A stretch of 64,000 nt of DNA, taken from Nocardia paucivorans NBRC 100373 (GTDB taxonomy: Bacteria > Actinomycetota > Actinomycetes > Mycobacteriales > Mycobacteriaceae). This document shows positions 1-64,000 of this stretch, in pieces (the first letter of the stretch is position 1; each line of letters begins with the position of its first letter). The position numbers and the translations under genes are program-made. Under the pieces are notes generated by a model. That model made no database searches. It had not been told where the DNA came from and saw only the letters and a program-made list of their open reading frames with translations. The DNA lies in the NCBI RefSeq assembly GCF_000308675.1, contig NZ_BAGE01000018.1:248001-312000 (forward strand), in the 5' to 3' direction.

Positions 1-160
1 CACCTTCGGTCTGAACGAGCAGTCGATGTTCCACGAGATCGACGTGGACAAGATCGACCGCCCGCGCGGTATGGACATCACCGTCGTCACCACCGCGACC
101 AACAATGAAGAAGGCCGTGCCCTGCTGAAGCACCTCGGCTTCCCGTTCAAGGAGAACTAA
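1..160 (+). CDS. rplE: 50S ribosomal protein uL5, 3' end only
   Basis: The window opens inside this gene. The frame starting at base 2 gives 52 residues ending in GFPFKEN and a TAA stop. They include the conserved uL5 tail around [13 protein letters not shown] and the NNEEGRALL helix. uL5 binds 5S rRNA in the large subunit and contacts the P-site tRNA. rpsN follows after 4 bases, the normal spc-operon arrangement, so the two are co-transcribed. The start lies outside the window. Identification is secure from the C-terminal motif and the neighbour. Confidence 0.95.
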
Positions 161-164
161 AGCC

Positions 165-350
165 ATGGCGAAGAAAGCTTTGGTCAACAAGGCCAACCGG
201 AAGCCGAAGTTCGCGGTCCGCGCCTACACCCGCTGCCAGCGCTGCGGCCGGCCGCACTCGGTGTTCCGCAAGTTCGGGCTGTGCCGCATCTGCCTGCGGG
301 AGATGGCGCATCGGGGCGAGCTGCCCGGTGTGCACAAGAGCTCCTGGTGA
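165..350 (+). CDS. rpsN: 30S ribosomal protein uS14, zinc-binding type
   Basis: The 61-residue protein is the short zinc-ribbon form of uS14. Two CxxC pairs are visible (CQRC at about 24-27 and CRIC at about 40-43), which hold one zinc. The protein sits in the head of the 30S subunit. It begins [16 protein letters not shown] and ends HKSSW, as usual for this type. It lies 4 bases after rplE. In actinobacteria rpsH normally follows within tens of bases. Here a hairpin terminator and about 19.7 kb of unrelated genes intervene, so this is the last gene of the upstream half of the split operon. Confidence 0.97.
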
Positions 351-386
351 GCCGACGCGGCGCATAGCGCTGCGGAATCAATAACG

Positions 387-425
387 ACGACAAGGACCCG
401 GGCCCGAGGCCCGGGTCCTTGTCGT
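387..425 (+). terminator. Perfect hairpin terminator after rpsN
   Basis: A perfect 17-bp inverted repeat (387-403 pairs with 409-425) encloses a 5-base loop. It is very GC-rich and has no clear T-tract, like many actinobacterial terminators. It lies 37 bases after rpsN. It should end the upstream ribosomal transcript and shield the inserted region from ribosomal-level transcription. Confidence 0.85.
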
Positions 426-437
426 GCCGCCGACAGG

Positions 438-868
438 TTGACGAAGCGCCGTTCGGCGCTGTCGGCGTCGGGAGCCGATCTCATTCGTGAGGGGATCGAC
501 CTCGTACTGCTGCGCATCCACATGGTGCGTCGCAGCAGGCCGGGGCCATCATTCGATTCGGGGTACCCGGGTTTCGCCACCAGTGAGTACCTGTTCGACG
601 AAGCCTATGACCGTGCCACCGAGGCACACGAACGCGTCCGCGAGCTACTGTCCGTATCGGTGGCCGTCGTCTCGCGCCGGTGCTCGATGAGATCGACCGC
701 CTGCCGATCGCGCGATTCGGTGAAGACCGCCGCGTTGCCGATCTCGTTCTCGACGAGCTGCTCACCTCGGCCGAGGAAGGCACCGTACTCATCCCGGCGG
801 TCGATCGCGACGATATGCGAGTGGCCCAGCGGATGCTCGAATCCGTTGATATGACGGCCGATTCGTAA
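438..868 (+). pseudogene. Probable PIN-domain (VapC-type) toxin relic, frameshifted
   Basis: Two adjoining frames together look like the middle and end of a PIN-domain ribonuclease. One frame (to about 660) carries a helix reading YDRATEAHERVRELL. A different frame (from about 662) carries APVLDEIDRLPIARFG and then a helix with LVLDELL and a strand-helix ending at 868. In VapC proteins these blocks occur in that order (the 'dpxH' helix, then the 'Pxvl.Evdyl' helix). No ATG-led N-terminus with the first catalytic Asp is visible, and the C-terminal 'glxDA' block is missing. I infer a decayed toxin without an antitoxin. The motif match is weak, so an unrelated small-protein remnant is possible. 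Confidence 0.35.
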
Positions 869-950
869 CCATTTTCCTTTCACACCACTTGACTCGGGCG
901 TTCGGTAGCGGTGACAGTGCTCCTGTGAGTGGTGACCTGGCCGGTCGGTA

Positions 951-1898
951 ATGAAGGAGCGGTGGCCTGACGAGCTGATGCAACGGCTCCGTGATCTTCT
1001 GATCGAGTTGCATCGGCGTAGAGCGCAGGGCGAGTCCGACCGGATACGCCACAGTACGGGTGGCATGGTCGATATCGCGCACAGTGCCCGGGGCAGCGAA
1101 AACCTCGGTGCGCAAGAAGTTCGCGCTGCGATGAGTGAGGGCGGTATCGAGTCCTCGGTATCCGCACCGCCGCGGACCAGGACTCCGCTCACCGATCTTT
1201 CGCATATGCCCCCGCTGGGGGAGGTGGTCGACGGTGCGCTACGTGGTGACCTCGACGACCTCGAGCTCACGAGGGTGTTCGGGGGGTTGCGGCAACGCTA
1301 CGGTCCCTTCCGGCTCGAGGACGCGAACGCCTGGTATGAACCGGTTTCGACACGGCCCGATGGCACCGTGCGCCCCGAAGGGGTCGGTTTCGAGGCCCGA
1401 ATCGTCGATGACAACGGTGCCAATGCCGGCATAGTGATCTACGGTTTCGGCCGTGATTCCGATGGTGAACTGGTGGTCACCAATGATCTCACCGAGCTCA
1501 ACGAGAATTTCCGAGGTAAGGGTTTCTCCACGGCATTCTCCGCCTCCACCGAGGAGTACTTTCGGCGGTCGGGAGTCGATCGGATGTTGGTGACCGCGAG
1601 TATGCGTGACGGGGGAGTCGCCTGGGCCAAGGCCGGATACGACTGGGATCTCGAACCCACCCGGCTCGCCAAAACCGTCGAGCGCATGCAGTCCCGAATC
1701 GATGAGGTGCTCGAAGGTGAGGAGGGCTTTCTCAGCGCCGCGGACATTGCCGTGCTCCGAGATATCAGAGCACGATTCGATGGACCGGTCGTCGGGTTTC
1801 CCTCTCCTCAGGAACTGGTGCTGCTCGCGGGAGACGACCCGAAACTCGGCGAAAAGCTGATGAGAGGGTCGTATTGGCATGGGATGAAGAAGCTGTGA
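951..1898 (+). CDS. GNAT-like domain protein, possible orphan toxin tip
   Basis: The protein has 315 residues. The first 100 or so are polar and featureless. The middle (about residues 105-250) has the look of a GNAT acyltransferase fold: a strand reading VVTNDLTELNENF, then an RGKGFSTAF loop-helix like the acetyl-CoA-binding motif A, then a strand-helix with VTASMRDGGVAWAKAGYDWD. Stop codons upstream leave ATG 951 as the first start, but no ribosome binding site precedes it. ATG 1131 (MSEGG) is an alternative. The tail ends SYWHGMKKL. It lies among toxin-type relics, so it may be a detached C-terminal effector. The substrate cannot be told from the sequence. Confidence 0.6.
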   Translation: MKERWPDELMQRLRDLLIELHRRRAQGESDRIRHSTGGMVDIAHSARGSENLGAQEVRAAMSEGGIESSVSAPPRTRTPLTDLSHMPPLGEVVDGALRGDLDDLELTRVFGGLRQRYGPFRLEDANAWYEPVSTRPDGTVRPEGVGFEARIVDDNGANAGIVIYGFGRDSDGELVVTNDLTELNENFRGKGFSTAFSASTEEYFRRSGVDRMLVTASMRDGGVAWAKAGYDWDLEPTRLAKTVERMQSRIDEVLEGEEGFLSAADIAVLRDIRARFDGPVVGFPSPQELVLLAGDDPKLGEKLMRGSYWHGMKKL

Positions 1899-2366
1899 AG
1901 ATCCCCCCGGAAGAGTGTGAGTTCATCCGACCCCGATACCTGGCCCGATAGCGAGCGGCAGGAATTCGAGCGTCGACCACACCGGCCGGTCGAGAAGTGG
2001 AAGGCCCGTGCCCGTGATACATGCGGCAGCCGAGCACGGGGTCCGGTCCGTGCAACCGGCGATCACTTCGCCCGATCCATGGGGATCTCTCGTCGTCGCT
2101 GATCTCGTCCTCGACGACCTGGTCGAGGTGGATCTGGTCAGGCGTCGCCTCATCAACCGGCTCCTGGCACCGGACGAGAAAACGTTTACGCCATCCGGTT
2201 CTCACATTCACTCACACCCCGTTCCGCTGGGTCCTTCAAGGTGAACGAAACCATGTCGCACCTGTGATCTGGCATACTCGCTCGATGGTTCCTGTGCCTT
2301 CGGCTCCTGTGCTGTGGAGACTTGTCGGAGTCGGCCGTTCTCCCACACGGTCGGCGAGGGGATGAT
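1899..2366. other. Spacer with possible decayed small ORFs, no confident gene
   Basis: About 470 bases separate the GNAT-like gene from the DUF1023 gene. A GTG at 1917 with GGAAG upstream opens a 61-codon frame that ends at 2102. A second frame from 2008 runs to 2244 and contains LVVADLVLDDLVEVDLV. The two overlap and neither resembles a family I know. The pattern looks like a frameshifted remnant. I see no RNA gene or strong hairpin here. Confidence 0.3.
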
Positions 2367-3638
2367 ATGTGGAGTTCCGGGCGAGGGCAGCACGAGATCG
2401 ATTCCTTCCTGGAAGATTTTCATCCCCCGATCCGGCAGGCGAGACTATTGGCTCGGCGGCTGGAGAAAATAGTCATGGAGATGGGCGAGGGGATCTCCGA
2501 AACGCTATATCGCAGAACTCTGAATGCGGTTATCCGCGGCAATTATGATTTTATTATTTCCGATAAGGATACTACTCGGGTGCTCCGAGAACTGCTGAAG
2601 CAGGAGCCGATCGAGCTCCCGCCGCGGTTCACACCTGCGCGTATCCGATTTCCGGTTCGATTGTCGGACGATCCATACCAACTCAGAGAACGATGGGGAC
2701 AACTTTCCGAATCCCGTAAGGAAAAGCTATTTCTTCGAGATCCATTCCTCGGCAATCGTGATGGTATTCCTCAGGCGGACCGGGACAGGTACAACCGTCG
2801 CAATCTGGAGAATCTTCTGAAACAAGCCAGGGATTCGGGAGACGATAAGAGGTCCAATTATCTGGCAAGGGTGAAGAGAATTATCGAAAATCCGCGAGAA
2901 GGAGGGCCGCCGATTTATCTTTCCTACCTCGACAACGAAGGAAGGATTGCATTCTCTATGGACAATCCCGATTTCTCCGATAACAATGTTGTATTGTTGA
3001 AACCTGCCGTTCCAAGTTTTGACGATTTCGAATACTCTGTGCCGACCGCGGAAATGTTGCGAAACCTGGCGCAGCTCACCGATCCCAACGCCAGGACGTC
3101 GGTGACCTACTGGGGTGGTTACGATCAGCCCCAGTCCATGGTGCAGGCGATATTTCCGCATTTCGCCCGGGAAGGCGCCGACCGGGTGCGGGCGTACCAC
3201 GAGGGTTTGCGGGCAACACACGAAGGGCCGCCCGCGCACACCACCACGGTCGGTCATTCCTACGGAAGTGTTCTCCTCGGTCATGCCGCCGGTCATGGAG
3301 CAACACTGAACACCGACGCTCTCCTGTTCATGGGTAGCTGGGGAACCGGCGTGAACCATGTCAGTGAGTTGAGTATCTCCGGGGTCGCTCCGGAGAATAT
3401 GGGAAAATATGCATACGACATATTCTCTGCTGGTGACCACGTTCAAACCATGCCTGATACACACGGGCTACGCCCCGGGCATCCCGAATTCGGTGCCACA
3501 AAATTGGATCCCCCCTCGGGGCTTGGTGGTATTATAAACCGTTTCGAGCATAATTCATCGTTCTATCTCGATTCATCGAGCCCGGCTTCGGGAAATATCG
3601 GACTGATTATTACCGGACATGGTGACATGATTTCCTGA
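2367..3638 (+). CDS. DUF1023-type alpha/beta hydrolase
   Basis: The 423-residue protein has an N-terminal helical part (about 1-150) and a C-terminal alpha/beta hydrolase of the DUF1023 kind seen in actinobacterial type VII loci. The nucleophile elbow is GHSYGS, preceded by HTTTVGHSYG. A FSAGDHVQTMPDTHG segment follows, which should carry the acid and His region. ATG 2367 is chosen because GAGGGG lies at the right distance. An upstream TTG at 2322 has no such site. Composition is clearly AT-richer than neighbouring genes, especially 2500-3000, and points to recent acquisition. The substrate is unknown. It is of interest here because the giant protein downstream carries many degenerate copies of this fold. 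Confidence 0.75.
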   Translation: MWSSGRGQHEIDSFLEDFHPPIRQARLLARRLEKIVMEMGEGISETLYRRTLNAVIRGNYDFIISDKDTTRVLRELLKQEPIELPPRFTPARIRFPVRLSDDPYQLRERWGQLSESRKEKLFLRDPFLGNRDGIPQADRDRYNRRNLENLLKQARDSGDDKRSNYLARVKRIIENPREGGPPIYLSYLDNEGRIAFSMDNPDFSDNNVVLLKPAVPSFDDFEYSVPTAEMLRNLAQLTDPNARTSVTYWGGYDQPQSMVQAIFPHFAREGADRVRAYHEGLRATHEGPPAHTTTVGHSYGSVLLGHAAGHGATLNTDALLFMGSWGTGVNHVSELSISGVAPENMGKYAYDIFSAGDHVQTMPDTHGLRPGHPEFGATKLDPPSGLGGIINRFEHNSSFYLDSSSPASGNIGLIITGHGDMIS

Positions 3639-3666
3639 TTTGCTCGGTTGGAGGTTATGGTAGAAG

Positions 3667-4182
3667 ATGGAGACGGATGGTGGTATGAATTCAGAACAGA
3701 CCCAGGCGGCGGCTCGGAAACAATTGTACGGATATTTTCGGCAGATGTTACGCGTGCTCCCGGTTGAATCGGCGTTGTCACTGGTGCATCCGGAGCTCCC
3801 GCAAGCGGGGCTACATCAGGGTGTCACCTTGCCTTACGAAGAAACCGCCACAGAAGTGGTCACGGAGTTTTTCGATATCTCGTATTGGATCACCGGCATC
3901 GCTCCGGATGTCGCCGATGAATACTTCGACCTCATCGTGCGCTCTTGGAGCAGGGATGGCTGGCCGACTCGAACGGACCGCACCGTGCGGCCACGTGCGG
4001 CCTACACCCGAACCCCGGACCGCTACGGGCTTTCGGTCCGGGAAAGTGTCAACGGCTACCTGAGCCTGTCCGGCTCGACTCCACCTTTCGCCCCTGGTAC
4101 TCCGGAAGGTCCGCCGCCACCCCAACGCATCGAAAGAACCGAGACGAGATCCAGCAGAACGGGACCGTGGGCGCGGGACTAG
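3667..4182 (+). CDS. Small partner protein of the DUF1023 hydrolase, unknown function
   Basis: The protein has 171 residues and starts 28 bases after the hydrolase, probably in the same operon. The N-terminal two thirds look globular (RKQLYGYFRQMLRVLP, then an SYWITGIAPDVADEYFDLIVRSW helix pair). The tail is Pro/Gly/Arg-rich and disordered. There is no signal peptide or membrane helix. ATG 3685 is an alternative start. I do not recognise the family. Pairing with a putative exported hydrolase suggests a chaperone or immunity role, but that is inference. Confidence 0.55.
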   Translation: METDGGMNSEQTQAAARKQLYGYFRQMLRVLPVESALSLVHPELPQAGLHQGVTLPYEETATEVVTEFFDISYWITGIAPDVADEYFDLIVRSWSRDGWPTRTDRTVRPRAAYTRTPDRYGLSVRESVNGYLSLSGSTPPFAPGTPEGPPPPQRIERTETRSSRTGPWARD

Positions 4183-4227
4183 ATGGCTCCGGTTGCGGAC
4201 CGTTGTCGACTCCGGGAAGGAAGTTGT

Positions 4228-5916
4228 TCAGCGTCCGACCGGAGTCCGGTCGGGGAGATGGGCGACCGTGGTTTCGATGGTCTCGGCACCATCACTGCCG
4301 GCCTGATCTCTGCTGCCGGCGGTGGATTCGGCGACAGGCGGCTGCTCGGTGTTCGGTTCGGGTTCGGTGAGCACCGGGAGCTGGAGGGTATCGGTAAGCT
4401 GCTGTCGGGGCGCGTCGGGCGGGGTGGGTTCGGGTTCTCGCTCGCCCGAAGGGTTTCCGTTCGTGGCCGGTGGTACCTGCTCCGGGTGCGGCGTGTGGCC
4501 GTCCCGCGCGGGCGTGCCATTCGGCGAGAGGGATACGGTGGCCGGTTTCGAGCCGTTGTTCCCGATCGGTTGGGTGGGCGCGTCGATCACAGCGGTTCGA
4601 TTCCGTTGCGGTTCCGCCGGGGCACTTCGCGCGTTGTGCTGCGGTTGGTCGGGGGTCGCCGGAGGCCGAAGCTGTGCGCCGGACCGCAGCCGGTCCAGTG
4701 TTTCGCGCAATGCCGCCGCCAGCCGCGCGTCCAGCTCGGCCTCGGTCGGTCCGTGCTCATCGGGGTTCGACTCGAACGGGCCCGCCGGACGGCTCTGGGC
4801 GGTGGGAGCCGGCGGAGTCGTGGCCATGCCCAGTTCGGTATACAGCTGCTGCGGGTCGGTGATACGCACGGAGGACACCCGTGCCGGTTTGGCGGGGGAC
4901 TCGGGTTGTCCGATGGGAGCGGTTTGTGCGGTTCCGGGGTTCGGGGGAGCGGTTTCGGCCCTGGGCCGCGGTGTCGGCGCAATGCCCGGATCCTGAGGCG
5001 AGCCATCGATGGTCGCGACCGTGGAACGGGCCGTTGACTCCTGTTCGGTGAGGATGCTCGGCAGGATCTGGTTCGCGGCATCGCCCACATGGGTGAGCGC
5101 GGCGAGTCTGGCCTGCAGGTCCTCGTGATCGGGGACCGCCGCCGTCGCCTGCTCGATGGCCCGTCCGTATCGTTCGGCGACGAGCCGATGGGTGACCAGG
5201 GCGACGCCGATCATGATCGGTGCGATCGCATGGATGCCGAAACCGGTCACATCACCGGTCTTCACATACGGGAAGGTGTTCAGGGTGATACTCGCGGTCA
5301 GCAGCACGCCTTCCACCGCGTAGATCTGCCACAGCTTGTCGATCACACCCCATTCGGCGGTGTCGGCGGTGGACAGCATCAGCGCGACCAGGACGGCGCT
5401 GATGAGCGCTTCCAAACCGTAGGACAGCCAGAACATCGGATTGGTCGCCCCACCGGCCGGGGCGATGTTCTGCTGCACGGTGACCGCGGAGAACACCATC
5501 GAGAACGCCACCACCCCGGCGAGCAGGCCCAGGACGCGGGGTTTGCGCTGGTGCAGCCGAGCCACCTTGGCGTGTGGACTGCTGCTGCGCCGTTGCTCGC
5601 CGATGGCCTGGGCAGCGCGCAACAGGTCGGCGGCTTCACGTTCGGCGAGCTCGGCCGCCGTGCGCCGCACTCGCTCGGCGGCATCGGCGGCGGCCTGGAT
5701 GCGGGCCCGTTTCTCGTTACGTTCGTGCTCACGCACCAGCTCGGCCAATTCGCGGGACGCGGCGAGCTCCCGCTCCGACAATGCTTCCAGCAGCGCCGGA
5801 TCGTCCTGGTGCGCCAGGCGCTCGTGGGCGATCTGCACCCTGTCGGGCAGGGCACCGGACACCAGATCGTCCACCGGGGCCTCGGAAGGCGCGGGGGTCG
5901 TGAAACGACGGAACAT
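4228..5916 (-). CDS. Four-helix membrane protein, SpdB/DUF2637-like
   Basis: The protein has about 562 residues. Residues 10-120 form a charged Ala/Glu/Arg coiled coil. Four hydrophobic helices follow (about 130-155, 165-188, 195-220 and 227-247), and the remaining 300 residues are Pro/Thr/Ser/Glu-rich and mostly disordered. The layout resembles the membrane proteins of actinomycete conjugative plasmids and integrative elements (SpdB or DUF2637 type), which help spread DNA through the mycelium. ATG 5916 is used, although two TTG codons just upstream (5925, 5922) sit closer to a GAAAGG site. No other transfer gene is visible in the window, so it may be a leftover of an integrative element. Confidence 0.6.
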   Translation of the reverse strand: MFRRFTTPAPSEAPVDDLVSGALPDRVQIAHERLAHQDDPALLEALSERELAASRELAELVREHERNEKRARIQAAADAAERVRRTAAELAEREAADLLRAAQAIGEQRRSSSPHAKVARLHQRKPRVLGLLAGVVAFSMVFSAVTVQQNIAPAGGATNPMFWLSYGLEALISAVLVALMLSTADTAEWGVIDKLWQIYAVEGVLLTASITLNTFPYVKTGDVTGFGIHAIAPIMIGVALVTHRLVAERYGRAIEQATAAVPDHEDLQARLAALTHVGDAANQILPSILTEQESTARSTVATIDGSPQDPGIAPTPRPRAETAPPNPGTAQTAPIGQPESPAKPARVSSVRITDPQQLYTELGMATTPPAPTAQSRPAGPFESNPDEHGPTEAELDARLAAALRETLDRLRSGAQLRPPATPDQPQHNARSAPAEPQRNRTAVIDAPTQPIGNNGSKPATVSLSPNGTPARDGHTPHPEQVPPATNGNPSGEREPEPTPPDAPRQQLTDTLQLPVLTEPEPNTEQPPVAESTAGSRDQAGSDGAETIETTVAHLPDRTPVGR

Positions 5917-6204
5917 CAGCAACAAAACCTTTCTGATGATCGAGTGTTCCAGACTCGCTCGGCCACATTACATCCGGTGGGCTATGTTGATCTGTTCGTC
6001 ATCGCTTCACAATCTGCGAAACCCGCTCGTACCAGGCGCGGAAGGTGGGTACTCGGCTTCGTCGGACAACGGGGTGAAGGGTCGTCGCCTTCGGCCGGGC
6101 ACCGGGTTCGCCCCGCGACATCGCAGACCTCGACCACCGCTGCACCGGCGCCGTATGTGATGGGCCGAATACCGTGCTTGTTGTCGATGAGGAGTAAACC
6201 TGCG

Positions 6205-6462
6205 GTGAGTGAGGAGTTCGACACCGGTCACATGCTGTGGGAAGTCGTTTCACCGGGCACGGAGGCGATCACATCGCGGCGTCGTCTGTCGGACCACCCG
6301 ATTCTCCACCGGATGGTCACTGTGGGTGATCCTCCCAGCGAAGAACTCGCCGAATCTTTTGCTGGACAATGGCTTATCTCGACTCAACAGGAGGATGCAG
6401 GGTATGGGCATGTCGACGGCTCTTCGGTATCCACTGTTCCGGTGAGTACGGTGTTCCGGTGA
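6205..6462 (+). CDS. Small hypothetical protein ending in a tandem repeat
   Basis: A GTG at 6205 opens an 85-codon frame reading VSEEFDTGHMLWEVV, with charged and hydrophobic residues distributed as in a real protein. An ATG at 6187 is an alternative. No family is recognised. The stop lies inside a 17-bp tandem repeat, so the C-terminus depends on repeat number. It could also be a non-coding stretch, because this composition produces long chance frames. Confidence 0.3.
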   Translation: MSEEFDTGHMLWEVVSPGTEAITSRRRLSDHPILHRMVTVGDPPSEELAESFAGQWLISTQQEDAGYGHVDGSSVSTVPVSTVFR

Positions 6463-6485
6463 GCATGGTGTTCCGGTGAGCATGG
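6435..6485 (+). repeat. Three tandem 17-bp repeats
   Basis: Three copies of a TGTTCCGGTGAG-plus-5 unit lie at 6435-6451, 6452-6468 and 6469-6485. The last two are identical and the first differs at two bases. The unit is not a multiple of three, so each copy shifts the frame of any gene running through it. Confidence 0.9.
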
Positions 6486-6576
6486 TGGCCGGAACCGGAT
6501 CGTCCTTGTTCGGCGTGCCGCCGAACCGCGGCCTCGTCGCGAGACCACGGTATCGGGTCGGCGAATCGGACTCGTA

Positions 6577-6897
6577 CTAGCCCGCTTTGGCCGACCAGCC
6601 GTAATGCTGCGCGAAGGTATGCGGGGCCACGACCGCGACGGGCGCACCCGTGCAGTCGCCGGTCGCGTATACCAGGAAGTTGCGCGAGCTGCGATTATCG
6701 ATCCGGATATCGCGTGCGAAGCCACTGGCCCAGCACGAGTCCGGTTCGCTCAGTTCCAATGTGTTGTCGATGATCACCACTTCACGTCCGTCTTCGATAC
6801 CGGAGGAACCGGTGGGGAAGGCGGAGGCGGCGGGGGCTGCCACCGCCATTGCGGCGAGGGCGAGAGTTGCCGGCAGCGAAATCTTTCCGAGTTTCAC
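6577..6897 (-). CDS. Small secreted protein with one likely disulfide
   Basis: The 106-residue protein starts MKLGKISLPATLALAAM, a classical Sec signal peptide, with a likely signal peptidase I site after AASA (about residue 26). The mature part is about 80 residues and has two cysteines (SCWASG and GDCTG), which could form one disulfide. There is no lipobox. The mature sequence looks beta-rich (EVVIIDNTLEL, NFLVYATGDC). I do not recognise the family. Small secreted beta-proteins of this size are common in Nocardia and mycobacteria. Confidence 0.75.
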   Translation of the reverse strand: MKLGKISLPATLALAAMAVAAPAASAFPTGSSGIEDGREVVIIDNTLELSEPDSCWASGFARDIRIDNRSSRNFLVYATGDCTGAPVAVVAPHTFAQHYGWSAKAG

Positions 6898-6906
6898 CCG
6901 TGGATG

Positions 6907-7460
6907 CTATAGGTCGCGTCCTCGGTTGTCGGCCCGCAGGTAGGTGAGCACCGCGAGGCGCGGCGATGATCGTCGGGTTCCGGTTGTAGTCCGATTGTGA
7001 CGAAGATACCGAGTACATGGGTTTCGACCGTGCGTTCACCGAGGAACAACGCCGCGCCGATTGCGCGGTTGTATCGTCCCTCGGCCATGAGTCGCGGGAC
7101 CTCTCGTTCCCGGGCGGAGAGCCGGTCGAGCGGTGGTCGCTCGTGGTGGGGTCGGGAGACCGGGCGGCCGACCAGGTCGAGGACGCTGCCGGTCTCGATG
7201 TATTGCGACAGCAACAGCGCCGTGGTAGCGGGGAATTCACGGCGAATGGCGAGCGCGGCCTCGATACCTTCGGTTGTGCAGGCGGGGGCATCCGGATGTC
7301 CACGACCGCGATATCGGGACGATGCGCGCGGATCGAGTGCAGTAGTGCCGTCGCGTCGTCGGCCCGTCCGACCACCTCCATACCCACGTCCTCGAGCAGG
7401 CGGGCTATGCCCTTTCGAAGCCCTCTCGGAGCCCTTTAGAAGCCCTCTCGGAGCAGTACC
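6907..7460 (-). pseudogene. NarL/FixJ-type response regulator, multiply frameshifted
   Basis: Three frames on the minus strand together rebuild most of a two-component response regulator. The receiver appears as VLLREGF, then GIARLLEDVGMEVVGRADDATALL and PDIAVVDIRMPP with the phosphorylated Asp region. A shifted frame continues with TTEGIEAALAIRREFPATTAL and the LuxR-type HTH (LSAREREVPRLMAEG, TVETHVLGIF). A third frame gives the last residues, ending at the stop at 6907. A 22-bp tandem duplication breaks the first helix. The second half of the receiver seems deleted before LSARERE. No cognate kinase is present. The gene cannot make a working regulator. Confidence 0.8.
7410..7453. repeat. 22-bp tandem duplication inside the regulator pseudogene
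   Basis: Two adjacent 22-bp copies (7410-7431 and 7432-7453) differ at one base. Because 22 is not divisible by three, the second copy shifts the reading frame. It also creates a TAA right after LLREGF in the sense frame of the pseudogene. Confidence 0.92.
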
Positions 7461-7642
7461 CGTCCGGCGTCCCTGGATGTGCTCGGCGGAGGGCAGAATA
7501 GTGGCCGTATTGATATCGGTGCTGATCGGGCCTTGTTTTCTCCACGCTGGGAAAGAGGGATGTCCGGGCGGTGTCAAGATGAGATGCGGCTCTGGTCGGA
7601 TTCGATGCTGCGCAAGGGTTCTGTCGTGGTGCGAGGGATGAA

Positions 7643-7999
7643 GTGGGCGAGATGGCCGAAGATGTATTGGACTTCGAAGCAGAGCACGCGGCGGCCATCG
7701 CGAGCAAGGTGGATGCCGTAGCCGATCGAATCAGGGCCGTGCTCGACACGATGGTGGCGGAGGAATCGGCCCTGTGGGGATGTTGGGGTACGGGAAGGAC
7801 CGGGAAGAAATTCGCACACGGCGACGGTGACAACGGTTATATCGAGACATCGAAACACAATCGCGAGGTCATCGAATCCAAGATCGACTTTCTCAGTGGG
7901 GACGAGGGTTATTCACCCGAATTCCGTATGGCCGCCCGCATCCTCACCCAGGTGGAGCTCGCCAATAGCCGCACTATCGTGCGCTCGGTCGTCGTGTGA
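7643..7999 (+). CDS. WXG100-like small protein of cassette A
   Basis: The 118-residue protein is mostly helical, with a central turn reading LWGCWGTGRTGKKF. Other actinobacterial WXG100-family proteins have W-G and then G-x-x-F there. The fold expected is a helical hairpin exported, with a partner, by a type VII (ESX) system. GTG 7643 is favoured because GAGGG lies 5 bases upstream; ATG 7652 is the alternative. It is the first gene of the order WXG100-like, EbfC-like, giant protein, which cassette B repeats. No ESX core gene (EccC and others) is in the window, so export would rely on a system elsewhere. Confidence 0.7.
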   Translation: MGEMAEDVLDFEAEHAAAIASKVDAVADRIRAVLDTMVAEESALWGCWGTGRTGKKFAHGDGDNGYIETSKHNREVIESKIDFLSGDEGYSPEFRMAARILTQVELANSRTIVRSVVV

Positions 8000-8053
8000 C
8001 CGCCGAAAGGGCGAGCTCGTGGGCTGGTGGCCGGGACCGGGAGAAAGGCCGAG

Positions 8054-8563
8054 ATGACCGACAACGAGATATCGATGGCGCAGTTGACGGATATGTTCGA
8101 GTCCGTACAGGCCGGTATGAAATCGCTCGAAGAGATGCAGCGGAAGTGGGCGTTGCTGACTGCGACAGGGTTCGCTGCGCGCAAGCGTGTCTCGGTATCG
8201 GTCAATGCCGAAGGAGAGGTCATCGAAACCCGGTTCGCCGACGATATCGGTGAGCTCGACTACACCGAGATCGCGAAAGCCGTCACCGAGGCCGCTCGGG
8301 CCGCGATGGCGGAATTGCGCGGTAAAACGGCCGCGCTTATGGCGTTGCCGGCCGAACACGACTCCCGGATTCCCACATTCGCCGAACTCGCCCCCGAGGC
8401 CCCGGACCTCATGGGGCTCGTTCCGGAGCCGCCACGGGTCTCGACCGCGCCGCCGGGTGCGCCGGAACGTCGTATGGCGGAGTCCGAAGCCATGGAATTC
8501 TCCGATACCGAACAGCTCGAGGACGGTACTTCGAGCTCCGGGGTGCTCGACCCCTCCTGGTGA
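8054..8563 (+). CDS. EbfC/YbaB-family-like protein of cassette A
   Basis: The 169-residue protein has an N-terminal helix (about 1-40), then strands reading RVSVSVNAEGEVIETRF, then a long helix (EIAKAVTEAARAAMAEL). That is the layout of YbaB/EbfC nucleoid-associated proteins. In actinobacteria such proteins are also found next to WXG100-like and giant toxin genes. The C-terminal 60 residues are acidic and Pro-rich and share VSTAPPGAPER with the cassette B copy. ATG 8054 has GAGAAAGG just upstream. Whether it binds DNA or acts as a chaperone for the giant partner cannot be told. Confidence 0.7.
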   Translation: MTDNEISMAQLTDMFESVQAGMKSLEEMQRKWALLTATGFAARKRVSVSVNAEGEVIETRFADDIGELDYTEIAKAVTEAARAAMAELRGKTAALMALPAEHDSRIPTFAELAPEAPDLMGLVPEPPRVSTAPPGAPERRMAESEAMEFSDTEQLEDGTSSSGVLDPSW

Positions 8564-8587
8564 TGTGTTTCGGGACGGGGCTCTGCT

Positions 8588-9610
8588 GTGGCCTATAACG
8601 TGGAGATCCCGGGGTGGCTGCAGGGGATTGCTCGAGTTCTGAATTTCGGTATCGAATACCCGGATGCCCGCGGCGGGGATATGGCGGCGCTCGCGCAGCG
8701 CGTCTGGCTGGGTCCCGCCGCGCAGATGCGGGCGATCACCCCGTTCGTGCAGGAAACCATGGGGGATATCGAAGATATCTATACCGGTCGGGCGACCGAG
8801 CCGCTGCTGAAGCAGATGCGGAAGTTGACGCGCGGAAAGCACTCGCTGGATACCCTGGCGGACGCGATGGAGGAGTTCGGACGGTCCATCCAAAGGAGTG
8901 CGGACGCCGTCACGAAAACCCAGTTGATGCAACTGGGTTTCGCGGCCTACACACTCTATTTGCTGTGGAAAGCGCGAGTGCTGTTCTCGATCACACCGTG
9001 GGGGCGGGTCGCGCTGCCCGCGATCGAGGCGGGGATCGTGGCGGCGGGAAGAGAACTGGTGGCCGTTGCGGCGACGCGAGGTGCCGCCCGGGTGAGCGCC
9101 GAGATGGCGGCGGCGACGATGAACAGATCGCTGGCTCCGTTGCTGACGAGGTTCGGGTCATTGGGGCCGCTGGGAAAGCTTCTCGGCAACGAACTGCTGC
9201 GGGCCTCGGGGAAGGCGGCCGCGCTGGGTGCGGTGATCGATGGGGTGGCCTCGTTGGCCGCTGGGGCGGACCTCGAATGGCAGTCGATATTCATCTCCGG
9301 TGTTGCGTGGGGATTCGCACCGTTGACGGGTGGTCCCGCGGCATGGGCGATGTCGAGGGCTCTGTCGGCATGGACCGCGCCGCTGACGGCGAAGCGGTTG
9401 CTTCTCGGGGTTGTCACCGGACAGGCCGGAATGGCCGGTATGTGGGCCGGCGGCATCGTCGGGCAGGTGGGTGTGGGGCTGCTGGAAACCGGGGGCGTGG
9501 AGTGGGCGAATGTGGACACCTCCTTCGATCCGCACGTATTGGGGGTGGGTGCCGGGCTGGGGTTGCTGCACGCAGCGGGACAGCCGGTGCCACCGGGCTC
9601 GGGGGGAGGG
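8588..9610 (+). other. Giant A: WXG100-like N-terminal domain
   Basis: Residues 1-340 begin with YNVEIPGWLQGIARVLN and run through helices to several hydrophobic stretches around residues 115-165 and 240-330. This layout is common to N-termini of actinobacterial exported toxins. It is the basis for proposing type VII export. Confidence 0.65.
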
Positions 9611-12600
9611 GCCCCGGGGGCCGGTACGGCCCGTGTGGCGGATCTCGGGAAGCTGACCCCGCAGTCGCGTCGTGAGGGTGGCGCCCTCTACCGCGAGCTG
9701 ATGAAGCAATTGCATCCGGACAAATATCCGGAAGGACCCGCGCGGGCTCGGGCTGCCGAGCTCTACGCGGAAGTCAGTGAGATCAGAAACCAGGCCAAGG
9801 GTGTCGGTCGGAACAACGAGTACTACGAGGGGCATGTAAGTCGACTGAAAGAGATTCGACACCAATGGAATATGTACCGCGAGGGGCTGTGGAACGGGGG
9901 AGCGAACGACGGTTCCGCGCCGCATCCGAACAGCGGGGGCAAATTCGGTGCGGAGGCATCCGGTCCCCGAGCGGGATCGCCCGAATCCGGTGGTCGCTCG
10001 TCCGAAGGTGGTGCCCGGTCGGTGGTGGTTCCCGAAAGCGGTGTTCGGGACGGTGGTAGTGGAAAATCCCTCGTGGTGCGGCCCGATGCGGGTAGGGCCG
10101 TCGAAGGCCGATCGAGTGTGGCGCCCGCGGCGCGGTCCGCGTCAACCGGGGACGGTGGTGGTGTGGTGGCGGCCCGGTCACCCACGACCACTACTCCGTC
10201 GGATCGGTCGATCCCCGATGCGGGGGATTCGAGCTCTGCGGTGGACCAGGTCCTGCAGGCGGTCGAGCGGCGCGGCCGTGAGGCGGCGGGGGTGCCGGTG
10301 GGGGTCGAGGATCTGATGCCTGGGGCGGTCGTTCGGGAAGGTGTCGATCCCGAGGCCGTGCTGAATCGGTGGGCCGATGCCGGTGGTGCCGTGCCGCAGT
10401 GGCGGGGCCCGGGGCGGAATCCGGTGTATTTTCCGGGCAGACCGGGAGCGCCGATCTTCGAACAAGGTGTACTGCCCGATCCCGTTACAGGCCTCGTTCA
10501 CGGTTTCACCTCGATGGCGCAGGCGCGGGAATACGGTTCCGGGGTGGTCTATGTGGTCGATGCGCCGGGCGGTTTCGTCCAGGACCTGTCATCCGGTGGC
10601 CAGGCCGTGGTCCTGTTGGGGGGAGTCGCGCCGGAGTTCGTGGTCGGGCGGTACGAGTACACCGAGATGGGGACGATTCATGTGGCGAATCCGGGTTTCG
10701 ATCCGGCTCGCCCACCTCCCGCCCGCCCGGACGCGGGATCCCCGGCCGGGCCGACTACCGCGAGATCGCCGCGCGAGCCCGGGCAGCCGCAACCCGGGGC
10801 GAAGCCCGATCCGGCCACCAGGTCCGGGGGTGGTTCGACACGTGATCCGGAGACCTCGAACAGGGGTCGGCCGGGCCCGAGATCGGGGGTACGGGAAGCG
10901 CCCCTGACTCCGCCGCGCCCGGGGGAGAACATCTCGGCGGCCGATCGGGTAGTGGCCGCGATGCAGCGAGAACAGGCCACGCAGCAGGCCGTCGAAGCGG
11001 GCATGGTGGCGACGGGTTTCCCGCCCGGGGAGAACCCGATGCCGGCGGCGGTACGGACCGAGGGTGTGGACATGCCCGGGTTGTTCGCCGGATGGGGGAA
11101 GTCCGGGAAGGCTCCGGTCTGGCAGGGCGAGAGCGGCTCGGGACCGGTGTACTGCCCGATATCGGAGGCGGGGTCCGGCAGATCGCCGTTCACCGAGGGG
11201 ATCGAGCCCGAGCCCGGCATGGATGTGGTCGTCGGTTACGACTCGCTGGAAGCCGCGCGGCAGTTCGCCGGTCCGGTACGTATCTACGTGATCGACGCAC
11301 CGGGGGGTTTCGCACAGGATCTGCCGGATGGCGGACGTGTGGTGGTGTTCCCGGGAGGGGTGCGAGGGGAGTTCGTGGTCGGCCGCCATCAAACCGACCT
11401 GGACCCGCTGGACGACCGTGGTTACGAGCACTGGAGTTACGTCGAGAACCCGAGTTTCGGACTCCCGTACACCGAACCGGTCGGGGGAATCGAGCCGAAG
11501 GGTTCCGGGACCGTGCCGAAACCGGTGTCGGTCGCCGGGCCGGGGGTGCGGGATACGGATGGTGGGCAGGTGGCGGAGTCCGGGGCGCGGACCACCGGCG
11601 GAACCGTACCATCGGTATTCGCGGCATCCGGCCATTCCGTGTTCGATACGCCTGCCGCCGGCGCCGCCCCGCGCATCGGGCCCGTGACGGTCCCGGGGCA
11701 CGAACCCGCCGTAGCGGTCTCGGAGCCGACATCCACGCCGGAGCCGACATCGGATACGAATGCGGATCCGACGGGGAAGGGCATTTCCGACCCGTTGGCC
11801 GGGTCGCGGGATCCGGCCACCGAATCCGGGACGGAGACGTCCCGGTCGGGGCCGGGGGCGGGACCGCTGCCCGCGACGCCGACGACCCGTATGGCCGATC
11901 GCGGCGGCGCCGAGCCGAAGACGCCGGCCACCGTCGGTCGTGATGCCGAGCCGTTGTTGGTGGGGCAATGCGCGACATACGCGGCCTACGAATTCGAGCT
12001 CGCGAACTGGGCGGCGCGTGGTCGGGTGGGCCCTCGTCCGGTGAAACCCCCACCGGGAAATCCGTTGCGCGGCGATTCGGCGACCGATATCGCCAAACAT
12101 GTGCGCGGCGACTGGCACAGGGACCGCACACACCATCGGAGCCTGTCCGAGCTGATCCACAAGGTGATGACCACACCGGGAATGAGGGTCCTGTTCGTCG
12201 TCGAGTACTCCGACGGTTTCGGGCACGCCGGTTTCGCCGAACACGATCCCGAGCACGAGGTCGTGATCAAGCACAGCTTCGACGGCGGTTTCGAATACAC
12301 CCATGCGGGCCGGGCGGAGGCGGCCGAGTTCATTCGTGCCTTCGCGAACGAGACACACCGGGTCACCTCCATTCAGTCCTACGACGGGGTACTCGAGGCC
12401 GCTCTCGCCCCCGGTGAAGAACCCAGGGCGATCCCGGGTCTGTACATGCCGCGTGCCGAGACCCTCGTCTTCGGATCCCCGACCGACCCGCAACGGTTCA
12501 TCGGCGCAGACTCCTCCCTTCTCGGTCGGAGTCGAACCGGCGGACGGCCGTTGTCCCCGGCCCAGCGCGCCATTGTCGACCTGATCGTTCGAGGTATGGC

Positions 12601-15600
12601 GAACACGGATATCGCGGCGCGGTTGGAGATATCCGAATCAGCGGTGAAATCCCAGGTCAAGCGTATCTACGACCGGCTGGGGATAACGGATCGCAACCAA
12701 TTGGTGGGTATCGGGGAGGAAGCGCTCGCCGAGCTCATACGGGGCGGGGGCACACGTGTGTTGTCGCAAACCGAGCTCGGCATTCTGAGAATGATCGTCC
12801 AGGGCGTGAAAAACCCTGGCATCGCGAGGAATCTGGGCCTGTCCGAATATACCGTCAGGTCCTATGTCAAGCGGATATACGACAAGCTCGGCGTATCGAA
12901 CCGCAACGAGCTGGTCGGGAACCTGGATATTTTCCTTGCGGCCCTGCTGGATCAGGCGATTCGTCCGCTTTCCGAGCGTCAGAAAATCATCCTTCGCCTG
13001 GTCGCCCAGGGTAGGGGAAACGCGGAAATCGCCGAGTTCTTGCATATCACCGAGACGACCGTCAAGGGCTATGTCACACTGATCGGCCGTAAGCTCGGTG
13101 TCGCGGAACGGGGCGATATGGTGGTCATGGCCACCGCTCCGGACACGCCGATCCGCGCGGACGTTTTCGCCGAATCGATGTCCGGGCCGGCCGATCATGC
13201 GTTCCTGCAATACCGACGTCGGATCGCCTTGTCCTTCCTGACCGGCAGCCGGGTACTGGCTCCCGACGTCGCCCGCGCCCTGGTATCGGGCTCCGATGCG
13301 GAACTGGTGCGCCGAATTCGCGAGTACGACGAAGATCTCGATCTGGTCGATGCCGCACTGATGCTGATGAGTACGGACCGGGCCACATTCGAACAAGCCA
13401 TGTCGCGCTTGGATTTCGTCCAGCGGCGCCGCGTCGGCGCCGCCGCCGACCTGGTTCGATCCGGAGGCCAGGTGAGTTTTATCAGGTTCAGCGCGGTCAA
13501 CAAACTGGTTTTCGAGGTGGCCGAGATTTCCTCGAGATCGACGGAGGGCTTTTTCGCGGGGGTACACACCAGCGGCCTCCTCGAAACGGAGTTCGAAATA
13601 CTCGAATTGGTCGCGACGAGCCATACGAATCCGGAAATCGCGCAGAAAATTTCGGTCGACGTGGCTTCGGTGAAGAAGACCATATCGACCATCATGGAGA
13701 AGCTGGACGCGAACGACCGGACTCATCTGGTCGTGCAGGCGTTGCGGCATCGGATCATCTCCCCGAGCCGTATAGCGCCCCTGGAACGCGCGCCCGCGAG
13801 ATCGTCGAACGGCCCGGAAGGCGAGCCCGTTCGGCTGTCTCCTCGAGAGCGGAGCGTGCTGCCGTTCATCGCGGCGGGGTTGACGAACAAACGAATCGGA
13901 TCGCTACTGGGCGTTTCCCCCGAGACCGTGAAATCGGCCCTGCAGAGCCTGTTCCGGAAACTCGGCGTCGAGGACCGCACCGGAGCGGTTGTCGAGGCAT
14001 GGCGTCGTGGGTATCTCGATTCGGAGAATATTCCCGAAGGCCTCGCCCGGCACGAGTCGGGTACGGGCCCGGAGCGGGAACCGGGGCCGTCCGGGAGTCG
14101 ACGGTCCGCCGTGGATGAGGAGTCGGGGGGCAGCGGTGTGGTCGGAAACCTCCTCGACCTGCCCGGGGAATCCACCGCGACCACCGAAACGGCAGCGCAA
14201 CGAACACAATCTCCCCCGATGCCGCCGAGTCGAGGTGGACCACCGGACCCGACGGGCGCTGCGACCTGGTACGCCTTCGGTGAGAAGGATCTGTCCACGC
14301 ACGCCCACCGGAGGCCGGGCAGCGGCGCCGTACCGCCGTCCACCACCGATTTCGAGCACCGCGATGCCGAATTGACGGCGCTGTTGCGGACGGTGGTGCG
14401 GGCCCAGCGGGAAGCGGATTTCCGGAGGTCGGAATCGGCGCAGCGGTATCGGGACGCGGTGCGGCGACTGGGCCTCGATCCCGCCGCCTCGATCGCCGAG
14501 CACATGGTCACGTTGGGCGACCCGGCGAATATCGCCGAGGAACAGCGGCGTGAGTTGGTGGAGATGGTGCACCGCCATCACGACCTACAGCAGGCCTGCA
14601 TGCGAATGGACGCCACGAGTGCCGAACTCACCGCCGCCCTGCTGGATCGGGCGCACTGGGCGAGTGTGGCGGAGCGCAGACTACTGGCTTTCGATGTTCC
14701 CGTTGTGAGTGCAGGTCCGCTGCGAAAGCGACTGGAGTCGGGTATCCGAGAGTGGGACACCGTTCGGCGAGAGGCATTTCCCGAGCTCGCCGCAGCGCTC
14801 GACGCGCTGCGGGAGACCGGCGAGCGGGCGCAACGGGCTGCCATGGCACTGGTGGAGGGCTTGGTCGTACCGACTCCGCCGACCGCCGGGTCCATCGAGA
14901 ACGATCCCGATGCGCCGATCGCGGCTGCGGTCCGTACTATTACCGACCTCTACGGCCCCGGCGTGGTCCTGCCTGCCGGTATCCGGATCGGTGCCACCGA
15001 CCCGGATACCCGTTTGCAGGAACATGTGCGTGGTCGGCTGGTGCGGGTGCGCACGTATGCGGATCTGGTGCGGCGGTCGGAGAAACTCGGACCGGGTTCT
15101 GCGATCATCGTGGTGGAGTACAACGTCGATCCGGCGGTCGCCCGCGGACAGGTCCATGCCGAACGCTACGTACTGGTCAACCGGACGGGCACCGTGGTGA
15201 AACTGGCTCGCGATTCGGGGACGGCCGAAGAGTTCACGCCACCCCCCATCGCCGCGGAAATGATGTTCGCGCTCGCGGTGCATCCGAACGGCACCGCGCA
15301 ATATCCGATGGATCCCGAATGGCACAGCCCGCCGCCGTTCGGCTCCATGCTTGTTCGAGACCGTGCCGAGGGCGAGGTTTGGCGGCTGCACAACGCGAAT
15401 GTCGAACGTGCACTCGAGTGGCGGCGGGTACTGAGTCAGGCCGCTCGGTTGGGGGTGGCTGCGGAACGGTTGCGGCCGGACAACCGTGAAAACCTCATGG
15501 GTGAACTGGCGGCATCGGTCGACGGACCGCAGGCGGTAACCGTTCGTGAGCTCATGGAATCCCTGGAACGACACCGGTGGATCACCACGGAAATCACCGA

Positions 15601-17179
15601 GTTGCGGGCGCTGGAACGCAAGCGAACGCAGGCCGCCCTGGTGCATCACGTGCTACGGGCCAGGGTGTGGGCGGCCGAAAAAGCCCTGGGTCGCGGCGAG
15701 GCGACCGTTGCCGAAGTGCGCCGGTTGCGGACCGCGACGGCTCGAGCACATGCGGACCTCGCACGTCTCGACCGAGACCTGAACGAGGCATTGGCAGCAC
15801 GTCGACCGGTCCCCGAACCGGCGCGGACGTCGGGCAACGGGTGCGGCCCCTTCTCGGTTATGGCGCTGGCGACGCTCACCGGAAACCCGGATATCGAGCT
15901 GTTGGAGTTCGAACCCGTTATCGGGACCTCCGGTTTGGACATGTGGGCCGCGCTCGGCGCCGATGTGGTGAATGTCGAGGACTACGACGACCTCGAACGG
16001 GTCGTGCCCGCCAATGGCTTCGCGTTGGTCAGCGAGGACCATACGAACAACGAGGGACACACCTACGTGTTGCTGTCCCTCGACGGCCGGCTGCTGGTAT
16101 CCGAGTTCAATGGCGTCGAACTACACGAGTTCCCGCCTCGACCCCGAGGCGAGCTCGCAGCGCTGCGCGCCTGCGTCTTCGATGACTCGGGCCACCCGAC
16201 CCACCCACTGTCCGAAGGAGCTCGCGCTCGGTTCCGCGAGTTGGCCCAGCAGGTGCTCGAGCTGAAAGCGGCGAAACCACAGTTGTTCGGGGCGTGGGCC
16301 ACCGACGCGCGCTCCGACCGGGATCTTCGGCGGATCATGGCGACGGCGGACGCGGTGATAGCGACAGAGCGGTCCGCACGCGGCTCGACCGGTACCCGGC
16401 GGCGGACGACCGCCGACCCGATAACTCCCCATGTGCAGGCACGGGTGCGTCGGTTGCTCGCGGAAGCGGAGAACGTCCCGGTGTCACCGGAGTCATCTCC
16501 CGCGGAAGCGGATCACGGGGCCGATTCCGATTCGGTTCGGGTCTCGACCTTCCTGAGCGCCGCCACGACCGTCGATATCGACACGCGATCTCGAACGAAT
16601 GCGATAGCCGCACATGTGCTGGGTGGTATCGCCGACTCCTCGGCTCGGGTGGTGGTGGTCGGCGATGTGGACATCCTGCTCGTCACCGATGGCGCCGGTC
16701 GCGTGGCGCTCGAGGTGGCGCTGCACAACGATACCGGTGAATTCCGTGTCCGCCTGCGCATCGCTTCGGGCAACGCTTTGTGGGCAGGCGACGCCCGGTG
16801 GTTGCTCAGAATGGCCTGGTGCTGGACGGACCACGGAAATCGTGATGCCGTACTGGACCGCATGGAGCGTGGTGCGCGGACCCTGTTGGGCGACGGCGGT
16901 GGCGAATTGGAGGCCACGGTGACAGGGGCGCGGGGTGCCCGCCGGCTGCGACTCGCCGTACGCACCGATGACGGCGCTGCCGAGGAGTTCTGCTACGACG
17001 AGGCGACCGGTGCGTCGAGTCGGGACCGGGAAAGCACCGGGCGCCCGGCGGGGCCGTGGGTCGGTCGCCCGCAGACGACGGTCGGGTCCGGGCTGTTGAA
17101 CGCGGACCCCGATGAGCCCGTGCGCGTGAGCGACCTCGATGCCGTGAACACCGCGTGGGACACCGGGGACGACCGGTAG
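8588..17179 (+). CDS. Giant multidomain protein A with five LuxR-type HTH domains
   Basis: The protein has 2863 residues and starts at GTG 8588, 24 bases after the EbfC-like gene. Residues 1-340 form a WXG100-like N-terminal domain with hydrophobic helices, as in CpnT-type exported toxins. A J-domain-like helix with HPD follows (376-378), then Gly/Ser/Pro linkers with two degenerate ADP-ribosyltransferase-like modules (about 567-705 and 806-963). Next come a papain-fold module (Cys1128, His1213), three LuxR-type HTH domains (1322-1516), a helical spacer, two more LuxR HTH domains (1664-1810) and a coiled coil. A Cys-less papain-like module (about 2113-2255), another coiled coil, a second Cys/His papain module (Cys2419, His2491) and an unrecognised C-terminal domain end the protein. 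The gene stops on a hairpin terminator. The N-terminus suggests ESX export, but the HTH domains are typical of intracellular regulators. Function is unknown. Confidence 0.85.
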   Translation: MAYNVEIPGWLQGIARVLNFGIEYPDARGGDMAALAQRVWLGPAAQMRAITPFVQETMGDIEDIYTGRATEPLLKQMRKLTRGKHSLDTLADAMEEFGRSIQRSADAVTKTQLMQLGFAAYTLYLLWKARVLFSITPWGRVALPAIEAGIVAAGRELVAVAATRGAARVSAEMAAATMNRSLAPLLTRFGSLGPLGKLLGNELLRASGKAAALGAVIDGVASLAAGADLEWQSIFISGVAWGFAPLTGGPAAWAMSRALSAWTAPLTAKRLLLGVVTGQAGMAGMWAGGIVGQVGVGLLETGGVEWANVDTSFDPHVLGVGAGLGLLHAAGQPVPPGSGGGAPGAGTARVADLGKLTPQSRREGGALYRELMKQLHPDKYPEGPARARAAELYAEVSEIRNQAKGVGRNNEYYEGHVSRLKEIRHQWNMYREGLWNGGANDGSAPHPNSGGKFGAEASGPRAGSPESGGRSSEGGARSVVVPESGVRDGGSGKSLVVRPDAGRAVEGRSSVAPAARSASTGDGGGVVAARSPTTTTPSDRSIPDAGDSSSAVDQVLQAVERRGREAAGVPVGVEDLMPGAVVREGVDPEAVLNRWADAGGAVPQWRGPGRNPVYFPGRPGAPIFEQGVLPDPVTGLVHGFTSMAQAREYGSGVVYVVDAPGGFVQDLSSGGQAVVLLGGVAPEFVVGRYEYTEMGTIHVANPGFDPARPPPARPDAGSPAGPTTARSPREPGQPQPGAKPDPATRSGGGSTRDPETSNRGRPGPRSGVREAPLTPPRPGENISAADRVVAAMQREQATQQAVEAGMVATGFPPGENPMPAAVRTEGVDMPGLFAGWGKSGKAPVWQGESGSGPVYCPISEAGSGRSPFTEGIEPEPGMDVVVGYDSLEAARQFAGPVRIYVIDAPGGFAQDLPDGGRVVVFPGGVRGEFVVGRHQTDLDPLDDRGYEHWSYVENPSFGLPYTEPVGGIEPKGSGTVPKPVSVAGPGVRDTDGGQVAESGARTTGGTVPSVFAASGHSVFDTPAAGAAPRIGPVTVPGHEPAVAVSEPTSTPEPTSDTNADPTGKGISDPLAGSRDPATESGTETSRSGPGAGPLPATPTTRMADRGGAEPKTPATVGRDAEPLLVGQCATYAAYEFELANWAARGRVGPRPVKPPPGNPLRGDSATDIAKHVRGDWHRDRTHHRSLSELIHKVMTTPGMRVLFVVEYSDGFGHAGFAEHDPEHEVVIKHSFDGGFEYTHAGRAEAAEFIRAFANETHRVTSIQSYDGVLEAALAPGEEPRAIPGLYMPRAETLVFGSPTDPQRFIGADSSLLGRSRTGGRPLSPAQRAIVDLIVRGMANTDIAARLEISESAVKSQVKRIYDRLGITDRNQLVGIGEEALAELIRGGGTRVLSQTELGILRMIVQGVKNPGIARNLGLSEYTVRSYVKRIYDKLGVSNRNELVGNLDIFLAALLDQAIRPLSERQKIILRLVAQGRGNAEIAEFLHITETTVKGYVTLIGRKLGVAERGDMVVMATAPDTPIRADVFAESMSGPADHAFLQYRRRIALSFLTGSRVLAPDVARALVSGSDAELVRRIREYDEDLDLVDAALMLMSTDRATFEQAMSRLDFVQRRRVGAAADLVRSGGQVSFIRFSAVNKLVFEVAEISSRSTEGFFAGVHTSGLLETEFEILELVATSHTNPEIAQKISVDVASVKKTISTIMEKLDANDRTHLVVQALRHRIISPSRIAPLERAPARSSNGPEGEPVRLSPRERSVLPFIAAGLTNKRIGSLLGVSPETVKSALQSLFRKLGVEDRTGAVVEAWRRGYLDSENIPEGLARHESGTGPEREPGPSGSRRSAVDEESGGSGVVGNLLDLPGESTATTETAAQRTQSPPMPPSRGGPPDPTGAATWYAFGEKDLSTHAHRRPGSGAVPPSTTDFEHRDAELTALLRTVVRAQREADFRRSESAQRYRDAVRRLGLDPAASIAEHMVTLGDPANIAEEQRRELVEMVHRHHDLQQACMRMDATSAELTAALLDRAHWASVAERRLLAFDVPVVSAGPLRKRLESGIREWDTVRREAFPELAAALDALRETGERAQRAAMALVEGLVVPTPPTAGSIENDPDAPIAAAVRTITDLYGPGVVLPAGIRIGATDPDTRLQEHVRGRLVRVRTYADLVRRSEKLGPGSAIIVVEYNVDPAVARGQVHAERYVLVNRTGTVVKLARDSGTAEEFTPPPIAAEMMFALAVHPNGTAQYPMDPEWHSPPPFGSMLVRDRAEGEVWRLHNANVERALEWRRVLSQAARLGVAAERLRPDNRENLMGELAASVDGPQAVTVRELMESLERHRWITTEITELRALERKRTQAALVHHVLRARVWAAEKALGRGEATVAEVRRLRTATARAHADLARLDRDLNEALAARRPVPEPARTSGNGCGPFSVMALATLTGNPDIELLEFEPVIGTSGLDMWAALGADVVNVEDYDDLERVVPANGFALVSEDHTNNEGHTYVLLSLDGRLLVSEFNGVELHEFPPRPRGELAALRACVFDDSGHPTHPLSEGARARFRELAQQVLELKAAKPQLFGAWATDARSDRDLRRIMATADAVIATERSARGSTGTRRRTTADPITPHVQARVRRLLAEAENVPVSPESSPAEADHGADSDSVRVSTFLSAATTVDIDTRSRTNAIAAHVLGGIADSSARVVVVGDVDILLVTDGAGRVALEVALHNDTGEFRVRLRIASGNALWAGDARWLLRMAWCWTDHGNRDAVLDRMERGARTLLGDGGGELEATVTGARGARRLRLAVRTDDGAAEEFCYDEATGASSRDRESTGRPAGPWVGRPQTTVGSGLLNADPDEPVRVSDLDAVNTAWDTGDDR
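9660..9800 (+). other. Giant A: J-domain-like segment
   Basis: Around residues 360-405 a helix ending MKQLHPDKYPEG is followed by a second helix (ARAAELYAEVSEIRNQ). This matches helix II, the HPD loop (376-378) and helix III of J-domains, which stimulate Hsp70 ATPase. The segment is short and helix I is not obvious. Confidence 0.55.
10286..10700 (+). other. Giant A: degenerate ADP-ribosyltransferase-like module 1
   Basis: Residues 567-705 have the block order of cholera/pertussis-type ADP-ribosyltransferases: PVYFPGRPGAPIFEQG where YRxDxRpP..IF..G is usual, HGFTSMAQA at the STS position, VVYVVDAPGGF, then VVLLGGV before the last strands. The N-terminal catalytic Arg and the Glu before the GG strand are not present, so it should be inactive. 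Confidence 0.5.
11002..11475 (+). other. Giant A: degenerate ADP-ribosyltransferase-like module 2
   Basis: Residues 806-963 repeat the blocks of module 1: PVYCPISE, FTEGIEPEPG, VRIYVIDAPGGFAQDLPDGG and VVVFPGGVRGEFVVGRH. The catalytic Arg and Glu positions are again replaced. The two modules are paralogues separated by a low-complexity linker. Confidence 0.5.
11950..12440 (+). other. Giant A: papain-fold module 1
   Basis: A Cys in QCATYAAYEFEL (Cys1128) starts a helix. After the strand VLFVVEY comes GHAGFAEHD (His1213). This Cys-helix then G-H-strand order is that of papain-fold toxins, including glutamine deamidases. The Cys/His pair could support catalysis. Confidence 0.5.
12551..13133 (+). 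other. Giant A: LuxR-type HTH domains 1-3
   Basis: Three adjacent domains (residues 1322-1385, 1392-1450 and 1461-1516) each follow the GerE/LuxR pattern: LSxxQ/E, then G.AN..IA..L.ISE..VK.....I..KLG...R..LV. Examples are IAARLEISESAVKSQVKRIY and IARNLGLSEYTVRSYVKRIY. Recognition helices look intact. Confidence 0.85.
13577..14015 (+). other. Giant A: LuxR-type HTH domains 4-5
   Basis: After a helical spacer of about 145 residues, two more LuxR-like domains appear (about 1664-1721 and 1750-1810). Domain 5 is canonical (LSPRERSVLPFIAAGLTNK, then LLGVSPETVKSALQSLFRKL). Domain 4 is more divergent (NPEIAQKISVDVASVKKTI). Confidence 0.75.
14925..15350 (+). other. Giant A: papain-like module 2, no cysteine
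   Basis: Residues 2113-2255 contain the strand SAIIVVEYN and a VHAERYVLVN strand (His2190) followed by a GTVVKLARD turn, as in the papain-fold modules. No Cys occurs anywhere in the module, so a cysteine-dependent activity is excluded. Confidence 0.4.
15830..16215 (+). other. Giant A: papain-fold module 3
   Basis: NGCGPFSVMALATL places Cys2419 at a helix start. GFALVSEDH and EGHTYVLLSLDGRLLVSE supply the later strands with His2491. The Cys/His pair is retained. It follows a coiled coil rich in Arg and Glu. Confidence 0.5.
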
Positions 17180-17221
17180 CACCGGCACCCACCCGGAATC
17201 GGAGGGTGCCGGTGCTACCGG
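17173..17221 (+). terminator. Hairpin terminator overlapping the stop of giant A
   Basis: An 18-bp perfect inverted repeat (17173-17190 with 17204-17221) encloses a 13-base loop and includes the TAG stop of giant A. The opposite-strand catalase gene ends at 17235, so the hairpin may serve both directions. Confidence 0.85.
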
Positions 17222-17234
17222 CCGTGACGAACAC

Positions 17235-18146
17235 TCAGGGCTTGTTGGGGTCCAGCGCGCTCTTGACCTTGCCGACGATGCCGGACTCGGTGCCGAGCGC
17301 GGCCGAACGTGGCTCGCCCTGGGACCCGTCGTAGGTGGCGTACAGTTTCGGATCCGGCGGCGGCGCGGACGCCTTGTCCCCGAGCGGTTGCGGATCGGCG
17401 ATGAAACCGTTCCGGTGCGCCCCGTCGGGGGCGGTGCCGGAAGCCCATCTGCCCTGATCGGCCTGGGTTCCGTCGGACAGATGCCACAGGCTCGTGGCGT
17501 GCTCGGAATGCTCTTCGTCGAACAGCGCCGTCGGAGCGATCGTGTCCGCCAACCCGTCCTCTTGGAGTTGTTCGATCCCGGCCAACCACATGTTCTGGTG
17601 GTAGGTGTCGCGGGCCAGGTTGAACTTCAGCATGTCCTTGACACCGGGGTCGTCGGTCATGTGGTACAGCCGTGCGGTCTGGACCCGGCCCTGCGCCTCG
17701 GCCGTGACATTCGCGTGGAAATCGGCGAGGAGGTTTCCACTGGCCACTATGTATCGGCCGTTCCACGGCACCCCGTTGCTGTCGGCCAACGTCGGCCCGC
17801 CTCCGGAGATGATGGCCTGCTGCGGGTCCATTCCACCCAGCACCGCGGCGACCACGGGATCGGCGGCCGCTTCCTGAGTGGCGCGGGTGGCGGGGGCGCC
17901 CTCGAGCAACCGCGCGACCATGGTGGCGATCATTTCCACGTGCCCGATTTCCTCGGTGGCCACGTCCATGATCATGTCCTTGTACTTGCCCGGCATTCGG
18001 CAGTTCCATCCCTGGAACAGGTATTGCATGGTGACGGTCATCTCGCCGTACGCGCCGCCGATCAACTCTTGGAGTTTGCGTGCGTACACGGGGTCGGGCT
18101 TTTCGGGCTTGACGTCGAACTGCAGATAATCGGTATGGCGGAACAT
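17235..18146 (-). CDS. Manganese catalase
   Basis: The 303-residue non-haem catalase dismutates hydrogen peroxide in the cytoplasm at a dimanganese centre. Ligands at the expected places are Glu35 (GAYGEMTV), Glu66 and His69 (EEIGHVEM), a Glu in NVTAEAQG and a His in DTYHQNMW. ATG 18146 has GGAGG just upstream; the open frame extends further 5' but without support. Length and motif order match the family. It lies downstream of a hemerythrin and a DUF2231 gene on the same strand, a stress-type set unrelated to the ribosomal genes on either side. Confidence 0.93.
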   Translation of the reverse strand: MFRHTDYLQFDVKPEKPDPVYARKLQELIGGAYGEMTVTMQYLFQGWNCRMPGKYKDMIMDVATEEIGHVEMIATMVARLLEGAPATRATQEAAADPVVAAVLGGMDPQQAIISGGGPTLADSNGVPWNGRYIVASGNLLADFHANVTAEAQGRVQTARLYHMTDDPGVKDMLKFNLARDTYHQNMWLAGIEQLQEDGLADTIAPTALFDEEHSEHATSLWHLSDGTQADQGRWASGTAPDGAHRNGFIADPQPLGDKASAPPPDPKLYATYDGSQGEPRSAALGTESGIVGKVKSALDPNKP

Positions 18147-18291
18147 CGGGCCTCCACTGGGGTCGAACGGTTCCTGGCACGTACCTCTTCGCCGGCGGAT
18201 ACCTCGACCCTCGTGGGATAAACCGCCACCTCCGAAGGACGGGCGGACCACATCGATCGGAGTTCTGAGCGTGGTGGGATCGTCGGGCCGG

Positions 18292-18999
18292 TCAGCGGTG
18301 AGTGGACGGGTGTTCCCCGCTGCGCAGCGGGGGGAGGTGTTCGATGACTCCGGCCGCGCCCGCCAGGGCCCGACCGGTGCGCCTACATCCCGCCGCTATA
18401 CGGGCGGGAGCGCGGCGTGCCGCGGTGTCGAGCCGGTCCCGGGAGCGGTCGAGCGGTGACAGCGGTAGGGCGGCCAACGCATTACCGGGAAGGCGCCGTG
18501 CCACGGTCGGATGCGGACGGGTGGGCGCGGTTATCCGGACCACCCACCAGGCCCATCCGATGCGGCGCAAGGTCTCGGGTGCCACGACCTGCTCCAGTTT
18601 CGGCAGGAGAACGTCCTCCTCGTCGCGGATGTCCGCGCGGAGCAGGGCAGCGATCCGCTCGAACAGTCGATGATGCTCGGGGCCGTCCGGGTCGAGTGTC
18701 TCCAGTTCGGTGAACAACTCGTTTATCTGCTGATGCTCCTGTTCGACCCGCAGTGTCAGTTCTGCTCCGTCGGGCAGGAGGCGGCGCAACAGCGGCCACA
18801 GGACGGCTTCCTCGGCGAAAGCATGCGGAAACACCAGCCGGCACAGCGCGTTCAACGCCGCCGCGCGTTCGTCTCCGGCGCTGTCGGCGATACGCGCCAA
18901 CAACTCGTCGAGTGCTCGGTGATCGCGTCGTTGCAGTGCGAGCACACTGCGCCGGCCACCGAGTTCTTTTTCGCTCCGACCGGCCAGGGATCGCAGCAT
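18292..18999 (-). CDS. Hemerythrin HHE-domain protein
   Basis: The 235-residue protein carries a four-helix hemerythrin-like domain in residues 20-150. The metal-ligand pattern is visible as QRRDHRAL (first His), VFPHAFAEEAVLWP (His and Glu), RVEQEHQQINEL (His) and RDEEDVLLP. Such proteins bind a diiron centre and sense or handle oxygen, nitric oxide or peroxide. The C-terminal 80 residues are Arg/Ala/Pro-rich and probably disordered. ATG 18999 has GAGGAGG at good spacing. It lies 145 bases upstream of the manganese catalase, so co-transcription is plausible. Confidence 0.88.
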   Translation of the reverse strand: MLRSLAGRSEKELGGRRSVLALQRRDHRALDELLARIADSAGDERAAALNALCRLVFPHAFAEEAVLWPLLRRLLPDGAELTLRVEQEHQQINELFTELETLDPDGPEHHRLFERIAALLRADIRDEEDVLLPKLEQVVAPETLRRIGWAWWVVRITAPTRPHPTVARRLPGNALAALPLSPLDRSRDRLDTAARRAPARIAAGCRRTGRALAGAAGVIEHLPPLRSGEHPSTHR

Positions 19000-19166
19000 G
19001 TGTCCTCCTCGTGATCGGTCTCGTCGCACGCCTACCCCGCGCCGTTCACGGCAAACTTCGCCCTGGCTCGGCCCGGCCGCCGCTGTTGTGGGTTTCGTTC
19101 GCGCGACAGGTCGCTTCGCCGCAGGGGCCTCGGTGGGTGGCCGTGCCCTCGGTAGCCGATTCGCCC

Positions 19167-19829
19167 TCAGTAGCCGATTCGGATCTCGTCCTGCGTGGCG
19201 GTGCGGACAGCGGTGATATCGGCCTTGGGTGTTCCGGTGCGGTTCTGCCATCGGTGTACCCCGGCGCCGAGCGCGTAGGAGAGATGCCCGCCGAGAGCCC
19301 CGCCGGCGCTCACCGTCGCCAATCCTGCCGCGCCCAGGATCGTGGCGTCGAGTGGACGGCCCCGGCGCAGATAGGCCCCGAGGAACAGGACACTGCCCAC
19401 GGTATTGGCGGCGGAGTGGACGAGCGCCACTCGCCGCTGTCGCCGATTCAGACCGGGAACCTCGGCCAGACCGGTGACCACGGTAGGGGCGGTGGCCCAT
19501 AGGCCGATGAGGACGAGACGCTGCGCGGACTCGTAGTGGCCGGTCGCGCGCAGGACGGCCGCGCTCGTCCAAGCGCCGATCGGCATGGTGACGAGCAGGG
19601 GATGCACCGGATGACCCAACCACGAGCCCCGCAGCCATCTCGCGATGCGGCCGTGGCCCAGGATGCGGCCGATTCCGGCGGACAATGCCGCGGCCGGCCG
19701 ATCCGCGGCGGTGTTCTCCTCGGCCGCGCGCAGAAGTCGATGCATGCTCGAACGCATACTCGAATGCATATTCGAATGTATATGCGAATGCATATTCGTT
19801 TGCATATTCGTTTCGCCGCGCTTGTTCAT
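19167..19829 (-). CDS. DUF2231-type membrane protein with a Met/His-rich N-terminus
   Basis: The protein has 220 residues. Residues 9-33 are a Met/His/Asn/Ser-rich segment encoded by six 12-bp tandem repeats. The remainder is a DUF2231-like membrane domain: [19 protein letters not shown] at the start, then about four hydrophobic helices and [12 protein letters not shown] near the end. DUF2231 proteins are uncharacterised membrane proteins, often near redox genes. It is the first gene of the minus-strand set with hemerythrin and manganese catalase. ATG 19829 is preceded by GGCGGCGAT. The Met/His segment could bind metal, which is inference. Confidence 0.8.
19741..19812 (-). repeat. Six 12-bp tandem repeats in a coding N-terminus
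   Basis: Six consecutive 12-bp units of the TGCATATTCGAA type fill 19741-19812, each with up to three changes. The unit length keeps the frame and encodes four residues (NMHS-like) on the minus strand. The stretch is AT-rich in an otherwise GC-rich region. Confidence 0.92.
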
Positions 19830-19904
19830 ATCGCCGCCATACCCGCTCGACCGGTACCGAACCCGGACCATGCCGAAACGGTTTCGGAAAAGTCGGGCCC
19901 GATT

Positions 19905-19932
19905 TTGTCCCCACCGCGCCATTGCCTACACT
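19905..19932 (+). promoter_or_regulatory. Candidate promoter for the downstream ribosomal gene block
   Basis: TTGTCC (19905-19910) and TACACT (19927-19932) with a 16-bp spacer resemble -35 and -10 elements of the principal actinobacterial sigma factor. They lie about 190 bases upstream of rpsH and point toward it. The downstream ribosomal genes are cut off from the original promoter by the rpsN terminator and the insert, so a promoter is needed somewhere here. Confidence 0.4.
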
Positions 19933-20121
19933 GGACCGGTTGCTCGGGCACCCCTGTGTCCGTGTACGGCCACGTACGGGCGTCCGAGAGCGACGACGAA
20001 CTCATCCGGTCGGTAACTGCCGGCCGGACCAGCCGAATTGCTGAAGGCCCACGATCGGCCGCGCATCTGCGCGTCCGGTGCTGCATGGGAACCGCAGCGA
20101 GAAAGGTGTCGAGGTCGAACC

Positions 20122-20520
20122 ATGACCATGACCGATCCAATCGCAGACTTCCTGACGCGTCTGCGCAACGCCAACTCGGCGTACCACGATCAGGTGAAGG
20201 CTCCGCATTCGAAGCTCAAGGCGAATATCGCCGAGATCTTGAAGCGCGAGGGTTACATCGCCGATTACCGCATCGAGGACGCGACCGTGGGCAAGACCCT
20301 GGTCGTGGATCTCAAGTACGGCCCCAGCCGGGAGCGCAGCCTGCAGGGCCTGCGCCGCGTCTCCAAGCCGGGTCTGCGCGTGTACGCGAAATCCACCAAC
20401 CTGCCCAAGGTCCTGGGCGGCCTCGGCGTGGCGATCATCTCCACGTCGACCGGCCTGCTCACCGACCGTCAGGCGGCTCAGCAGGGTGTGGGCGGGGAAG
20501 TCCTCGCCTACGTCTGGTAA
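20122..20520 (+). CDS. rpsH: 30S ribosomal protein uS8
   Basis: The 132-residue protein reads [18 protein letters not shown] and ends GGEVLAYVW, the conserved uS8 ends. It binds 16S rRNA helix 21 early in small-subunit assembly and, in enterobacteria, represses the spc operon. The first ATG at 20122 is used; ATG 20128 is also possible. It is the first gene of the resumed ribosomal block. Its usual upstream neighbour rpsN lies 19.7 kb away. rplF follows after 14 bases. Confidence 0.97.
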
Positions 20521-20534
20521 GGGAGGTACGGACC

Positions 20535-21074
20535 ATGTCGCGTATCGGTAAGCATCCGGTTCCGGTCCCCTCGGGTGTCGAGGTGACCCTCAACGGGCAG
20601 GACATCGCGGTGAAGGGCCCCAAGGGTCAGCTGTCGCTGACCGTGGCGGAGCCGATCACCGTGAGCAGGAACGACGACGGCGCGATCGTCGTCACCCGCC
20701 CGGACGACGAGCGGCGCAGCCGTTCGCTGCACGGCCTGACCCGGACCCTGATCGCCAATATGATCACCGGGGTCACGCAGGGCTACGAGAAGAAGATGGA
20801 GATCTTCGGCGTCGGTTACCGCGTGCAACAGAAGGGCAAGGACCTCGAGTTCGCCCTCGGTTACAGCCACCCGGTGCCGATCGAGGCGCCCGAGGGCATC
20901 ACCTTCGCGGTGGAATCGCCCACCAAGTTCTCCGTGTCCGGGATCGACAAGCAGAAGGTCGGCCAGGTTTCGGCGGTCATTCACGGTCTGCGCAAGCCCG
21001 ATCCGTACAAGGGCAAGGGCATCCGCTACGCCGGCGAGGTCGTGCGCCGCAAGGTCGGAAAGACGGGTAAGTGA
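20535..21074 (+). CDS. rplF: 50S ribosomal protein uL6
   Basis: The 179-residue protein begins [15 protein letters not shown] and contains the two uL6 repeats and the conserved [13 protein letters not shown] near the C-terminus. It binds 23S rRNA near the sarcin-ricin loop and the factor-binding site. GGGAGG precedes the ATG. It lies 14 bases after rpsH and 2 bases before rplR. Confidence 0.97.
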
Positions 21075-21076
21075 TC

Positions 21077-21508
21077 ATGGCGAAGACGACAGCGAAGACG
21101 ACTGCCGGCCAGGAGAAGAAGCAGGCCAAGCGCATTCCGCTGGGCAAGGACGTATCGACCCGGCGGCGCCTGTCGAAGGCGCGCCGCCATCTCCGTCTGC
21201 GCAAGAAGATCCAGGGCACCAGCGAGCGGCCCCGTCTGGTGGTGCACCGCTCCTCGCGCCACCTCCACGTCCAGTTGGTGGACGATTCGGCCGGCCGTAC
21301 CCTCGCCGCCGCTTCCACCATCGAGGCCGATGTGCGGGCGCTGGAGGGCGACAAGACCGCCAAGGGCAAGAAGGTCGGCGAACTGATCGCCGAGCGCGCC
21401 AAGGCCGCCGGTGTGGAGGCCGTGGTGTTCGACCGCGGTGGCCACGACTACCACGGCCGTATCGCGGCGCTGGCCGATGCCGCGCGGGAAGGCGGGTTGA
21501 AGTTCTAA
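21077..21508 (+). CDS. rplR: 50S ribosomal protein uL18
   Basis: The 143-residue protein has a lysine-rich N-terminus and the uL18 core ([16 protein letters not shown], then [14 protein letters not shown]). It binds 5S rRNA together with uL5. ATG 21077 gives the usual MAKTTAKTT start. A GTG six bases upstream is possible but less likely. Confidence 0.96.
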
Positions 21509-21572
21509 TGCCAAGCATTCGGAAGACACAGCTGACCAGCGATCTGCTGTCAACGAACGGAAGGAACGTCTG

Positions 21573-22217
21573 ATGCCGGGACGTCAGCGGCGTGACGGCG
21601 GAAGCGGACCCGCCGGACAGAACGGGAGCGCCCCCGAGGGCGGTCGCGAGCGGCGGGGTCGTGACGACCGCCGTGGCGGTGACCGTCGCGACAGCGCGGC
21701 CGAGAAGAATCAGCTCGAGCGGGTCGTCGCGATCAACCGTGTATCGAAGGTCGTCAAGGGTGGTCGGCGCTTCAGCTTCACCGCCCTGGTGATCGTCGGC
21801 GACGGGAACGGTCTGGTCGGCGTGGGCTACGGCAAGGCCAAGGAAGTTCCCGCGGCCATCCAGAAGGGTGTCGAGGAAGCGCGCAAGGGCTTCTTCCGCG
21901 TCCCGATGATCGGCTCCACCATCACCCACCCGGTGCAGGGCGAGGCAGCGGCCGGTGTGGTCATGCTGCGCCCGGCCTCCCCGGGTACCGGTGTGATCGC
22001 CGGTGGTGCCGCGCGCGCCGTGCTGGAGTGTGCGGGCATCCATGACATCCTGGCCAAGTCGCTCGGTAGCGACAACGCGATCAACGTCGTCCATGCGACC
22101 GTTGCCGCGCTCAAGCAGCTGCAGCGTCCGGAAGAGGTCGCGGCCCGTCGTGGTCTGCCGCTCGAGGACGTCGCTCCCGCGGGTATGCTGCGCGCCCGTG
22201 CCGGACAAGGAGTCTGA
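21573..22217 (+). CDS. rpsE: 30S ribosomal protein uS5
   Basis: The 214-residue protein has a polar Gly/Arg/Asp-rich N-terminal extension of about 45 residues, typical of actinobacteria. The uS5 double-stranded RNA-binding domain follows ([20 protein letters not shown]), then the second domain with HAKSLGS-like [16 protein letters not shown]. It acts in decoding accuracy and mRNA unwinding. GGAAGG precedes ATG 21573. Confidence 0.96.
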
Positions 22218-22219
22218 CA

Positions 22220-22399
22220 ATGGCAGATCTCAAGGTGACCCAGATCAAGAGTTCGATCGGCGCCAAGCAGAACCAGCGCGATAGCCTCCGGACCCTCGGT
22301 CTGCGGGGTATCCGCAAATCGGTGATCCGGCCGGACACCCCGGAAAACCGCGGTCTGATCAATGCCGTGCGCCACCTCGTGACCGTTGAGGAGGTCTGA
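22220..22399 (+). CDS. rpmD: 50S ribosomal protein uL30
   Basis: The 59-residue protein reads [17 protein letters not shown] and ends HLVTVEEV, the bacterial uL30 pattern. It is a small beta-alpha-beta protein at the large-subunit periphery. It starts 2 bases after rpsE and ends 1 base before the rplO start codon, so it is clearly in the operon. Confidence 0.95.
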
Positions 22400-22400
22400 C

Positions 22401-22847
22401 ATGAGCGTTATCAAACTGCACCACCTGCGTCCGGCTCCCGGATCCAAGACCGACCGCACCCGCGTCGGCCGTGGTGAGGGCTCCAAGGGCAAGACCGCGG
22501 GCCGCGGTACCAAGGGCACCAAGGCGCGTAAGAACGTGCCGGCCGCCTTCGAGGGTGGGCAGATGCCCATCCACATGCGGCTGCCCAAACTCAAGGGGTT
22601 CAACAACCCGTTCCGGGTGGAATACCAGGTTGTGAATGTCGGCACGATCGCCCGGCTGTTCCCCGAGGGCGGTACCGTCGGCAAGGCCGAGCTGGTGGCG
22701 GCGGGCGCGGTCCGCAAGAACCAGCCGGTGAAGGTACTGGGCGAGGGCGAGATCTCCGTCGCCGTCCAGGTCAGCGCGGACAAGTTCTCCGGCTCCGCCA
22801 AGGAGAAGATCGCCGCGGCCGGTGGCACCGCCACCGAGCTGGTCTGA
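22401..22847 (+). CDS. rplO: 50S ribosomal protein uL15
   Basis: The 148-residue protein has the conserved [20 protein letters not shown] start, a glycine-rich basic arm and the globular uL15 domain with the late GTATEL motif. It helps late large-subunit assembly. GAGGAGG, at the end of rpmD, precedes ATG 22401. A hairpin terminator follows about 90 bases after the stop, closing the block. Confidence 0.97.
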
Positions 22848-22936
22848 CGTAAGAGTTCACCCAGCGGCTGTGTGGGCCCCGAAGGCGGTAGCATACGGGG
22901 TCACGAGGGGCAGCGCGGTCGCAAATTCGGTACAGC

Positions 22937-22968
22937 GGCACCGGACGAGTGAAGGCTCGTCCGGTGCC
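22937..22968 (+). terminator. Hairpin terminator between rplO and secY
   Basis: A perfect 13-bp inverted repeat (22937-22949 with 22956-22968) encloses a 6-base loop and is followed by ACTGTT. It lies 90 bases after rplO and 112 bases before secY, so secY-adk-map probably has its own promoter in 22970-23060. I see no strong -10/-35 pair there. Confidence 0.8.
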
Positions 22969-23080
22969 ACTGTTAGAGTTCAAGTGTTGTCTGCCAAGAC
23001 CAGTCGTGGGTTCGGCGATCTCCACCGGGACACCGCTGAATAATTCCATGGCATGACCATGTCGTTCGCCAGGAGGATCT

Positions 23081-24403
23081 GTGCTTTCCGCCTTCGTATC
23101 GGCCTTCCGGACTCCGGATTTGCGGCGGAAGATTCTCTTCACGCTGGGCCTGGTCGCGTTGTACCGCGCCGGTGCATCGCTGCCCTCGCCCGGGGTGGAT
23201 TATCAGGCGGTCCAGGAATGCGTCGACCTGGTTTCCGGTGGTGAGAACGCCGGTATCTACCAGCTGATCAACCTGTTCTCCGGTGGCGCGCTTCTGCAGT
23301 TGTCGGTCTTCGCGATCGGCATCATGCCCTATATCACCGCGAGCATCATCATCCAGCTGCTGACCGTCGTCATCCCTCGGTTCGAGGAGCTGAAGAAGGA
23401 AGGCCAGACCGGCCAGACCAAGATGACGCAGTACACCCGCTACCTGGCGGTCGCCTTGGCGATTCTGCAGGCCACGGGTCTGGTCGCACTGGCCGCTCGC
23501 GGACAGTTGCTACAGGGCTGTCAGCAGGACATCCTCGCGGATACGAGCATCTTCGGGATGATCATCATCGTGGTCGTGATGACCGCGGGCGCCGCCCTGG
23601 TCATGTGGTTCGGTGAGCAGATCACCGAACGCGGGATCGGCAACGGTATGTCGCTGCTGATCTTCTCCGGTATCGCAGCCCGCGTCATCAGTGAGGGCAA
23701 TATGATCCTGGACAGCCGCGGTGGTCTGGTGTTCGGGGTGGTCTGCGTGGCCGCGCTGGCGGTCATCGTGGCGGTGATCTTCGTCGAACAGGGGCAGCGC
23801 CGGATCCCGGTGCAATATGCCAAGCGGGTGGTCGGCCGCAAGATGTACGGCGGTTCGTCGACCTATCTGCCGTTGAAGGTCAACCAGGCCGGTGTGATCC
23901 CGGTGATCTTCGCCTCCTCGCTGCTGTATCTGCCGAACCTGCTGGTGCAGTTGGTCGGTTCCAGCAACGACCCCGATCCGAGCTGGTGGCAGGAGATAAT
24001 CCAGAAGTATCTGGTCAACCCCACCAACCCGGTGTATATCGCGATCTACTTCGGTCTGATCGTGTTCTTCACCTACTTCTACGTCGCCATCACCTTCAAC
24101 CCGGAGGAGCGGGCCGACGAGATGAAGAAGTTCGGCGGTTTCATCCCGGGTTATCGCCCTGGTAAACCGACCGCCGATCATCTGAGCTACGTACTGAGTC
24201 GGATCACCCTCCCCGGCTCGATCTACCTCGGCGCGGTGGCCGTCCTGCCGAGTGTGTTCCTCGATATCGGCTCCACGGGCGGTACGCAGAGCATGGTGTT
24301 CGGCGGTGCCGCGGTACTGATCATCGTGAGTGTCGGATTGGACACCGTGAAGCAGATCGAAAGCCAACTGATGAATCGAAATTACGAAGGGTTCCTCAAG
24401 TGA
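23081..24403 (+). CDS. secY: Preprotein translocase subunit SecY
   Basis: The 440-residue protein has ten hydrophobic helices, the N-terminal [15 protein letters not shown] segment and the late cytoplasmic loop [14 protein letters not shown]. It forms the Sec channel with SecE and SecG and is driven by SecA. The plug and pore-ring region is in helix 2 ([21 protein letters not shown]). GTG 23081 has AGGAGG at ideal distance. Its stop overlaps the adk start by four bases, so the two are translationally coupled. Confidence 0.97.
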
Positions 24404-24966
24404 GAGTTGTACTGCTAGGACCGCCGGGAGCGGGCAAAGGCACTCAGGCCGTCCTGCTGTCGGAGAAACTGGGGGTACCGCACATCTCGACGGGGGATCT
24501 TTTTCGGGCGAACATCGGCCAGCAGACCCCGCTGGGTCTGGAGGCGAAGAAGTACCTGGACGCCGGCGATCTGGTGCCCAGCGATGTGACCAACCGAATG
24601 GTCGAGGCCCGGATAGCCGAGCCGGACGCCGCCAACGGTTTCGTGCTGGACGGTTACCCGCGCACCGTCGACCAGGCCGATGCCCTGGCGAAGATGCTGG
24701 GCGAGATGGACACCAAACTGGACGCGGTGCTGAGCTTCGACGTCGCCGAGGACACCGTGGTGGCGCGGATGCTGTCGCGTGGCCGCGCCGATGACAACGA
24801 AGAGGTCATCCGCAACCGGCTGCGGGTCTACCACACCGAGACCGCGCCGCTGCTGGACTACTACGACGGCCTGGTCGTCACTGTCGACGGGGTCGGCGAG
24901 GTGGAAGAGGTCAACGAGCGCGCGCTGTCCGCGTTGAACTGTCCGAGCAGCGGAGCTTCGCGGTAG
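24400..24966 (+). CDS. adk: Adenylate kinase
   Basis: The 188-residue enzyme interconverts ATP plus AMP and two ADP. The P-loop reads [10 protein letters not shown] (residues 7-16), the AMP-binding part HISTGDLFR, and [13 protein letters not shown] follows. The LID is the short actinobacterial form ([16 protein letters not shown]) without a zinc knuckle. It starts at GTG 24400, overlapping the secY stop, and precedes map. Confidence 0.97.
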
Positions 24967-25010
24967 TGCGGTCCGCCGTCACCGAGCCGGTTATGGAGAA
25001 CTGATCCCCC

Positions 25011-25811
25011 ATGGTTTTCGGCCGCAAGGGCAAGAAGGTGGTGCCGTTCCGCACCCCCGGTGAGTTGGACGCCATGGCGGCCGCCGGGGCGATCGTGGGT
25101 CGCGCCTTGGTCGAGGTGCGTAAGGCCGCGGCGCCCGGGGTGTCGACCCTGGAACTCGACGAGGTCGCCGAGCAGGTCATTCGCGATGCCGGGGCGGTGC
25201 CCTCCTTCAAGGGTTATCACGGGTTTCCCGCCTCCATCTGCGCCTCGGTCAACGACCGCGTCGTGCACGGCATCCCGTCGGCCGCCGAGGTCCTCGCCGA
25301 AGGGGATCTGGTGTCCATCGACTGCGGTGCCATCCTCGACGGCTGGCACGGTGATTCGGCCTGGACGTTCGGCGTGGGAACCCTCATCGAGGCGGATCGC
25401 CTGCTCAGCGTGGCCACCGAGCAGGCGATGGAGGCCGGTATAGCGGCCATGGTGCCGGACAATCGGCTCACCGATGTCTCGCATGCCATCGAGTTGGGCA
25501 CCCGCGCGGCGGAACGGGAACACGACCGCGCCTACGGCATCGTCGACGGTTACGGTGGGCACGGTATCGGCCGGGAGATGCACCTCGATCCCTTCCTGCC
25601 GAACGAGGGACACCCGGGGCGCGGGCCCCGATTGGTGGTCGGCTCGGTGCTGGCCATCGAACCGATGCTCACCCTCGGCACCAGCGAGACCAAAGTGCTC
25701 GACGACGACTGGACCGTGGTGACGGTGGATGGTTCCCGCGCGGCCCATTGGGAGCACACCGTCGCGGTGACCGAGGACGGTCCACGAATTCTCACCGTGC
25801 GGCCCGAGTAG
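25011..25811 (+). CDS. map: Type I methionine aminopeptidase
   Basis: The 266-residue enzyme removes the initiator methionine from new proteins. The five metal ligands of the pita-bread fold are visible: Asp in VSIDCGAI, Asp in GWHGDSAW, His in [10 protein letters not shown], Glu in AIEPML and Glu in HWEHTVAV. There is no N-terminal zinc-finger extension. It lies 44 bases after adk in the secY-adk-map unit. A hairpin at its stop separates it from the convergent dtd gene. Confidence 0.96.
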
Positions 25812-25835
25812 CCCGATAGCGGCTCGGGCCGCACG
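25796..25835. terminator. Bidirectional hairpin between map and dtd
   Basis: A 13-bp perfect inverted repeat (25796-25808 with 25823-25835) with a 14-base loop includes the map stop codon and ends 5 bases before the dtd stop. It should terminate both convergent transcripts. Confidence 0.8.
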
Positions 25836-25839
25836 ACGG

Positions 25840-26283
25840 TCACGACTCCAACAGCAGGGTGACCGGCCCGTCATTGGTCAGCTCGACCCGCATATGCGCG
25901 CCGAAACGTCCGGTGGCGACCGGTGCGCCGAGCTCGCGCAAGACCTCGGTGAAGGTGTCGACCAGTGGTTCGGCCACCGGTCCCGGTGCGGCCGCGGACC
26001 AGGACGGACGCCTGCCCTTGCGGGTATCGGCGTAGAGGGTGAACTGGCTGACCACCAGGATCGGTGCGCCCAGATCGGCGGCGCTGCGTTGTTCGTCGAG
26101 GATGCGTAGGCGCCACACCTTGTCGGCGAGGGCGCGGGCGTCGGCTTCGGTATCACCATGGGTGACCCCGACCAATGCCACCAACCCGTGAGGAACACGG
26201 TGCTCGGTGGGATCGATCCGGCCGACGACTTCGTCGCCGACCACCACCCGGGCGGACGTGACTCGTTGTAGTAGCACTCGCAC
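25840..26283 (-). CDS. dtd: D-aminoacyl-tRNA deacylase
   Basis: The 147-residue enzyme hydrolyses D-amino acids from mischarged tRNA. The family start ([13 protein letters not shown]), the [16 protein letters not shown] catalytic-groove motif and the cross-subunit Gly-cisPro type region near [13 protein letters not shown] are visible. GTG 26283 is chosen because family members begin at this point; the frame extends upstream without support. It is convergent with map. The immunity-like gene of cassette B lies upstream in the opposite direction. Confidence 0.93.
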
Positions 26284-26554
26284 ACCCAGATCATGCCGGG
26301 CGGGGTGTCCTCGTATTCGTCGGAGCCGATTGTTCTCGGCCGCCGCCATCCGAGTTTCGCGTCGAACCCGCTGGATGAGTCCCGAATTCTTCCCATCAAT
26401 GGAAGCTCGGTTGAAAGTGCGCCATGTCAGACTATGGACGAGTGCGCGCCGGCTCAGGTCCATGATGTTCGGCGAATTCGAGCGAAGCCACCGAATACGT
26501 CTCGGGTGTAGGCACGAAACGCGGATATGAGCCAGGAGGAAATGAGGGCCCGTC

Positions 26555-26737
26555 ATGCCGAACGATGGTGATCTCGATTTCATCGGTCTGCCGGGCGCCG
26601 TCGATCCGTCGCGGAGAACGGCCGCGCGGAACCTCGGGCGCACATCCGGTCGGATTTCGCCGTCCGGCGATCGGATCGCGCGATTGTGTCAGTATGTCCG
26701 GGTAGGCACGATGATGATCGGCGGGAACGGACTGTGA
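26555..26737 (+). CDS. Small hypothetical protein coupled to the immunity-like gene
   Basis: The 60-residue frame from ATG 26555 reads [16 protein letters not shown] and stops in GTGA, overlapping the GTG start of the next gene by four bases. That overlap is typical of translational coupling and is the main support. AGGAGG lies about 17 bases upstream, further than ideal. No family is recognised. Bases 26284-26554 upstream show no gene and probably hold the promoters for this unit and for dtd. Confidence 0.35.
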
Positions 26738-28248
26738 GCGACCAGAACAAAGAGAACCCCGGCGGCACCGACGAGAACAATGATGTGCCGGATGTCGGTT
26801 TCAGTCTGACGCCGGACGGCACCGCGGAGCCGAGCGACCCCGTCGAGGAAGGCGACGCCGCGGAAAGTCGGGACCGGGTGTTGGCGCGGGAGATCGCCGA
26901 CGCTCTGGGCGAGGTCGGTCCGTCCGGTTGGAAGCAGTTGGACGCGGTGTTCGCACTGACCACGACGACAGGGGTCGCCGAGGTCGTGTACACCGACGGC
27001 GAGCGCTCCATGCGGGCCGAGCCGCCCGCGCCGGTGTTGGAGCGGGTGCGTGAGCACCGGGCCTTGGTCGCGGAGCTGGACGGGGAGCCGTGGTGGCGGC
27101 TGCTGGTGCGGTTGAGCTCCGAGGGTGAATTCGAGGTCGACTACGACTTCGGTGACGAACCGTTCCCGGAAGGGCAGCTGTTCGATCCGGAGGCCTATGG
27201 TGCCGACCTGGCGGAGTACCCGCGCGAGACGCTGCCGGTGTGGTTGGCGGCATACATCGGCCACGGCAATCGGCAGACGCGGACTCCGCAGGAGGCCGCC
27301 GCGGCGGCCCGGGCCGACCGGGCGGCGAAGGTATGGCCGGTATTGGCGGAGAACGAGTTTCCCGATTTTCCGGAGATGTGGGCGCGATGGGCGTGTATCT
27401 CCGCCGCGTTCGTGGCCGCCGGATCCGATTGGGGCCCACGGATACTGCCGTCGATGGGTTGGTTCGAGAGTTCACGGCGCGGTGGCGCCACGCTGTATTC
27501 GTTGCCCAACGGTCGCGCCGTGCTGTCCGGTGGGGTCTGGGAGGCCCCGAATCTGGATGCCACGTACAACGCGGGGGCCCCGATGCCGAAGTTCTTTGCG
27601 GGCGCGCCCGACTGGGTGGCCAACCCGGTGCTGAACCCGCGCGCCGCCACCGGATTGATGTCGTTCGTCTACTGGTGGGACGGGGGGCGCTGGTATCGCG
27701 GTGAGTCCCCCTCGGCGGAGGAATGCGCCACCGCCGTGCCCGGCGTATGGACCGCGAACACCGTGGTCGGTATCGTCGCCGGGTTGGTAGCCCAGCCGCC
27801 GAGCGCCGAACAGCGTTCCGCCGCGGCGGCTTTGGTGTCGGCCGCGGAGGTCGGTGTGGTCACCCGGGAGACCGTGGTGAACCTGTTCGGCGACGACGGT
27901 CGGTTCGATATCGATGGGGCGATGTATCAGCTGACATTGGCCGGTGTCACCGCATCGCTGCCGCAGCAGATGCCGGAGGAAGAGGCCATCTTCCGCGTGC
28001 GCAGTTACATCGAGGGCCGCGGGCTGGACACCACCGGATACCCGTTGGATCAGCTCGTCGCCGACCGGTTCAGCTGCGGTTGGATGGTTTATGTTCCGGT
28101 GCCGCGCGGGGAGATCGCGATCGGTCGAGCCATCTTCTATATCGCAGACGACGGTGTGCTGGAGCACTCGTCCTCGTCGATTGCCCCGACCACATTCGTG
28201 AAGGAATTCGAGCAGCGCTTCCAGGAACGTCAGGGAGCGCGGGCGTGA
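26734..28248 (+). CDS. Two-domain immunity-like protein (YezG-like plus Imm35/YrhB-like)
   Basis: The protein has 504 residues from GTG 26734. After an acidic linker, residues 42-190 resemble YezG/DUF600 immunity proteins: a helix, GWKQLDAVFALT, then GEPWWRLLVRLSSEGEFEVDYDF. The middle holds an uncharacterised Trp-rich domain (FPEMWARWACISAAFVAAGSDW). The last 90 residues resemble YrhB/Imm35 proteins (FSCGWMVYVPVP followed by a GxAIFYIADDGVLEH strand pair). In polymorphic-toxin systems both families neutralise cognate toxins. It sits directly upstream of the WXG100-like, EbfC-like and giant genes of cassette B, so it is the best candidate immunity factor there. Domain matches are by eye. Confidence 0.6.
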   Translation: MSDQNKENPGGTDENNDVPDVGFSLTPDGTAEPSDPVEEGDAAESRDRVLAREIADALGEVGPSGWKQLDAVFALTTTTGVAEVVYTDGERSMRAEPPAPVLERVREHRALVAELDGEPWWRLLVRLSSEGEFEVDYDFGDEPFPEGQLFDPEAYGADLAEYPRETLPVWLAAYIGHGNRQTRTPQEAAAAARADRAAKVWPVLAENEFPDFPEMWARWACISAAFVAAGSDWGPRILPSMGWFESSRRGGATLYSLPNGRAVLSGGVWEAPNLDATYNAGAPMPKFFAGAPDWVANPVLNPRAATGLMSFVYWWDGGRWYRGESPSAEECATAVPGVWTANTVVGIVAGLVAQPPSAEQRSAAAALVSAAEVGVVTRETVVNLFGDDGRFDIDGAMYQLTLAGVTASLPQQMPEEEAIFRVRSYIEGRGLDTTGYPLDQLVADRFSCGWMVYVPVPRGEIAIGRAIFYIADDGVLEHSSSSIAPTTFVKEFEQRFQERQGARA

Positions 28249-28291
28249 TGGGGACCGTTCGAGGACACACCAGGAAGGGCTCGGTGCGATC

Positions 28292-28633
28292 ATGCCGGAA
28301 AATGTAGAGGTCAACGCGGATGAGGACGGTGGTCTGAAAGACGCGATGACCGTCCTCGAAGAGCTTCGCGACGATTTCGAGGGTATCGCCGCCCGCACCA
28401 GGAGCCTCATGGGCCATATGACCACGGCGTGCGGTGACGATCATTTCGGTCATCAGTTCACCGACGGGGAAAAAGGATTCCGAAAGAAGGTCACCTCGGC
28501 GGTCACGAACAGCGAGAACCTGTCCACCTCGTTCGACAACTACGGTCAGGGCGTCGGTGGTGCATTGGGTGCCCAGCCGTTGTTGAACGGAGCCGAGCAG
28601 GCCTCCGCCGGCAACTTCCGGTGGGCGGACTGA
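28292..28633 (+). CDS. WXG100-like small protein of cassette B
   Basis: The 113-residue protein is mainly helical (LKDAMTVLEELRDDFEGIAARTRSL) with a turn reading CGDDHFGHQF in the middle, where WXG100-like proteins have their WxG or equivalent. A second amphipathic helix and a short tail ending NFRWAD follow. It is the positional counterpart of the 7643 gene. It likely forms a helical hairpin that pairs with the giant protein's N-terminus for type VII export, which is inference. The EbfC-like gene starts 4 bases after its stop. Confidence 0.7.
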   Translation: MPENVEVNADEDGGLKDAMTVLEELRDDFEGIAARTRSLMGHMTTACGDDHFGHQFTDGEKGFRKKVTSAVTNSENLSTSFDNYGQGVGGALGAQPLLNGAEQASAGNFRWAD

Positions 28634-28637
28634 GCCG

Positions 28638-29168
28638 ATGTCCGCACAGTATTCCGACGCGGCCGCGGCGGCCATGGAGAGTTTTCAGCGGCAGATGCAA
28701 CTGGTCGCGCAGCTGCAACAGCAGCGCGCCCGGTTGACCGCGACCGTATCGGTGCGGGACAAACGGGTCACCGTCACCGTGAATGCCAACAACACGGTAA
28801 TCGAAACCAAATTCGCCGATGATATCGACGAATTGAGCTACGAAGAGATCGCGGCGGCGGTGACCGAGGCCGCGCAGAAAGCGTCCGAGGAGGTCACCCG
28901 CCGGGCAAACGAATTGGCGCAGCCGCTGTTGGCCGAGCGGGCGGCCCGACCGAAACTGTCGGATATCCTCGAGGGCATACCCGAATTCCGGATGCCGGAG
29001 GAACCGGAGGTCTCCACCGCCGCACCCGGTTCGGCCGAACGTGCCGCGTTCGACGCCGCGGAGGAGTCGGCGGCGGAAGAGGCGGCGATGACCTTCACCG
29101 ACGTCGAGGAATACGATCACCAGCGCAAATCCGACCGGGCTTCCGAGGTTTCCGATTCCGGTTGGTGA
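28638..29168 (+). CDS. EbfC/YbaB-family-like protein of cassette B
   Basis: The 176-residue protein is a paralogue of the 8054 gene. It has an N-terminal Gln-rich helix (MESFQRQMQLVAQLQQQR), the strand pair RVTVTVNANNTVIETKF and the helix YEEIAAAVTEAAQKA. Both copies share FADDI.EL.Y.EIA.AVTEAA, then VSTA.PG..ER and a terminal Trp. The fold is that of YbaB/EbfC DNA-binding dimers. The gap of 4 bases to the WXG100-like gene shows a shared operon. Confidence 0.72.
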   Translation: MSAQYSDAAAAAMESFQRQMQLVAQLQQQRARLTATVSVRDKRVTVTVNANNTVIETKFADDIDELSYEEIAAAVTEAAQKASEEVTRRANELAQPLLAERAARPKLSDILEGIPEFRMPEEPEVSTAAPGSAERAAFDAAEESAAEEAAMTFTDVEEYDHQRKSDRASEVSDSGW

Positions 29169-29267
29169 GTTCGTGCTGTGGTGTGGTGATTGACGGAATG
29201 TCGTCGCGTGGGGGAGCCGGGGTCGGTGGTATCCGGGTGCTTCCCGGTGAACCGGTGGTGAGCTGAC

Positions 29268-30240
29268 GTGGCCATCCCCTTTCCCCCCGCCGAACTGGCC
29301 TGGTTGCTCGGTTATGTCGCCGGCTCGGAGATCCCGGTCGGCAACGAGGATTATGCCCAGGTCATGCGGGAGGGCTTCCAGGAGCTGCAGAAGCAGATCC
29401 GGGAGCAAGAGCTGCCCAAGATCGACGATGCCATTCATCAGATCGAAATCGCCTATCCCTCGGGTCGGGGCGGCGAGCAGATCATCAAGGGGCTGAAGGA
29501 ACTTCGCGAACAGGCCGAGCAGGCGGCGAAGAATTACGGCGCTCTCGCCGAAGGCATTCACGGTTTCGGCGGTGAGATCGTCTCGGCCAAACTGAACGGA
29601 ATCATCGGTCTGGCCTGGTTGGCCGGGGAACTCGCCTGGGCCGTGGTGATGGGCCCGGTCGGACCCAGTATCCAGATCGCGGCGATCAGCTATACGCAGA
29701 TGCTGTTCCGGCTCATCGGTACTCGGCTGACCGCGATGATCGAGCATTATCTGGGCAAGGTCATCTCCAACACCGTCGTGACCGAGATCGCCTCCAAGGT
29801 CGTCTACGAGATGATCCAGGAAGGTTTCGTCGAGATCTTCCAGGGCACCACCCAGGAAGTCGCCGTACAGACCACGTTGATCGCGCAGGACTACAAAGAC
29901 GGTTACGACTGGGGCGCGATCTGGACGAACGCGTGGATTTCCGGTGTCGCCGGCGCTGTCGGCGGGGCCGCCGGTCATGGACTGCACCGGGCCACGCAGC
30001 GGCTGCCGTGGCGGCCCGACCGATGGGGCGGGCTGGGACGCGGCGCGATCGTCGGCGCGGGTGCCGGTTTGGCCGGTGCGCTCGCGGCTTGGGGCGCAAC
30101 CGGTTTGAGTTCGGGGGACTGGACGCTGGACCCGCGATCACTTACCGGTGGTGTGCTCGGCGGTATCGGGCCCAGTATGTACTACGGCTGGCACGGCGGT
30201 AGCGACTACTCCGGTAGGCCGATGCGTCGTGAAGACTTCA
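29268..30240 (+). other. Giant B: ESX-type N-terminal domain
   Basis: Residues 1-325 start AIPFPPAELAWLLGYVAGSE, have two helices (EGFQELQKQIREQELPK and GGEQIIKGLKELREQ) and then hydrophobic Gly/Ala-rich helices (SGVAGAVGGAAG, GAGAGLAGALAAWG). Exported actinobacterial toxins share this plan with giant A. Confidence 0.6.
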
Positions 30241-33200
30241 TGCAGATCGGTAGCAGCACCCCGAATGTCGGTGACGGTACCGCGCCGTCTCCGGACGGTG
30301 CCTCGGGCGACGGTTCGGGACGTGCGGGTGCGGCTCCCGGCGATGCCGGAAATACGAATTCCTCTGGGGCAGTGAATGCTTCGGGCGCTCAGGGGGACAC
30401 GAACGCACCGGCAACCCAGGGCGAATCGGGTACTTCCGGTCACACCGGAGAGGGTGACCCAGGTGCCTCCGCCGGGACCACCGATGCGCAGTCGGATACC
30501 GCGGGCCGCCCCGGAGAAGGAGATACCGGTACCGCCGAGGGGGATACCGATGCGCGTTCGGGCGCCCGTCCGGAATCCGGGCGGACCGACGCGGCGACGA
30601 CAGGCAGGTCGGATGGCGGGACCGGGTCGCAAACCACCGGCGAGAGCGGTTCTACGGCAACGAATTCCGGATCATCGGCGAGCTCCGTCGGCACGCAAGG
30701 GGTCGGAGCGGGCACGGTAGACGGTACGGCCGCAAACTCCGGTTCATCCGGTTTGCTTCCGGAGGGCTCCGTCGGAACGAGCGCGTTGGACAGCGGAGCA
30801 GGGGTTGCCGGTGCTTCGGCGAGCGCCGATGGGACTTCGGTATCCGGTACCCCGTCCGTGTCCGGTGGAGCGGCTGCGTCGGGTGGGGCGGCTATATCCG
30901 GTGGGGCGGCTGTGTCCGGGGCGTCGGTCGCGTCCGGGGCGTCGGCCGGCTCATCCGCGTCCGGGGGGTCGGCTTCCGGCTCCACGCCTGCCACCGGGAC
31001 GAGCTCCTCGTCCTCGTCGGCCGCGTCCGGGGCGAGGTCGTCCGCGGCATCATCGAGTGGTTCCCCCGGCTCATCGCGCGTTACGAATCGATCGTCGGAT
31101 CGGACATCGGAGGATCAATCGTCGGCAGGACAGGCCGACGATACGGCCGGATCCGGTGCATCGGCCGCTACCGGGACGGGAGCGGGAGCCGCCACATCCG
31201 GGACGGGCGGTTCCCAACGGGGTGGTTCGATACAGGCCGGTATTGCCGACAGCGAAGCGCCGTCGGTGGATGTCACGGCTTCGGGGCGTACGGATGCCGA
31301 TGCCGATACCTCCATGGTGACGGCGCAACCCGACAGCGATGCCGAATCGGCGCAAGCACCGGCCCTCCGAGACGATGCGGCCACTTCGGCGCGGTCGGGA
31401 GAGAGCGACCCGACCGGTGACACCGCCCCGAACGCGGGGAATCGGACGGATGTGGATACGGATCGATCCACCACCACTGCCACCGCCACCGGGGCGCGGG
31501 ACGGTGCGGACACGACGAGTCGTGGGGAGCCGGACACGAGAAACGCGGACGATTCGCCTGCCGGTGACAGTGATCCGAACACCGCGGGTCGTCAGGATCC
31601 GGATGTTGCGGATCGGGGGGATTCGGATGTTCGGTCCGATCCGGATGTTGCGGATCGGGGGGATTCGGATGTTCGGACCGACCCGGATACTGCGGATCCG
31701 GACGACTCGACCACCGGGGAAAACGACTCCGACGACGGTGCGTCCGACCCGGATATGGATGACTCCGAAGACCCGGATATACAGGGCGATTCGGATCTCG
31801 ACGCGAGCCTGGACGGTCAGTGTGCTCCACGGACGGTGGCCACGGTTATCGGGCGTCACCCCGATGCGGGATTCCGCCCGATGGGGCGTGCGGGGCGAGA
31901 CGGCGTGTCCTCCACGGATTTCCAGCGCCACATGGGTGGCAGGCTGACCGAATCGGGCAGCGATCGGGGTGTTACGCCGCGGCAGGAAGCGTTGCGACTG
32001 CGGCTGTCGGCCGCCACGGAATACGACCGTGTGGCCGGTATGAGTCACCAGGTGACGAACGCGGCCAGGAAACGGGCGAAGCGGCGAACCGCGCGGGTGG
32101 AACGGGCCCGAGACCGGTTGGTCCAACAGCAGCAGCAACTGGCGTCGGAGGCGCGAACCGCGGATGCGGGAGTTCGCGACCTGCAGGCACAGCAGCGGGC
32201 TGTGGCCGCGGAGATGCGGCAGGAGGTGCAGCGGCAGAAGCAGCGGTTGGCGGAGCAGCTCCAAGAGGCGGAACCGGAAGCGCAGCAGCGGTTGCAGGAC
32301 GAGGCGCGGCAGCAGGAACAGCAGCTGCGAAGTACGGCCGTCCGGCGCATCAGGGAACTGCACCAGCACGCCACTCGAGTGCGCGAGCTCCGGGGCCAGA
32401 TCAACGACCGATTGCTCAACCTCCAGAGCCGGATCGACCGATTGGACGAGGTGCCGCAGCGGGTGTTGCGGAGCGAGCGGCAAAAGGCCGAGGAGCAGGC
32501 CCAGCAACTGCTGCAACAAGCCGAGGCGGAGCGGCAGCGGTTGCGGGCTCTGGCGGCCGACCGCCGAGAGCAGTCCAAGAGCGACTGGAAGTCGGTACCG
32601 GAGCACGCCCACCTCGCCGAGCAGGTGGAAGAGCTGGGCGATGGCGGCACGCTGATCGTGGTCTACGCATACACCACGCAGAACGAGGACGGGGTGGGTC
32701 TCGGCCACTCGTTCACCATGTACCTGGACGACGGCGTGGTGATGGTCGACGATCCCGAGAACGGGCCGCCGAGAGCGTTCGATCCGGACAATGTGCCCGC
32801 GGATCTGAAGCGAATCTGGGTCATGGGGATTCGCGCCGACGGTTCGATGGTGAACCCGTTGGTCGCCGGTTCGGGGTCGAACGACGATCCCACCGAGGAA
32901 GAGCGTCGCGCCGCCCGGACCTTCTATCGAGAAGAGCAACAGCGACGGGCCCAGCAGCTGCTGGATGAGGGGCTGTCCCTCCTACGTGACCAGCAGCGCG
33001 GCGCGCTCGACGAGTTCGCCGACGCGGCGCGCACCGGCCGGATCACGGCGGGCGAGCTCGACGCGCTGCGCGATCCCACGCGGTTCGCCGATGCGTTGGA
33101 TCAGTTGTCCGGAGTGGCGGTCGATGACGACACGCCGGTGGCGGAATTGGAGCGGATCCTCGACGCCCGCGACCGGTTGCGTGTGGTGGTGCCGCGCTTC

Positions 33201-36200
33201 CACGAGCTCGGGCGGGCGTTGCAGAGATTCGCGGAACTGGAGTCGGGCCCGGCCTCGGCGGACCCACAGCGGATTGTGCGGGTGTACATGCACGCCGACA
33301 CGTTGGCGAGGTGGGCGGGCTCGCTGCGGGATGTGGAGGTTTTCGCCGGGAAGATTTCGCAGGCTCGGCTGTCCCGGTTGCTGACGGCGGACTTCGAGGC
33401 GGAATTGGCCCGATTGCGCGCCGAGAACGTGGACGCGGCGGAGCTGCAACGACTGGATGCTGTTGTTCGGCGTCACCACACGCTGACCGAGCAGGTCCGG
33501 GCCTCCGAAGAACAGCTGTCGGCGCTTACGGATCCGAACAGGCAGGCCACCCCGGACGACAATCGGTCCGCCCAAGACGAGGAGATCACGCAGAACCGCG
33601 CCAGGGCATTGCAGCGGTTGACCGAGACGGTCACCCGGTTGAGCGGTGAGCTGGACACCGCACGCCAGGAAATGGAAAGCGCTGCGACCGCATTGGGGCT
33701 GGACGATATCGCTCGCCGGGCGTTGTCCCTGCCGGATTTCGATACCGAACTGACCCGGGTGCAGGACTCGTCACGTGAGTGGCAGGTGCTGTCGGCGAAT
33801 ACGCACTTCTATCACGAGCTGGTGGCCGTGGTCGAGCAGTGCACCGTGCTGCTGGCGCAGATCCGGGATCACGATCGGGGTTCGGCACGGTGGCTGTCCG
33901 CGGCGGCCTGGCACGCGACCTTGGCCACCACTGTCGCCACCGCGCTGCGTGAGGCGCGCGACGCGACGCTGACGCGCGTGTCCGAACCCGAGATGTCCCG
34001 GATCATCAGCGACCTTTTCGACTGGACCGACTCGTTGCAGTCCAACTGGACCCGACTCGGACAGGAGGTTTTGGATCGGTCCTCGATCGCCGGGATGAGC
34101 GATCGAGGACCGGAGCAGAACGCCAATCAGGATGCAATGGCAGCCGATGTCATTGTCGTGGCCGGCCGCCCGATCCGTATCGCCGTCACCGCCGGCGGGG
34201 TGGTCGATTCCATCGATGGCCACCGGGCCGCCGATGTGGCGACCGCGGCGGCGTACGAGAGTCTGCGAAATGCGTTGCGGGAGCACTCGTCCGAAGAGGG
34301 ACTCACCGAAGCCGACCGGGCTCGTATGGTGCGCGAGGCCATCGACGCGGCGCAGACGGCGGTCATGGACCTGACCGATCGGGAGTACACCGACGACCGG
34401 GATCGGGCGCAACGGGCGATCAATGCGGGTGCCCGGCTGGTTGTCATGCCGCCGCAGACTTCCATCGCGGTGGTGATGGTCGATCCCGGTCGTGACGGCG
34501 AGTCCGGGAACTACACCGCGGGCTGGGTCGGCGACTGTCGGGTCGATGTGCTCGACCCGACCGACCCGGATACCGCGCGGACGGTGACCTTCGACCATTC
34601 GCCGGTCGGAAATTCCATGGCCGAGGCCGCGGGTGAGGCCGGGTACGTGATCGCCGGAAGTGAGGCCGGCGCGGACGCGGAACTCGGGCACGCGGGCCGC
34701 AGACTCGATCACGCGCTCGGTTTCGGCACCCGTCCCGAGACCCCCGGTGGCCCGCCGACCGAGGAAGGCCGCTATATCACCACCGGTCGACTCGCCGAGG
34801 CGCAGATCGTGCTGGCGCGCACGGCCGGGTGGGGGGATATCGGTCGTCGAACGCCCACACTCGCCCAGGCTTTCGCCGACAACCCGGGTGATCTGCGCGG
34901 CGCGCTGACCGACCTGGTCGACGACGCTCGCGCGGCCGGGGCCAGGGGCAGTATCACCGGTGTCGCCGTACAAGCCACGACGAGCGAGCCCGTGTCGTCG
35001 GATCCGGAGTCTGCGTCGTCGGATCCGGAGTCCGTGTCGTCGGAACCCGCGGGACGCCCCGATGCGTCGTGGCTGCGGACGGGGCTCGACGACCTGGTCG
35101 CCTATAGCAATGCGCGGCAGGAGATGGTTCTCGCGGCGGACAGATTGCGTACGGCGCGCGGATTGGACGAGGCACGTTACGAGGAGGGGCTGGACGAACG
35201 TCCCGACGACAACGGACCGGGCCCAAGGGAACGGCAGGTGCGGGGTGCGGTCCGATCCGCCGTCGCCCGCTATATGGAAGCGCAGCGGGCGGTCGACGAA
35301 TTCGTTCGGCGACTCGGCGCCGAAACGCCGAACGGGATTTCGGTGTATCAGCGGCAGCTACTGCTGGAATTCGGCTCCGCGGCGGCGCAGTGGCAGACCA
35401 CGAAGTCGTGGCTTTCGCCGTCGGGGGACGTGGACGTGGCGACGTTGTTGCAGGAGGGGGAAGAGGATTGGCCGTTCCAGGAGGAGACCCAGTACGTTCG
35501 CCGAATGGCTCGGCAGCTCGCCGCCGATCCCGTCCTGCGGCCGGTCGCCGAGGTGGACGGCGGGTGGGGGCCGGTCACCTTCACCCCGGACACCACCGTC
35601 CCCGACAATTCCACCGATCCGGTCGACCATTTCGACATTGATCTCGACACGATCTTCGGGGTCAGTGACAGGGGCGCCAACATATACAAAGGGCGCAACC
35701 AGGACTGGATGGATTCGGCGGTGGTGGACACCCCGGAAGGGCCGGTCCGTATCTCGGTGGTGTGCGACGGGGTGGGGTCGTCGCTCGATTCCCATCGCGC
35801 CGCGCGGGTCGCCGCACGGGCCGCCCGGTTGCATCTGGCCGCGTTCGCATTCGAGCAGCGGGGGGTTTTCACCACCGAGCAGGCGAACCAGGCGATGCAG
35901 GAGGCGATCGACGCGGCCCAGGCCGCGGTGGTGCGGCTGACCGAGGAGGAGTACGCCGACATCCCCAATCCGCCCCGGACGACGATCGCCGCGGTCATGG
36001 TCCGGCCGGGACAAGACGGCAGGCCCGGGCAGTACACGGCGGGTTGGGTCGGCGACACCCGAATACAGGTGCTGCGGGCCGAGGGCGAGTCCGAGGCGGT
36101 TTCCCGGGACCATTCGGCGCTGCCGTATCTGGTGGATCAGGGATTGAGCCAGCGGGAGGCACTGCGCGACCCGGATGCGCACGGTGTCGCGTGGGTGCTC

Positions 36201-39200
36201 GGCCGCGACGCCGGCCCGCCGCCCCCGAACGACGCCCTGCACGGGGAGTACATCACCTCCGGCACGGTGTCGGAAACCGATATCGTGCTGCTGAGCACCG
36301 ACGGGCTGTGGGGCACCAACCCGGAACCGGACGAGATGGATATCGTCCTGGACGGCGGGCGAAACAGCGATCTGCGGGATATGGGCGCCCGCCTGCTGAA
36401 CCGGGCCCTGCTCAACGGTGGCGCGGACCACATCACCCTCACGCTGGTGTCCTGTGACTCGACCGGACCGACACCGCACAGGCTGCCCCCGCCGCCGGCC
36501 GATATGCCCGGTGAGGTTCGGCGGCACTATCGGGTTCTGGCCGAGGAATACGCGCGGGCCCGCACCGAACTGTGGCGATTGGCCGCGCCGGCGGGAGCGA
36601 ATCCGGAACGCCTGGCGGTGCCGGGTCGGCTCGCCGCCGAGATGCGGCGCCTCGCGGATGCGGATGCCGCCCCGGAGGCGCGGGTGCGGGCGGAGATTGC
36701 AGCGCGCCATTTCCACGCGCTCACCGAACGAGTGACCGAGCTGCGGCAGTGGCTCGATACGGCCGGTGACCGGTCACCGACACAGTGGACCCGGGACGAG
36801 ACCAATTACCTTGCTGCTCTGTCGGATTGGTCGACCTCACTGCGCGACCTGCGGGAAGGCGCACTGGCCGATGCCGAGGCGGCAGTGGCCGAGCAGCGCC
36901 ACGGCGAGTTGATGCGACTGCCGGAACTTCCCGGTTCGATCCGGGTGGACGAGCAGATCCCGGACAATGCGCGGGTGGCGGACGCGGCGCGTCGCTATAT
37001 CGATATGTCTCACGAGGTCGACCGCAGCGTGCGGCGACTCGACGACACCCGGTCGTATGACGGAAGCCTGGAGATCCCGCCCGGTTTGCGGCACGGCTAC
37101 CGGCTACTCGTGACGGAGCGGGAGAACGCGCGGGAGGTTTTGCGCGCGTCGATCGGTGGACTACCGGTCACCGTCGAGGAATTGGTGTCCGCCGATCACG
37201 CCGATGCGCTCGAGGTGCTGCGTCGGATGGCGGCCGAGGTCTCGCCCGACTCGGACGCGCCGCGGCAGTTGCCGGCGGATGCGTCCCCCGACGACCCGCA
37301 TACATTGGCCCGGTTCGAGGCCGACCGGGTGCGGAACGAGGCGCTGGTGCGCGATATCGACCGGTTGATCCGCGCCACACAGCGATACCACCGGGCCGAC
37401 CAGCGGGTGCATGCGCTCGAACAGCGCATCCGGGCCCATGGCGACGGAACGGACACCCTGGATGCTCGGCCCCGGCCGACATTGCCCCTGGACAACGGGT
37501 TCACCGAGCGGCAGCGTGACCGGGCCGTACTGCGGTGGCGGGTTTTCCAGGCGACGGCGTTCACGCCCGCCGATGTCGCGGATATGTGGGCGTCGACCGA
37601 TCACGACACCCGGCGGGCGCTCATTCAGGTGTTGCCAGGGGTGATCGCCGAAACCGAGGGAATTCCGCCCGCGGTCCGCGACGAGGCGATGCGGTTGGCC
37701 TTGCGGCGTGAGCGGGAGCGACTGCGGCAGCAGTCCGATACCGACCCGCGCTGGGCGGCGACGCTGGATTCCTGGGTGGACCTGGTGGCGGCGGCCGAGC
37801 GGTGGACGGCGCAGGCGCCGGGGCATCCGGCGGTGCACCTGATCGGCCGAACCGGGCCGATGCTGGTGATCGGCGATCTGGATACCGCGGAAGAGGTCCG
37901 CTTCCACGCGGTGGACCGCCACAGCCAGGACGGGCCCGCGACACTGATGCAGGCCACCTCGGCCGCGGTCGACGGTGTCGCGTCCGCCGGCCGGCCCGCG
38001 GCGGCGGTGGTGTGGGTCGGACCGGACGGTCCTGCCCTGGCCCGGGATGTGGCCGGGATGTTGGAAACCCGCGCCGATCGTGGTCTTTCAACGCCGGATG
38101 TGGTGTTGGTCGGGCACGACGACGCCACTCCGGTGGCGCAGCGGCGCGATGGAGTCCCCCAGGCCGATCCGGACCTGGTGCTGCATGCCCTGGACGACGC
38201 GGCGCTGGCGGAGTACCGGGACCGTGTCGATGTCGACGCCTGGAACCCGGGGGTCGCGCGGTGGCTGCCCGCGCATCGGTTGGAGGGGGTGGCCAACGAC
38301 TGTTTCCTGGTCGCGGCTCGGGGCGCGTTGCGACATTCGTTGGCGGTCCGGTTGCGGATGCCGGGTGTTGATCCCGAGAACGATGCGGTGGTGGCGGATC
38401 TGCGTGCGCGGATCGCGATGCTGGAGCCGGCGTCGGCGCCGCTGAACGGGGTGTCCGGCGAGGCGGGCGCGCAATGGATGGGGGCGGATTGGCACCGGGA
38501 GGGGTTCGCCGATTTCGACGCATTGGCGGCGGCGGTGCCCGAGGGCGGGGTGATGGTCGCGTCGGTGGCGTTCGAGGGTTTCCAGCGTCCGGGGGCGGTG
38601 GGTGCGCATGCGGTGCGGGTGTATCGGGAGAACGGTCGGCTGTGGGTGCGGGATGGGGATGGTCCGGCGGTCGATTTCGCGGTGTGGCGTGATGGTTTGT
38701 CGGGTGTGGTGGGGTTGCACGGTATTGTGCGGGCCGCCGACGGGACCGCGGTGGTGCCCCTCGGCGACAGCGGAACCGGCGGATTGGCGGGTGTCTCGTT
38801 CCCCGTTTCGAATATCGGCGGGCAGCCGGATATCGACGCAGCCGGCGGGGTTGCTCGGGTGGGGACCGCCCGTGCGGACCCATCGCCGCCGCAGCGCACG
38901 CGGCGTCTGTTGGGACAGGCGCTGGTCGATCTGGCCGCGCGACGGGACGCCGCGCGCGCTCGGATGGAAACCGCGATGGACCGGCTGCACACCACGGGTG
39001 TGGCGGTGGACGATGCCACGCGGGTCGCGCTGCGGTCGGGGCAGTACGACACCGAACTCCGCCGTCTGCGCGACCTGGTGCCCGAGGAACCCGCGGCGTC
39101 GGCCGATCCGCGGCTCGCCTGGGCGGGTGGCCGGTCGCTCGACCCGGGACAGGATCCGCGACTCGGCTGGACCGAGTTGGCCGCGCACACGCACCACTAT

Positions 39201-42200
39201 CACGAACTCGACGGTATGCGCGGGCAGGTCGAGGTGCTGCTCGCCGAGTTGCGCGAGCGGGAACAGCACACCCCGGAGTGGCTTGCCGCGGCCGGGCGAT
39301 TCGCCGACGCCCTGCCGGAGTGGTCCACCGTGGTGGACACCGTGCGCGACGCGGTATTGCACCCGGGCGACGAAGCCGAGGTACGCGCACTCGTCCATCG
39401 GGCACTCGCCGCGATCGAGCCGCTGCGGACGAGTTGGGCACAACTCGCCCGGGACAACCTGGACCTGGGTTCCGTTGTCGGGGTGAGCGATCGGGGCCCG
39501 GACAAGAACGGCAACCAGGACGCGATGGCCGCCGATGTGGTCCTCGTCGGCGGCAGGCCCATCCGGTTCGCGATCGTCTCCGACGGGGTGTCCCGGTCGG
39601 TGGACGGTCACCGCGCCTCCTCGGCGGCGGTCGCGGCAGCCCGCGAAAGCCTGCGCACGGCCTTGCAGGCGCACGACTCCCGCACCCCGGTCACCGACGC
39701 GCAGCGCCGGCAGATGGTGGACGAGGCGATCGCCGCGGCGCAGAACGCGGTCATGGCGCTGACCGATCGGGAGTACCGCGAGGTGCGGTTGAAGGCCGAG
39801 GCGGATATCACGGCAGGCGCCGACCAGAAGAGCATCAAGTTGCCGCCGCAGGCCACCATCGCGTTGGTTCTGGTGGATCCGGGGCAGGACGGCAGGCCTG
39901 GCCGGTACACGGCGGGCTGGGTCGGTGACAGTCGGGTCGACGTCCTCGATCCGACCGACCCGGGCAAGTCGCGGACGGTGACCTTCGACCATTCCTTCGT
40001 CGGAATGGGCATGCTCTTCGACGCGGTCGACGCCGCCAAGGCCAATGGTTCGACCAAATCCACCGCGGAACTGGTCGACGAGGTCTCGCAGGTGGTCGGC
40101 GAAGCGCCGGTCGGTAGCGGCGGGTTGATGAATGTGCTCGGTTTGGGCACCCGGAACGCGGAAGGCTACGGTTCGGCCGGCGGACCACCGGCGAAAGGTA
40201 CGCAACGACACCATCGCTACCTCACCGACGGTGAGCTGGCCGCCACCGATGTCCTGCTCGTTCGCACCGACGGCGTCGGTGGGCAGAACCGACAGGCACC
40301 GGCGTTCGCGCGCGCTCTCGCCGCCCATGACGGCGATCTGTCCGCCACGCTGGCCTCCTTGGTCGACCAGGAGCTGGCCGGTGGGGAAACCGACAACATC
40401 ACCGCTGTCGCCGTGACGGCCGCACCGACCGAACCCGGTGATCCGCCGCCCATCGGACGAGATCGGCTCGCGGCGGGGCGGCAGGCCCTGCTCGATTACC
40501 ACCAGGCACGTCAAGCGATGGCGCGTGAGGCCGCGGCAATGCGTCGGGCGCGCAGGATGGACATCGCGAACGGCCACCCCGAAAACAGTCCGGCCCCGGG
40601 CCCGGCGGAGCGACTCGTCACACCGTCGCTTCGCGAGACGGTTCGTCGCGTCACCCAACTGGCGAAAGAGGTCGGTGCGTTCACCGATCTGCTGACTTCC
40701 GTCCAACGCGGGCCGCTCTCGGCACAACAGCGTCGGATATTGGCGCGGTATGCCGCCACGGTGGCGGAGTGGTCGGCCGCGGATGTGGTCATGCGGCAGA
40801 TCTCGGATGCCGACCGGAGGATGGACGCATCGGACGTCCCGCATGTGAGGGTTCTCGAGCCGACCCCGGAATGGGCACGGCTGCTACGGGCCCGACGAGA
40901 GGTCGAGGACGTCCTGCGGCAGTTGGCGGCCGATCCCGTACTGCGACCGGTCGCGGCCCTCGGCGGTCCATGGGAGAACGGCACCGACCCGAGGGATGTG
41001 CCCACACATCACGGTCCGGTGGATACCGCCACCGAGATGGCCGTTCGTTCCGAGGTCGATCTCGGTTCGATCGTCGGGGTCAGCGACTTCGGTGCCCACG
41101 CGGACCGGAAACGCAACGATGACCGGATGGCCGCGGCGGTGATCCACACCCCCGACGGACCGGTCCGGATCTCCGTGGTGACCGACGGCGACTCGGAGAG
41201 CACCGGCGGGGATCGGGCCGCCGAAGTCGCCGCGCAGGCGGCCCTGGACCATCTGGCCGCGGTGGCGCGGGAATTGGGTCCGGGGCAGCGGTTGTCCACC
41301 GCGGATACCGAACGGGCGATGCGCGAGGCGATCGCCGCGGCTCAGGCCAAGGTGACGGAGTTGGCCGACACCGAGTACGCGAACGACCCCATTCCGCCCA
41401 CCACCACCATTGCGGCGGTTCTGGTGCAGCCGGGCCGCAACGGCCGGCCGGGGCAGTATACGGCCGGTTGGGTCGGCGACACCCGGGTCCAGGTGCTTCG
41501 AGAAGACGGTCGGTCGGAGACGGTGACCACCGATCACTCCGGTCTCACACGGGTCATGCGCGACAGAGGGATTTCCGAACGAGCCGCGGTGCGGCTGCCG
41601 GAAGCCCGATTCGTGCGGCACAGGCTCGGCGGGAGCGAAGAGCTTCCCACGGACAATGTTCGTTCCGGCACGGTGTCGGATACCGATGTGGTGCTGGTGG
41701 ATACCGACGGGTTGTGGACCGCGCTCCCCGAAGCGGGCGCATTGGCCGAGGTCGCGCGGCAGGAACATGGCGATTTGGCCGCGCAGAGCGCGCGTCTGTT
41801 GGAGATCGCGCTGCTCGACGGGGGGCGGGACAACATCACCCTGACGATGGTGTCGTGCGCGCCGCACGAGCCGGCGTCCCGCGCGCTGCCCGCGCCGCCC
41901 GTGGGCACGCCCGTCGCCCTGCGCCGCGAGTACACCGCATTGGCGCGGGAGTACCAGCGGTGGTGGACCGAGTTGCGCGAGGCGGTCCGGGACTTGCCGA
42001 CAATGGATTCGGACCGGCCGATCTCGCCCGAACAGGTCATCCAGGAATTGCGGACCGGCGCAATGGGCGCGCTGAACGTCCAGGCGCATGTTTTGGCCGC
42101 GGTGGAGATCACGGCCCGGCATCTGCGGGAGCTGGGGGCGCGGATCGCCCGGTTCCGGGTCTGGTTCGAGGCGGAGGCGGGCCGTTCGCAAGGGTATGCG

Positions 42201-45200
42201 GACGCGGCGAATTACCTGTCCGCACTGGGTGAATGGGCCACCACGCTGCGGGTGCAGCGGGATACGGCGTCGGAGTGGGCCCGTGCGGCCCAGTCCCTGA
42301 TGCGCGGTATGCCCCATCCCGAGTACGTGCAGACCTACAACAAACTCGTTCGCCTGACCCACATGCCGTACCCGATCGGTGACGACGATCCCCTCCGCGG
42401 CGAGCGCGACATCATGCAGGCGGTGCGGCGACAAGAGGAAGCATCCGAGCGACTCCGGACGGTCGAACATCGACTTTCGGTTCCGGTCGCCGAGGGGCCC
42501 GTCGGTGGCGAGGTACCGCGATTGAAGCCGCTGCCGGCGACCGATGAATTCGCACACCCACCGATCCCGCTCGGTCTGCGGGCCGCGCATCGAATGGTGA
42601 CCGGCGAACGGGCCAACGCGCTGCGGGGGTTGGCCAACGCGCTGCAGGGGTTGCGGGAGGTGCCCGCCGAGGCCGTCGCGGGTCTGCCGGTCACTCGCGC
42701 GGAGCTGACCGGAAACGATCGGGTGCGCGCACTCGGTCGGTTGCGGGAATTCCTGGCGGATCAGGATCGGCAGATGGCGATCCAGGCCGGGGAAGGACGA
42801 TCGCTGTCCGCCGCGGATCAGGCACGTAATGCCCAGATGGAGCGGGTGATGCTCGCCGCACGGCGGTACCATCTGGCCACGGAACGGGTGCGTGCCCTGG
42901 AGCGGCGCGCCGAAGTGCACGGCGGTGGGACGGTTTCCGAACGTTCCCTGCCGCGTCCGGCGTTGCCCGCCGACCCCGGCTACCGTCCGGAGCAGTTCAC
43001 CCGGGCGACGGACTGGTGGCACAACACCCGGCAGTGGGCGCGCTCGCCGCGTGATCACGCACTCGCGTGGGAATGGACCGATCCGGACACCCGACGGGCA
43101 TTGATCCGGGCGACTCCCGAGGCCGTCGCCGGCGCACCGGGTTTCCCGCGTGCCGTGCGCGACGAAGCGACCCGGTTGATGTTGCGGCGCAGCCGGGAAG
43201 GGCTGTCGCGGGTCGACGAACTCACCCCGGAACAACGCCGACACCAGAAGCTCGTGAATTCCCGAATCGAGCTGCTCGCCGCCGCCGAGCGCTGGGCGGC
43301 GCAGGTGCCCGGGCATCCGGCGGTGCAGATGACCGGCACCACCGGAACGCTGCTGGTGATCGGTGATCCGGATACGGCCGAAAACGTCGCCTTCCATGCG
43401 GTGGACTGGAATTCGTCATCGCTCGACGAGACATTGCTGCGCGCCACGGCCGCCGCGGTGAGCGATGCCGCCACGCCGGGGCGACCCGACGCGGTGGTGG
43501 TGTGGCTCGGTCCGGACGGGGCGGCCCTGGCGCGGGCGGTGGCCGAACTGCAGGACGGTCGGGCCGCGGCGGGACAGCCGGTGCCCGCGGTGCGGTTGGT
43601 GGGGTATCGCGACGGGACCTCCACCGCCGAGGCCACCGCCCGCGTCGCGAACCCGGATCTGGTGCTTCACGCTCTGGCCGACGATATGTTGGCGGGTCGA
43701 CGGGATTCGGTGGTCGCCGACCAACCGGACCAGGGACTCGTCGCGTGGCTGCCCGCGCATCGGTTGGAGGGGGTGGCCAACGACTGTTTCCTGATCGCGG
43801 CGCGGGGTGAGTTGAATCGGGCGTTGACGGCCCGGATGCGGTTGTTGGGGCCGGCCGCCGAGAACGATGTGGTGGTGGCGGATCTGCGTGCGCGGATCGC
43901 GAGGCTGGAGTCGATGCCGACGCCGATGGACGGTGTGTCGGGTGAACTGGGTGTGTTGCTGGTGGGGGCGGATTGGCACCGGGAGGGGTTCGCCGATTTC
44001 GACGCATTGGCGGCGGCGGTGCCCGAGGGCGGGGGAATGATCGCCTCGGTGGCGTTCGAGGGTTTCCAGCGTCCGGGTGCGGTGGGTGCGCATGCGGTGC
44101 GGGTGTATCGGGAGAACGGTCGGCTGTGGGTGCGGGATGGGGATGGTCCGGCGGTCGATTTCGCGGTGTGGCGTGATGGTTTGTCGGGTGTGGTGGGGTT
44201 GCACGGCATTGTGCGGGCCGCCGACGGGACCGCGGTGGTGCCGCCCGGAGCCGGCGGACGAACCCGTGGTGAGCAGGGTAAGGCATTCGCGATCGCCACC
44301 ATGGGGGCGCGGATGCCGCGCGCCCCCAACGCGGACATCGCCGTATCGGAAGGCGGCGGCCCGGATATCGGACCGGAACTGAACCGACTGCTCCGTGAGT
44401 CTGCTACTCGCGCACCGGCTTTGTCGTCCACCGTGCAGTGGCAGCTGCAATCCCGTCGCGCGGAACTCGCCGATCATGGGCAATGGTTGGACCCGCGTGC
44501 GGTGCTGATGCCGGATTCCGAGGCGCGCCGGGACTGGAACACCCAGCTCGCGGCGGTGCGCACGCGGTTGGCGGAACTGCTCGAGATATCGCCCGCGGTA
44601 TTGGCCGACGAGGCATTGGTCGTCCAGGAGTTGGCCGATCTGCGCGCCCGAACCGACAAATCCTCGGAACTCGTCGCGGTGGAGCGGGAATTCCGGTGGC
44701 GGTACGAGACCACGCGGTTGCTTCACGAGATCGACCGAATCGAGACACGCGCCGAGCGGATCCTGGAATTGCGGCAGCGGTTGCGCGCCGCCGCCGAGCA
44801 GGTTTTGGCGGGCGGTGATACCGAGCGATACCGCCGGTTGTCCGTCCAGGCGGCCCGACTCGAGGAATTGGCCGGTGACCGGGGGCTATTGGATCACGAG
44901 ATCCCGGTGAGGGATGAGTATTCGAGTCACGCCGCGAGCCGACGGCGGACGGAACTGGACATCGCCTACGAGCACACCGGCATGCTGTTGCGGGCATTGC
45001 TGGATACCGACACCCCACCGACGCGGATGTCGCGCGCGGAACTGTTGGCGCTCATCGACCCACCTGAGCTCACCGCCGGTGGACCACGCAACGGCTTCGA
45101 AGAGATGCTGGTCGAACGCGCCCGGCTGGCCACGGAATTCCTGGAGTTGCGTGACCGGATCGAACGGGAGCGGGACGGACACGCCATTACCGTCCGGGCA

Positions 45201-48200
45201 TTGGACAATCTGCTCGACAGCGGCTTGGCCGAGGCGCTTCGCGACGAGACCCGAACACCGGTCACCCGTCGAGGCGAGGTGGGGCCGGAACTCGTGCGCG
45301 CTCGCCGCGCCGCCGCCGCGACCCGGTTGTGGTATCGACAGTCCCGCATCGCGTCGACCGGGGACCCGGACCTCACCTCGGTGGGACCCGAGCAGTTGGC
45401 GAAGCTGCGGTCCGAACGTCCCCGCCTGGCCGCGCCGGTCGAGGAGCTGCTGCGGGATCTGGGCCTGAGCATGCCGACCGGGCCCCTGCTCCGCGGCGCG
45501 TTCCGGGATCTGCTGCGGCAGGTGCACGAGGCCGCGGTCGCCCGGGCCGTCGCACCCGATGGAAGTACCCGACCCACCACCGAAGAACTCCGACACCTGC
45601 GGACGCTGCGCGATCACGATCTGGCCGTTCGCGATCTCGAAGAGTATCTGGCGGCGGGGGAACGTATCGACCGCATCGAGGCGCTGTCCACCGCGTTGCG
45701 TCGGGCCAGAGCCGAGCGGGACCGGGTGGCGGCGATATTCGCGGACCTGTCGCGGGCCGTGACAGCCGATGCCTCGGGTGAACTCGCCGCTGTCGTCGGC
45801 GCGAAGCGGGACTGGGCGGACGAACTGTGGCGCCAGAAGCTGCGAGCGTACGGGGAATCGCTGCGAGTATCCCAGACGGACCCCGAAAAACTCCGGTTGT
45901 CCCGTCTCCTGCTCCGGTTCGCCGATGCCGCCGATGCGCGCGCCGACCTGGTGCGACGGGTCGACACCTTGGAGCGACACGCGCGACAACTCGACCGGTT
46001 GGCGGGACAACTGCGTCGGGCCGAGGACGAACGCGCCGCACTGCCCGTGCGACACCCTGGCGACCACGCGACCGTCGCCGCGCGCCGCGACGAACTGTCG
46101 GCGCGGATAACGGAACTCGACACCGCCCTGACCGAGGCCCTGTCCCGGGTCGGCGTCGCGATCGAGTCGGATCGACCCGCCGAGTTGTCCGGCACCGGCC
46201 CCCTCACCGGTCCCACCGACGGGAGGCAGGTCCGTTCCTCGGTCGGTTCGCGCCGGCCGGCCGGTCGGTCGGCCGCCGACGGTTCGACGCCACCGCAGCG
46301 CCCGACCCCGTCGCAGGTGCTGCATTTGCGCGACGACATCCCTCGGGTGTGTGCGGTGGAGGCGCTGTGGTTCGGCGAGAAGGTACTGGGTCTGCCGGTG
46401 CGCGGACCGTCATTGCGGGACGGAAAACCATTGTCGAGCGGGATGAGCTGGGAAGAGGCAGCGATTTCCGCGCGCTCGAAATGGCTGCCCGGTGGGTTCG
46501 ATTCGCTCGACGAAATGTATGCGATCGCCGAAAACGGCGGTGTCGTATTCGGGGCGGTCGACTTCGGCGATGTCGGTGCGCACATGTTCGTGGTGTACCG
46601 GGGGCGTGACGGCGAAGTGCGGGTGCACGAATTCGTCATGACGGGCCAGGACCGTACCGGCGCGGCGCGGACACCCGAATCCGTCCGAGGACGGGTGCGT
46701 GATGTGCGCTTCGACGAATGGGACAAACCCGAAGGGCCGCTCTCCGGTCTCGTTTTCACCGAGGACAAGCAGCCGCTGCACGAGCTGCAGCCGGGCGAAG
46801 AGCCGAATCGCCCGTTCGCCGAACGTGAACCGCGCGAGCTGGGCATACGTTTCGTCCCCGATCCGGACGAAGAGCCGGCGCGGCCGGCCGGTGAGCCGGC
46901 CACGGCGGATCGCGTGCCCCTTTCGGGTGAGTATCTGCTGCAGTTGCGTGACGCCATTGCCGTCGACCGTTGGCGACTGCGGCGGGAACTCGTGGTTCTG
47001 TTCCCGGAGTCGGCGAATGTGGCGGCGCTGCTGGAGGAGCGTGGAGCCTCCGCCGAGCTGGATCATTGGACCGCCGAGCGCGAGGAGGCGCGTCGGACGC
47101 TGAACGCATTACTGGACACGGCTTCGGTGAGCGACGACCGGCGCGCGGAGCTGCGACTCCCCGCGAAGCCGGACGACGAGCCCGCGGTAATGCAGGCCTT
47201 GGCGAACCTGGACGAATGGGATGGGAAACCGCCCGAAGTGGCGCGGGCGGTAGAGAATTTCCGGGAATTGCATCGCGCGGTGTCGGCCGTTCACGAGCTC
47301 CACCGACTCGCCGCCTGGGAGCGTCGGATCGAGGCGCTGGACAATGTGCTGCAGGCCGCCTACGCCCGCCTGGCGCACGGAAGAGAAGCCGCGAGCAGGT
47401 ACGCCGCCCTGGTTGCCGATGTATTGCGTCTGAACGCTCTCGCCCGCGCTCTGCTGTGGGCGCGGCAGCCGGTCGAATCGCCCACGGTTTTCGGAAATCC
47501 GGTCGATCCGACACATCACGGCCTGGGTTTGACCGTGGAGGGCCGGTGGATGATCGCCGGGAAACGGACCCGCGCCGAACTGGAACGGTTGCGCGGCCGG
47601 GCCGAAGTGGAGATATTGCGGTTCCTAGAGATAGAGACGCCGCCGTCCGTCGCCGAGTTGGAGGAGATCCTCTCCGACCCCACGAAGTCGGATGTGGTAC
47701 GGGATACCGCATGGGAATACGCCCAACTGCGGGCGTTGACCGATGTCCTCGACGAGATCGAGCGCCGTATTCACACGGCCCGAGAAGCGGCCGAGAACTT
47801 CGACGCGGATCCGTCGCTGCCGGACACCGGGGAATTCGGGGTGACCCGGGGGGCGAATCTGAACGAGTTCGTCGCGGAGATCATGGCGCGTCGAGAGGAT
47901 CTGGCCCGCTCGGCCGCGGATACGGCACGGCAGCTCGCCGAGGTGGAGCCGGATGAGACGCCACTGGGCCTGGACAGCGATGTCCTCGAGGTGGCGGCCG
48001 CGGTGGATCGGGTGACCGCGCGAATCGCCGCCGAGGAAGACATCCCGGTCGCCGCGGTGACCTCGGAGCGGGTGCAGGACATCATCCGGCAGGGACGGCC
48101 CGGTCCCGCATTGTCGGCCGCCTGGACCTACCGGCAGCTGGAAACGCTGCTCGAGCAGCGCGCTCAGGAACAGCGACTGTCGATCTGGTCCACCGGTGCG

Positions 48201-51200
48201 GACGCATTGGCCACCGCGCGCCGCTACGCGTACGCCCAACAACAGGCCGCCGCCGACAGGTATGTCATGGCGCGCGACATCTATCGACTGCACGTCCACG
48301 ACACCGCCGACACCGAGTGGATCCCGACGGACCCCGACGAGTACGGCAACCCCGCGAAATTACGGAAGGTTCTGCAGAATATGCGGCAGGACCTGCGCAT
48401 CCTGCCGAGGGCCCGGCAGCATGTCGAGCCGAATGTCATCGAATCGGCGCACGGCCAACTGCGGACGGCGATCGAGGAATACCTGGACCGGGCACTGCAA
48501 TTCCGGCGGTTGGATGCGCAGCTGCGCCAGATCGACGACATCGTCGACCGATACAAGACCGCGCAGGAGAGATACCGCACCCTCGTCAGAACCGTGGCCG
48601 ACGTGGCCAAAAGACACGGTTCGTCCGAAATCCAACTCGGTGATGTGACGCAGTGGCCGAAGCAGGTGCGTGCGCTACGCGACCGGGCCCTCGCCGAAAC
48701 CGTGGAACTCTGGATGGGCCCGCATACGCCGTCGGCCGAACTGGACGCCGCCTTCACGGCGGGTGATTCGCTCGAGGCCGTGGCGCTGTGCGCCGACGAG
48801 GCCGTTCTCCTCGCGGAGGAGATCGACGCACTCGAAGGCCAACTGGATCAGGCGCTTCGCCTCGGGTCGGCCGAGGAGGCGATCGCCGCGGTCGCACGGG
48901 GAGCCGGGCCCGGCCTGGTGCCTTATCGGCGTCCGGGCACCGATGTATGGGTCACCCCCGTGGGTTCGCTACCCGCGCACGAGCTCAACCAGTGCGCCCG
49001 TGCGGTGCTCGGGGATATCGCCGAGTTCTACGGCATTCCCGTGCAGCTCCTGTTGGCGGAGCTGGGCGCGCCGAACTTGCACGGGGTTCTGGTCGGCCGG
49101 GTCGAACAGGCGCTGGGACAGCGCACCCCGCAGAAACGGCCCATGAAATCGCAGGAAGCGGCCGACCTCGCCGATGCGGCGCGGATGTTGCGCGAGTGGG
49201 CCGCGCGGCGTGAGGCGGTGCGCGCGGGTAGCGGCCACGGTGTCGGCGCGGTGATATTCGTGCCGACCACGACCGGCCGGGACGGGGACGGCGACCAGGG
49301 ACATGTCTATTGGTTGACCCGGACGGTCGACGGCAATGGCGACGAGCACATTCGGCGTCGGGACATCGGCCTGGGCGTGTACCAGGACGACCTGGTGGTG
49401 ACCTCGGACGAAACGGGTCGGAAGGTCTACGTCCTGTTCCTGGACGACAAGGGCGAACCGCATCGGGTGTTCGACAGCGGCAGGGTGCCACGACTGCGTG
49501 ACGAGGACTTCGCGGTCGCGCTCACGGACGTGGCGCGGTACGAGCGGCCGACACCGGAATCGTGGAATTCGCTACTGGTCGAACCTGCTGTCGGCAGCAC
49601 CGAACCGGCGGAGGCTCCGACCGCTCCGCGTACGCGACCGGAGCTCGGCTCCACCGGCGGAATGCGCCCGGCGCCCGTTCGGCCGGCGCCCGTTCGGCCG
49701 GCGCCCGCCGCGCCCACCCCCGACGGTGTCGGGGGCGGTCCGTGGGTTGCCCCGGCGAGCGAGACACCGCGGACGCGCCTGGCGGGTGTCCCGAAGGTCT
49801 GCGCTGTCGACGTGCTGTGGTTCCTCCGGGAAACCCTCGGGGCGGATATCACTCCGCCGTCGATGTTCGACACCGCGATCTGGGCCGACGGCATACTGCC
49901 CTCCGCTGTCGCCGGGTTGCTCGGCGCCAAGTGGGAGACCGGTGGTTTCGCCGATCTCGAAGCCATGCGCAGCCGGGCCGCCGATGGGGAGATCGTCGTG
50001 GGCACCGTCACGCACGGCCCGGTCGGCGCGCATATGTTCGTGATGTATCGCCACCCCGACGGCCAGGTGTGGGTACACGAACGCAAGGGCAATGCGGTCG
50101 TCGACAAACCGTTCGACCGATGGGACGAGCCGAGCGGACCGTTGCACGGCATCGTGTTGGGCGTCGACGGTCGACCGGTCGCCCCCTTGGGCGAAGGGGA
50201 GTCTCCGGGTGAGGCCGGGCGGGACCTGCCCGGTGTGGTGGACACCCGAGGCCGGTATGTCGAGGTCCCACTGGCAGGGGACCCGGATCCCGAGTTCGAG
50301 CGCCGACTACGGGCCGAGCAGTCGTATCGGTCTCGCGAAGCCCTGCGGGCCGCGTTGCATGCCGTGGGTCTGGCCGATGTGGCCGAGCTGGTTGCGACCG
50401 GCACCCGCGTCGATATTGCCGCCACACGGGCCGCGGCACGGGCCGCGGTCACCTTCTGGGATCACTCCACCGCCGAGTACGAGGGCCGCGATATCCGTGC
50501 GGTCTTCCGGCTCGAGTACCCGGATATCTACACCGTCGCCGAAGTCGTGCCGAGCGCGTCGCAGGACAAACGCAACCGCCGCAATCCGGTTCCGCAAGCG
50601 CAGCGGCTGCGGGAGCAAGCGCGCAACAATGTGCTCGACCCCGCCGGACGGGCCCGGCTCCAGGAGCTGCACGCCCTCGATCAGGCGTTGGAGGTCGCCG
50701 ACGCCTACGGTCGGGAGCTAGGTCTGCCGGTGCATTTCCTGCCCCACGGTGAGGGGGTTGTGCTGATCGAGTTCGGTGATCGCAAGATCACCGCGCAACA
50801 CCAGGTGTGGTTCCTGCCGCCCAATGCCGACAACCCCGCCGAGCTGACCACGCGGGTGGAAGAGGCCGTCGAGATAGCACGGGTCGAGAACCGACCCGAC
50901 CGGGTCACCGCCACGATCGCGGTGCTGCGTTACGGGGCCGCGGGTGCCGCGGCCGACACGGTCGCCGCCCTCGGCGAGAAACTCGTGCACCGGATCGTTT
51001 CCAACCTGGCGATACACCAGGCCCGGGCCCCGCATGTGCCGGTGCCGACGGTGGAGGTCATCGGCCGCGGCGACGGGGTCGCGGTGGGGGATCCGATAGC
51101 GCAACGCCTACCGGAAACCGGCGTCGGTCTCGACCACATCGTGAATCGGACCCGGCAGTGGGCCCAGGCTCTTCCAGACTCCCCCGTGGTCACCCTGCGC

Positions 51201-54200
51201 TCGGCCGACGCCCCGACGTTCGTCACCGTCGGCGACCCTCGCACCGCCGATCGGGTCGTGGTGTTGGTGGACGGACAGCCGGGGGCGCTGTCGCTGCGCA
51301 ATGGTTTGCGGGACGCGACCGGCGTGTACGCCGAAGAACACCGCGCGTATCCGGATCGGACGGTGGCGGTGGTCGTATTGCAAACCGCCGACCCGGCGAT
51401 CCTGGCCGCCGGGCTCGCCGATATCGCCGCCGAGCGAAGCGCGACGGATCCGATCCGGCTGGACGTCGACCGCGCCCACCGGGACCTGGTACAGGCCGCG
51501 CTGGCCGATCGGCGGATGGCCGACCATCGAACCGTCTTCGAGCGGCCGGCGGCGCTCGGCGCCCGGCGCCGCACCCGCCGACTCCTCGAGATATTGACCG
51601 GAGGGGGCCGTAAGAACCGGGTCGCCCCGTCGGAACGGACGGTCGACGCCGAGCGGCCGGAACGGGTGCTCGGCACCGTACCCCGCTTGGACGTGTATCT
51701 GGACGAGATGCGCCGGACGGCGCGGGATGCGCTGCCCACCCGGGCCGCGAAGATCGACCTGGTCGAAACCGTGATCTTCCGTGCCGAGACGCGTTTCGAA
51801 CAGGGACGGCTGAGCAGAGACCAGTACGAGTCACTGCTGAAAGAACTGGTCGAGCTGCGTGAGCAGGCGGCGGTAATCTACGACCACCGCATATCGATGC
51901 AGCGGACCGGTGACGGCGAACTCGACACGTTGAGTCGTCTCACCGCCGAGTTCGACAACCGGTTGGATCGGCTGCCGCATATGGCGCACCGGATGGGTGT
52001 GCTCGGGCCGGGCACCGCCGTGACGGTCACGGACGGCCTCGAACTGCGCGCGTTGGCGCAGATGCTCGAGACACAGCGCAACGACCTGTACGCCGAGCGC
52101 GGATCGCGGGATGTGGCCTTCGACGACGTCCGTGAATATGTCGAAGAGTTGGCGCAGCATCGCGAGGCGCGCCGTGTGCGCGCCGAGAAGCTGGCGCAGC
52201 GCACGGGTATTCCGGTGTCGGCGCTCACCCCCGCTCGGGTGGCGCAGTTGGTCGAACGTTTCGCCGCCCGACACGACAGGTCCGATCGCATCGACGAGGC
52301 CGTCGCCTGTCGGGATCTGGACGTCGAGATCGCGCATCGAGAACAGATCGTCGCGATATTCGACCGAATGAGCGGCCTACGCGACCTGCGCACCGCCCTG
52401 CGTCGGACCCGGATCCAGGTCGAGTTGGCCGAGGAGGACCTGGACCGACTCGGCGAAGACTACCGGCAGCGCTACAGCGGCAACTGGTACCAACTGCCGC
52501 CGGGCAGGCCCGAGCTCGCCGGCCTCGAACTGGCGTACCGGGATGCTCGGAAGGCTCGGCCCCGAAGCGGTGAGGTCGAAACGATCGCCCGGATCAGACA
52601 TGATCTGGGGCAGTTGGTGCGTCGGGCCGAGCAGCGGGATGGTCTGATCGCGCGGCTGCATCGGTTGCAAGAGCACGCCGAACGACTCGATACGCTCGCC
52701 GGTGAGTGGGTGCGGGTGCAGGACCGGCTGGTCGAGATGCGGGCCCGGCTCGACGATTCCCCGGTCATCGTGGAAATGGGCGGGCAGTGGCTGCAATTCG
52801 GGCGAACCGAGCAACTGCGCACGGCCCAGGAACAGGCCCGCACGGCCCTGGCGGAGATGATCGGTGCGTCGGTATTGGCCGAACACGGGTTGTCGGCCGA
52901 ACAACTCACCGCGGAACAGGCCCGTGCCCTGGCGGATACCCGTCATATGCGGCCGGACCGGGCGCTCGACGCCCATCTCGAAGCTCTCCGGCAACTGGAC
53001 GAGGCATTCATCGCCTCGGCCGTCATCGATACCACCACCGAACAACTGGCCCGCATCGAGACCGCGCTGGCCGACGGATTCGGCGCGCAACTGAACAATC
53101 TGCTCACCGAAGACCGTCCCCGGGACGCCTTCACCGCCGAATCACCCGTCACCACCGCCTGGGAACGGCCCCGCGGCACGGACCCGAACCGCGCGGACGA
53201 CCAGTACACCTGTCTGCGGGACGCCACCGCCGCCGCCTACCGGAAACTGGGCAGACCGCTGCCGGCGCATCGGGGACAGTTCCGGTCCGATCTACCGGGG
53301 ACAGGTCCCCTGCAGGCACCGGAGATCGTCGGATCAGATTGGGAGAAGGATGGTTTCGACTCGTGGCAGGCACTGCACGATCGGGTGTCGGCCACCGGGG
53401 ATCTGGTGGTCGCGGTGCTCGGTCATCGCGGTCTCGACAAAACGAACGAGGTCGGTTCGCACGCGGTGCTCGTATATCGGGACGGCGACACCGTAAAGGT
53501 GGTCGACGGCCACGGCCGGGATGTCGACGGGAGGCTCGGCCCGGACGAAGGGATCGAGTTCTGGGACTGGGTGTCGCGCCAGGGCGATGTGGACAGCCTG
53601 AGCGGAATGGCCCTGAAAGCCGACGGCGCACCGGCCCGGCCGCTGGGTCCGGACGGCAGATCGCAGGCGATCGCGACCCTGGACTTCAAAAATGTCCGCA
53701 TCGGTGCCGGCGTGACCGAGCTGCCCGGGTACGTCCCGCCCCGTCGGGGCCTGCCGCCCATCAAACCCCTTTACGCCAATGCCCACCGGAGTACGGCGCG
53801 ACTGGCGTGGCAGGGTCTGCTTCGGCGGGTGGACACCGCCGTCGCCGCCGTCACCGCCGCCGTCGGTGAGTTCGGCACGACCGTGTCCTTCGAGCAGGCG
53901 AACGCGTATCGGCGACTACGTCTGCGACAGATCGAACAACGCTGGAACGCCATCGATTTCACCAGCGCTCGGGACGCGATCCTGCACACCTTGGCCGATG
54001 AGCTGGCCGGTCAGGACCTACCGGATTCGGTGCGCGACGAAGTGAACCGGATGCGGCTGGTACGCGAACGCGACCTGCTGCGCGCGGCCGAACCCACTGT
54101 GGAGAATGCGGCCCGCCTGGCGAAGCTGAACGCCTGGGCCGACCGGCTCACCGTCGCCGAACGCTGGGCCGCACACCTGCCCGGTGACCTGCCGGTGCGG

Positions 54201-57200
54201 TTGCAGACGTTCCCGGGTCCCGGTGAGCCGGGAGAACCGATACTCGCCATCGGCGATGTGCGTCGGGCCCAGAAACTGTTCGTGCGGGTCGCCGAGGGGC
54301 CGGTTCCGCCCCGGCCGGTGGTCGATCACGGCATTCCGGTCCCGGACCCGGATCTGGCGTGGGCCATGAACCAACTGACCCCGGTCTTCGCCGACGAATT
54401 TTGTGCGGCGGTGCTGATCCACCCGGCGGATGACGCCATCTTGTACCACCGGCTCGTCGAATTGCACACGAACCGGGACGAATCCGCCGCATCTCTGGAC
54501 GGCATCACCCTGTCGGCGGTAGGTGCGCGCGCCAGGGATATCGCGATCCGTGCCTTCCGTCGAACCCGCGCGGGCCGAGAGGCGCTGTCGAGCGCGGTCC
54601 AGATCGTGGACGCCGACGCCGCGGTGACCCCGCTCGTCCCACCGTCACACCCGCACGACTCGCCGGTGCTCCCGGACGATTCGGGCGACCGCAAGGCCCC
54701 GGAAGATCCCCGCACGGTGGTCCACACCGCCCTGAAATGGGCGGGGTTGCGCAGCGTCCACGACCTTTCGGTGCCCTTCGACGTCGACCTCGGCACCGTG
54801 CGTCGCCGCGCCGCGGCCAACGACCGGATCTGGCGCGCCTGGCCGCCGTACGTGCACCGGACCCTGCTGGAACAGCATCCGGAGGTCCTCGCCGAAGCGC
54901 CCGGGCTTCCCGCGCAAGTGCGCGATGCGGCCGGGCGGATGGCGATACCGCCGGCCGTCGAGACACGGGAAACGGTCCCGAACGAACACCGGCTCGCCTG
55001 GCATCGGGAAATCCGCTCCCTCCTGAACGAGGTGGCCGAAAGCGGACTCCCCGTGCGGCAGCTGTCGCGCCGGGTGGACGGTGACGTTCGGGAAGTGGTC
55101 GTGGCGTTCGGTGACCCGGATACCGCGAAACGGGTGCATTGGACGGCTTTCGAGTCCGCCGAGTCGAGCCCCGGCATGGCCTCGGCGATCCGGGCGTTCC
55201 GGGACGGCGACGACGGTGACACAGCGCTGGTCGTGGTGCTTCGCGTCCACGGACCCGATTCCATCGCATCGGCGCAGAACCTGACGGTGGCGACCGCGAT
55301 GCGGCTGGAACGTCTGATCATGGAGCGCACCGCCATGCGCCGGTCGCGGGACCCGTACGGCCTTCGCCCGGAGAACCACATCATCCATCCCGCCGGCGCG
55401 TCCGCCGCGGTCGCGCGGATGTGGTTGCTCGGTGATGTGGCCGACGAGCTCGATTCGGCGCCGACCCGAGCGGAATGGGAGATCCGGGACGAGCTCGTTC
55501 TCGCGCAGCAGGCCCGCCGCAGAGCCGCCGACGCGATCACCGAGTTGATCGGCCAACTCTCGATCGACGGGGTCTCGCTCCGAGTGGCCGCGGACGGTCT
55601 CGAGCCGGGCCGGGTGCTCGAAACCGTATTCGGGTTGGCAAAGCGCGCCACCGGGCTGGAACACCTGCAGATCCTGATCGGCCTGTACGACGCCGCCCCC
55701 CGACTGGTCCTCGCCGACGCGGAAGCGCAGCGTTTCGCGCAGTACCTGGAGACCGTGCGACGAGGGCGGATATCCGAGACCGAGGCGAGGCGGGAACTAT
55801 TCGCCGCGCAGGCCCGTCGCCTGGTGGTCGGCATGCGCTATCTCGCCGATATCGAGCAAGCGGTCGATGAGGTGACCCGGGGCATGAACGAGGGCGACCG
55901 GGCGGAGATGGCCGCGCGGTTGCGGCTGCCGCTGCGGCCGGACGATCTGTCCGCGGACCGACTCCGTGACGTGCTCACGGTCCTGTCGGGCCGGGCGGAA
56001 TCCGGCACCCAGTTGACCCGTATCGCCGAATTACTCCGTGAAATACCGGATTTCGCCATCGCGGAAGCCGAAATCGAGCATTATCGATGGTTGGCGAACC
56101 ACGATGGTATCGGCTCCATGGCGGACCAATTGCGTCGAGCGGAGCGGGAACGGACATCCGCGCGGCAGCGCCTCGCCACCTACGACATCGACGCCCGATC
56201 CCTCGACCACACCGCCTTGCGGCAGGCACGTGCCCAACGCGCCGAGCTCCTCCGGAAGCTGGCCGAGCGTTTCGGTATGCCGATGGCGGCAATGACGGAC
56301 GGGCATCTGCGTCGCCGACGGTACAACCTGGAAAGGACCCCGGGCGCGGAGGGCACCCTCATGGTGCTGGACCAGTACCGCCGGCAGCGGGATGCGACCG
56401 CGGCCATCGAGACGTATTTGCAGGCGGATCGCCGTTACGACCGGTTGATGAAACAGGTCGAGCGGCTCGAAACGCTGGCCCGCGATCGCGAGCCGGGCGC
56501 CATTGCCGCGATGTACGACCTGGTGACCGAGATCAACGGTCGATTCGAGCCGATCGACCCGACCACGGCGGTACCGGATCTTCCGCCGCACAAGGACATA
56601 CCGAATTCCGCTCCGATCGCGGTGCGGCGGTTCCGGGAATTCCGGGCACGCCGCGGCGGCCTGACCGAGACATCCACGGACACATCCGTGTTGTCCTATG
56701 TCCCGCTTTCCGGGGCATCGGAATTCGATGTCGCGTATGCCGCCGACGCCGACTGGCAGCGTTTCTCCTCGCTCGAGGACCTCGTCGCATATGTGAGCGC
56801 CGAGGGCGGTGCCGTCGCGGGGGCAATGACCTTCCGGGACGGCCGGCAGGCCGGTGCGCACATGTTCGAGGTGGAGATCGATCACGACAACCGGCTGGTG
56901 GTGCGCGAATGGGTCGACGGTCGGGAGGAGACCCACTACGACAACGGAGTGCGGGACTGGTTGCGGGCCCGTAACCGACTGAGGCCGGTGCAGGTCCACG
57001 GCATCGCCGCCGACAAGGCCGGTAATGCCGTGGTTCCGTTCGTGGAAGACCAGCGGTTGGCGATCGGGGACGATATTCCCTCCGCCGACCTCATGGACCT
57101 GCCGCGCGACGACCGTGTCCTCCCGGGCGAATCCACCGAACGCGACACCCGTAACCGGACGGAGCTGGACGAACAGTTGGCGGCTCTCGCGTCGCGACCG

Positions 57201-60200
57201 AACTCGGAACGCGAACGCGAACTGGAAGCCGTGAACCAGCTCCGGAAGTACATCCACAAACAGGCCGGCCGTCGAGGTATCGAACCGGCGCGGTTGTTGG
57301 AGTACAACCGGGCCGACCGGGACGCGGACCGGGGACGGATCGTATTCGAATACGGCGACACGGCCACCGCGGAAATCGTGATCGGCGTCACGGTCGATAC
57401 CGCGACCGATATGAAAACCCTGCTACAGCAGTCGGATTCACTGCTCGACCTCTTCGCGGCCGAACAAGTGCGGGGCCCGGTCGCCATGGTGGTGCTGTAT
57501 CGCTACGACGATGAGCTCGCCGTTCGCGGCCGCGCACCGTATTCGATCGATCTGACCGCCGCGGACACCGAGGCGCTGGCCCGGGAACTGACGAAGGTGC
57601 AGCAGGCCCGCCCGCAGGCACCGCCCCGTATCGAGTTGATCGGCGGCGGCGACGGTATCGCCGTCATGCGCACCGCGCACGCGGCGCTGCCCGAGGAGAT
57701 CGCCGCTACCCGTGAACTGCCGCCCGCGGAATCCGCTCGAGCCGCCGAATTCCGGCTGCCCTCGTCCGAACCGCTCGACCCTCACGCGCAGGCAGAAGCC
57801 GATACGGCACGTCGGCGATTCGAGCGCTCCGAGCTCACACCCCACGACGTCATGCGGTTGTGGAGCGAATCCGAACGCAAAACCCTGCTCATAACCGGGG
57901 CCGCCGAGCTGATCGCCGAACTCGACGGTATCGCCGAGAACGACCGTGCACAGGCGCTGCTGCATCGATTCGCCCGAATGCTGCGGGAACCGCACGACGC
58001 CGTCGACGCGAGGCGATTGGCGGCTCTGGTTCGAGCGCTGGAGATCACCGCGAACGTCACCGCTGATTTCGCCCTCTCACTGCGCCCGATGGCATTGCCG
58101 TTGCATGTGGAAGCGGACGGTCGAACCTTCCTGCTGACCGGTGAGGTGGAGGCTCCCACCCAGGTCACGGTGTTCATCGCCGATACGCCACCCACCCCGG
58201 AGAATCTGCGGGCCTGGACGAATGGCGACACCTTGTTCGACGCGCTGGACCGGGCGGCCGATATGCCGCATGCGGTAGGGCTGTGGCAGGGCGCCGACCC
58301 CGAGCGATTGGCCCGGGACCTGTTCAGGTTGACCCTGGCCTACCCCGACGCGACGATCCGGCTCGCGCCCGCCACCGCCGCGGACGACACCTTGATCCGC
58401 GCGGCATTGGCGCATGATCGACTCACCTCGGACCGGACCTCTCGCTTCGAGATCGCCGAGGACGAGGCCGCCGGCGAACCGCTGGGGAATCCGGGTGGTC
58501 CGGAGCACGAATCGGTCGTCGCGGCACTCGCCGGCCTTCTCCCGCCCTCGGGAACACCCCGGCAGCAGATACTGGCGGAGCCGTCGACGGACCCGACCGT
58601 GCCCGATCGCGCGCAATCCTTGTGGCGCAGCATGTTCGGCGACACGACAATCATCCATTCCGATAATCTGACGGTCGCGTGGGCCGGGTTGAGCCGAGAA
58701 GACCGCTGGCTACTGGTGGAAGGCGCACCCGAGAAACTCGCCCTACAACCCGGTGTTCCGGCGCGTTGGCGCAACCGTGCCAACCGCATGCTGTTGGCCC
58801 AGGAATTGGCGGCCCTGCAAACACTCCGCGATATGGGCCGGCTCACCGAGGACGAAGCACTTCCCCGGTTGACCGGGCTGAAGAACCTCGTGGCCGAACT
58901 GGAACGCGCCGAACAGCTCGCCGCGACACTGCCCGGACACCCACCGGTGCACGTATTGAGTCCGGGGCTGCGGATGAGCGGTCACGCCGGCTTCGAGGTA
59001 ACCACCATTGTCTTCGGTGATGTCGACACCGCGGACCACACCGAGATAACCGTCGCCGGCCGCACCGATCCCGAACTTCTGCGAAACGGGTTGGACTACG
59101 CCGCAACCCTTTTCGACCCCAGCGGAAAACGGGCCTCGGTGGTGTATCTGGGCGCATACGAACCGAGCGAGGCAGCGGGCTACGGCCTGATCCGTGATAT
59201 CGCCGGGATGATGGAGGTGCAGCGCCACCACCGGCGGGGTATGTCCGGACTCGTCGTGGACGCGTTGCCCGACGGTCGCGATATCGTCGATGCCGCCTCG
59301 AACCAGGCCATGATGCTGCCCCCCGATATCGAGGTCGGCTGGGGGCCCGCCCTCACAGTGTCCGAAGAAGGTGGTGCTCGGTATCGGCCGCCGAATACCG
59401 CCGATATGGCCCTGTTGGAGCAGGAACTCGAGGGTGTCTCGGCCAACTGCACCACCCATATCGTCCGTGACCAGAGCGCGATGTGGCCGGACCTGAACCT
59501 GCCCGAGGTTCGGGACGCCGGCCCCGATGGTCGCTCGGCGGACGAGTTCGCCACACTGTTACGAGCGGGTTGGCACCCCGAGGCCTTCACCGATGACGTG
59601 GGGAACGGTCTCACCGCGCGCGACCGCATCGCGGCGACGCTTCGCGATATGTGGAAATCCATGCGGGACAGCGACCCCACACGGATACCCAATCGCGGAC
59701 CCGTCGCCGTGGTGGTCGAAGAGTATGCCCCTGTCGACCCGGACAACCCGAACAAGGTCGGGGCGCACGCCTACGAGATGTATGTCGCCGTCGACGGCAC
59801 CGTCCGCCTCCGCTATTGGGTCCAGGACAACCCGCCGCACGGTAGCGCCGTTATCCAGCGCCCCGCCGTCATCGAAACCGACCACCCCTACGTTCCGGGC
59901 AGTCGCCGGGAAGGTGTCGAGGAAACCTTCGTCATCTTCCGCAACGGCGACGGTACCGCGATACAGAACCCGATCTCGACCGTGCCCGCCGTCGAACCGT
60001 CCACTCGGATCGGGCGGGAGCAGTCGGAGCATGGCGCGACAGCGGCGCTACTGGCCTCGGCACGCGCAGGTGATTCTTCCGCGTCGAGACGCCTGTACGA
60101 GGTTTTCGGGCGACAGATCCTCCCGGATGTGCGGGCCATGATCGGTGATCCGCAAGCTGTGACATTGGCACGCGGCGCTGTCGACGATGTGCTCGCCACC

Positions 60201-63200
60201 GCGGACCATTTCCATTGGAACCCACCCGAAGGGCGCAATGTCCGTGACTGGTTGCTCGATATCGCGCCCAAAGCAATCGAGCGCCGGATCACCGAACGCG
60301 TTCGCGCGGCCGTCCTGGAACGGCTACGAGCCGATGTGCGCGAAGAGGACAGAGATGCCGCGGCCGCTTCCGAATTGCGGGCCCAGGTCGTGGCCTCGGC
60401 GAAGTCGGTGGAGATCGAACATGCCTTGAACAGAGGCCTTCGTGGACCCCACCGGGAGTGGCTGCGACAGCGTTACGGGTTGGCGGCCACCGAGGAGTTG
60501 GCCCTGGCCAAGGCCAGGAAGCTGGGCGCGGTCGCGGAGCCGGGCATTCTGGACGCCGTCGCTGCGCGTGCGGTGGCCGACATCGTCTTCGACGAGTACC
60601 GGATCTCGTTGAACGAGATACCGTCACCCGGTACGTCGGAACACGAGTTGCTGAGCGCATTGGTGGCCGAACGTTTTCCCGCCGAAGTCGTGGCGGCCGT
60701 GGGAGGCGATTTCGAGAAACTGCACAATGCGGCGACGAGTTTGACCGGACGTTCCCGCGAATACTTCAACCTCCGCTTCCTGCGCGGTCTTTCCCCGGAG
60801 CGGGTCGGGTCGATCATGGGGATCACCGATATCGCCGAGCGGGCGACCGTCGTCGTCGATCAATTGATGATCTCGCTACTCGAAGTGCCGGAGCCGCCGG
60901 TTGTCGATATCGACGAATGGTTGAGCGGCCTCCCGAAATCCGGGCCCGACTACGACCGACTCGCCGCGGAGGTGATGTCACGGCTGTCGCCGAAGCTGGC
61001 GCAGGCGGTAGCCGGAAATCTGAGGGATTTGGCGGTCGCCGTCGAGACACTCCCACCGCAGGAGAAGACCATCTTCTTCCTGACCGTTCTGCGGGGAGAG
61101 CCGTTGCTCGAGTCGAGCCGGACGATGATGGTGACTCGTAACAGAGCAACCTCATTGCAATCGACGGCGCAGGCCAAGTTGGTCGATTCGCTGGGTCACG
61201 CCCGGAGTGATGCGACGGTATCCGAACAGCAGCCCACGAGTGCGGGAACCGACGGCATCAAAGGGGCGGTGCCCAGGCAGGAGCGGTCGATCGCCCATGA
61301 GAAAAGCGCTCCGCTTACCGTCGACTTCGAACCGAGTTCGCCGCCTACCGCCACGGATGTTGCTCGCGTTGCGGGTGTTCCGCTTCGCGAGGTCATTCTC
61401 GTACTGAACAAGAAGGCTGTCTCTCAGTCGGTTCACGGACGCGTGGTGGCAGCGGCGAAGCGGATCGGATACGAGCTATCCGAGGATGTCGCGCGGCCAC
61501 CGCGACTGCCACAACCGGTTTCGACCTATGCTGTGGCACGCCGGGCCCGAGTGCCGCACAACGCCATACGGCGAATGGCGCGTGGAGATTCGGTTCCGGA
61601 CACGGTTCGGGAGCGCGTCTCGACCACGATGCGGGAACTCGAATTCGAATTTCGGGACGGCGATGTGGTTTCGATTCACGAATTCGCTTCCAAGTTCGAA
61701 TGGACGATTCTGGCACGGGAGTCCGGGGTGTCCACGAACACGTTGCAACGATGGCTCGCGGGCCGCTCGGTCATGGCCGAGTCCCGGCAGAAGATCGCTG
61801 CGGGGGCGGCCCGGCTCGATCTCGAGATTCCGCCGGAATTGTTGGTGGTGCCTCCGCCACCGCCCCGGCCGCTCTCTCGAAATAGATTGGCTCACGAGGC
61901 GGGGGTATCGCTGGACGCGGTTGACCGGCTGCTCGACGGCGGGCGGGTCACATACGCAACGTGGTCTCGGGTTGTCGCAGTGGCAACTCGGGAAGGGTAC
62001 GAACTTCCGGAAGCAGCCCTCAACCCGCCGATTTGGTGGAATACCGCGGAGATCGCTCGGGCGGCGGGGGCGTCCAAAGTGGTGGTGCAACGGGTACGTG
62101 CCGGAAAGTGGGTGGATCCGGAACTACGCCGGCAAGTGGTCGAGGCACTACATCGACTTGCCCCAGAGCTCGTGGACCAGCTCCCCCCGGCTCCGCCACC
62201 GCCGAGGCGCCGTTACAAGATGACCGACGTAGCACGGGCATCCGGGGTGCCATACTCTCAGGTCCTCCGGTTTTTCCACGGCAAAGAAGTCGATGCGCAG
62301 GTGGGGCGGGCGTTGTTGACGACCGCGGACCGGCTCGGTATACCGACTCCCGCGAATGTCCGGTTCCGGCTCCCGCCCGTGGTCTCCATGAAGCAGGTGG
62401 CGCGAAAGGCGGAGGTGAATCCCGGCAGTGTTCACAGAGCCTTCAACAGCGGTCCGGTAAGCGCGCATACCCTGCGAAAAGTGCTTTCCGCGGCAACCGA
62501 ACTCGGATTCCCGCTGACTTCCGAGGTCTTGGCCGGTATCCGGTTGCCGCGACAATTCGTGGCGGATCTGGCCGAGGCCGCAGGTGTATCCGAAGACGTG
62601 GTTCGTCGCGTGTTCGCCGGTCGGGAAATGGATCTGATGGTTTGGGGGCAGGTCCGGGATGCGGCTACTTCTCTCGGCCTTTTGCCGCGCAGACCTGGGA
62701 AGCCCCAGGTGGCTCGGCTCGCCGGTGTGACTCGGAAAACTGTTCACTACATGCTCGGCCGCCGGAGCCCAAGTTACACCGAGGCAGAACAGCGGGTGTT
62801 CATTGCGGCGCGGTGGCTGGGGTATCCGCTCACCGAGAACCAGATTGCCGCGATCGATCCGCGATTCGTTTCGGAGCGATTCACCCCGGCGTTGGCGGCC
62901 GAGGGCCGGGCCTTCAAACAGCAGCCGAGATATGCCGAGGTAGCCGAGGCCGCGGGCGTGGATCAGGCGATTGTCTCGCGCGTCCTGTCCGGCACGGCAC
63001 ATGTCGACGAGGCCGTCCGACAGCGGGTTTACGCGGCAGCCGACGAGGTGGGGCTGTGGTATCCCCCGGTGGACAGGGCAGATGCCGAGCAGATTCGTGT
63101 TCTGCGCGGTGAGTTGGCGGATTTGCTGGGGCTCCCCTGGACCGAGGTGGATCGGGCCCGGGTATCGGCTGCTTTGCCGGACCAGGAATTGGGTACGTCG

Positions 63201-64000: not shown

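What the first reader, a model, noticed from the sequence alone, without database searches (positions are those of the whole stretch)
61342..64000. Tandem array of at least 14 LacI-type DNA-binding domains in one protein
LacI-type HTH domains normally occur once per protein, next to a sugar-binding domain. Here at least 14 divergent units follow each other without any ligand-binding domain. Several keep good recognition helices. Such an array could wrap or bridge DNA, read a long composite site, or act as a decoy. I know of no described protein of this kind.
Basis: partly seen in the sequence, partly recalled or inferred. Interest (0 to 1): 0.93.

Follow-up and report, generated by a model that had tools for sequence, protein, structure and literature searches.

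The report
Fourteen LacI headpieces in giant protein
One uninterrupted 21,413-codon gene of a likely Nocardia bacterium, encoded beside a type VII secretion locus, carries fourteen lac-repressor-type helix-turn-helix units in a row, and the string is predicted to hold DNA at many points as one segment of a likely secreted, toxin-like protein.

Summary
Fourteen LacI-type helix-turn-helix units lie at window 61344-63989, with no sugar-binding domain found. A profile of the units finds Lac repressor structures (2.2e-12); two units of the predicted model align with CelR, PurR and CcpA headpieces. The array is 4% of one 21,413-codon frame (window 29268 to 93509) that begins with a WXG100-like domain, also holds PP2C, papain-like, sigma, GntR and other domains, and lies 8 kb from an ESX (type VII secretion) locus.

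The array query matches 26 of 150 same-genus genomes, always in frames of 4,120-52,074 codons; 13 of the 26 show four or more units at the locus. Unit order is conserved with G114; dN/dS is 0.21-0.35. Named relatives are Nocardia.

Most likely (0.42): a multivalent, low-specificity DNA-binding segment of an exported giant toxin-like protein. DNA binding, export and processing are inferred. For binding: the array is the most basic stretch of a very acidic protein. Against: base-contact positions are no more conserved than other exposed ones, and several other LacI arrays are acidic. A spacer role remains possible. Giant multi-toxin actinobacterial proteins are known; I found no report of LacI arrays.

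The parts
29268..64000 (+). Giant open reading frame, 21,413 codons; starts GTG at 29268 and runs beyond the window to the stop at window-coordinate 93509 (C111:341509)
   Evidence: no N, no stop; read from adjacent stretches of the same contig
29274..29663 (+). WXG100_2 (PF25547) head domain
   Evidence: 29.2 bits, cut-off 27; G117 head 77% identical over 350 aa
35697..36311 (+). PP2C_2 phosphatase-like domain
   Evidence: 48.7 bits, cut-off 24; NCBIfam Stp1-type 1.9e-19, below that model's cut-off
39507..39950 (+). second PP2C_2-like domain
   Evidence: 29.6 bits, cut-off 24
60738..60827 (+). Sigma70 region 4-like HTH before the array
   Evidence: 26.7 bits, cut-off 24.1
61344..61508 (+). 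LacI-type HTH unit 1
   Evidence: Pfam LacI 23.1-23.3 bits, below the cut-off of 27
61518..61688 (+). LacI-type HTH unit 2
61698..61865 (+). LacI-type HTH unit 3
61872..62036 (+). LacI-type HTH unit 4
62037..62207 (+). LacI-type HTH unit 5
62214..62384 (+). LacI-type HTH unit 6
62382..62558 (+). LacI-type HTH unit 7
62550..62693 (+). LacI-type HTH unit 8
62694..62867 (+). LacI-type HTH unit 9
62925..63089 (+). LacI HTH unit 10
63270..63443 (+). LacI HTH unit 11
   Evidence: 33.3 bits (C111:311279-311395), over the cut-off
63510..63662 (+). LacI HTH unit 12
63648..63821 (+). LacI-type HTH unit 13
63819..63989 (+). LacI HTH unit 14
   Evidence: 35.2 bits (C111:311828-311947), over the cut-off
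28638..29168 (+). upstream gene, YbaB/EbfC-family (PF02575)
   Evidence: 36.8 bits, cut-off 25.5
28292..28633 (+). upstream 113-aa gene, no family found

Best explanation
The array is a run of 14 LacI-type headpieces inside one 21,413-codon frame that opens with a WXG100-like domain and lies 8 kb from an ESX type VII secretion locus, and it is predicted to act as a multivalent, low-specificity DNA-binding segment of a giant toxin-like protein that is likely exported by that system. Shown by calls or sequence: the units and their family, the open frame, the head domain, the neighbouring ESX genes, the order of units shared with G114, and dN/dS well below 1. Inferred: that the headpieces bind DNA (each weakly, together by avidity, since no core pairs them); that the protein leaves the cell through the ESX system, as CpnT does with its N-terminal domain; that it acts on the DNA or transcription of a target bacterium (the sigma, LacI, GntR and LuxR-type domains of these proteins all belong to bacterial transcription); and that papain-like domains release the sigma-LacI segment from the chain.
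Confidence: 0.42

Rival explanations
1. The LacI fold has been reused as a repeating three-helix spacer or protein-binding scaffold in a giant chain, and no longer binds DNA.
For: Contact positions are no more conserved than other exposed positions while the core is (0.54, 0.56, 0.79). Most other LacI arrays measured are acidic. Mean unit charge is only +1.4 here, +0.7 and -0.3 in two sets of G114 units, and +0.5 in G117.
Against: Arg at position 22 is kept in 10 of 14 units. The array is the most basic stretch of the protein in G000, and its orthologues rank near the top in G114 and G117. Domains of other DNA-binding families (GerE, GntR, sigma region 4) occur in the same kind of protein, which a mere spacer would not predict.
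Confidence: 0.27
2. The protein stays in the producer: the WXG100-like head (and the glycine- and alanine-rich stretch behind it, by eye) anchors it at the membrane or to the ESX machine, and the HTH arrays hold or regulate the producer's own chromosome.
For: All HTH families involved work in a bacterial cytoplasm (LacI, GerE, GntR, sigma). A YbaB/EbfC-family gene lies directly upstream. The size makes export hard to imagine.
Against: The head is of a type known on exported proteins (recalled), and EspG, PPE and WXG100 genes lie nearby. The array query matches only 26 of 150 same-genus genomes, unlike a housekeeping nucleoid factor.
Confidence: 0.2
3. The array is a neutral passenger amplified by recombination in a gene that tolerates any insert.
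For: Two-unit repeats have been amplified: units 9, 11 and 13, and 10, 12 and 14, resemble each other, and G114 holds further copies spaced 193-204 residues, once 252. Unit number varies from 1 to 18 between fetched loci.
Against: dN/dS 0.21-0.35 over 771-884 codons, ordered unit-by-unit orthology with G114, and no stop in 21,413, 40,807 and 52,074 codons, the last two in single-contig genomes.
Confidence: 0.08
4. The giant frame is an assembly artefact.
For: The genome is in 128 contigs.
Against: Thousands of residues are collinear with two other genomes, both single contigs (58% over 6,037 columns with G117, 46% over 4,981 with G114). Third-position GC stays 0.70-0.82 along the frame.
Confidence: 0.01

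Closest known systems
LacI/GalR-family transcription repressors (LacI, PurR, CcpA)
   Same: headpiece fold and sequence family, Arg at position 22 in 10 of 14 units
   Different: 14 headpieces in a row, no periplasmic-binding-type core found, part of a 21,413-codon frame
Giant multi-toxin polymorphic proteins of actinobacteria and WXG-headed Tox-PL1 proteins (Zhang et al. 2012, PMC3482391; passages seen)
   Same: WXG-type head, papain-like domains, many unrelated domains in one actinobacterial giant chain, type VII context
   Different: arrays of transcription-factor HTH domains; 'LacI' and 'helix-turn-helix' have 0 occurrences in the held part of that text
Polyvalent proteins of phages and conjugative elements (Iyer et al. 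2017, PMC5512222; abstract and passages seen)
   Same: disparate enzymatic and DNA-binding domains combined in one polypeptide
   Different: those have 2 to 15 domains and are predicted to enter with parasite DNA; here a gene with a WXG100-type head near an ESX locus
CpnT of Mycobacterium tuberculosis (PMC8092274; short abstract and section list seen)
   Same: by recall, PF25547 is the family of the CpnT-type N-terminal domain; a type VII client with an N-terminal secretion domain
   Different: CpnT has two domains and one toxin; no TNT-type domain appeared among the pieces scanned here
Giant Omnitrophota ORFs, for example 39,678 aa in Velamenicoccus archaeovorus (PMC10066038; passages seen)
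   Same: single frames above 20 kb
   Different: those are described as having few annotated domains, some with many membrane helices; these are domain-rich and ESX-linked, and G114's 52,074-codon frame is longer than that example

Membership tests
LacI/GalR transcription regulators | LacI-type HTH headpiece (PF00356) | tested here: met
   (10 of 14 units alone)
LacI/GalR transcription regulators | C-terminal periplasmic-binding-type ligand core | tested here: not met
   none in the Pfam scan of the array piece; PF13377 has 0 matches in the whole genome, controls 9 of 14
LacI/GalR transcription regulators | one headpiece per chain, paired by dimerisation of the core | tested here: not met
   14 headpieces in one chain
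LacI/GalR transcription regulators | hinge helix that enters the minor groove | tested here: inconclusive
   short helices follow several units in the model; no hinge motif was scored
WXG-headed (type VII) polymorphic toxin proteins | N-terminal WXG-type secretion domain | tested here: met
   PF25547 29.2 bits, cut-off 27
WXG-headed (type VII) polymorphic toxin proteins | type VII (ESX) system in the genome, near the gene | tested here: met
   also near in G114, not near in G117
WXG-headed (type VII) polymorphic toxin proteins | toxin or processing domains | tested here: inconclusive
WXG-headed (type VII) polymorphic toxin proteins | export through the ESX system | not testable with these tools
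   needs secretome data
WXG-headed (type VII) polymorphic toxin proteins | immunity gene downstream | not tested
   EspG- and PPE-type genes follow on the other strand; no search for immunity families was made
Polyvalent proteins | many disparate domains in one polypeptide | tested here: met
Polyvalent proteins | encoded by a phage or conjugative element and injected with its DNA | tested here: inconclusive
   no match of the array in 72,556 plasmid records; phage records not searched; the gene lies between genes I recognise by eye as ribosomal-operon genes

The most novel reading that the evidence does not exclude
A secreted transcription-takeover polyprotein: an ESX-exported chain of 20,000 to 50,000 residues whose papain-like domains cut it into separate effectors, one of which is a sigma-plus-14-LacI string that wraps or blankets the chromosome of a rival bacterium while sister segments with GntR, LuxR-type and sigma modules hit its promoters. 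This would be a class of weapon that works by seizing a target's transcription with arrays of DNA-binding domains.
Probability: 0.15. Interest if true: 0.96.

Novelty: new variant of a known kind. Interest (0 to 1): 0.82.

Why it matters
If the array binds DNA, it is a natural covalent string of headpieces (14 here, 16 and 19 in the arrays of G114 and G117, 40 LacI units in G114's whole frame) and would show how repressor headpieces work without their dimerising core. If the giant is exported, type VII secretion would have to move chains of tens of thousands of residues, or cut them first; both are testable. Frames of 40,807 and 52,074 codons in single-contig genomes also bear on how long a bacterial gene can be, and one relative is filed as 'GntR family transcriptional regulator'.

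Tried and rejected
Relatives outside the genus: the array query matched 1 of 397 genomes of the order (its own; only 2 candidates scored per genome), and the alignment of arrays matched 1 of 396 genomes of the phylum from 236 genera (its own; also 2 scored). The few scored candidates mean that distant arrays could be missed; several same-genus genomes in those draws had no match either. Named genome contigs gave no relative with the window array or G114's array; plasmids gave none. The protein database gave one relative of about 500-1,570 residues (P0001) and two of about 5,500-17,500; in both only the candidates sharing most words were scored.

Whole-array Foldseek was uninformative: 0 matches at E<=0.001 and long helical solenoids on top; the per-domain aligner resolved units 10 and 12, the other units being barely tested by it. 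Pfam scans of two 4,800-residue pieces returned 0 families although PP2C is found there when the pieces are cut smaller, so absence of a domain in the long scans means little. An anti-sigma-like segment at residue about 15,960 looked familiar but matched no Pfam family and is not claimed. The profile of the papain-like module found no solved structure by sequence; a looser profile of it gave 44 stretches in the three frames, the stricter one 23. The composite-site reading was tested by conservation of contact positions and not supported. Unit charges for units 2-14 were taken two residues off, because two numberings were in use (M-start there, stop-to-stop); one search gives corrected values. 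The array total is not affected.

Papers: six searches for the array, for Nocardia giants or for WXG100 polymorphic toxins (two of them, 36 and 58, returned 0 papers) listed nothing that I recognised as describing LacI arrays; titles and abstract starts only were seen there, and led to PMC3482391, of which I saw passages. PMC11573180 (huge proteins) has 0 occurrences of Nocardia (passages).

Full report
What is there. Window 61344-63989 encodes 14 consecutive LacI-type helix-turn-helix units. Each is about 45 residues of three helices followed by a linker, in part proline-rich; from unit 9 to 10 the linker is about 19 residues, from 10 to 11 about 60, from 11 to 12 about 22. The units are divergent: identity to unit 1 is 21-38%. 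Only Ala10 is invariant; Ala13, Gly14, Val15, Val20, Val37 and Leu44 are common (positions as in E. coli LacI up to 28, one lower beyond, because the units lack one loop residue). Pfam's LacI model recognises 10 of 14 when each is scanned alone at E<=0.05; 4 are not recognised alone. Of the 8 LacI-model matches in the whole genome, 6 lie in this frame; three of these exceed the curated cut-off alone and a fourth with its neighbours, and none of the other matches does. The genome has no Peripla_BP_3 match; other periplasmic-binding models were not tried.

Surroundings. Directly upstream on the same strand are a YbaB/EbfC-family gene, and a 113-aa and a 520-aa gene without a family. Downstream come an EspG-family gene, a PPE/WXG100-type gene, a second YbaB-family ORF and a weak EspC match (19.1 bits, cut-off 23.5). 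From C111:349831, 8.3 kb after the giant's stop, follow WXG100, EccE, EccB, EccA, EccD, a subtilase and EccC; EccC lies at 358.8 kb and a second one at 384.2 kb. In G114 the nearest EccC is 22 kb from the giant frame. In G051 and G089 EccC genes share a contig with an array-matching frame, 47 and 81 kb from the nearest match (frame edges not determined). In G117 the nearest is about 1 Mb away.

Relatives. The array query matches 26 of 150 same-genus genomes, the own genome included, at E<=1e-5, and every listed match lies in an open frame of 4,120 to 52,074 codons. At the fetched loci of the 25 others, my unit profile finds 4-18 units in 12 genomes, two in 2 and one in 11 (only about 1.5 kb of flank was held, and some of these genomes have further matches). 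Fetching two single-contig genomes confirms frames of 52,074 codons (G114) and 40,807 codons (G117), without N. The giant of the window is collinear with G117 (58% identity over 6,037 columns, and 52% over 1,496 columns around the array) and with G114 (46% over 4,981 columns through the array). With the units' own profile there are 18 units in this frame, 40 in G114's and 26 in G117's at E<1e-3. All 14 units have their best match in G114's main array, in order; for G117 the first 8 do. Units 9, 11 and 13, and 10, 12 and 14, resemble each other, so a two-unit repeat was probably amplified; G114 carries further two-unit repeats spaced 193-204 residues, once 252. dN/dS over the array is 0.28-0.35 (NG86) or 0.21-0.23 (YN00) with dS above 1, so the values are rough but well below 1. 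The head alone matches in 137 of 150 genomes; listed frames run from hundreds to tens of thousands of codons. Named relatives are proteins of Nocardia donostiensis (6,610 aa, partial) and Nocardia blacklockiae (6,454 aa, named 'GntR family transcriptional regulator', with PF25547, LacI and GntR).

A theme. The neighbouring frame at 8588-17179 has a borderline WXG100_2 head (26.6 bits, cut-off 27) and five GerE (LuxR-type) HTHs. Its GerE array matches 8 of 150 genomes, the own included, and in 4 of those 8 (G051, G140, G141, G146) a LacI match lies in a frame of the same length, strand and contig, hence the same frame. So giant proteins of this genus repeatedly carry runs of bacterial transcription-factor domains.

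How it likely works. DNA binding is inferred from the fold, from Arg22 in 10 of 14 units and from charge: the array is +18 in a protein of net -714 and exceeds all 94 windows compared; the orthologous arrays of G114 and G117 (+3 and -3) are reached by 1 of 200 and 1 of 123 windows. Against it: G114's other arrays are +1, -7, -14 and -14, G117's second is -9, this frame's second cluster is -6, and P0001, P0002 and P0003 have -6, -2 and -11. Contact positions are conserved only like other exposed positions (0.54 of 120 comparisons against 0.56 of 510, core 0.79 of 330, permutation 0.61), while between paralogous units positions 17, 18 and 21 are among the most variable (0.07, 0.04, 0.05). This fits weak, broad binding by many heads, or a scaffold, better than reading of a conserved composite operator. 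[quoted passage not shown] Release by papain-like domains is inferred from position and from the described role of such domains as toxins or releasing peptidases in polymorphic toxins (PMC3482391, passages).

Known or new. Giant actinobacterial proteins that combine several toxin domains, and WXG-headed papain-like proteins, were described by Zhang et al. 2012 (passages). This is therefore a variant of a known kind, with a new element, the HTH arrays; the held part of that paper has 0 occurrences of 'LacI' and 'helix-turn-helix'. The 39,678-aa frame of Velamenicoccus (PMC10066038, passages) is shorter than G114's frame; larger Omnitrophota frames have been reported in a preprint (recalled, not seen).

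Noticed in passing
window 8588-17179 (+); GerE array about 12488-14017: A second frame (2,863 aa) with a borderline WXG100_2 head, five GerE HTHs and weak Scabin-like and DnaJ matches; its GerE array matches 8 of 150 same-genus genomes (own included) in frames of 2,871-20,471 codons.
   Followed up: partly
G114 C1:6936835-7093056 (L041-L049); G117 C1:1939690-2062110 (L054-L060): Single open frames of 52,074 and 40,807 codons in single-contig genomes; in G114 head matches also lie in frames of 36,589, 32,451, 28,643 and 17,118 codons.
   Followed up: partly
G114 C1:6935798-6936850 and four other places: Five head matches with identical scores in one genome; the one before the 52,074-codon frame lies in a different reading frame (644-codon frame), and another is in a 648-codon frame. 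Left as it is.
   Followed up: no
window 23081-25811 to L076:374-3554: The giant and the ESX locus seem to sit between genes I recognise by eye as secY/map and rpsM/rpsK/rpsD/rpoA/rplQ, about 94 kb apart, in the ribosomal-protein region (gene names recalled).
   Followed up: no
giant residues about 16,130-16,332 (near C111:325.7-326.3 kb): A second cluster of four weaker LacI-type units, net charge -6, with counterparts in G114 and G117.
   Followed up: partly
L010:12307-13506 (C terminus of the giant): The giant ends with sigma-70 region 4 and three GntR HTHs.
   Followed up: no
L009:10479-12197 and L010:9970-10413: Amidohydrolase (Amidohydro_3/Amidohydro_1) and 4'-phosphopantetheinyl transferase domains, usual in metabolic enzymes, embedded in the giant chain.
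   Followed up: no
P0003 (Nocardia blacklockiae, 6,454 aa): A smaller relative, annotated only as a GntR regulator, with PF25547 and PF06259 and with LacI and GntR domains; six LacI units in three pairs by my profile.
   Followed up: partly
whole genome G000: No Peripla_BP_3 match in the genome, so no ordinary LacI repressor with that core was found beside the array.
   Followed up: yes
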